IMG/VR virus record: IMGVR_UViG_3300004807_000082
Coordinates: 1-29,744 of that record
Direction: 5' to 3' (one strand)
Source of the DNA: a virus
Length of the DNA stretch: 29,744 nt
Under the pieces are notes generated by a model. The model searched no databases, was not told the DNA's origin, and was given only the letters and a program-made list of their open reading frames with translations. A program made the position numbers and the translations under genes. Numbering within the stretch: position 1 is the stretch's first letter; each line of letters opens with the position of its first letter. This document shows, piece after piece, positions 1 through 29,744 of the stretch.

Positions 1-120
1 TTAAATGTAACTATTGGTGGTTATAGACAAAATAAACCGCTGCATTATGTAGAAAAAACCTTTGTTACAGACGAATTGTTAAGTAGATATGAATATGGAT
101 ATAAGCGAACAAGAGATTAA
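1..120 (+). CDS. C-terminal end of an unidentified protein (5' end outside window)
   Basis: Reading from base 1 gives an open frame of 39 codons ending in TAA at 118-120; the start lies outside the window. The visible residues include YRQNKPLHYVEKT and a basic tail ending YKRTRD. The next gene starts inside it at 89, so the two overlap by 32 nt, in keeping with the tight packing of this block. No family is recognised from so short a piece. The frame could be an accidental open stretch, but its position directly before a chain of overlapping genes makes a real gene end more likely. Confidence 0.5.
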   Translation, partial: LNVTIGGYRQNKPLHYVEKTFVTDELLSRYEYGYKRTRD

Positions 121-319
121 AGCGTGGTGGGATGAGTTTGAACGTGAACTTGCTACTATGGTTAAACCAAATGATCCAAATCCACCGCCAAAACCAAGTA
201 TGGAACCACCTAGACTACCTTCTTGGAAACGTGGCAACACATATTACACATTGGCAAATGACCGCCAGTTTCCTGTAGAACCCGAACACCCTAACGCCGT
301 AGGCTGGAATTATGACTGA
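89..319 (+). CDS. Small proline-rich hypothetical protein
   Basis: This 76-aa protein is not recognised. It has an acidic, helical-looking N-terminus (residues 5-25), a proline-rich middle (residues 27-45, including NPPPKP and PPRLPSW) and an aromatic C-terminus ending GWNYD. There is no signal peptide or membrane segment. Two ATGs (89 and 95) could start it and neither has a clear Shine-Dalgarno sequence. It ends in an 8-nt overlap with the glycosyltransferase-like gene, so the two are probably translationally coupled. Lying at the head of a radical SAM cluster, it could be an accessory or substrate protein, but that is only a guess from position. Confidence 0.6.
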   Translation: MNMDISEQEIKAWWDEFERELATMVKPNDPNPPPKPSMEPPRLPSWKRGNTYYTLANDRQFPVEPEHPNAVGWNYD

Positions 320-1250
320 ATTAATTGATATAAGTGAGTTAGATTGTATTTTTTTGAGTTACAAAGAACCAAATGCTGATAGTAATTGGGCATATTTGCG
401 TTCTTTTGTCCCGTGGGCTAAACGTGTGCATGGCATAGAAGGCAGTGATGCAGCGCATAAAGCTGCCGCTGCTGTTAGTGAAACCGAACGTTTTATTTTG
501 ATTGATGGTGATAATCAACCAAATCCAGAGTTTTTTAATCAACAGTTGCGCATTAATCAAACAAATGACCGTTGCGTATTTCGTTGGCGCGCTAGGAATG
601 TAATAAACGGTCTTTGTTATGGCAACGGTGGGATCAGCAGTTGGACAAAAACTTTTGTAAACAATATGCGAACACATGAAGCCAGTGAAGGCGATGCCGA
701 CACTGTTGTAGAATTTTGCTTTGATGACAACTATTGGGCTATGCATGATGTTTGGAGTACTACTATTCCTAATGGTAGTCCACAACAAGCATGGCAAGCT
801 GGATTCCGCGAAGGAGTTAAACTTTGTCTTGACCGTGGTCGTCGTCCTACACCAGAAGAATTTGAAAGTGTTACATGGGTAGGCAATAGAACTAATCTTG
901 TTATTTGGTGCACAGTTGGCGCAGATGTAGATTATGGAAAACATGCCATTCTTGGTGCAAGACAAGGTGCTTATAAAACCATGTTTGATGATAGTTGGGA
1001 TTATACTGAAGTGCGTGATTTTAATAAACTTGACAAATTATGGAATAATAGTTTAGAATATAGCGATAAAGAAAGTGAAGGATTTGCTCGTATTTTGCGC
1101 AACCGTTTAAACCTTGATATTGCAACATACAATGCAGAACAAAGCAAATGGTTTAAAAAGCATCAGCGAACATACCAGAATATTGATATTATGTTACCAG
1201 AAAGAGACGTAGGAAATGTCATCAAAAGCGCAGCTAGACAACTCTGGTGA
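312..1250 (+). CDS. Glycosyltransferase-like (GT-A type) protein with DxD motif
   Basis: This 312-aa protein starts with a beta strand and loop (CIFLSYKEPNAD), then KRVHGIEG and an Ala-rich helix, then FILIDGDNQP with a DxD motif (D65-G66-D67). That order is typical of GT-A nucleotide-sugar glycosyltransferases, where DxD binds the metal and sugar-nucleotide diphosphate. The same domain recurs, without DxD, at the C-terminus of the 968-aa protein encoded at 10112-13018: shared blocks are KRVHGxEG, YGxxGI and the AWxxxFRExxKL helix. It overlaps the upstream gene by 8 nt and the next radical SAM gene by 35 nt. The likely role is sugar transfer, with donor and acceptor unknown. The family call is inferred from motif pattern, not proven homology. 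Confidence 0.6.
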   Translation: MTELIDISELDCIFLSYKEPNADSNWAYLRSFVPWAKRVHGIEGSDAAHKAAAAVSETERFILIDGDNQPNPEFFNQQLRINQTNDRCVFRWRARNVINGLCYGNGGISSWTKTFVNNMRTHEASEGDADTVVEFCFDDNYWAMHDVWSTTIPNGSPQQAWQAGFREGVKLCLDRGRRPTPEEFESVTWVGNRTNLVIWCTVGADVDYGKHAILGARQGAYKTMFDDSWDYTEVRDFNKLDKLWNNSLEYSDKESEGFARILRNRLNLDIATYNAEQSKWFKKHQRTYQNIDIMLPERDVGNVIKSAARQLW

Positions 1251-2655
1251 TGTCGCCACAGTAAATGTGGACAACACTCTTAAAAGTGATTTTTTATCTG
1301 CTGCTGAAAAGATGCAGTCAAAACTTGGTCATGCCCTTTGTCTTGCAAAGTGGCAACAAACTAGTTTGCATCTAACAACTGGTCATACAAATAGTTGTTA
1401 CCATCCACCACTACACAGGATTAATGTAGATGATCTCACCGATAACCCCAGTGCGCTACACAACACTGAATACAAAAAAGCGCAAAGACAGCGAATGTTA
1501 CGTGGCGAACGTCCAGAAGAGTGCAGTTATTGTTGGCGAGTCGAAGCAACAGGAAACCTTAGTGATAGACACTACCGCAGTGGAGAGCCGTGGGCTGCCG
1601 ATCATTACGATACAATTATTGCTAGCGACCCTAATACTTGGAATGTTAATCCTGCTTATGTAGAAGTTAATTTTAGCAATGTATGTAACTTACAGTGCAG
1701 TTATTGCTCGCCACAATTTAGCAGTGCGTGGCAAAAGGAAATAAATGAGCACGGTGCTTATCCTACTTCTAACCTTCATAATAGTCCTACTTACTTTGGG
1801 GGTGATCGTAAACCTATACCGAATCGTGAAGTTAATCCTTATGTTGATGCGTTTTGGAGATGGTGGCCAGAACTCTACCCAAATCTAAAACATTTCCGTA
1901 TGACAGGTGGTGAACCGTTGTTAGATAAAAACACATACCGTGTTTTTGATTATGTGTTAGATAATCCTAAAAAAGATTTGCATCTTAATGTCACTAGTAA
2001 CTTTAGTCAAGATGAATATGTATTTGACAAATATCTAACTTACGTCAAACATATGTGTGGCAATGGTGTATTAGAACACTTTATGCAATTTGTTAGTATT
2101 GATGGTTATGGTGAACGTGGTGAATATGGTCGTCATGGTTTAGATTTTGAACTCATGAAAAGGAATGTAGAACGGTTTTTGACAGAAGTTCCTAGCCGCA
2201 ATAGCGTGACATTTATTATTACAATGAATGTTTTAAATGTAACAAGCATACGTGAATTGCTGCAATGGATTACTGAATTGCGCAGCAAATACAGCACGAC
2301 CTATCAACGTATTTGGTTTGATACACCTATTTTGCGTGAACCAGCTTGGCAATGTATTGATATACTACCTGAAAGTTATGCTTGGTTTTTACAGAACGTT
2401 GTTCATTGGATGCAACCACAAACTGAAACAGTAGATACTCGATTCAATGGATTTAAAGATTATGAAGTTGTGAAACTACAGCGTGTTGTAGATTGGATGC
2501 ACGAACATCGTCGTGAAGATAAAAAAACTATGGCAGACTTTTATCGCTTCTTTAATGAACATGATTCTCGTCGCAAAACTAATTTCTTAAAAATCTTTCC
2601 AGAAATGAGTGATTGGTATAACACTTGTAAATATTGGGCTGATAGCAATGTATAA
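1216..2655 (+). CDS. Radical SAM enzyme with N-terminal twitch domain (copy 1)
   Basis: This 479-aa protein carries the radical SAM signature CNLQCSYC (C157, C161, C164; CX3CX2C), which holds the 4Fe-4S cluster that cleaves S-adenosylmethionine, and TGGEPL (230-235) for SAM binding. Ahead of the core is an N-terminal cysteine module (C61, C103, C106, then W) of the twitch/SPASM type that would hold an auxiliary Fe-S cluster. This reversed order matches the N-twitch radical SAM family seen in phages. The C-terminus ends with a DSRRxxNFLKIFPEMSDWY motif shared with the other copies. Its closest paralogue here is the enzyme at 3670-5031. Substrate unknown. The start at 1216 overlaps the upstream gene by 35 nt; a GTG at 1267 is a less likely alternative. 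Confidence 0.9.
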   Translation: MSSKAQLDNSGDVATVNVDNTLKSDFLSAAEKMQSKLGHALCLAKWQQTSLHLTTGHTNSCYHPPLHRINVDDLTDNPSALHNTEYKKAQRQRMLRGERPEECSYCWRVEATGNLSDRHYRSGEPWAADHYDTIIASDPNTWNVNPAYVEVNFSNVCNLQCSYCSPQFSSAWQKEINEHGAYPTSNLHNSPTYFGGDRKPIPNREVNPYVDAFWRWWPELYPNLKHFRMTGGEPLLDKNTYRVFDYVLDNPKKDLHLNVTSNFSQDEYVFDKYLTYVKHMCGNGVLEHFMQFVSIDGYGERGEYGRHGLDFELMKRNVERFLTEVPSRNSVTFIITMNVLNVTSIRELLQWITELRSKYSTTYQRIWFDTPILREPAWQCIDILPESYAWFLQNVVHWMQPQTETVDTRFNGFKDYEVVKLQRVVDWMHEHRREDKKTMADFYRFFNEHDSRRKTNFLKIFPEMSDWYNTCKYWADSNV

Positions 2656-3676
2656 ATTTCCACTTTGGCATTGGCACATTGAAAATAGTAGTATTTGTAG
2701 CTTGCGTTGTCCTCGCTGCCCTCGCGCAGAAATTCCCGATACACTTGTTCAAACTAGTCTTGGTTTAGATTTTTTTAAGAAGAATTTTAATCCAGAATTT
2801 ATGCAAGACGTTTGGCAAATTAGTTTTTGTGGTGATGATGGAGACCCAATTTATGGTAAGGAATTTTTAGAAGTAGTTGAATATTTAAAAACTACAAAAC
2901 CTAATTTAAGTTTACGCATTGTTACTAATGGAAGTTTTAGGAACGAATCTTGGTGGAAAAAACTTTCTCATAACTTGAATCAATATGATGAAATTCATTT
3001 TAGTTTGGATGGATGGGATCAAGAAAGCAACGAAAAATACCGTGTCAATAGTGATTGGGATAGTATAACAACTGCTATAAAAACTGTCAGAGAAAATAGT
3101 AATATTATAATGACTTGGGCTGCAATTGCTTTTAAATTTAATCAGTATGATATTATTACTATGAAAGATTTAGCCGTTAAATGGAATTTTGATATATTTC
3201 AACTTACCTACAGCACAAAGTTTGGTAGTAAGTATCCTAATTATAATACCGATGGAAAAGACGAGCTTGAACCAAATTCACAATTCATTGCAAAGGGACA
3301 TAGGTTTAGTCGTGAAATAACGAATCTCACTGATAGAAAAATACTAGACAATGGTAAAAACCAAATAAATTTAGATTTATATCAAAACATTAATAATGTT
3401 AACGATATAATTCCACTTTGTAAGATTGGTAATAAAGGTCTTTATATTAGTAGTGAAGGATATTTTTATCCATGTTGTTGGATGGCAAATAGGTATAATC
3501 ATACACGTTGGCAAGAGTTTCGTCAGCCACAATATAACTTGAACAAAAGAAACATAAGTGATATATTAGGCGATGAAATGTGGGACAATTTTTTTAATAA
3601 TTTAAACAATTATGATGAATGTAAAAATAAATGCTGTTCACAAAATTTTAATGAGGGATATGCGACATCGTGGTAA
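2648..3676 (+). CDS. Radical SAM enzyme with C-terminal SPASM/twitch domain
   Basis: This 342-aa protein has the CX3CX2C cluster right at its N-terminus (C17, C21, C24 in CSLRCPRC), so the domain order is opposite to its five neighbours. The usual GGEP is replaced by CGDDGDPIYG (61-70), a variant known in other radical SAM subfamilies. The C-terminus has C258, the pair C276-C277 and C325/C329/C330, consistent with a SPASM or twitch domain binding an extra Fe-S cluster. An open frame extends upstream to 2609, but the ATG at 2648 fits best: it overlaps the previous stop by 8 nt, the pattern used throughout this block, and puts the cluster at the expected distance from the start. The gene looks more AT-rich than its neighbours. 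Substrate unknown. Confidence 0.88.
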   Translation: MYKFPLWHWHIENSSICSLRCPRCPRAEIPDTLVQTSLGLDFFKKNFNPEFMQDVWQISFCGDDGDPIYGKEFLEVVEYLKTTKPNLSLRIVTNGSFRNESWWKKLSHNLNQYDEIHFSLDGWDQESNEKYRVNSDWDSITTAIKTVRENSNIIMTWAAIAFKFNQYDIITMKDLAVKWNFDIFQLTYSTKFGSKYPNYNTDGKDELEPNSQFIAKGHRFSREITNLTDRKILDNGKNQINLDLYQNINNVNDIIPLCKIGNKGLYISSEGYFYPCCWMANRYNHTRWQEFRQPQYNLNKRNISDILGDEMWDNFFNNLNNYDECKNKCCSQNFNEGYATSW

Positions 3677-5031
3677 GAAGCAAACGTCCAGATGAATCTT
3701 TTTTAGAATATAAGCAGCGTATTCTTGATACTAAAAGTGCATCATTCTGTGGTGCTAAGTGGTATAATGCTACAATTTGGCTAGGTAGTGGGCAAACTAC
3801 AAGCTGTCATCACCCACTGCCGCATCAAGTAAGTGTAGAACAAGTTTTGGCTAACCCTGCTGCATTGCATAATACTCCAGAAAAGAAACAACAACGATTA
3901 CAAATGCAAAAAGGTGAGCGTCCAAGTGGTTGCGAATATTGCTGGCGTATTGAAGATTCATCTCCTACTGCCATCAGTGACCGTCCTTATAAAAGCATGC
4001 TATATAGTGAAGAAGAACTAAACACTGCATTTAATACACTGTATAAATTAGATGTTAATCTTCGAACATTGGAGATAGCCTTTGACCGCACTTGTAACTT
4101 TGCTTGCAGCTATTGCAATCCCGCTTTTAGCACTACTTGGGTTAAAGACATTAAAGTTAATGGACCATATACCAATCTGGTTAGTGATGGCCGCAATCAT
4201 TTTACCCATCTACATGATAGTTCTCAGTTATATGGTTTCACTGACACTAATCCATATGTAGAAGCATTTTTTAAGTGGTGGGAAAGTGATCTACATAAGA
4301 CACTACGTGAATTGCGTATTACTGGTGGCGAACCACTTATGAGTGGTCATACTTGGAAACTACTTGATTGGTTTAAATTAAATCGTGGCAAAAGTGAAAC
4401 AAAACTAGCTATCAACAGCAATCTTGGCATGGATAATAAAAAGTTAAATGAATTTATTGAAGCTGTTCGTGATATTCCACACGTAGAAGTTTATACAAGC
4501 TGCGAGGCATTTGGTAGTGCAGCAGAATATATTCGTGATGGTTTAGATTATAACCAATGGTTTGATAATCTTGTTGCACTGCATAGCAGCGGTGTAGTTA
4601 AACAATTGCATGTTATGGCAACTATCAATGGTTTATGTTTGATGTCGCTTCCTAAATTCTTAAAACACATGATGGATTTTAAGATAGGACGAGGAAAAAG
4701 TTCTTTAACTTTTACGCTCAATATTTTACGTTTTCCTAGTTTCCAAAGTCCAACTGTTATGCCACACAATGTTCGTGAAAATTGTGCAGTTGAATTAGAA
4801 AAATTTTTAAATAGTTACGAACATAGTAATTATTTGCATCAAATGGAAATTGAACATATCAAAAGATTAATTGAATACCTTCGCAAAGTTGAAACACCTC
4901 ACGAAGGTGCAAGTAATAAAAATGTGTTAGAAAAAGATTTTAAAAATTTTTATGAACAATATGATGTTCGTCGTAATAAAAATTTTATAAAAACATTTGC
5001 AGAATTGGAAAATTGGTATAGTGGCTTATAA
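3670..5031 (+). CDS. Radical SAM enzyme with N-terminal twitch domain (copy 2)
   Basis: This 453-aa protein is a close paralogue of the enzyme at 1216-2655. It shares the N-terminal module (C46 in TTSCHHP, C88/C91 in GCEYCW), the pattern PAALHNTPEKKxQR before it, the radical SAM cysteines C142, C146, C149 (CNFACSYC), TGGEPL (218-223) and the C-terminal DVRRNKNFIKTF motif. It most likely performs a radical reaction on a substrate related to that of copy 1. Translation appears to begin at a GTG at 3670, overlapping the previous stop by 7 nt; a GAGG lies about 14 nt upstream. No in-frame ATG gives an equally complete N-terminus. Confidence 0.9.
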   Translation: MVRSKRPDESFLEYKQRILDTKSASFCGAKWYNATIWLGSGQTTSCHHPLPHQVSVEQVLANPAALHNTPEKKQQRLQMQKGERPSGCEYCWRIEDSSPTAISDRPYKSMLYSEEELNTAFNTLYKLDVNLRTLEIAFDRTCNFACSYCNPAFSTTWVKDIKVNGPYTNLVSDGRNHFTHLHDSSQLYGFTDTNPYVEAFFKWWESDLHKTLRELRITGGEPLMSGHTWKLLDWFKLNRGKSETKLAINSNLGMDNKKLNEFIEAVRDIPHVEVYTSCEAFGSAAEYIRDGLDYNQWFDNLVALHSSGVVKQLHVMATINGLCLMSLPKFLKHMMDFKIGRGKSSLTFTLNILRFPSFQSPTVMPHNVRENCAVELEKFLNSYEHSNYLHQMEIEHIKRLIEYLRKVETPHEGASNKNVLEKDFKNFYEQYDVRRNKNFIKTFAELENWYSGL

Positions 5032-6310
5032 TTATAACGGTAAAGAACCAATCAAGATTGAAGTTGACCAATTAAGTAATAAGCACAAAGAGCTTATTTT
5101 TGAAAATAAAACATTTTGCATGTATCCGTGGATTCATCTACATGCCTTTCCAACTGGTGAAGCATATCCTTGTTGTAATACAGAGATGAGTGAAACTGTT
5201 GGTAATACACGTTATGATACTCTTGAAGAAATATGGCATAGCGCACCTATGCGTGATATTCGTAGTAAAATGCTTGCTGGTGAACATGTAAAAGGTTGCA
5301 ACCGTTGTTATGAACAAGAACAAAACGGTTTCTTTAGTATGCGTATGAGTGCCAATAAACATTTTGGGCATCATATTACTTTAACTGACAATCCTACACC
5401 ACCAATGAAAATGATTTATTGGGATATCAGATTTTCTAACTTATGTAACTTAAAATGTCGTAGTTGTGGTCATATCTTTAGTAGTAACTGGTATGATGAT
5501 CAGGTTAAGTTATTAGAATTAGAACAAGCTACTGCTGAAAGTTGGAAAACAAGAAATACAAGAATAAATTTTGCTGGAAAAACCGAAGATGATATTTGGG
5601 AACAGCTAGAACCACAGATTGATAATCTTGAACAAGTATATTTTGCTGGTGGTGAACCACTTATTATGGAAGAACATTATCGTCTTCTCAATGAACTGAT
5701 TAAACGTGGTCGTAGTGATGTACGATTAATTTATAATACTAATTTTAGTCAGCTTACTTACAAGAAAACAAATGTGTTAGAATTGTGGCGTGAGTTTAAT
5801 AGTGTCAGTGTTGGAGCAAGTCTTGATGCTATGGGTGCTCATGCTGAATATATTCGCAAAGGAACCAAGTGGTCGCAAGTTGAACAAAATCGTGAGCAAA
5901 TGTTAAAGATTTGTCCTAATGTAGATTTTTACATAAGTCCTACCCTAAGCATTATGAACGCTCTGCACTTGCCTAAATTTCATCGTGAATGGGTGAATCG
6001 TGGCTTTTTAAAACCACAGGATTTAAATATTAATATACTACAAGACCCACCACATTATCGTATTGACGCATTGCCATTCCAGTATAAAGTAGATATACAA
6101 GAATTATATCTAGAGCATATTAAATGGTTAAAACCTCAAGATAAATTAACTCGTGCAACAATTGGTTTTGAAAGTGCAATTAACTTTATGATGGCAGATG
6201 ATAAATCAGATTTGTTGCCAAAATTTATTCAAAAAACCGCGCAACTAGATAAAATAAGAAATGAAAATATATTAGATGCAATTCCAGAGTTAGGGTATTT
6301 GTATGAATAA
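5021..6310 (+). CDS. Radical SAM enzyme with N-terminal twitch domain (copy 3)
   Basis: Counting from GTG 5021 the protein is 429 aa. The N-terminal twitch/SPASM-like module reads CMYPWIHLHAFPTGEAYPCC (C33, C51, C52) followed by GCNRC (C93, C96). The radical SAM core has CNLKCRSC (C142, C146, C149) and AGGEPL (209-214). The frame stays open upstream to a TTG at 4997, but GTG 5021 gives an 11-nt overlap with the previous gene and an N-terminus like those of the next two copies. It ends in a Glu/Leu motif (PELGYLYE) like the other copies. With the genes at 6303 and 7495 it forms a second subgroup having CxxPW at the N-terminus. Substrate unknown. Confidence 0.88.
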   Translation: MAYNYNGKEPIKIEVDQLSNKHKELIFENKTFCMYPWIHLHAFPTGEAYPCCNTEMSETVGNTRYDTLEEIWHSAPMRDIRSKMLAGEHVKGCNRCYEQEQNGFFSMRMSANKHFGHHITLTDNPTPPMKMIYWDIRFSNLCNLKCRSCGHIFSSNWYDDQVKLLELEQATAESWKTRNTRINFAGKTEDDIWEQLEPQIDNLEQVYFAGGEPLIMEEHYRLLNELIKRGRSDVRLIYNTNFSQLTYKKTNVLELWREFNSVSVGASLDAMGAHAEYIRKGTKWSQVEQNREQMLKICPNVDFYISPTLSIMNALHLPKFHREWVNRGFLKPQDLNINILQDPPHYRIDALPFQYKVDIQELYLEHIKWLKPQDKLTRATIGFESAINFMMADDKSDLLPKFIQKTAQLDKIRNENILDAIPELGYLYE

Positions 6311-7502
6311 TATTTGTATATTGCCTTGGATTAGTATAGAAACAACACCACTTGGACAAATGCGAGTTTGTTGTTTAGCAAATGAAAATATTAAAGATAC
6401 GAATGGCAAAGATTTGCTCATTGAAAACACAACACTATCATCTGCTTTTGTAAGTGAATATATGAATGATCTTCGTAAGTCTTTTATAAATGGTGAAAAA
6501 CCATCTGTGTGCAATCGTTGTTGGAGCGAAGAAGAAAGTGGACGAACTAGTAAGCGACAAAATAGTTACAATCGTCTTGGTAATCTTGTAAAGCATATTG
6601 ATTTTAGTAATCCAAATAGTGGTGATTTAATATTTCTTGATTTAAAATTAGGAAACATTTGTAATCTTAAATGCAGAATTTGTGGTAGTTTTAGTAGTTC
6701 AAAGTGGGCGCAAGAAGAAATAGAAATTAATAAAGAATATCTTACTGAATATCATAGACCAGCAAAAGAGTTCTTAAGACAAGGACAATGGCCTCGACAA
6801 GTTTCTGCTTTTTGGAATGATTTAGATGTTTTGCTGCCACACATCCGCTATTTGGAATTTACAGGTGGTGAACCATTTTTAATCACCGAACATTTTGACT
6901 TTTTGCGTCAAGCTATAAATCTTGGTGTTGCAAAAAATATTGAAATTCATTATAACACTAATGGAACACAGTTTCCTGAAGATGCAATAGATATATGGAA
7001 ACAATTTAAACTTGTAGAAATCGCACTTAGCATTGATGATATGGGTGCAAGATTTGAATATCAACGTTATGGTGCTAAGTGGGATATTGTTGAAAAAAAT
7101 TTAAAAAACTTTAGAGACTTGCGAGATAAAAATAAGAATATTGTGCTACAATTATGTTTAACTGTAAACGCATTAAATTTTTATTATATAGATGAAATAT
7201 TAAATTGGGTTCCGCATCAAATGTTTAATTACCATTATCTTAATGTAGTTCATGATCCACCACATTTTTGTATTAAGAACCTTAATGATGATGCAAAAGA
7301 AATGATAACAAGAAAAATTTCTCAAGCAAATATTCCATCTATATTTGTTGATGAAATTAAAAATTTATTGCAATTTATGAATAGTGGAACTGGCACAGAT
7401 TGTTCATATCTGATACAAGTATTACGTGATAGTGATAAATTTCGCAAACAACATCTTGCAGATCATCATCCAGAGTTGGCGGCAGCGATTGGTTATGAAT
7501 GA
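6303..7502 (+). CDS. Radical SAM enzyme with N-terminal twitch domain (copy 4)
   Basis: This 399-aa protein begins almost directly with the twitch/SPASM-like module: C5 in ICILPWIS, C23-C24, then C70/C73 in VCNRCW. The radical SAM core has CNLKCRIC (C120, C124, C127) and TGGEPF (187-192). It resembles copies 3 and 5 most closely, sharing the CxxPW start, the stretch NLKCRxCG plus a Ser-rich SSxW, and a C-terminal R..H....PEL motif. The ATG overlaps the upstream stop by 8 nt (ATGAATAA), and its own end repeats the same arrangement with the next gene. That suggests tandem duplication of the whole unit. The specific reaction cannot be told from sequence. Confidence 0.9.
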   Translation: MNNICILPWISIETTPLGQMRVCCLANENIKDTNGKDLLIENTTLSSAFVSEYMNDLRKSFINGEKPSVCNRCWSEEESGRTSKRQNSYNRLGNLVKHIDFSNPNSGDLIFLDLKLGNICNLKCRICGSFSSSKWAQEEIEINKEYLTEYHRPAKEFLRQGQWPRQVSAFWNDLDVLLPHIRYLEFTGGEPFLITEHFDFLRQAINLGVAKNIEIHYNTNGTQFPEDAIDIWKQFKLVEIALSIDDMGARFEYQRYGAKWDIVEKNLKNFRDLRDKNKNIVLQLCLTVNALNFYYIDEILNWVPHQMFNYHYLNVVHDPPHFCIKNLNDDAKEMITRKISQANIPSIFVDEIKNLLQFMNSGTGTDCSYLIQVLRDSDKFRKQHLADHHPELAAAIGYE

Positions 7503-8799
7503 TTTTTGTGTAGCACCGTGGACACATACATATATCTCACCTCAAGGTGAACGCCGTTTATGCTGTGCATCACGTGAACCTGCACAGAACTTTAAACAAT
7601 ATATTGATACCGCTGGTGGTAATGGACAATTTAATCCGCTTACATTAAAGGAATGGTGGAATGGTGAACATATTAGGGAAATTAGAAAACAATGGTTGTC
7701 TGGTGAAGTTCCTTCTGCATGTGAAGTCTGTGATAAGAAGTTACTTAATACCTCTGTTTATCGCGATTACTTTGGTCACTTGTTTGGTCATATTAGATCA
7801 GATATACAAGCTAATACTGATGCTGATGGTTATACAACTTTAGAACCAATCTCATGGGACTATCGTTATAGTAATGTATGCAACTTCAAATGTCGCATGT
7901 GTGGCGATATGTTAAGCAGCGCGTGGGAAGTTGAAGTTCGCAAAAATTCTATGGTTGATTTGTCTAATCCAAAGAATTATTGGATGCAACCAAAGAACCG
8001 CCATGCTATCCGTGATTTTACTCGTGATGTTGTAATACCAGAATTTAAACAAGCCATTGAAAACAAAAGTGTGCGCGAAATTTACTGGGTAGGTGGCGAA
8101 CCACTACTTTATGATGAGCACTGGACATTCATGCGCCGTATAATTGAATTGGGGTATGCAGATCAAGTTCGTGTGCGATATAATACTAATTTAAGTTATT
8201 GCAAAGATTCGCAAGGAACACTTTGGGATTTATTGCAACACTTTCCGCATTGGGAAATATGTGCAAGTTTAGATGGAACAGGAGCGATTGGTGAATATAT
8301 TAGAACTGGCCTTGACTATGATATGTTTTTACAAAATTTTAGACACGGTGTTGAACAATCAAAACATCCTCGTCAGATGCGTATCGACTTTACTCTTACT
8401 ACCCCTGGGTTATTTGATTTGGAAAATATCATCGCTCTTGCTGATGAACTGAATGTTGAATTATTAAGTAAGGTAGTATTTGCTTTCTCGCCTGACATAC
8501 TAATAAGCCCCTTGGCACTACCTAGAATGGTGCTAGAACCACTTTTAGATGGTATACAGAAGCGTATTAAACCGCTCATTACTCGTCGCACACAAAGTTT
8601 ATGGGATGTTCTAGAACATCTTAAAACTCGTCCTACATTTGCAGAACAGTTTTCTGATACCTATAAACGTGAGGCAATTCGTGGTAAAACGCATCTTTTA
8701 AAATTGGAATCTATTCGCAAAGATGCTAAAATAAAAATGGAAGATATTCTATCAAGTGAACCAACTGTTCTATCATGGTGGAATTCTATTGGTGAATAA
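7495..8799 (+). CDS. Radical SAM enzyme with N-terminal twitch domain (copy 5)
   Basis: This 434-aa protein, counted from ATG 7495, starts with C5 in FCVAPWTH, C23-C24, then C76/C79 (ACEVCDKK), followed by the radical SAM core CNFKCRMC (C129, C133, C136) and VGGEPL (199-204). An open frame runs back to 7426, but the ATG at 7495 overlaps the previous stop by 8 nt and reproduces the N-terminus of copy 4, so it is preferred. The C-terminus has the R....MEDIL....PTVLSWW motif, a diverged form of the family tail. It is the last of five N-twitch enzymes in the block. Substrate unknown. Confidence 0.9.
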   Translation: MNDFCVAPWTHTYISPQGERRLCCASREPAQNFKQYIDTAGGNGQFNPLTLKEWWNGEHIREIRKQWLSGEVPSACEVCDKKLLNTSVYRDYFGHLFGHIRSDIQANTDADGYTTLEPISWDYRYSNVCNFKCRMCGDMLSSAWEVEVRKNSMVDLSNPKNYWMQPKNRHAIRDFTRDVVIPEFKQAIENKSVREIYWVGGEPLLYDEHWTFMRRIIELGYADQVRVRYNTNLSYCKDSQGTLWDLLQHFPHWEICASLDGTGAIGEYIRTGLDYDMFLQNFRHGVEQSKHPRQMRIDFTLTTPGLFDLENIIALADELNVELLSKVVFAFSPDILISPLALPRMVLEPLLDGIQKRIKPLITRRTQSLWDVLEHLKTRPTFAEQFSDTYKREAIRGKTHLLKLESIRKDAKIKMEDILSSEPTVLSWWNSIGE

Positions 8800-8800
8800 C

Positions 8801-9013
8801 ATGATAGAAGATTGTGGTAAGTGCTATGAATGTCTTAAAAGTAAAACGATTAAGATGCGTTTTAAAGATGATAGTTATTATGATATGCCTATAGTTAATA
8901 CTCGCATGATACTTTGCGTGGAATGTGGCAATAAGCGTTGCCCACATGCTACCGACCATCGTTTTACGTGCACTGGAAGTAATGAGCCAGGTCAAATAGG
9001 AAGCCGATACTAA
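8801..9013 (+). CDS. Small Cys-rich (zinc-ribbon-like) phage protein
   Basis: This 70-aa protein has CGKCYEC near its N-terminus and a second cluster CVECGNKRCPHATDHRFTC, ending TGSNEPGQIGSRY. The pattern of paired CxxC knuckles and His residues suggests one or two zinc sites. The segment CGNKRCPHATDH...C(T)GSNEPGQ is, from memory, a recurrent motif in small proteins of many phages, with no known function. ATG 8801 follows the previous stop after 1 nt, with GGTGA about 6 nt upstream; the frame is open back to 8756. The last base of its stop is the first base of the next ATG (TAATG). Confidence 0.8.
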   Translation: MIEDCGKCYECLKSKTIKMRFKDDSYYDMPIVNTRMILCVECGNKRCPHATDHRFTCTGSNEPGQIGSRY

Positions 9014-10119
9014 TGACTGTTATAATGACCCTTCGCAATCCTTTAAATAAAGAAGATTTATTGCCTGTAATTATTGAACCTAATGAAACACAGTTAGCAG
9101 TAGATTGGATGGCTGCATTAAAAGTAGAACTACAGCGCAATAGTATTTTAGAAAAGAATTATTGTTGGCACGGTTGGCCAAATGGCGCAAGAAACCTAGA
9201 GTATCTTACTAGTGAATTAAGTCGTCATGCGTTAAACATTTGGAAGTATAATGAACTCGGCATATGGCAAAGTGCTGGTTTAGCTAATATAAAAATTGAA
9301 ACTGTTTATACACCAGAAACAGTTATGTTGCCATTAACTGAAGTAAAAAACAGTGGTGGTCCAAATCATGATGTTATGAATATCGTGCATAATTACTTTG
9401 AACATTTACAAGGCACGGTTGAAAATTTAAGTCCATATTACAAACTAGCTCCACCAAATATCAAATATAGTATAAGACAACTAAACAATCTTTGCCATGA
9501 AATTGAAACACTATGTTTAAGTTTGCGAAAGCAGAAACATAATCCAGATTGGGTTCGTCCAAGCCAAATAACAACATTTCTGAATACCGTTCGTTATAAT
9601 TTAACAGATGAACATCGCAATGGGTTTATAACTAATGGTTATGACCGTAAATTTGCTCATGTTTATATGCATTGGACACAAATTGGTAAAACGCTAATGG
9701 AGGTATTCCGTGATGAAGGTGCTCCCATTTTAGATCAAGCTACATGCGATGCCATCACACATTTGCAATATTACAGTGGAGAGTTTGATATTGAGTGGGG
9801 TCGTGATGTTTGTTATGGAAAACATGATTGGCATACACGCGAGATTGATGCTTTTAATAAATGGTTGCGGCGTGAAGGTTACAATCCAACTGATACATCA
9901 CTAAGTCTTGGTTATCTGGAACTTGGTTCTATAAATTTAGAAAAAAGTTTTGGAACAACTGATATTACAAAGATTTGGGATATAATGGGTAACTATCTTG
10001 ACATATATAGTCTTGAAGTTGATGGACAAACCGCTGTTTACGATTACATTTGGAGTGATGAAGATCACGAACAACGCCAAATTAATTATTTGATGCCTGG
10101 TTACAATAGTCATGTTTGA
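9013..10119 (+). CDS. Hypothetical protein of the radical SAM cluster
   Basis: This 368-aa protein is not recognised. It is rich in aromatic residues and histidine, with a striking HDVMNIVHNYFEHLQG segment (around residues 118-134) and IKYSIRQLNNLCHEIETL just after it; both could form helices carrying metal ligands. Later segments include HVYMHWTQIGKTLMEVF and YYSGEFDIEWGRDVCYGKHDWH. There is no signal peptide or membrane segment. It is coupled to its neighbours: TAATG at the start, 8-nt overlap (ATGTTTGA) at the end. The gene sits between the radical SAM enzymes and the repeat protein, so it probably serves the same pathway, but no biochemical role can be assigned. Confidence 0.75.
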   Translation: MTVIMTLRNPLNKEDLLPVIIEPNETQLAVDWMAALKVELQRNSILEKNYCWHGWPNGARNLEYLTSELSRHALNIWKYNELGIWQSAGLANIKIETVYTPETVMLPLTEVKNSGGPNHDVMNIVHNYFEHLQGTVENLSPYYKLAPPNIKYSIRQLNNLCHEIETLCLSLRKQKHNPDWVRPSQITTFLNTVRYNLTDEHRNGFITNGYDRKFAHVYMHWTQIGKTLMEVFRDEGAPILDQATCDAITHLQYYSGEFDIEWGRDVCYGKHDWHTREIDAFNKWLRREGYNPTDTSLSLGYLELGSINLEKSFGTTDITKIWDIMGNYLDIYSLEVDGQTAVYDYIWSDEDHEQRQINYLMPGYNSHV

Positions 10120-13018
10120 TACCTATTGGTATGATTATGCAGATTGCAATGATATTAAAGAATTAATTGCCAAAGCAATTGCTTCCAGTCGCACCGAATA
10201 TATTTGGCTGCGTCATCGTGCAGTAGATTATACTAATTTTAATTTACGATTTATTCCACCGCGACATCAATCAAACATGTTGCATGCTTGGGCAAGTCAT
10301 GATAATCCAAAATGTTACACAACGTGGTTAATACCAATTGAAAATTATGGTGAGATATTTTATCACGATGGTATATTACCTATTGTACAACAACCAACTT
10401 GGACAACAAGCGAACAAGTATTATATGATGGTTTTAATTTTAATTGGTACCCTGATGTATGGGATTGGGATAAACAACATCACTTTGCAATGGATGGCAC
10501 TACTCAATTATCTTACACAAGTGTAGGAAATGGCAATGAAGTAAAATATCATATTAGCAACTTGCGTTTTAAATCTATAGGTGTTTGGTATGATACAGAT
10601 ATTATAGATGATTCACCTTATGAATGGAATTGGATTGCAGATAATCGTATTGACTATACCGATTTTAATTGGAACTGGTTGCCTGATAGATGGGATGCAG
10701 ATAAAATACATGAATTTTGTATGTGGGGCGCGGAACAATTATCTTATACACGATTAATGCGTCGAAATTGTAAAAAAGAAAAAGTCTATCACTCCTCATA
10801 TCTTACTTTTAAGAATATTCCTAAATTGCATCAATTAGAATCTATAGATAGCGAGTGGATTTGGATTATTGACGAGCGTATAGATTATAGCAACTTTAAT
10901 TTTAATTGGTTGCCGCCAGCGTGGGATATTAACAAAACACATGCGTTTGTCATGAGTGGCACAACACAACTTGCCTATACTTTTTTACACAATACAAAGC
11001 ATGCAAGCAAACAAATAAAGTATCATATAACAGATTTAAAATTTGATGCTACAAAACAAAATGATGAATGGGTTTGGGAAACAGATGAACGCATAGATTA
11101 TAGTCATTTTGATTTTGATTGGTTACCAGATGCATGGGATGCAAATAAAACTCATGCTTTTGCTATGCATGGAACCGAACAGTTGTGCTATACTTTTTTA
11201 CGCAATACAAAAGTTGAAAGTGTTGAAACAAAATATCATAAAACAGATTTGCGATTCAAAAGTGATATTGAAAATGATGAATGGGTTTGGATTAAAGACG
11301 ATAGAATAGATTATAGTGATTTTGATTTTGATTGGTTACCTGATGCGTGGGATGCCGATAAAACACACGTATTTTGTATGGCTGGCACAAAACATCTAGG
11401 ATATACTAAACTTATAAACACCAATATTAAAAATCCCAAAATAATTTATCACAGCAGTAATTTAAAATTTTTACCACAAGTGCGTCCAGTCATTTATTGG
11501 CAAGATTACACTAATAGTTTTAATTTAGAAACGTTTAAATCATTAGCAATGGGAAGTGAATGGACATGGATTGCTGATCGTCGCATTGATTATAGCGATT
11601 GGGACTTTGATTGGTTACCTGATGGATGGGATACGAATTATATTCATTGTTTTACAATGAAAGACAAAGAACAATTAAGTTATACTATTCTTATTCACAG
11701 AGATGCAATTACAAATTTCGTAGATTACAAATATCACACAGCACAGCTACAGTTCAATGATACACATGCTGACATGTGTTTAATTAACACGAACTCATTT
11801 GATAATACTATTACGCAAGACTTTCAAGTTCGTTTAATTACAACAATGGAAGAAGCAATCAAAGCTGCTGTTGCAAAAAGTAAACGTGAATGGTTATGGC
11901 TTTATAGTGATTGTTGTGAATATGATGGTTTTGATTGGTCATGGTTGCCAGACCTTGATCAACGTGAACAAGTGCATTGTTGGCCAAGTGGAACTTGTGA
12001 AAAAGGCGATACATTTTTAATACACGTTCCAAGTTTTAATCCTAATAAAATTAAGTATAATTTTGAACATAGTGCAGTTATCAGAAAAAAATGGACACTT
12101 GTCAATTATAAAGAGGACAATTTAGCCCAAGCCTTACAATACAAAAGCAGTGCAATATACACTATTTTTTGCAAGGAGACTATAGGTAATATTCCTGATG
12201 TTTGTTTATGGGATAAGCGACCTATAATATCTTTAAACAATTCCAATAGTTCAAGTTTAGTGCCTCGTGATTGTATAGTAAAAAAAGAAATATACGAGTA
12301 TCCGCATCTTATGAAAATATCAGAAGATATAAAAACACAATATGATATTGTTTTTATAAGTTATGACGAAGTTCAAGCAGATGAAAATTATGTTAAATTA
12401 TTAGAATCATATCCACATGCCAAACGAGTGCATGGTGTAGAAGGAATGGAAAATGCATTGGCTGCTGCAGCTAAATGTAGCAATACTGACTATTTTTATG
12501 CTGTTTTTGCTAAAACAAAATTATATGAAAGTTGGGATTTTACAACCGAACCAGATTACTGGCGTGATCCTCGCAACTATATCTTTTATGCTATTAATAC
12601 ATCAAATGATTTGGTATACGGTGAAATGGGAATTGTTTTGTATAACAAAAAATTCTTACTTACTGCGCCATCTTACGATGAATTAGGAATAGATTTTACT
12701 ATGAGTTTTCCAGTTCAGGTAATTCCACAAATTAGTGCCTATGGAGAATTTGCCACTGACCCTTATCGTGCATGGAGAACTGCTTTTCGTGAAACATGTA
12801 AGTTAGCATACTTTAATAGCCAAAAATCATGCATTGAAACTCAATATCGTATTAACCAATGGAAAACTTATGCTCATGGTGAACATGCAGAAGACGTTTT
12901 AAGAGGTGCCAATGATGGATATCAATATTTTATTGAAAATAGTGACGATTTGTCAGCACTTAAGAAAACATTTCGTTGGGATTGGCTCAAGAATTATTAT
13001 AATTCCAAATACAACTAA
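10112..13018 (+). CDS. 968-aa repeat protein with C-terminal glycosyltransferase-like domain
   Basis: The N-terminal two thirds consists of eight related units beginning near residues 29, 101, 171, 248, 319, 390, 483 and 593; the best conserved are 71-77 residues apart. The unit core reads E-W-x-W, D-x-R-I-D-Y-S, F-x-W-L-P-D-x-W-D, H-x-F-x-M, Q-L-x-Y-T, Y-H and L-x-F. Units 1 and 8 are diverged, and both are preceded by an AI..A..(S)K/S helix. From about residue 744 a domain like the protein at 312-1250 follows (YDIVFISYDE, KRVHGVEG, AWRTAFRETCKL), but its DxD position reads FAKTK, so catalysis is probably lost. It is the last gene of the plus block. It could be a scaffold, an acceptor protein or a surface component. 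Confidence 0.75.
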   Translation: MFDTYWYDYADCNDIKELIAKAIASSRTEYIWLRHRAVDYTNFNLRFIPPRHQSNMLHAWASHDNPKCYTTWLIPIENYGEIFYHDGILPIVQQPTWTTSEQVLYDGFNFNWYPDVWDWDKQHHFAMDGTTQLSYTSVGNGNEVKYHISNLRFKSIGVWYDTDIIDDSPYEWNWIADNRIDYTDFNWNWLPDRWDADKIHEFCMWGAEQLSYTRLMRRNCKKEKVYHSSYLTFKNIPKLHQLESIDSEWIWIIDERIDYSNFNFNWLPPAWDINKTHAFVMSGTTQLAYTFLHNTKHASKQIKYHITDLKFDATKQNDEWVWETDERIDYSHFDFDWLPDAWDANKTHAFAMHGTEQLCYTFLRNTKVESVETKYHKTDLRFKSDIENDEWVWIKDDRIDYSDFDFDWLPDAWDADKTHVFCMAGTKHLGYTKLINTNIKNPKIIYHSSNLKFLPQVRPVIYWQDYTNSFNLETFKSLAMGSEWTWIADRRIDYSDWDFDWLPDGWDTNYIHCFTMKDKEQLSYTILIHRDAITNFVDYKYHTAQLQFNDTHADMCLINTNSFDNTITQDFQVRLITTMEEAIKAAVAKSKREWLWLYSDCCEYDGFDWSWLPDLDQREQVHCWPSGTCEKGDTFLIHVPSFNPNKIKYNFEHSAVIRKKWTLVNYKEDNLAQALQYKSSAIYTIFCKETIGNIPDVCLWDKRPIISLNNSNSSSLVPRDCIVKKEIYEYPHLMKISEDIKTQYDIVFISYDEVQADENYVKLLESYPHAKRVHGVEGMENALAAAAKCSNTDYFYAVFAKTKLYESWDFTTEPDYWRDPRNYIFYAINTSNDLVYGEMGIVLYNKKFLLTAPSYDELGIDFTMSFPVQVIPQISAYGEFATDPYRAWRTAFRETCKLAYFNSQKSCIETQYRINQWKTYAHGEHAEDVLRGANDGYQYFIENSDDLSALKKTFRWDWLKNYYNSKYN
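10196..12064 (+). repeat. Eight in-frame coding repeats (W/D-rich units)
   Basis: The units begin near 10196, 10412, 10622, 10853, 11066, 11279, 11558 and 11888. The spacing from 10853 to 11066 and to 11279 is exactly 213 nt (71 codons), and these middle copies are similar even at DNA level (for example GATGAATGGGTTTGG at 11063 and 11276). Outer copies are similar only as protein. This points to recent duplication in the centre of an older array. The period and the kept reading frame show it is a coding array, not a CRISPR. Confidence 0.85.
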
Positions 13019-14066
13019 CAATATATTCAAGTTCACTTTGTTTAAGTTGCGCAAAAACTGGCAAACTCAAACAAGTGGCTGCTAATTCTTCACTACTTGG
13101 CAATTGTAATAAACTTTTATAAACTGGTTGCTGATGTAATGCTAAAGGAAATTGTAGTCCAGTTTCAATTCCATGTTCTGCTAGATACTGACGTAAAACA
13201 TCTCTGCTAGGTGAAACAATTACAAATTGATTCCATACATGATCGCTATACGGATTGGTAAGAGGTAATATAATTCCGCTGCCTGCAAGATTTTCCAAAT
13301 AATATCTTGCATTAATATCACGTTGTTTATTCCACTTTTTAAGAAATGGAATTTTTGCAGTAACTATTGCTGCTTGCATAGCATCAAGCCGTTCATTGTA
13401 TCCAATGCCAGTATGAATATACTTTTCTGTTCGAGCATGGTCTCTGTAGTATCTAATCTTTTCGCATACCTCAACGGAGCCAGTAACAGCGCCAGCGTCT
13501 CCCATTGCACTTAAATTTTTACCAGGATAAAAACTATAACAAGTTGCATATACAAAATCATTGACATCAACTAGAGTGTTATAACATACTGCGCTTTGTG
13601 CTGCATCACGAATAAGCGGAATACCAACGCTTACGCTGCGCAGTTTTTCAATATCAATAGTTTGCCCATATAAATCAACAAATATTATAGCTTTTGTTTT
13701 TTCTGTAATTGCTGTGGCAACAGCATCAATATTAATTGTATAGTATTGATCTATATCAACAAAGATTGGAGTAGCACCAAGTTGGCTTACGACTTCTGCG
13801 GTGCTCATAAAACTCATTGCTGGCACAATTACTTCATCGCCGCTGCCAATCCCCAAACTCAACAAAGATAAAAATAGTGCACTTGTTCCACTGCTGGTTC
13901 CAGCACAATCTTTATTATCGGTATAATTTGCCCATGCAACTTCAAATTGTTTAACTGCATCTCCGCCAATAAAATTACTATTGGCAATACAATTTCTTAT
14001 AGCATTATCTATTTCATATTGACATTCTTTATATTCTGCATACAAGTTTGCATATGGTATTTTCAT
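12987..14066 (-). CDS. DegT/DnrJ/EryC1-family sugar aminotransferase (distal copy)
   Basis: This 359-aa PLP-dependent enzyme of the family that puts amino groups on keto-sugars attached to nucleotides has GTSSGTSAL (phosphate-binding turn, about 56-64), DAAQS (D154, Q157), and SFYPGKNLSAMGDAG with the PLP lysine K183. Length is normal for the family. Its ATG at 14066 overlaps the stop of the DesII-like gene by 4 nt (ATGA) and has AAGG about 8 nt upstream; this is preferred over the longer open frame to 14096. Placed after a DesII-like enzyme it fits the DesV role, amination at C3 of the 3-keto sugar. Its 3' end overlaps the converging plus-strand gene by 32 nt. The sugar position is inferred from context. 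Confidence 0.9.
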   Translation of the reverse strand: MKIPYANLYAEYKECQYEIDNAIRNCIANSNFIGGDAVKQFEVAWANYTDNKDCAGTSSGTSALFLSLLSLGIGSGDEVIVPAMSFMSTAEVVSQLGATPIFVDIDQYYTINIDAVATAITEKTKAIIFVDLYGQTIDIEKLRSVSVGIPLIRDAAQSAVCYNTLVDVNDFVYATCYSFYPGKNLSAMGDAGAVTGSVEVCEKIRYYRDHARTEKYIHTGIGYNERLDAMQAAIVTAKIPFLKKWNKQRDINARYYLENLAGSGIILPLTNPYSDHVWNQFVIVSPSRDVLRQYLAEHGIETGLQFPLALHQQPVYKSLLQLPSSEELAATCLSLPVFAQLKQSELEYIVSCIWNYNNS

Positions 14067-15436
14067 CCTCGTATCCTTACTGGTCCAATTGACCAATCAA
14101 TGCCATATTCTGCGTCATCTCGTGCTTGATTGATTAATAAACTTATTACATGGTCAAAAGCATCAAGAAATCCAACATCCTGTGGCAATGCACGAATTTT
14201 CTTTTTATTGTTTACGAAAACTTTTGTAACTTCTTCAACTGATGAACCTGCGATATTTCCAATAATGTAACGATCACTGCCTGGTCTATCTAAAAATCCA
14301 CTTTCGTGATAAACATAAACATTGCCTTTTACATCTACGGCAACTGAAACTTGTGGAAAACTTTCTGGAATAATTTCATCCCAATTAATCATCCGCAAAC
14401 TACCTACATTTTTATTATATTTTAACGGCTCAAGCGCATAACCTAAATCAAAATGGGTAGACCAGTTTTTTTTAAAATCATCAATAAGTTTGAATATATC
14501 CATTAACTCGCCGCGCTCGGCATCACTTATTGTACGAATATTTTGACTAAAATCTTCACGCAGTGTAACAAAATCTATTGGTGTTGCGCATTGCTCGTTA
14601 ATATAATTTATAATTTTTAAGAGTTCTTTAACATCATTTGCATGTCCTGGCAAAATAATCCAGTTTATACCAACTTTTGTTTTGGCAGCACGTTTTTTAA
14701 ATTCAATAATATTATTAATAATATGTGCAAAACTCTGGCGATTCTTTGTAACAGCATAAGCAGTGTCTTCACTAACGCCATATAAACTAAATCTAACGGC
14801 TTCTAAATCTAACATACCAGGATGTTTATCAAGATAACGAGCAGTCATCATATTACCATTAGTATACAACTGCATATTATATCCACGTTGTGCACCATGC
14901 GTTATTATATCACCAAGGTATGGGTTTGTTAGTGGTTCAAGACCGCCGCTTATGCGAAATCTATCTTGCCAATTAACATCTGTTTGTGGGTCTTGGTCAA
15001 TAATTTGATAAAAATAATCACGACCAATTTCTGCATATTTGTTTTCATATTTTGCAACAGGATTGCGTCCACAAAAACCGCAATAAAACATACAACTCAA
15101 ACCAGTGTATAAACCAATACGATTTGGATACATCCAACGTCTTTCAATAGCAGATTGCAAAGTGTTGGTTTTTAACAATGGCATAATGGTGTTAGTCCAA
15201 TATTTTGTTCCTACCCCATTATGCAAAATTCTATGCTGAGCATCATCGCTATTGCGAATTTCCTCATTAATTTTTTTATGATATTCAAGATTAAAATTAT
15301 ATAACTTAGCAATGCTTCTTTGACTAATAAAAGGATCATCAGCAAGCATTTGTATAACTTTTTCTGCATCATCAGATAATGCATGATTTTCTATAATATC
15401 AGTTGTGGTATCTTTGTGTTTATAACCAAGTCTCAT
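14063..15436 (-). CDS. DesII-like radical SAM nucleotide-aminosugar deaminase
   Basis: This 457-aa protein has the radical SAM cluster CMFYCGFC (C115, C119, C122) and SGGLEPLTNP (163-172). That variant of GGEP, the preceding YWTNTIMPL and IGLYTGLSC, and the later PIDFVTLRED and PQVSVAVDVKGNVYVY stretches line up along the whole length with DesII/EryCV as I recall it. DesII (dTDP-4-amino-4,6-dideoxyglucose ammonia-lyase) removes the C4 amino group by radical chemistry to give a 3-keto-4,6-dideoxy sugar. Flanking DegT aminotransferases on both sides, joined by 1-nt (TAATG) and 4-nt (ATGA) overlaps, would supply its substrate and use its product. Exact sugar specificity is not known. A phage copy is unusual. 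Confidence 0.88.
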   Translation of the reverse strand: MRLGYKHKDTTTDIIENHALSDDAEKVIQMLADDPFISQRSIAKLYNFNLEYHKKINEEIRNSDDAQHRILHNGVGTKYWTNTIMPLLKTNTLQSAIERRWMYPNRIGLYTGLSCMFYCGFCGRNPVAKYENKYAEIGRDYFYQIIDQDPQTDVNWQDRFRISGGLEPLTNPYLGDIITHGAQRGYNMQLYTNGNMMTARYLDKHPGMLDLEAVRFSLYGVSEDTAYAVTKNRQSFAHIINNIIEFKKRAAKTKVGINWIILPGHANDVKELLKIINYINEQCATPIDFVTLREDFSQNIRTISDAERGELMDIFKLIDDFKKNWSTHFDLGYALEPLKYNKNVGSLRMINWDEIIPESFPQVSVAVDVKGNVYVYHESGFLDRPGSDRYIIGNIAGSSVEEVTKVFVNNKKKIRALPQDVGFLDAFDHVISLLINQARDDAEYGIDWSIGPVRIRG

Positions 15437-16548
15437 TATAATGAATTTATCACAGTTTGTATAACTGTGTCAACTTGTTCATCAGTTAAGTGCCAGTGAC
15501 TTGGTAAACTTATAATACGTTCGTTATTAGTAATATATTCTGCATGTGGACACAATTGATAACCATAAGATTTTACAAATGGTTCACGATTAAGTGGTCT
15601 TGAATAATGGCTACTATATTCTATGTCGGCAGCCTTTAATGCTGCCTTGACACTATCTTGACGTAATGGTGCTATGCTAAATGAATAATAATTCCATGTT
15701 CCCCATTGTTGTCGCAATGGTAAATCTAATGCTTTAGCATAATTTATAAATTCATTATAATAACGTTTGCAAATTGAAAGTTTTCTTGGTAAATGATCTT
15801 CATAGTAAGGAACTTTTGCTACAAGCGTAGACGCTTGTGTTGATAACATACGAAAGTTAAGACCAGGCAATTCTATTTGACCATAAGGACCACCTTCAAT
15901 TTTACCCATTGTGCATGTGCCATTTAATATAGATGGATGAATTGTTTTACTTACGATAGCACCACCGCCACTGCCGCCAAGATTCTTGAGTGGATTAAAA
16001 CTTAAACAAATAGCATCAGCAATAGTTTGGTCATATTCGTTTGAACATAATCCAAAACTATGAGCAGCATCAATAATCCATTTTATATTATGGTCATCGC
16101 ACCATTTGCGAACACGGGTTAGATCAACGCCTTGACCATATAAATCAACAGTGATAAGAGTGCTTATTTCTTCACCATACTTGGCATACATTTCATCAAG
16201 TAGTTCAATATCCAACAACCAACTACTATCAATATCAACAAAGGTTGGGATACAACCTACTGCCATGACTGCTTGTGCAGTAGCTGCATATGTTAGTGCT
16301 GGCAACAACACTCTACTACCGCACTTTGTATATAGTGCCATAAGTGCAGCTATAAGTGAACTGGTTCCGCTATTAGTAAGTTCAACATGAGCATTATTAT
16401 ACTTTACACGAATATATCGTGCAACAGCATCGTGTGCATTACCACTATAAAATTGCCCACTTTTAAAAGCAGATTGCATACCACCAAGTATGTAACCTTT
16501 ACAATCTTCGTATTGTTCTTTAAGATTGTAATAATTTATTGATGCCAT
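15436..16548 (-). CDS. DegT/DnrJ/EryC1-family sugar aminotransferase (proximal copy)
   Basis: This 370-aa enzyme has GTSS (61-64), DAAHSFG (D160, H163) and SFNPLKNLGGSGGGA with the PLP lysine K188. It differs from the distal copy in having His in place of Gln after the PLP-binding Asp, so the two are not recent duplicates and probably act on different carbons or substrates. Lying directly before the DesII-like enzyme, it is a candidate for the DesI role, amination at C4 of a 4-keto-6-deoxy sugar nucleotide. The ATG at 16548 overlaps the end of the epimerase gene by 29 nt; the stop shares one base with the DesII-like ATG. The carbon specificity is an inference from gene order. Confidence 0.9.
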   Translation of the reverse strand: MASINYYNLKEQYEDCKGYILGGMQSAFKSGQFYSGNAHDAVARYIRVKYNNAHVELTNSGTSSLIAALMALYTKCGSRVLLPALTYAATAQAVMAVGCIPTFVDIDSSWLLDIELLDEMYAKYGEEISTLITVDLYGQGVDLTRVRKWCDDHNIKWIIDAAHSFGLCSNEYDQTIADAICLSFNPLKNLGGSGGGAIVSKTIHPSILNGTCTMGKIEGGPYGQIELPGLNFRMLSTQASTLVAKVPYYEDHLPRKLSICKRYYNEFINYAKALDLPLRQQWGTWNYYSFSIAPLRQDSVKAALKAADIEYSSHYSRPLNREPFVKSYGYQLCPHAEYITNNERIISLPSHWHLTDEQVDTVIQTVINSL

Positions 16549-17398
16549 CTTCTAAACTTGTCTTTGGCGTGTAGCCAAGATATTGCACAGCACGGCGAGT
16601 ATCAAGCGCACCACGTTTTGGCATATCAAATGGTATGCCATCACCATATATAATTTTGCTTTGTGTTTTTGTCCAATCTCTTATTACATTGATAGCATCT
16701 TGTAGTGTTCTTGCGCTTCCATAACTTACATTAGCTATAAAATTATGTGTGTCAAATAGTGCAGCATTTGTGATAGCCTGTGCTACATCTTCTACATATG
16801 TAAAATCTAATGTAGCATGTGGATCATCTACGTGGATTGTTTCTTGATTAAGAGCAGCTTTTATCCATTTAGAGATGACACGATTGCCATCATCACGGTT
16901 ACCATATACAGCAGTAGGACGAATGATTACCCATTTCTGTGCAATAATTCTAACAAGTTCTTCGCACATTTTTTTAGCCCTACCATAATCATTGATAGGT
17001 TTAAGTGGTGTATCCTCTGCGATAGAGTCTTTCCAGTCACCATATACCATACTGCTGCTTATATAAACCATTTTTGCATTAGGGTATGTTGTTAATAGAT
17101 GAATAGTGCTTTGAACTGTATTGCGCCAAGCAGACAAGTTGTCTTTGGAAAAAGTTGCTTGATTTGGTTCACCAGCGAGATGGATAATAACATCGACATC
17201 TTGAATAACAGTTTTGCTGCAATCAGCATTGATCCAATCATCATATGCAAATTCCATATAACGACCACGTTCCAAATATAAATCAGTAGTAATATATCGT
17301 AAATCATCAATAATTGTAACACGATGATTAGCATCTATTAGACGTTTTACAACATGATGACCAATAAATCCAAATCCACCTGTAACTAATACATGCAT
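16520..17398 (-). CDS. NAD-dependent nucleotide-sugar epimerase/reductase (extended SDR)
   Basis: This 292-aa protein opens with the Rossmann motif TGGFGFIG (6-13), has DDL after beta-2 (31-33), HLAG (73-76), SSSMVYG (114-120) and the catalytic Y138-G-R-A-K142. This is the extended short-chain dehydrogenase fold used by UDP-glucose 4-epimerase and related enzymes. The TDE triad of 4,6-dehydratases (RmlB type) is absent, so epimerase or 4-ketoreductase activity is more likely. ATG 17398 follows the thyA stop by one base; an open frame runs on to 17491 but overlaps thyA too far. It probably acts in the same sugar pathway as the aminotransferases downstream. At about 290 residues it is somewhat shorter than typical epimerases. 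Confidence 0.85.
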   Translation of the reverse strand: MHVLVTGGFGFIGHHVVKRLIDANHRVTIIDDLRYITTDLYLERGRYMEFAYDDWINADCSKTVIQDVDVIIHLAGEPNQATFSKDNLSAWRNTVQSTIHLLTTYPNAKMVYISSSMVYGDWKDSIAEDTPLKPINDYGRAKKMCEELVRIIAQKWVIIRPTAVYGNRDDGNRVISKWIKAALNQETIHVDDPHATLDFTYVEDVAQAITNAALFDTHNFIANVSYGSARTLQDAINVIRDWTKTQSKIIYGDGIPFDMPKRGALDTRRAVQYLGYTPKTSLEDGINKLLQS

Positions 17399-17399
17399 A

Positions 17400-18242
17400 T
17401 TACACCGCCATTTCTGCTTTGATTGTTGAATGAGATTGATAATTTTGTAAAATAATATTATCCATTTTTGCTGTCCAAATATCTGCAACATTACTTAAAT
17501 CTAATGTAGGATATGGATATGGTTCACGACCTAATAATTCTATAACTTGTGGGACATGATTGTTGTAGATATGAACATCGCCAAATGTAAGAATAAGTTC
17601 GCCAACTTCTGCACCAATTGTTTTGGCAATAAGATGTGTGAGTAGAGCATAACTTGCAATATTAAAAGGCACACCCAAAAACAAATCTGCGCTACGTTGA
17701 TACATTTGGCAACTTAAAATATTTCTACGAATATAAAACTGCGCAAACATGTGGCAAGGTGGCAGAGCCATCTGATTTAATTCACCTGGATTCCATGCAG
17801 TAATAATATGGCGGCGACCGTTGGGATCATTCTGCAAACCATCAATAAGATTTTTTAATTGATCTACTTCGACACCATCAGCACTACGCCAGTGACGCCA
17901 CTGTACACCATATACACGACCCAGATCGCCATTATAAGAAGAATTTGGAAGCCAATAATCTGCGTTAGCATTTGCAGTCCAGATTGTTTTCTTGCTTTCA
18001 TCTCGTGTTCCATATAGAATTTCTGCCAATCTTCTTTCATCACCGCTGCCTTCAATAAACCATAATAGTTCACTAACTACACTTTTCCAAGCAAGTTTTT
18101 TAGTCGTGATTGCTGGAAAACCATCTTGTAAGTTAAACCGTAACTGTTCACCAAATAAACTAATGGTTCCAACACCAGTTCTGTCTATAACTTGCGGTCC
18201 AGTTAGTATAATTTTTTTACATAATTCATTGTAATTTTGCAC
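17400..18242 (-). CDS. thyA: Thymidylate synthase (ThyA type)
   Basis: It converts dUMP to dTMP using methylenetetrahydrofolate. Counted from GTG 18242 the protein has 280 aa, with RTGVGT (21-26), the catalytic cysteine C163 in ALPPCH, QRSADLFLGVPFNIASYA and GDVHIYNNH, all classic ThyA motifs. The frame is open to an ATG at 18287, but that would overlap the DHFR gene by 62 nt and add residues that ThyA proteins lack; GTG 18242 puts the first conserved helix (QNYNELCKKIILTG) at the usual place. It is coupled to DHFR upstream, as in the T4 frd-td pair, and boosts dTTP for phage DNA synthesis. The start choice is moderately sure; the function is very sure. Confidence 0.95.
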   Translation of the reverse strand: MQNYNELCKKIILTGPQVIDRTGVGTISLFGEQLRFNLQDGFPAITTKKLAWKSVVSELLWFIEGSGDERRLAEILYGTRDESKKTIWTANANADYWLPNSSYNGDLGRVYGVQWRHWRSADGVEVDQLKNLIDGLQNDPNGRRHIITAWNPGELNQMALPPCHMFAQFYIRRNILSCQMYQRSADLFLGVPFNIASYALLTHLIAKTIGAEVGELILTFGDVHIYNNHVPQVIELLGREPYPYPTLDLSNVADIWTAKMDNIILQNYQSHSTIKAEMAV

Positions 18243-18729
18243 GACGAGTCCATACTGAAAATATTTTATTCTTTCCATATGATTCATATTGCATATTGAA
18301 AGATTTTAATAACTCTACCACATCTATGCTAACATCGCAATTAAATTCGTCATAAAATGTTGTAAGATATAATTGCTTAAAAAGATGACTTGTACTTTCA
18401 ATTAGTTTTGGACCACCAATTATCCATATATCTTTTTTAGGATGTTGTAATTGCAATACTTCTAAACTTTGTTCAATTGCTGCACCTGCTATTACATCAT
18501 GCGCTTTTGGGAAGTTTTCTACGGATTGATTAGTTACTACTGCACAATGACGATCTGGTAGTGGCTTTGGCATTTTTGGGTCTAGCCAAGTATTACTACC
18601 CATTACAACTACATGACCACGTGTATTGCTACTGAACCACTCCATATCTTGTTTATCATGTGGCCATGGTAGAGTTCCATCTTTGCCCATTCCACCATTT
18701 AAGTCTACTGCAAAGATGGCTTTTATCAT
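18226..18729 (-). CDS. folA: Dihydrofolate reductase
   Basis: This 167-aa protein has the DHFR signatures: AVDLNGGMGKDGTLPW at the N-terminus, DMEWFSSNTRG (substrate-binding Asp and helix), VVVMGSNTW (NADPH site) and WIIGGP. It regenerates tetrahydrofolate consumed by thymidylate synthase, whose gene follows with an overlap. Its ATG shares a base with the stop of the upstream gene (TAATG), so it is cotranscribed with the conserved phage genes upstream. Length is normal for bacterial and phage DHFR. T4-like phages commonly carry this frd-td pair. Confidence 0.95.
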   Translation of the reverse strand: MIKAIFAVDLNGGMGKDGTLPWPHDKQDMEWFSSNTRGHVVVMGSNTWLDPKMPKPLPDRHCAVVTNQSVENFPKAHDVIAGAAIEQSLEVLQLQHPKKDIWIIGGPKLIESTSHLFKQLYLTTFYDEFNCDVSIDVVELLKSFNMQYESYGKNKIFSVWTRRAKLQ

Positions 18730-19034
18730 TAGTCTAATAATTTGTTTGTTTCTGTTTCAACTTCTTCGGCAATTGCGGTAATATTCAAATGAAAATCAAC
18801 ACAATCAATGTCATCGGCATTTAATTCAAGATATGCTTCAATTAGTGTTTCAATTTCTTGAAATTCCATACCCTTTTCAAGCATGACTTTAATGTCAAAA
18901 CTATGTGATTGACCATCACTAAAAGATGCGTTAATTGATTTAATAAAACGAATGGGAACATCCGAAATTTCTACTGAAGAAATTAAATGTTCCCATCTGT
19001 TAAAAAATTCATCACTAAAATTAGTATCAGACAC
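18729..19034 (-). CDS. Conserved phage hypothetical protein
   Basis: This 101-aa acidic protein has a W-x-H-L-I segment (residues 14-18), a VPIRFIKSINASF strand-helix and a C-terminal DCVDFHLNITAIA...TNKLL segment. From memory it resembles a small protein found widely in marine T4-like phages, with no known function. It starts with GTG at 19034 and overlaps the upstream gene by 8 nt; no better ATG exists. No signal peptide or membrane segment is seen. It is cotranscribed with folA and thyA downstream. Confidence 0.75.
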   Translation of the reverse strand: MSDTNFSDEFFNRWEHLISSVEISDVPIRFIKSINASFSDGQSHSFDIKVMLEKGMEFQEIETLIEAYLELNADDIDCVDFHLNITAIAEEVETETNKLLD

Positions 19035-19734
19035 TGGTCTTGGTCTTAGCAGTCTTGGCTGTTGCTTTCTTTGTAGTAGCCTTTACGACTACTGGCTTAG
19101 CACTTTGTAGTTCATTAAGCTGCTTCTGCATGCCCTGCATGGTCTTCATCATTTCCATCATAACAGCAGTCATATCTGGCGTAGCGGGTTGTGCTGATAC
19201 AGGTGCAACGACAGGTGTTTCAACAGCATTAAGTTTAGCATTTTCTGCTTCAAGATTAATACCAAGTTCATTGGGACGCACACTGTCACTAACTACTGCA
19301 TCTGTTGTTGCAGTCTTTGCAGGATCAGCAAATCCTTGTTGATTTTCCATACGTTCTAGACGTGAAACAGCTTCTGGTCCCTTACCAACTTGATTTAAAA
19401 GTTTAGTAAGCTCATCAAGTCGGATACTGCTTTTGCTATTTGGAGTAACTAAAACATTTGCTGCTGGCACACGTTTTAGATAGTTTTCTGCACTTAATGC
19501 TTGCAACATATTTTGACCATCTGCCATCATGCGGCGTTCTAGAATATCACGAAACTCATATGCTTGTTGACCTTCGTCACTCTCTAAAACTCTCATGACA
19601 TCATCATGATATTTGCTTGGCATGATTTCACTATAAATTACTGCTGCCATATGTTCATCTTCACCAGGTAGCTGGCGTTGAACAATGATAACTTTTTTAT
19701 TGTTGACACTTCCTACGTGTTTAAAAAAACTCAT
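19027..19734 (-). CDS. Conserved phage hypothetical protein with Lys/Ala-rich tail
   Basis: This 235-aa protein has a folded N-terminal domain of about 120 residues (begins MSFFKHVG, with RQLPGEDEHMAAVIY and MLQALS) that resembles, from memory, a conserved hypothetical of marine T4-like phages. Then come a linker rich in Ala, Val and Pro, a Met/Gln-rich probable coiled coil (MMEMMKTMQGMQKQLNELQ) and a basic Lys/Thr/Ala tail (KATTKKATAKTAKTK) that could bind nucleic acid. The ATG has GAGGAAG about 8 nt upstream and overlaps the previous stop by 4 nt (ATGA). Function unknown. Confidence 0.78.
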   Translation of the reverse strand: MSFFKHVGSVNNKKVIIVQRQLPGEDEHMAAVIYSEIMPSKYHDDVMRVLESDEGQQAYEFRDILERRMMADGQNMLQALSAENYLKRVPAANVLVTPNSKSSIRLDELTKLLNQVGKGPEAVSRLERMENQQGFADPAKTATTDAVVSDSVRPNELGINLEAENAKLNAVETPVVAPVSAQPATPDMTAVMMEMMKTMQGMQKQLNELQSAKPVVVKATTKKATAKTAKTKTSV

Positions 19735-19952
19735 TGATTTACTTCCTCTGTAGATGTTTCTGGTGCTGGCTGAGGATTATTAGCAACAATAAAGGCTTTA
19801 ACTTTATCGTATACTGCACCTACACTTGAAAGTTCTTCTGCACGAAAAGCACCACGCTGTGCAACTGTTTCTACAATCTGAACCAAGAAAGCAATATCAT
19901 TGATTGTTACGCTTGGTGGTGTTGCAGGAACATTAGTAGTTTCGTCTGTCAT
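19731..19952 (-). CDS. Small conserved phage protein
   Basis: This 73-aa protein has a Thr/Pro-rich N-terminus, a central helix pair (IAFLVQIVETVAQRGAFRAEEL, SSVGAVYDKVKAFI) and a Pro/Glu-rich tail. The QRGAF...EL..VG..YDK pattern is, from memory, common in small proteins of marine T4-like phages. GGAG lies 7 nt upstream of its ATG. It is the first gene after the terminator hairpin at 19988-20014, so a promoter is expected just upstream; only AT-rich sequence (TATTAAATAATAAAAA) is visible there, which could be a phage late promoter. Function unknown. Confidence 0.75.
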   Translation of the reverse strand: MTDETTNVPATPPSVTINDIAFLVQIVETVAQRGAFRAEELSSVGAVYDKVKAFIVANNPQPAPETSTEEVNQ

Positions 19953-19987
19953 TATAATCTCCGTTTTTATTATTTAATATAATAAAA

Positions 19988-20014
19988 AAGGCTCCGAAAA
20001 TTTTTCGGAGCCTT
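19988..20014 (-). terminator. Rho-independent terminator after the VWA gene
   Basis: A perfect inverted repeat with AAGGCTCCG and CGGAGCCTT arms, extended by A/T pairs around a very small loop, is followed on the minus strand by a run of six T. On the plus strand no T run follows, so it serves the minus-strand VWA gene. A second hairpin lies just upstream at 20017-20050. Confidence 0.9.
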
Positions 20015-20016
20015 AT

Positions 20017-20050
20017 AAGATTGGTGCAAGAAGGAACGTAAACCAATCTT
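20017..20050 (-). other. Stem-loop at the VWA gene stop codon
   Basis: AAGATTGGT and ACCAATCTT form a 9-bp perfect stem with a 16-nt loop. The stem starts within the TAA stop of the VWA gene and lies immediately before the terminator hairpin. It may protect the RNA 3' end or help ribosome release. The same two-hairpin layout follows the MoxR gene. Confidence 0.65.
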
Positions 20051-21305
20051 AATCTTCATAATAGGCATGAACACCAAACGGCGGTTCAATAGTCTTGTTA
20101 TACTTGTTATGGATAATCCATACAGTATCACAATAATTTTCATCACCCCAAGAACCAAAGGGTTCACCGTCAGTAAACACGATAAAAAGTTTAGGTTCAA
20201 CGCCTTCGTGTTGCATCCACCGCCAATTTACATCAAAGTCAGTTCCGCCAAAACCTTTTGGTTCATAGTTTATAAGTTCATCACCATCAGCAGTAGTATA
20301 TTCTTGTGGGTTATGAACTTGTGTATCAAAGCACCAAATCTTAATCTTGTAATCATCATAAGATTGCATGATACCATTGATTTCACTAAAAAAAGCAGTC
20401 AATTGTTCTTGACCAATTGAACCGCTAGTATCGATAGCAATGCAAACATCAATAGCTTGATCCTTACGCATGTTAGGCAGAACAAACCCTTGCGAGAACA
20501 TTTTCTTGTTAGGAATAGTCCAAGTGTAATCATTCTTAACAGTAGATTGGATTTGTTGTGTAATGAGTTCACGCCAGTTGATTTTAGGCTGTGTGAGTTC
20601 ATTAATCATACGCTTGACATTGCCAGGACAATCGCCAGCGCCAGCACTTTGTGCTGCTGCAAGCATAGCTTCCTTAAACTCGTCTTTAATCTTTTGGCGT
20701 TCTTCTTGTGAAAGTGTAGGACGGCCCTTACCTTCTTTATCACCGTCTTTGTCTTCACCGCCATTGCCATCTTTTTCAGGATCAAGATGGTCATCAAGCA
20801 TTTGGTCAAGCAAATCTTCAATGTTAATTTTCTGTGCATTCTTGATCAAGTCTTCATAAACTTGTTCAAAGTTCCAATCATCATACTTGCGATCATAAAG
20901 AATAGGAAGAACAGTAATACGTTGACCAAGGTTATACTTGATGCAGTCAGCATTTACCACATAGTCCATTGCAATGTTTGCAAGGTCTTTCTGTTTGCCA
21001 ATACCACGGTTCATGTGGTCGTAAGCGCAATGAAGCAACTCATGGCAGAACAAAAACATCATTTGATTGGTAGGAAGTTTGAGGATAAAGTCACTGTTGT
21101 AATAAAAGTGACGACCATCAGTAGCCGCAGTGGTCAGCCAGCTATCAGCATTGACCAGTTTGAGCCGCATGGCAAGATTTCCAAAAAACGGTTGTTTAAT
21201 TACAAGGGCAATACGAGCCTTGAGAATTGCTTGACGTGCATCATAGTCGACCTTTGGGTCAACCGTATCGGACAGTTTGCCAGCACCTTGTTTCATCTTA
21301 GCCAT
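20049..21305 (-). CDS. Putative metallopeptidase domain / VWA-like domain protein
   Basis: This 418-aa protein has an N-terminal zinc-peptidase-like segment with H88-E-L-L-H92, an acidic Gly/Asp linker (about 172-193) and a C-terminal von Willebrand A-like domain. The VWA metal site is complete: DTSGS (292-296), GGTDF (353-357) and TDGE (378-381). This matches the DUF2201-type proteins that work with MoxR AAA+ ATPases; a MoxR gene lies at 23328-24452. Such pairs are thought to remodel or assemble protein complexes. Their phage role is unproven. It has its own promoter (21331-21358), a GGAGA ribosome site and a tandem-hairpin end, so it forms a single-gene transcription unit. Confidence 0.9.
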   Translation of the reverse strand: MAKMKQGAGKLSDTVDPKVDYDARQAILKARIALVIKQPFFGNLAMRLKLVNADSWLTTAATDGRHFYYNSDFILKLPTNQMMFLFCHELLHCAYDHMNRGIGKQKDLANIAMDYVVNADCIKYNLGQRITVLPILYDRKYDDWNFEQVYEDLIKNAQKINIEDLLDQMLDDHLDPEKDGNGGEDKDGDKEGKGRPTLSQEERQKIKDEFKEAMLAAAQSAGAGDCPGNVKRMINELTQPKINWRELITQQIQSTVKNDYTWTIPNKKMFSQGFVLPNMRKDQAIDVCIAIDTSGSIGQEQLTAFFSEINGIMQSYDDYKIKIWCFDTQVHNPQEYTTADGDELINYEPKGFGGTDFDVNWRWMQHEGVEPKLFIVFTDGEPFGSWGDENYCDTVWIIHNKYNKTIEPPFGVHAYYED

Positions 21306-21330
21306 AATCGTTCTCCAATTTCTATAATCT

Positions 21331-21358
21331 ATAATACCACATTATTGGGGGTTGTCAA
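21331..21358 (-). promoter_or_regulatory. Sigma70-type promoter for the VWA gene
   Basis: TTGACA (21358-21353), a 16-nt spacer and TATTAT (21336-21331), followed by an ATTATAG-like start region and a TGGAGAACGAT ribosome site before ATG 21305. It is one of five matching promoters in this region. Confidence 0.85.
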
Positions 21359-21369
21359 GCATTATTTTT

Positions 21370-21783
21370 TCAAGAAAAAGCCATTATTTGTTCGAAAATA
21401 TTGGTTTTATTTAAATTTAAGTCAATATATCCATTAAAACCAACATAATTTGTTGCAATTTTACTTTGGTTTTCACAATTTATTACTATATTTTGCTGTA
21501 AATATACTTCATTTATTGGAAACATATCTAATTTAATACTGCAAATTTTAACAAATTTATCAGCAATAATTTTATTGTCTTCAATAATTGTGTCATTTTT
21601 CATATCTTTTCCACTAAAATCTATTTTAATTTTTTTGGGAAGATTTACAAATAAACTTTGTTCTACAAACTTTTCACCCGTGGGATTTATCACAATATCA
21701 TCGCCAATAAATTTTACAGTCATTGTTTTATTTTTGACATAGCCAAATTCAAACAAAAATTTTATTTCTACATTATCAAACAT
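21370..21783 (-). CDS. Hypothetical protein coupled to the B12-type radical SAM gene
   Basis: This 137-aa protein of alternating hydrophobic and charged residues looks mostly beta: EIKFLFEFGYV, MTVKFIGDDIVINP, KKIKIDFSGKD. It may be a beta-sandwich, perhaps a carbohydrate-binding-like module, but this is a guess from the pattern. It has no signal peptide. It starts inside the end of the radical SAM gene (8-nt overlap), so the pair is cotranslated and probably works together. Both are very AT-rich and lack the promoter seen before the other units. It ends just upstream of the promoter of the VWA gene. Function unknown. Confidence 0.65.
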   Translation of the reverse strand: MFDNVEIKFLFEFGYVKNKTMTVKFIGDDIVINPTGEKFVEQSLFVNLPKKIKIDFSGKDMKNDTIIEDNKIIADKFVKICSIKLDMFPINEVYLQQNIVINCENQSKIATNYVGFNGYIDLNLNKTNIFEQIMAFS

Positions 21784-23233
21784 TGTTTTTAATTAAACTT
21801 TCTAGCACAAAATGATTATCAAGGTTATCAACAACATTGTAACCTAGTTTTTTACTGTAATTCATAAGGTCAATCGTCCATTGCGCCCTTATTTTTGGTG
21901 TACTATTAATAGACGGATTTATCCATTCATTTGGCAAGGGACCAATTTTTGTTATTCCTAATTTTTCTTTATTATTATCTAAAAAAGTATTTGGGAAAAT
22001 ACCTAATGTCCCACCCCATTGAATTACCAGTGTGTCTTTATACTCAATATGAGTTGCTAACCAATTTTTTATATAGTTAATATGTGTTTGTGTTTCAGTA
22101 ATGTATCCAACGATATTAAGTAAAGTAATTTTTATGTTATATTTTTTAGCTTGTTTTAAATAAAAATCTATAGATTCATTAGTAAATTTTTTACCCATGG
22201 CGTATCTAATATCTTCATTTAGATTTTCAACTCCAACACTTAAAACATTTGCACCAGACTTAGCTATTAACTCCCATTCATGTTCACTGCTTTGAGATAT
22301 ATTTCTAAAAATAAAATATCCAGACCAACTAAAAGAATTATTTGGATTTTTTGTATTATAATTTGCCAATAACTTTAAAAATTTTAAAAATTCTTTTTGA
22401 TTGCCATTAGTCAAACTGTCTTGAAATTTAAAATTTCTTATATTATATTTTTTGTTTTGAATTAACATTTCATTGAATATTTCTTCTGCTTCTCTCCAGT
22501 GAAAGTTTTTCCAATTAGAAATGTAATCACAAAAAGTGCACTTTCTTACACATCCTCTGCTGCCTACTAAAGGCAATATTCTTTTTCTATAATTTGCAAA
22601 ATTATAATCGTCATAATCAGGATACGGTAAACTTCTAACTTCTTCCCTACTCAGTTCTTGCCATGATGGTGTATTAATTCCATTATAATCATTGTTACCA
22701 TTTAAAAGTTCAATAAGTGAACGTTCACCATCGCCGCGAATATGCCAATCAGCTAATTTTTCATTTAGCATAAAATTTACAAATTCACTTGGACCAGTAA
22801 AGGTATCTAAACAGCCAGCACCGCCAATTAATATTTTGATTTTGGGATTGAGTTTTTTAATATAGTATGCTATCCATTTTCCACTTTGCTGACAAACATA
22901 AGAAAATAGACTTAACCCCACATATTTTGGTTTATAAGAAATAATTTTAGTAGCAATATTTTTAAACAAATTATGTAAAAAATTTGCTGCCTCATTATCA
23001 GCAACACCATCAAAGAAAAATTTTATCAATTCATCTTTTAAAGGATGAATTGTTATTATATTAAATATTTCTATATTAAGATCGATTGCTAAACAGCTAT
23101 AACCACATTTTTCAATTATTGGTTTTAGTGCTGCTGGTGCCATCAACGGCAAATTAGTATCAATCCAGGGCACAGTGGTTATAATAAAATCTATCTTTTT
23201 ATTTTCGGAATTATCTAAACATTCAATTTTCAT
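21776..23233 (-). CDS. Radical SAM enzyme with N-terminal cobalamin-binding-like domain
   Basis: This 485-aa protein has an N-terminal Rossmann-like region (about 13-175, with VGLSLFSYV and KILIGGAG) typical of B12-binding radical SAM enzymes, although the DxHxxG cobalamin motif is not evident. The core has GSRGCVRKCTFC (C228, C232, C235), then FQDSLTNG and VGVENLNEDIRYAMGKK. Such enzymes often methylate or rearrange unactivated carbons. It overlaps a small beta-rich partner gene by 8 nt. Very AT-rich, it lies between the VWA and MoxR genes, which usually function as a pair, so it looks like an insertion. The substrate is unknown and cobalamin use is uncertain. Confidence 0.85.
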   Translation of the reverse strand: MKIECLDNSENKKIDFIITTVPWIDTNLPLMAPAALKPIIEKCGYSCLAIDLNIEIFNIITIHPLKDELIKFFFDGVADNEAANFLHNLFKNIATKIISYKPKYVGLSLFSYVCQQSGKWIAYYIKKLNPKIKILIGGAGCLDTFTGPSEFVNFMLNEKLADWHIRGDGERSLIELLNGNNDYNGINTPSWQELSREEVRSLPYPDYDDYNFANYRKRILPLVGSRGCVRKCTFCDYISNWKNFHWREAEEIFNEMLIQNKKYNIRNFKFQDSLTNGNQKEFLKFLKLLANYNTKNPNNSFSWSGYFIFRNISQSSEHEWELIAKSGANVLSVGVENLNEDIRYAMGKKFTNESIDFYLKQAKKYNIKITLLNIVGYITETQTHINYIKNWLATHIEYKDTLVIQWGGTLGIFPNTFLDNNKEKLGITKIGPLPNEWINPSINSTPKIRAQWTIDLMNYSKKLGYNVVDNLDNHFVLESLIKNNV

Positions 23234-23252
23234 TTCTTATTTACACACTAAA

Positions 23253-23287
23253 ATAGGGGAGAAGTGCTGTGAACACCACCCCCCTAT
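23253..23287 (-). terminator. Second hairpin after the MoxR gene, possible terminator
   Basis: ATAGGGG and CCCCTAT arms (7 bp, GC-rich) enclose a 21-nt loop, with a possible inner GTG/CAC stem. On the minus strand the stem is followed by TTTTAG, a short T run. It lies between the MoxR stop and the B12-type radical SAM start and could end the MoxR transcript, less efficiently than the hairpin at 19988. Confidence 0.5.
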
Positions 23288-23289
23288 AG

Positions 23290-23327
23290 TCTCGCCCTCA
23301 CTGTGATGGAGAACGATAGGGGCGAGA
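23290..23327 (-). other. Hairpin directly after the MoxR stop, with RBS-complementary loop
   Basis: TCTCGCCC and GGGCGAGA form a perfect 8-bp stem immediately beside the TAA of the MoxR gene. The loop, read on the minus strand, contains ATCGTTCTCCA, exactly complementary to the ribosome binding site of the VWA gene and to most of the sites before the ArfA-like gene and the gene at 28736. It could bind those leaders in RNA, but the match may be coincidence. Confidence 0.55.
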
Positions 23328-24452
23328 TTAACGCAATGCAGACATGATGAAGTCACCATTCTTAGCGTGGAATTCTTTATAGTTTGCCAGTTTACTTGTT
23401 TTCATTGGCAGACTATAAACACGGACAAGAGTAGCAATCATCATAACTTGCAATTCTGTATCCATGTGATCAAGGAAGAAACGGATAACATTATCAATTT
23501 CACCATGCCAAGCAGTGTAGTCGGCATCTTTCATCTTGTCACCGCCGCGACGAACACAGCTATCCTTGAGTTCATAGCAGCATGAGACTGTAAGAGAATA
23601 CTTTGCACCAATGTCTTTAGCTTTGAGTTCCTTGATTTTACCAGCAAGAATATCGCTTGGATTTGGCATTTGGCTTGCAACCTTGCGATGTGCAGAGAAT
23701 TTAAGTGCAACACCTTCACCAACCGTGCCCGCAACAAGGTCATTCAATTCGGTATCACCAAGGTCTTCTTGCAAAAGGTCGCTAACAAACGACCAAGAAC
23801 GAGGCGTAGCGAATGATGCACCGCTTGAACGTGGGTCAAAGTTGAACAAATCACCTTTGTTACAGGTCACGTAAGCCACAACATCAGGGCTGATACCATG
23901 GTTCAATGCCCATTCATTCCACGACTCAAAGTCAACACGCAAGTTCAAGTGAACAAAACGGTTAGCAAGTGGCGATGGCATACGATACACGACACCACGG
24001 TCAGTATCACGGTTACCAGCGGCAACGATAACAACATTGTCAGGAAGTTCATAAGTGCCGACACGACGATTAAGAACCAATTGATATGCGGCAGCTTGAG
24101 TTGCAGGTGCAGCAGAGTTCATTTCGTCGAGGAAAAGCACCACAACAGGATACTTTGCGGCTTCCTCGGCAGTAGGCAAATCAGGCGGTGCATTCCACAT
24201 CGCATTACCCACGGTAGGATTGTAGTAGAGAACACCCTTAAGATCGGAAGGGTCCATAAGTGCAAGACGCAAGTCATACAACTTGCCGCCCATGCTTTCG
24301 CAAATATCAGCAACCAATTCAGACTTGCCGATACCAGGCGCACCCCACAAGAAGATTGGGCGCTTACGCTTCATACATACCATAATTTCACGCTTAGCAG
24401 ATGCAAGCGTAACTGTCCGCACTTCGGACACAGCATCATTAACTTTAGCCAT
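23328..24452 (-). CDS. MoxR-type AAA+ ATPase
   Basis: This 374-aa protein has Walker A GAPGIGKS (37-44), Walker B VLFLDE (105-110) and sensor 1 VAAGNRDTD (143-151), with the overall order of MoxR/RavA ATPases. These chaperone-like ATPases use ATP to remodel partners that carry VWA domains; the VWA protein at 20049-21305 is the likely partner. It starts from its own promoter (24483-24510), whose -10 and -35 lie around the end of the upstream gene, with GGAGAAAAC before the ATG. Two hairpins follow its stop. The phage role of this pair is not known. Confidence 0.92.
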   Translation of the reverse strand: MAKVNDAVSEVRTVTLASAKREIMVCMKRKRPIFLWGAPGIGKSELVADICESMGGKLYDLRLALMDPSDLKGVLYYNPTVGNAMWNAPPDLPTAEEAAKYPVVVLFLDEMNSAAPATQAAAYQLVLNRRVGTYELPDNVVIVAAGNRDTDRGVVYRMPSPLANRFVHLNLRVDFESWNEWALNHGISPDVVAYVTCNKGDLFNFDPRSSGASFATPRSWSFVSDLLQEDLGDTELNDLVAGTVGEGVALKFSAHRKVASQMPNPSDILAGKIKELKAKDIGAKYSLTVSCCYELKDSCVRRGGDKMKDADYTAWHGEIDNVIRFFLDHMDTELQVMMIATLVRVYSLPMKTSKLANYKEFHAKNGDFIMSALR

Positions 24453-24482
24453 TTGTTTTCTCCATCAGTTGACTATAATATT

Positions 24483-24510
24483 AATATAACAGATTATTCT
24501 TGGTTGTCAA
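24483..24510 (-). promoter_or_regulatory. Sigma70-type promoter for the MoxR gene
   Basis: TTGACA (24510-24505), a 16-nt spacer and TATATT (24488-24483), then ATTATAG and TGGAGAAAAC. The -35 box lies inside the last codons of the upstream gene, which ends at 24494. Confidence 0.85.
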
Positions 24511-25186
24511 GCACTTTTTTTGTCTCTAAAAGTGGCTGAACCTTCATTTTAATCCGCACATAATGCAGACGTGTTTTGCTGTCCTCATCATGTTTATGGA
24601 TGCGGGCTGTCAAAATAATGACACTTCCACGCTCAAATTTTTCGGCAAACGGAAATAACACAAGGCAGTTATCTTCTGTCAGTCCAGTATGATACCACTT
24701 GTTATAATTATAGCTAAAAACTGCCGAAATAATGGTGATTTTTCCTTCAAAATTATCACCTACTTTGCCAAAATGTCGGCTATTTGCTTGCAAAGTATTA
24801 ATTTCATCACGTGCATTTTCACGAGCAATAGCATTTTTATATGAGCTTGGAACACTAGCAATTAGTGCTAAAGTCTTGTAATCATTAGCTAAAAATTCTT
24901 TCTGTTCAGTCAATAGAACCAAATTTCGCCAATAATCGTGCAATGTGCCGCCAATAAGTTCAAACATTTTACCATCAAGATATTCAATAATTTGTTCAGC
25001 ACTTTCAATATCTTGTGGCAAAGCATTAACGTGTTCAATTTCAGGATTAAGGATATCACGCATCAATGCACCGTTGCTTTCCTCCCCCTTTTCTTTGTCA
25101 GCTTCATAGCGTTTGATATAACGACCATTAATTCGTTGTGCCGCACAAGCAGCAGAAATAGCGTCTTTTAAGGTAATATTAGTCAT
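24494..25186 (-). CDS. Conserved phage hypothetical protein
   Basis: This 230-aa protein is not firmly recognised. The N-terminal half is helical and rich in Glu/Asp/Lys (ALMRDILNPEIEHVNALPQD). The C-terminal half (about 138-215) alternates strands (GKITIISAVF, NCLVLFPF, GSVIILTARIHKH, LHYVRIKMKV) and includes a SYNYNKWYHTGLTED turn, a layout compatible with an OB-type fold, so nucleic-acid binding is possible but unproven. Its ATG overlaps the stop of the ArfA-like gene by 4 nt (ATGA), so the two are translationally coupled. Its last codons contain the -35 box of the MoxR promoter. Confidence 0.75.
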   Translation of the reverse strand: MTNITLKDAISAACAAQRINGRYIKRYEADKEKGEESNGALMRDILNPEIEHVNALPQDIESAEQIIEYLDGKMFELIGGTLHDYWRNLVLLTEQKEFLANDYKTLALIASVPSSYKNAIARENARDEINTLQANSRHFGKVGDNFEGKITIISAVFSYNYNKWYHTGLTEDNCLVLFPFAEKFERGSVIILTARIHKHDEDSKTRLHYVRIKMKVQPLLETKKVLDNQE

Positions 25187-25299
25187 TTTGCACCTTTATG
25201 CTTGTTTTTACGGCTATAGCTACCCTTGCCCTTACGGGGGGTGACAATTTTTTGACGATATTTGGGGTCCGCAAGTGACTTTGCAATAAGGCTACGCAT
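25183..25299 (-). CDS. arfA: ArfA-like alternative ribosome-rescue factor (38 aa)
   Basis: This tiny 38-residue protein begins MRSLIAKSLADPKYRQ and ends RKNKHKGAK. Its pattern DPxYRQKI...RKGKGSYSRKNKH matches the conserved core of ArfA as I recall it (DPLFRQRV..NKKGKGSYMRKGKH). ArfA recruits release factor 2 to ribosomes stalled at mRNA ends, a backup to tmRNA. It lacks ArfA's unstructured hydrophobic C-terminus, so it resembles the processed active form. A promoter at 25324-25351, GGAGA 8 nt before the ATG and a 4-nt overlap with the next gene all support translation. It could serve during host mRNA decay, when truncated mRNAs are plentiful. Function inferred from the motif only. Confidence 0.78.
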   Translation of the reverse strand: MRSLIAKSLADPKYRQKIVTPRKGKGSYSRKNKHKGAK

Positions 25300-25323
25300 C
25301 GCTAGTTCTCCATCTATAATGCT

Positions 25324-25351
25324 AATTTAGCATATTTTTGGGATTTGTCAA
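25324..25351 (-). promoter_or_regulatory. Sigma70-type promoter for the arfA-like unit
   Basis: TTGACA (25351-25346), a 16-nt spacer and TAAATT (25329-25324), then ATTATAG and TGGAGAAC before ATG 25299. The TGA stop of the upstream gene (25350-25348) lies inside the -35 box. Confidence 0.82.
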
Positions 25352-25728
25352 CCTAAAATTTCAATAGCTTGGCGTAAATTTCCATCGCACATAGCCAAAA
25401 TTGTGGATAATTCTGTATCCATTAGGAATAATTCCCCACTGCTCATTTTCAAAAACCACGGGAATTTATGATATCGATCCATTAATACTAGTTCTTTACC
25501 ATTTATTTGATACTTTTTCTTATCAATAAAGTGCTTATGAAAAGTATAACCAGCATTTGTTAATAGTTCAAATGAAGTATTGTTTAGCCTAAACCCAAAG
25601 TTTTTATTATTATGATACCAATATAGAACATAGATGTTTTTTAAATTAGGATTTGGTATAGGCGCGTCTGCACCGTGAGCAAAGTGGTATAATTCGTGTG
25701 TCCAATCAGTTTTTGATTTATCTATCAT
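25348..25728 (-). CDS. Hypothetical protein
   Basis: This 126-aa protein, rich in Tyr, His and Phe, has segments YVLYWYHNNKNFGFRL, ELLTNAGYTFHKHF and a C-terminal helix ELSTILAMCDGNLRQAIEILG. No signal peptide or membrane segment is seen and no family is recognised. It is coupled to the upstream gene by a 4-nt overlap (ATGA). Its stop codon forms part of the next promoter's -35 box, showing how tightly the units are packed. Confidence 0.68.
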   Translation of the reverse strand: MIDKSKTDWTHELYHFAHGADAPIPNPNLKNIYVLYWYHNNKNFGFRLNNTSFELLTNAGYTFHKHFIDKKKYQINGKELVLMDRYHKFPWFLKMSSGELFLMDTELSTILAMCDGNLRQAIEILG

Positions 25729-26018
25729 TTTGTGGGATAAACAGCAGCACCACTGTTCAATAGCACAACACTAAAACGGTTTGTCTTGAATTGTGCATTT
25801 AACTTTTTACATAAATTGATTGCATGACCAGGATTTGAAAAACTAGACTTCTTATACTTTGGTCCGCTATATTGTGCTAACATACTGGTAGTTTTAAGAT
25901 TTACTGGTTTATTATCCAAGAAAATTGCCCAAATGCCTTCACTAGCCAGAACTTGCTCTGACTTATATGTTTGCTTATTTGTAATTTCAAGCAGTACTTG
26001 AGGCTTCGGTCTTGACAT
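25725..26018 (-). CDS. Small conserved phage protein
   Basis: This 97-aa basic protein reads MSRPKPQVLLEITNK..TYKSEQVL...IWAIFLDNKPVNL, then YSGPKYKKSSFSNPGHAINLCKKLN. From memory this layout recurs in small proteins of marine T4-like phages, with no function known. A gap of about 40 nt separates it from the upstream gene, with a late-promoter-like GATAAATA (26038-26045) in it. The stop overlaps the next start (ATGA). Confidence 0.75.
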   Translation of the reverse strand: MSRPKPQVLLEITNKQTYKSEQVLASEGIWAIFLDNKPVNLKTTSMLAQYSGPKYKKSSFSNPGHAINLCKKLNAQFKTNRFSVVLLNSGAAVYPTK

Positions 26019-26037
26019 AGTTGATAATCTTACAGTA

Positions 26038-26045
26038 TATTTATC
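26038..26045 (-). promoter_or_regulatory. Possible T4-like late promoter
   Basis: GATAAATA on the minus strand matches the T4 late -10 TATAAATA at 7 of 8 positions. It sits in a short intergenic gap, 20 nt before ATG 26018. A single weak match; not proven. Confidence 0.3.
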
Positions 26046-26059
26046 GGTTCGAATCGATC

Positions 26060-26281
26060 TTAAAAATCTTTCCCTACCATTTCTACTTGAATAACATTAC
26101 TGTTTAATAGATTTTCTTCTAATTCAGCAACTTTACTTTCAAGTTGCAAAACATAACCGAGCAAATCTACGAGTTCACTTTGCACTTTTCGCAATTCATC
26201 ATTATCAATAACTTGTTTACCAACAGCCATAGTAACACGATTATTAAATTCACGAATATAATGGGTATTAGGCGGTCTCAC
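26060..26281 (-). CDS. Small coiled-coil hypothetical protein
   Basis: This 73-aa protein has a helical, heptad-like middle (DELRKVQSELVDLLGYVLQLESKVAELEENLL, given here as DELRKV...ELEENLL, about residues 28-58) that predicts a short coiled coil, so it may oligomerise or act as an adaptor. It starts with GTG 26281, with AAGGA 9 nt upstream, inside the end of the previous gene (14-nt overlap); the ATG at 26230 is the alternative. No family is recognised. Confidence 0.65.
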   Translation of the reverse strand: MRPPNTHYIREFNNRVTMAVGKQVIDNDELRKVQSELVDLLGYVLQLESKVAELEENLLNSNVIQVEMVGKDF

Positions 26282-26744
26282 TATTGCAAATCCTTAAACG
26301 TTCTTGTTGTTCGAGTTTAGTCTTGAATGGACCCTCATACTCATATCGTTGTAATGTAATAAGTTTTGGTGTAAATTCTGGGACATACACTTTGTTATAT
26401 TTTATGATATAATATCCAGCACAAAAGTATGAACTACTTTTGCTGTTTTTAGTATAGATAGGAAGTTTAAGTTTTACATTCCATAAGATATTGTGTGGCG
26501 TATGGTTTGTGGGAAAGTCATAAACCATGTTTTCTACAGTAGTTTTTGCTTCACGACTACGACGAACAAACGTAATTCCCTTTTCAGCAATCATTTGTTG
26601 CATGTCTGGAAAAATTTCTACACTATCTTCCATAGTGCAGCGAACACCACTTGTTGTTTGCGCAATGTTTCCAATGCGCTCGCCACGATCATTTTCAATA
26701 ATCCAAAAACGATTTTCTACGATGTTTTTAGCTTTGAGACTCAT
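26268..26744 (-). CDS. Conserved phage hypothetical protein
   Basis: This 158-aa protein has an N-terminal strand-rich region (FWIIENDRGERIGNIAQT), a Met-Glu-rich middle (EIFPDMQQMIAEKGITFV) and a C-terminal region with SSYFCAGYYIIKYNKVYVPEF and TPKLITLQRYEYEGPF. From memory, it resembles conserved proteins of unknown function in marine T4-like phages. It overlaps the membrane-protein gene upstream by 17 nt and the coiled-coil gene downstream. It carries no signal peptide. Confidence 0.72.
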   Translation of the reverse strand: MSLKAKNIVENRFWIIENDRGERIGNIAQTTSGVRCTMEDSVEIFPDMQQMIAEKGITFVRRSREAKTTVENMVYDFPTNHTPHNILWNVKLKLPIYTKNSKSSSYFCAGYYIIKYNKVYVPEFTPKLITLQRYEYEGPFKTKLEQQERLRICNSETA

Positions 26745-26946
26745 TTTCTGTAATCCTTATGACAGTATTCGAAAGTTTATCATATTTGCTACGCATTTCC
26801 AAATATGAAATCCATCCAAGCGTAGCAGCAATATAAATTCCAGTTTCTTTGTAATCAGTAAAAAATGAATTTACAGTTAAAATTCCAAAAGCTACAAGCA
26901 TCATCCAAGGTATAACAACATCAAAAATTTTTAAAAATTTATCCAT
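26728..26946 (-). CDS. Small membrane protein with two predicted transmembrane segments
   Basis: Counted from ATG 26946 the protein has 72 aa. Hydrophobic segments VVIPWMMLVAFGILTVNSFF (about 10-29) and GIYIAATLGWISYL (about 36-49) look like two membrane spans, followed by a charged tail ending ENESQS. ATG 26946 has GGAGA 8 nt upstream and overlaps the RNase H stop by 8 nt; a longer open frame to 26997 is unlikely. It could be a phage inner-membrane protein, such as an immunity, lysis-timing or holin-like protein, but no motif decides this. Confidence 0.75.
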   Translation of the reverse strand: MDKFLKIFDVVIPWMMLVAFGILTVNSFFTDYKETGIYIAATLGWISYLEMRSKYDKLSNTVIRITENESQS

Positions 26947-27937
26947 AAGAAGTCTCCATAAGAGGTTTAGCCAAAATATCGGCAATGGGTTGAACATTTT
27001 CAGAAAGTTTTACAAGTTCCCATTTACTGCAGAACTTGATTAGTTGACTGCCAATTTGACGATTGCTCTTGGGCTGAACTTGTAACAGTGCAGCATCAAT
27101 AGCATCACGTATTTCTTGTGGTTGTGCAGTCAAATCTACAAGGATACGGTTTTCTTCATACCGATCAAGCACACGGTGTTCTACGCCTTCATGATCTACC
27201 CAACGCTGTAGCATCATGTTATTCCATGCCCAACCACGTTTTTCACGGTCGGCAAAGGCTTCTACAAGACCAACTTTTTTGGTGCTGCCTTTAGTGCGAA
27301 CACCAGGATAAGCAGTCATAATATTATCAGTTGGATCACCACGCATGCATTTTTCAAATAGTACAAACTTAGGGTCACCAACTGTTTTGGGTGCTTTAGT
27401 TTTACTATCAACAACTACTTTCCCGTTATCGTCAAAATAACCTTGCAAAGTAATATGTTGATTTGTCAACCCATTGTAAATGCTGACATTTTCAGCAAGC
27501 AGTTGGTGGAAGTCACTGTCATTGCTTAGTATAATATGTTCATCTTGTGGATGAAGTGCAATCCAACGAGCAATAATATCATCGGCTTCTGCACGTGCAA
27601 CCTTGATTACACTGCAATTTGTTTTGTCATTAACCCAATTAGTAAAGTCCTCATAGGCTTTCCAAAACTCTGCATCTTCTTCTGCTTCACGTGCAGTCAT
27701 TTTACTTTTAATAACCGCACGATTTGCTTTATAAGTGCCTTTGTGATCCTTGCGCCAACTACGGCTTTCAAGGGCAAAAATAACATGGTCAGGCTTATGC
27801 AACCGATTTACCTTTTGAATAACGTTAAAGGTAATATGCAGTGCAAGCCCAATTTTCTGCCAAGTATCCGTTCCACGATTTGTGGAGTGACGGGCACGTG
27901 AGAACAGATTAGCTGTATCAACGAGAAGATATTTCAT
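26939..27937 (-). CDS. rnh: T4-type RNase H / 5'-3' exonuclease (FEN family)
   Basis: This 332-aa FEN-like nuclease has LVDTANLF with the metal-binding D7, an ARAEADDII block (Asp/Glu metal ligands), LSNDSDFHQLL and GDPTDNI, the hallmark order of T4 RNase H and the 5' nuclease of Pol I. It removes RNA primers from Okazaki fragments. The ATG lies 7 nt after the -10 of its promoter (27944-27972), so the transcript is predicted to start at or near the A of the ATG, with no ribosome binding site. A C-terminal helical region (about 265-330) follows the nuclease core. Length is similar to other T4-like phage homologues. Confidence 0.92.
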   Translation of the reverse strand: MKYLLVDTANLFSRARHSTNRGTDTWQKIGLALHITFNVIQKVNRLHKPDHVIFALESRSWRKDHKGTYKANRAVIKSKMTAREAEEDAEFWKAYEDFTNWVNDKTNCSVIKVARAEADDIIARWIALHPQDEHIILSNDSDFHQLLAENVSIYNGLTNQHITLQGYFDDNGKVVVDSKTKAPKTVGDPKFVLFEKCMRGDPTDNIMTAYPGVRTKGSTKKVGLVEAFADREKRGWAWNNMMLQRWVDHEGVEHRVLDRYEENRILVDLTAQPQEIRDAIDAALLQVQPKSNRQIGSQLIKFCSKWELVKLSENVQPIADILAKPLMETSYG

Positions 27938-27943
27938 AATACC

Positions 27944-27972
27944 AATATAATATCTGGAGTTTATTTTGTCAA
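27944..27972 (-). promoter_or_regulatory. Sigma70-type promoter for the RNase H unit, apparently leaderless
   Basis: TTGACA (27972-27967), a 17-nt spacer and TATATT (27949-27944); TTATAT with a 16-nt spacer is also possible. The predicted start falls at 27937-27938, the A of the ATG. The usual ATTATAG start region reads ATTATG here, the ATG being part of it. Confidence 0.78.
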
Positions 27973-27975
27973 GGG

Positions 27976-28416
27976 TTATTTAAATTCACTTAAACCATTA
28001 CCGATATCGGTTCTAGTGACATAACGGGTATTATCCAAATTAGGTGGATTTTGCTCATTGGTTCGTATGATATTACGTGCCACATCATTAAGCCATGCAT
28101 CTACAAGGTCTTCGGGATTAACACCACGGTAGCCAGCAGAACGCAACATTTCAATAAATTCTGCGTTCCAATCTAACTCCATGCTACCCATGCTTGGATT
28201 TTGTGGATCAAAGTCAAATCCAAGCACAGTAACACGTGGTTCTACTTTTTTAGGTTCTTCTTTTTTAACTCGTGGATTGCGAGTTTTTTTAGGTTTTGGT
28301 TCACTGCTAGTTTTAGTAACGGCTGATGGTGCGCTTTCTGTAATTACAGAAGAGGCGTCAGCGGTTTTGTTAATTTCATTATTTGATTTACCAAATAGTT
28401 TGTCGAATATTCCCAT
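27976..28416 (-). CDS. Conserved phage hypothetical protein
   Basis: This 146-aa protein begins MGIFDKLFGKSN, a start typical of small phage proteins, then has a Ser/Thr/Lys/Pro-rich linker (about 20-60) and a folded C-terminal domain (VLGFDFDPQNPSMGSMELDWN, EFIEMLRSAGYRG, DLVDAWLNDVARNI). From memory, the FDPxNPxxGSxELDWN pattern recurs in marine T4-like phage proteins of unknown role. AAGGTG lies 5 nt before the ATG. It ends 3 nt upstream of the RNase H promoter. Confidence 0.75.
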   Translation of the reverse strand: MGIFDKLFGKSNNEINKTADASSVITESAPSAVTKTSSEPKPKKTRNPRVKKEEPKKVEPRVTVLGFDFDPQNPSMGSMELDWNAEFIEMLRSAGYRGVNPEDLVDAWLNDVARNIIRTNEQNPPNLDNTRYVTRTDIGNGLSEFK

Positions 28417-28424
28417 GTTTCACC

Positions 28425-28736
28425 TTATTGGTTTGGCACACGATAACAGTGGCGTTCCACACCAAGAAAATTACCATAGCGGTCAAAAACTTGCTCACGG
28501 CGACACTCTGTGTGATAATAATTTTCATCATCATAACGAGGCTGATTTGCAATAGCACCGCCAACAATTCCACCGATAATAAGACCACCAATAAGTGGTG
28601 CAACCCAATTACCACCACCGCCACTATGATAGCCAGGACGTGGACCTTCATAACGACGATCACGCCATTGTGCATTTGCTGACGTTGCAGAAATTAATGT
28701 AGTAGCTGCGAGTAGGATAGCTAATGTCTTACGCAT
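28425..28736 (-). CDS. Exported glycine-zipper protein
   Basis: Counted from ATG 28736 the protein has 103 aa with a clear Sec signal peptide: a basic MRK start, a hydrophobic core LAILLAATTLISA and an SANA-QW cleavage site after residue 22. The mature part has a Gly-rich stretch, then a glycine-zipper hydrophobic segment (APLIGGLIIGGIVGGAIA, about 48-65) and a charged C-terminus with two cysteines that could pair. It would act in the host periplasm or envelope, perhaps in lysis or superinfection exclusion; this is an inference. Promoter 28762-28789 and GGAGAAC precede it; the frame continues open to 28763 but that start lies in the promoter. Confidence 0.82.
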   Translation of the reverse strand: MRKTLAILLAATTLISATSANAQWRDRRYEGPRPGYHSGGGGNWVAPLIGGLIIGGIVGGAIANQPRYDDENYYHTECRREQVFDRYGNFLGVERHCYRVPNQ

Positions 28737-28761
28737 TTGGGTTCTCCAATGAACTATAACC

Positions 28762-28789
28762 AATATAACATATTTATGGGGTTTGTCAA
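28762..28789 (-). promoter_or_regulatory. Sigma70-type promoter for the exported-protein unit
   Basis: TTGACA (28789-28784), a 16-nt spacer and TATATT (28767-28762), then TTATAG and TTGGAGAAC before ATG 28736. Confidence 0.85.
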
Positions 28790-28792
28790 GAG

Positions 28793-29026
28793 TTAATTTA
28801 AGTATGGACGGTATTTTGCTTCAAAATCTGCAATATAGCGTTTTGCACTGGATTTTAGGACAATTTTCTCATCTTCCATGCCTTCTGGCATTTCTGTTCC
28901 AAGATACTCATATAATTCACGTGCTTCAACATAATTTTTACCATTTTGAGTTTCTTGTTGAATATATTTCAAGATCAAATATTCTATTTCTTCTTCTGTT
29001 AGATCAAATTCTTCTTGGCTATCCAT
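28793..29026 (-). CDS. Small acidic hypothetical protein
   Basis: This 77-aa strongly acidic protein has an N-terminal helix (EEFDLTEEEIEYLILKYIQQ), a Tyr-rich middle and a C-terminal helix (SSAKRYIADFEAKYRPYLN). No family is recognised; the size and charge suggest a small regulatory or host-interaction protein. AGG lies 7 nt before the ATG, which overlaps the previous stop by 8 nt. It ends just before a promoter. Confidence 0.68.
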   Translation of the reverse strand: MDSQEEFDLTEEEIEYLILKYIQQETQNGKNYVEARELYEYLGTEMPEGMEDEKIVLKSSAKRYIADFEAKYRPYLN

Positions 29027-29279
29027 TTGCGACCTGCAATAATGTTATGTAAATTTTCCATGCTTCTTCAAGCGATGGGTGTTGTTTTTGAAGTGTTTTT
29101 TGTTTTGCATAAGGAATGTTAAAAAATAAACTATCGTCACAATCTGGAAGTGCGTTGTCGACCCAAACTAACAAACCTTGTTTGCGAGCATTAGCAAAGT
29201 TTTGCCAACCTACACTATCCCGTGGAATAGCCCGTCCTGTATCATACTCAAAATCATATTCGTATTGAGTGCTGCTCAC
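29019..29279 (-). CDS. Small hypothetical protein
   Basis: This 86-aa protein begins with an aromatic/acidic stretch (YEYDFEYDTG), then SVGWQNFANARKQGLLVWV and a C-terminal helix (LEEAWKIYITLLQVAN). It starts at GTG 29279, overlapping the upstream stop by 4 nt (GTGA), and no better ATG is available. Not recognised; no membrane or signal segment. Confidence 0.66.
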   Translation of the reverse strand: MSSTQYEYDFEYDTGRAIPRDSVGWQNFANARKQGLLVWVDNALPDCDDSLFFNIPYAKQKTLQKQHPSLEEAWKIYITLLQVANG

Positions 29280-29572
29280 CTATTACTTATCACATATAGA
29301 GTAATGATTTCACTTAATCGTTCACCGAAATTTTCACCCTCGTTGATAACATGCAGTTCATTCATATAACGATCTTTACGATCATCATATCGTTGAAACT
29401 CTAAAATATAACCACCATTGGCAACATGCAATTTCATATTGATACCATTAGCATCAATTCTATCTGGATTGCGTAATTTATTACTTTCAACGGTCAGTAT
29501 GTTACTTTCTTGGTTAGCTGTATCCCAAGCCTTTTTTGTTTGTTTAAGGAACCATCGATCAAACCATTTCAT
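29276..29572 (-). CDS. Small conserved phage protein
   Basis: This 98-aa protein begins MKWFDRWFLKQTKKAWD, then a charged linker, then a strand-rich part with GINMKLHVANGGYILEF and YMNELHVINEGENFGERLSEII. The opening and the GINxxxxxxxGG..I pattern recall small conserved proteins of marine T4-like phages; function unknown. The ATG overlaps the upstream stop by 4 nt (ATGA). Confidence 0.72.
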   Translation of the reverse strand: MKWFDRWFLKQTKKAWDTANQESNILTVESNKLRNPDRIDANGINMKLHVANGGYILEFQRYDDRKDRYMNELHVINEGENFGERLSEIITLYVISNR

Positions 29573-29742
29573 ACTTCTAAACCATCCTTTGGAAAAAATT
29601 TTAACTTCATAGCAGCATAAGTTCCCGCTTCTTCATTTTTAAAAATTATTTGAACTTTGTCTAAACCACAAGTTGAAAAAAAGAAATCTTCGTTATATTT
29701 GTAACCCGCTTCACCTAACGCATTACTAATAATACAAGCAGC
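29569..29742 (-). CDS. C-terminal end of an unidentified protein (5' end outside window)
   Basis: An open frame of 57 codons runs in from the window edge on the minus strand and ends in TGA at 29571-29569, overlapping the next ATG by 4 nt. Visible residues include NALGEAGYKYNEDFFF, STCGLDKVQIIF and KLKFFPKDGLEV. It has no recognisable domain. The overlap and frame length support a real gene. Confidence 0.65.
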   Translation of the reverse strand, partial: AACIISNALGEAGYKYNEDFFFSTCGLDKVQIIFKNEEAGTYAAMKLKFFPKDGLEV

Positions 29743-29744
29743 CT

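Follow-up and report, generated by a model that had tools for sequence, protein, structure and literature searches.

A probable nucleotide-aminosugar cassette with a DesII-family radical SAM enzyme in a T4-like phage

The analyzed stretch of viral DNA (IMGVR_UViG_3300004807_000082, positions 1 to 29,744; the whole stretch of 29,744 nucleotides is called the window here) contains a cassette of four intact, overlapping ORFs on the minus strand at 12987-17398. In the order of transcription, these encode an SDR protein of the NAD-dependent epimerase/reductase type (16520..17398, 292 aa), a divergent protein of the DegT/DnrJ/EryC1 aminotransferase family named DegT1 (15436..16548, 370 aa), a DesII-family radical SAM enzyme (14063..15436, 457 aa), and a second DegT protein, DegT2 (12987..14066, 359 aa), a putative sugar C3-aminotransferase of the QdtB/DesV/WbpE type. 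The gene order SDR, DegT, DesII-like radical SAM, DegT of the original prediction is thus borne out by the ORFs and by Pfam and NCBIfam matches. The start of the SDR was taken as the methionine opening the Rossmann motif, its open frame running from 17491, and the open frame of DegT2 begins at a TTG at 14096. The overlaps between successive genes (29, 1, and 4 bases) hint at expression of all four as a single transcript. The thymidylate synthase gene thyA (17400..18287, minus strand; Pfam, NCBIfam) lies directly upstream of the cassette as context outside the pathway, and a dihydrofolate reductase gene adjoins as well; genes that look structural by eye are found on the other side of the cassette from thyA. 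A second record (111,324 bases) carries the cassette genes with 100% identity, and related cassettes were found again in further phage contigs, with dN/dS values of 0.015-0.095 in the seven pairs, out of 14, whose dS was usable. Because of this identical record and the purifying selection in the sister cassettes, decay or an assembly error is unlikely.

DesII is the dTDP-4-amino-4,6-dideoxy-D-glucose ammonia-lyase of a macrolide pathway and the model for radical ammonia elimination from a sugar. The radical SAM protein of the window matches the NCBIfam family rSAM_desII (TIGR04426) with E 1e-97 and 327.9 bits, the runner-up family reaching 40.2 bits; since this is below the equivalog cut-off of 450 bits, it is filed as a homolog of the family and not as an equivalog. 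The Pfam Radical_SAM score of 29.1 bits lies slightly below the cut-off of 29.5. Against the PDB, the DesII structures 8hzv (E 1e-66) and 8hzy (2e-66) are matched, followed by four other matches with E of at least 0.7, and the identity to three Streptomyces plasmid DesII proteins is 31-34%. The protein shares with DesII of the Streptomyces desosamine pathway the CX3CX2C motif (C115/C119/C122), GGLE (164-167), the ribose motif, and equivalents of D323, E408, and D456; R215, S217, Y219, D295, E378, and D425 are present. Thirteen of the 14 residues compared from the DesII structure paper are kept, the exception being Y324, which is F here (PMC11434129). Both E408 (E378 in the window) and D456 (D425) are conserved, the latter being essential in DesII, where D456A is inactive (PMC11434129). 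In the tree, 19 DesII-family rows, including Streptomyces DesII and the phage protein, are split from seven other radical SAM proteins with 95/96. Joining the clade of the window protein with Streptomyces DesII into one is rejected (p-AU 7e-6, three Streptomyces rows), and the protein is placed in a phage clade apart from the latter. The predicted DesII-like nature therefore holds in the broad sense, as the protein sits inside the DesII family, but not in the narrow one, as it lies outside the Streptomyces clade and below the TIGR04426 cut-off. Judged from its sequence, it is a member of the DesII family with its own phage branch, which differs from the desosamine pathway in its separate clade, its phage context, and the lack of a DesI-type partner in the cassette. 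A search of 398 Pseudomonadota genomes gave matches in 15, of which only that in the centre genome is full-length, the remaining 14 scoring at most 57 bits over part of the model.

DegT2 has a Pfam DegT_DnrJ_EryC1 score of 286.2 bits and retains the PLP lysine and aspartate. It scores 247.6 bits with QdtB and 220.1 with DesV compared to 81.4 with DesI, and entries for QdtB, 7b0d, and WbpE, together with two that we take to be DesV and WlaRG, stand near the top of its match list. In the unrooted DegT tree, a 99/99 branch has DesI, ArnB, WecE, and one plasmid DegT on one side and DegT2 on the opposite side, alongside bacterial enzymes encoded near FdtA/QdtA or Gfo/Idh. Partners of these two kinds provide 3-keto sugars for aminotransferases. 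Among eight chosen plasmid regions with relatives of DegT2 (281 matching records), FdtA/QdtA is adjacent in three, Gfo/Idh in four, and neither in one. DegT2 hence resembles a sugar C3-aminotransferase of the QdtB/DesV/WbpE type, C3 being the presumed position, which agrees with the proposed DesV-like role of the second DegT. It is like these enzymes in scores and PLP residues, but the 30 module clusters form a clade of their own (100/99 against four bacterial rows), and the best relatives in 50,697 phage records are just 34-36% identical.

DegT1 reaches 176.9 bits with Pfam DegT_DnrJ_EryC1 and keeps the PLP lysine and aspartate; as claimed, it carries DAAHS where DegT2 carries DAAQS, with the lysine kept in both. 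The idea that it is DesI did not stand, as the match to DesI is 53 bits, that to TIGR04427 is 72.6 against a cut-off of 650, and an AU test rejects placing it with DesI, ArnB, and WecE (p 0.0003). For the extra DegT proteins of other cassettes, joining this group gives a p-AU of 0.014. DegT1 is, by its sequence, a very divergent relative of the phage DegT2-type enzymes. Despite this non-DesI lineage, it may have changed its function as a divergent paralog and could possibly aminate C4.

The SDR (Pfam Epimerase, 129.3 bits) contains SSSMVYG and YGRAK. It lacks the Asp-Glu of 4,6-dehydratases, SSSMVYG being aligned to STDEVYG of E. coli RffG, and scores 88 bits with the dTDP-glucose 4,6-dehydratase family, whose cut-off is 365.1; as the missing 4,6-dehydratase it is ruled out by its active-site residues. 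RmlB (TIGR01181 over cut-off) was found in none of six virus records and none of 18 in a second set, and an RmlA-type protein (PF00483) in none of the six and one of the 18, a weak match of 28.9 bits in a Gfo/Idh-type sister record; G004 belongs to both sets, and records may be incomplete. This is in line with the earlier view that neither a 4,6-dehydratase nor a nucleotidyltransferase is visible. Given the lack of a true 4,6-dehydratase and the near absence of nucleotidyltransferases in the phage records, the nucleotide sugar would be drawn from the host.

Next to the cassette lies a candidate glycosyltransferase, the WLP protein (10112..13018, plus strand, 968 aa), which consists of N-terminal repeated units and a C-terminal domain. 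A WLP homolog adjoins 15 of 16 DesII cassettes of the window type, and the exception, L066, stops at DesII. The homolog of L055 has two predicted GT-A-like domains (Foldseek E 1e-5), matching B4GALNT1 with Z 11.1 and rmsd 2.8 over 134 residues and nucleotidyltransferases with Z 9-10. A second candidate is the GT-A-like protein at 312..1250 (plus strand), which has an IDGDN motif and is homologous to the WLP C-terminal domain; its best fold comparison (Z 8.6, rmsd 3.4, 132 residues) is suggestive. Since fold searches do not separate the two activities, either protein may instead be a nucleotidyltransferase of the same fold, and both are model-based candidates for the transfer of the sugar to a glycan.

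On phage contigs of up to 345 kb, a module recurs that consists of an SDR, a C3-type aminotransferase, a GT-A-like protein, and often a carbamoyltransferase. Its further enzyme is either a Gfo/Idh oxidoreductase or a DesII-like protein; in the best 80 of 141 confirmed DegT2 loci, at a profile score of at least 50 bits, the two never occur together. WLP lies within 5 kb in 56 of the 80 (38 with Gfo/Idh, 15 with DesII, three with neither). Clustering of DegT2 at 80% identity (n=30) gives seven clusters with DesII, 20 with Gfo/Idh, none with both, and three with neither, proportions that are not unbiased because the alignment used for the scan contained seven cassettes of the DesII type and two of the Gfo/Idh type. 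Gfo/Idh and DegT enzymes are also partners in the WbpB/WbpE and kanosamine-type routes. In sister phages, Gfo/Idh shares its neighborhood with SDR and DegT2, whereas in the window lineage a DesII-like protein takes the place of Gfo/Idh, and in L062/L063 DesII occupies this very slot (SDR-DegT2-X). The alternation needs at least three changes and comprises two independent pairs, its statistic being limited by the relatedness of the loci. This exclusivity applies solely to the phage module, because DesII and Gfo/Idh are combined in two of three Streptomyces plasmids and in ten of the 11 loci from Pelagibacteraceae. The Gfo/Idh protein of L079 has no near relative of solved structure (best PDB match 36.5 bits) and could be linked to no characterized dehydrogenase, so that its action as a C3 dehydrogenase is likewise presumed.

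The locus is probably a cassette for nucleotide aminosugars in a T4-like phage, likely of jumbo size, with reactions, nucleotide, and acceptor as we infer them. The host would provide a nucleotide sugar, which the DesII-like enzyme would convert to a 3-keto sugar, either by removing the amino group of a 4-amino sugar or by dehydrogenating C3, and DegT2 would transaminate this to the 3-amino sugar. A neighboring carbon, presumably C4, would be epimerized or reduced by the SDR, and the sugar would be transferred to a glycan of the virion or the host surface by the WLP protein or the one at 312-1250. In the window, DegT1 may first aminate C4, whereupon the DesII-like enzyme would eliminate that amino group; the product would then be a 3-amino-3,4-dideoxy sugar, or a 3,4,6-trideoxy sugar given a 6-deoxy donor. 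A 3-amino-3,4,6-trideoxyhexose nucleotide is accordingly named here as a possible, unproven product.

Regarding the acceptor, the cassette might modify the host surface polysaccharide to block later phages and not the virion, a reading that we hold possible without favoring it. It would agree with the position of the cassette between structural-looking genes and thyA and with a precedent in pelagimyophages, where glycosyltransferases and radical SAM cassettes lie with tail fiber genes in a host recognition cluster, likewise a variable T4-like region, and O-chain modification is argued for (PMC7029224). The passages on this cluster name no DesII, DegT, or Gfo/Idh module, and the main text has 0 occurrences of "aminotransferase" and "epimerase" (PMC7029224). 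Against it, Pfam detects no flippase, ligase, or lipid-carrier transferase among 20 window proteins, and the neighboring carbamoyltransferase, GT-like, and SPASM-type radical SAM proteins equally suit modification of a protein or the virion.

For the DesII step, our preferred explanation has two sub-readings. In the full DesI-DesII-DesV pathway, which appears rather unlikely, DegT1 would be a functional DesI aminating C4 of dTDP-4-keto-6-deoxyglucose, the DesII-like enzyme would deaminate C4, and DegT2 would aminate C3, giving dTDP-3-amino-3,4,6-trideoxyhexose. Family content, gene order, and the conserved DesII residues fit this, as does the purifying selection on the extra DegT of L055/L057 (dN/dS 0.072). 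Four of seven clusters with DesII have such an additional DegT, compared to one of 20 with Gfo/Idh (Fisher p 0.009), but this significance is unsupported once relatedness is considered, neither of the two independent pairs being informative. The lineage of DegT1 and of the other extra DegT proteins also speaks against it; L064 has an extra DegT and L065 has none, despite 88% identity of their DesII proteins, and G416, G417, G419, and G421, possibly fragments, have a single DegT each. Because Gfo/Idh stands where DesII would be in sister phages, C3 dehydrogenation has to be considered seriously beside deamination, even if we doubt it to a similar extent. Here, the DesII-like enzyme would dehydrogenate C3 of a 4-hydroxy nucleotide sugar by radical chemistry, as a one-for-one replacement of Gfo/Idh beside the same kind of aminotransferase, with the 4-hydroxyl retained and DegT1 as an accessory. 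DesII itself oxidizes TDP-quinovose to a 3-keto sugar (PMC11434129). DegT1 is absent from the sister cassettes L002/L003, L062/L063, L065, and L067, the L003 record having another very divergent DegT about 20 kb away. The deaminase residues that were compared are kept, however, and the extra DegT is commoner with DesII. That the sugar decorates phage DNA is highly improbable, since the adjoining thyA and dihydrofolate reductase genes are usual nucleotide genes of phages of this kind and Pfam finds no DNA-glucosyltransferase family among the 20 window proteins.

Searching 50,697 phage records gave no match to the DesII-like, 312-1250, or a WLP protein, and no description of a phage DesII or of the module was recognized in titles and abstract openings of the open-license literature. 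We tentatively propose, with slightly less than even confidence, that a DesII-family enzyme and an NAD-dependent Gfo/Idh oxidoreductase are interchangeable suppliers of 3-keto sugars for the same kind of C3-aminotransferase in this T4-like/jumbo phage module, with more than one displacement between them, so that DesII chemistry, familiar from the biosynthesis of antibiotics, would serve phage glycan diversification. The phage DesII branch and its alternation with an oxidoreductase offer natural variants for testing how deaminase and dehydrogenase activities are partitioned. Moreover, the module hints at a group of amino sugars made by phages, with a carbamoyltransferase encoded close by in many cases.

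The four minus-strand genes at 12987-17398, which in transcription order encode an SDR protein, a DegT-family aminotransferase (DegT1, 15436-16548), a DesII-like radical SAM protein and a second DegT protein (DegT2, 12987-14066), are borne out as originally predicted, with thyA directly upstream of them and overlaps of 29, 1, and 4 bases between neighbouring genes. The cassette locus is flanked by thyA on one side and by structural-looking genes (by eye) on the other. The window itself is a virus record of 29,744 bases, and its cassette and the other ORFs compared recur with 100% identity in another IMG/VR record (111,324 bases), which is probably a fragment of the phage genome. The longer record encodes a capsid-like protein, chosen by eye, whose matches carry the label major capsid protein; it shares 68% identity with its counterparts in Pseudomonas phages of 284-288 kb (PA5oct, Paride and others), suggesting that the phage is T4-like and probably a jumbo phage. 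The cassette genes are real, and in the sister phages they are almost certainly functional. Among close sister phages, to which the selection figures refer, as both window pairs are saturated, dN/dS was 0.080, 0.063, and 0.024 for DesII, 0.072 for DegTx (the upstream DegT of cassettes like that of locus L055), 0.079 and 0.095 for DegT2, and 0.015 for the SDR, with usable dS in 7 of 14 pairs, five saturated and two identical or nearly so.

Membership of the radical SAM protein in the DesII family was confirmed, since it matches Streptomyces venezuelae DesII in the PDB with E 1e-66, all non-DesII matches having E 0.7 or worse, and since phage, Pelagibacteraceae and Streptomyces DesII sequences form one group (95/96) when an outgroup of seven further radical SAM proteins is used. 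The residues named for the DesII structure are C141/C145/C148, G187-E190, R238/S240/Y242, D323/Y324, E408, and D456, and D456A is inactive while E408A/Q are active (PMC11434129). When placed via alignment to the PDB DesII, 13 of these 14 residues are kept and Y324 is replaced by F; across 28 family rows the D456 equivalent is invariant and that of E408 is absent solely in L004a. The protein reaches 327.9 bits for TIGR04426 (rSAM_desII), under the equivalog cut-off of 450, with the next family at 40.2, and it shares 31-34% identity with three Streptomyces plasmid DesII proteins. In a tree rooted on Streptomyces, 12 phage-module rows and the two L004 rows form a clade (99/98), and joining the window sub-clade with Streptomyces DesII was rejected (p-AU 7e-6). 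The protein is thus a DesII-family homologue rather than the equivalog. No relative was found among 50,697 phage records, and in a sample of 398 Pseudomonadota genomes a full-length relative occurred in the Pelagibacteraceae centre genome only; a scan of genome contigs turned up 11 loci in Pelagibacteraceae and a single partial match in Streptococcus. The 30 kb of the window hold eight radical SAM genes including the DesII-like one, among them six consecutive genes on the plus strand (1216-8799, Pfam scores of 25.5-44.2, not all of them above the cut-off) and a minus-strand gene (21776-23233) with a weak B12-binding match in Pfam.

DegT2 ranks QdtB (247.6 bits), 7b0d (246.9), 2oga, which we take to be DesV (220.1), and WbpE (181-184) on top in the PDB, followed by 7kz3, presumably KdnA-like (147.1), NtdA (139.1), UDP-Ara4N aminotransferases (107-128), perosamine synthase (109-111), and 2po3, presumably DesI (81.4), while Streptomyces DesI as a control query puts DesI, perosamine synthase and ArnB on top. 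In seven of eight plasmid regions, hand-chosen among 281 plasmid records matching DegT2, its relative adjoins FdtA/QdtA (3) or Gfo/Idh (4). Ranking and neighbours together make DegT2 a likely C3-aminotransferase. The assignment of DegT1 as DesI found no support: its similarity to all PDB matches is weak (best 108.6 bits, DesI 53.2), it forms a long branch amid phage DegT2-type enzymes (99/96; 98/99 in the larger tree), and grouping it with DesI, ArnB, and WecE was rejected (p-AU 0.0003). The PLP Lys and Asp are kept in DegT1. For DegTx the DesI/ArnB/WecE side was likewise rejected (p-AU 0.014), and a single clade of DegTx and DegT1 is compatible with the AU test (p-AU 0.069). In the unrooted tree a 99/99 branch, weaker in the larger tree, separates DesI, ArnB, WecE, and one plasmid DegT from all phage and the remaining bacterial rows.

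The best PDB relatives of the SDR are epimerase-type SDRs (89.7 bits). As SSSMVYG stands where E. coli RffG has STDEVYG in all three phage SDRs compared, and S-S-S is invariant in nine, the SDR is unlikely to be a 4,6-dehydratase. An RmlA-type nucleotidyltransferase (PF00483) was found in none of six virus records and, weakly, in one of 18, and RmlB over the cut-off in none of the six or the 18, three of the 18 being DesII-bearing records of 262-345 kb (G004, the record of L004, is counted in both sets). Therefore, the donor sugar probably comes from the host, or else the records are incomplete.

An alignment scan of viral contigs revealed DesII relatives at 28 loci, of which 16 (L001-L003, L055-L067; several near-duplicates) are window-like cassettes, 11 are marine clusters of a different type, and L004 has two DesII relatives and one DegT without an adjoining SDR. 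DegT2 adjoins DesII in 15 of the 16 cassettes (the L066 contig ends there, and its record has a piece of a second DegT), and the SDR is present in 15, the exception being L058, whose contig starts at DesII. Several further genes were noticed: a gene of the tryptophan halogenase family (306 bits) close to the L055 cassette on a 262 kb phage contig (L055:15419-16666), a sulfotransferase-family gene and DegT alongside the two different DesII relatives of the L004 phage, and a 754-aa open frame including a DesII relative (L068:7059-9323) with sulfotransferase-like genes around it (by eye). In two DesII-bearing marine clusters (L005:4105-5286, L006:3675-4850) a DegT protein has His for the PLP Lys, a replacement found in ColD-type 3-dehydratases. 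The L003 phage carries a QueE-like gene, two QueD-like genes (by eye) and a divergent DegT (Pfam) at L052 (G003:40151-43808), perhaps a 7-deazaguanine set.

A homologue of the 968-aa window protein WLP (10112-13018, plus strand) adjoins 15 of the 16 cassettes; L064, L065, and L079 have it on the strand of the SDR and DegT2 genes, placed between the two. By eye, WLP shows five or more repeats with the pattern W..D.RIDYSDFDFDWLP.AWD...H.F, and its homologues range from 428 to 1139 aa. The predicted structure of the 543-residue L055 homologue (pLDDT 82.5, pTM 0.63) matches GT-A glycosyltransferases in Foldseek with E 1e-5 and low TM; it aligns with B4GALNT1 (Z 11.1, rmsd 2.8, 134 residues), a second region (residues 98-227) with GT-A (Z 10.4, rmsd 3.4, 129 residues), and the model with nucleotidyltransferases of the same fold at Z 9-10. 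The 312-1250 protein matches the GT-A fold more weakly (Z 8.6). Both are candidate glycosyltransferases. The sugar could be destined for the virion or the host surface, DNA being the least likely. In its position between structural-looking genes and thyA the locus resembles the pelagimyophage host recognition cluster, for which the authors who described it favour modification of the host O-chain (PMC7029224).

Beyond DesII, we considered the best 80 of 141 confirmed DegT2 loci (scan alignment of seven DesII-type and two Gfo/Idh-type members) with features scoring 50 bits or more in a profile search within 5 kb of DegT2. SDR and WLP occur with Gfo/Idh in 37, with DesII in 14 and with neither in 3, WLP without SDR occurs once with DesII and once with Gfo/Idh, and 24 lack WLP (SDR only 12, none 6, SDR and Gfo/Idh 4, Gfo/Idh only 2); DesII and Gfo/Idh were together in none of these 80. 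Pfam confirmed Gfo/Idh in both loci checked (L079, L080). Clustering at 80% DegT2 identity gives 30 WLP modules, 7 with DesII, 20 with Gfo/Idh, none with both and 3 with neither (hypergeometric P 6e-5, relatedness ignored). The SDR is present in 29 of them, and 22 have a carbamoyltransferase within 9 kb, as judged with a single-sequence profile, for example L003:12437-13933; none was seen near the window's cassette. Modules occur in contigs up to 345 kb. At least three changes of state are needed on the DegT2 tree, the DesII pair L147/L149 being nested in a large clade (100/99) otherwise bearing Gfo/Idh or neither, and L062/L063 have the order SDR-DegT2-DesII where L080 has SDR-DegT2-Gfo/Idh.

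DesII deaminates TDP-4-amino-4,6-dideoxyglucose and oxidises TDP-quinovose at C3 (PMC11434129), and we give equal odds to the phage enzyme acting as a deaminase after C4 amination and as a C3 dehydrogenase. The C4-amination step is favoured by an extra DegT in 4 of 7 DesII clusters versus 1 of 20 Gfo/Idh clusters (Fisher p 0.009), but this association yields no informative independent pair, L064 and L065 differ in the extra DegT though their DesII proteins are 88% identical, and the extra DegTs lie outside the C4 lineage. Outside the phages, a small Gfo/Idh-cluster gene accompanies the DesII relative in 10 of the 11 sugar-gene clusters of Pelagibacteraceae (L007-L017; the L010 contig starts at DesII; Pfam check in L009, L014, L017), and 2 of 3 Streptomyces plasmid clusters have DesI, DesII, and Gfo/Idh, so that the exclusivity is confined to the phage module. 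In these bacterial clusters Gfo/Idh may act as the reductase of the 3-ketone, the role it has in chalcose-type routes. The function we propose for the cassette is drawn mainly from the alternation beside the C3-aminotransferase, thus from outside the window: DesII and Gfo/Idh, two unlike enzymes, could each make a 3-keto sugar and alternate beside the same kind of putative C3-aminotransferase. Their interchange is a bold but testable reading.
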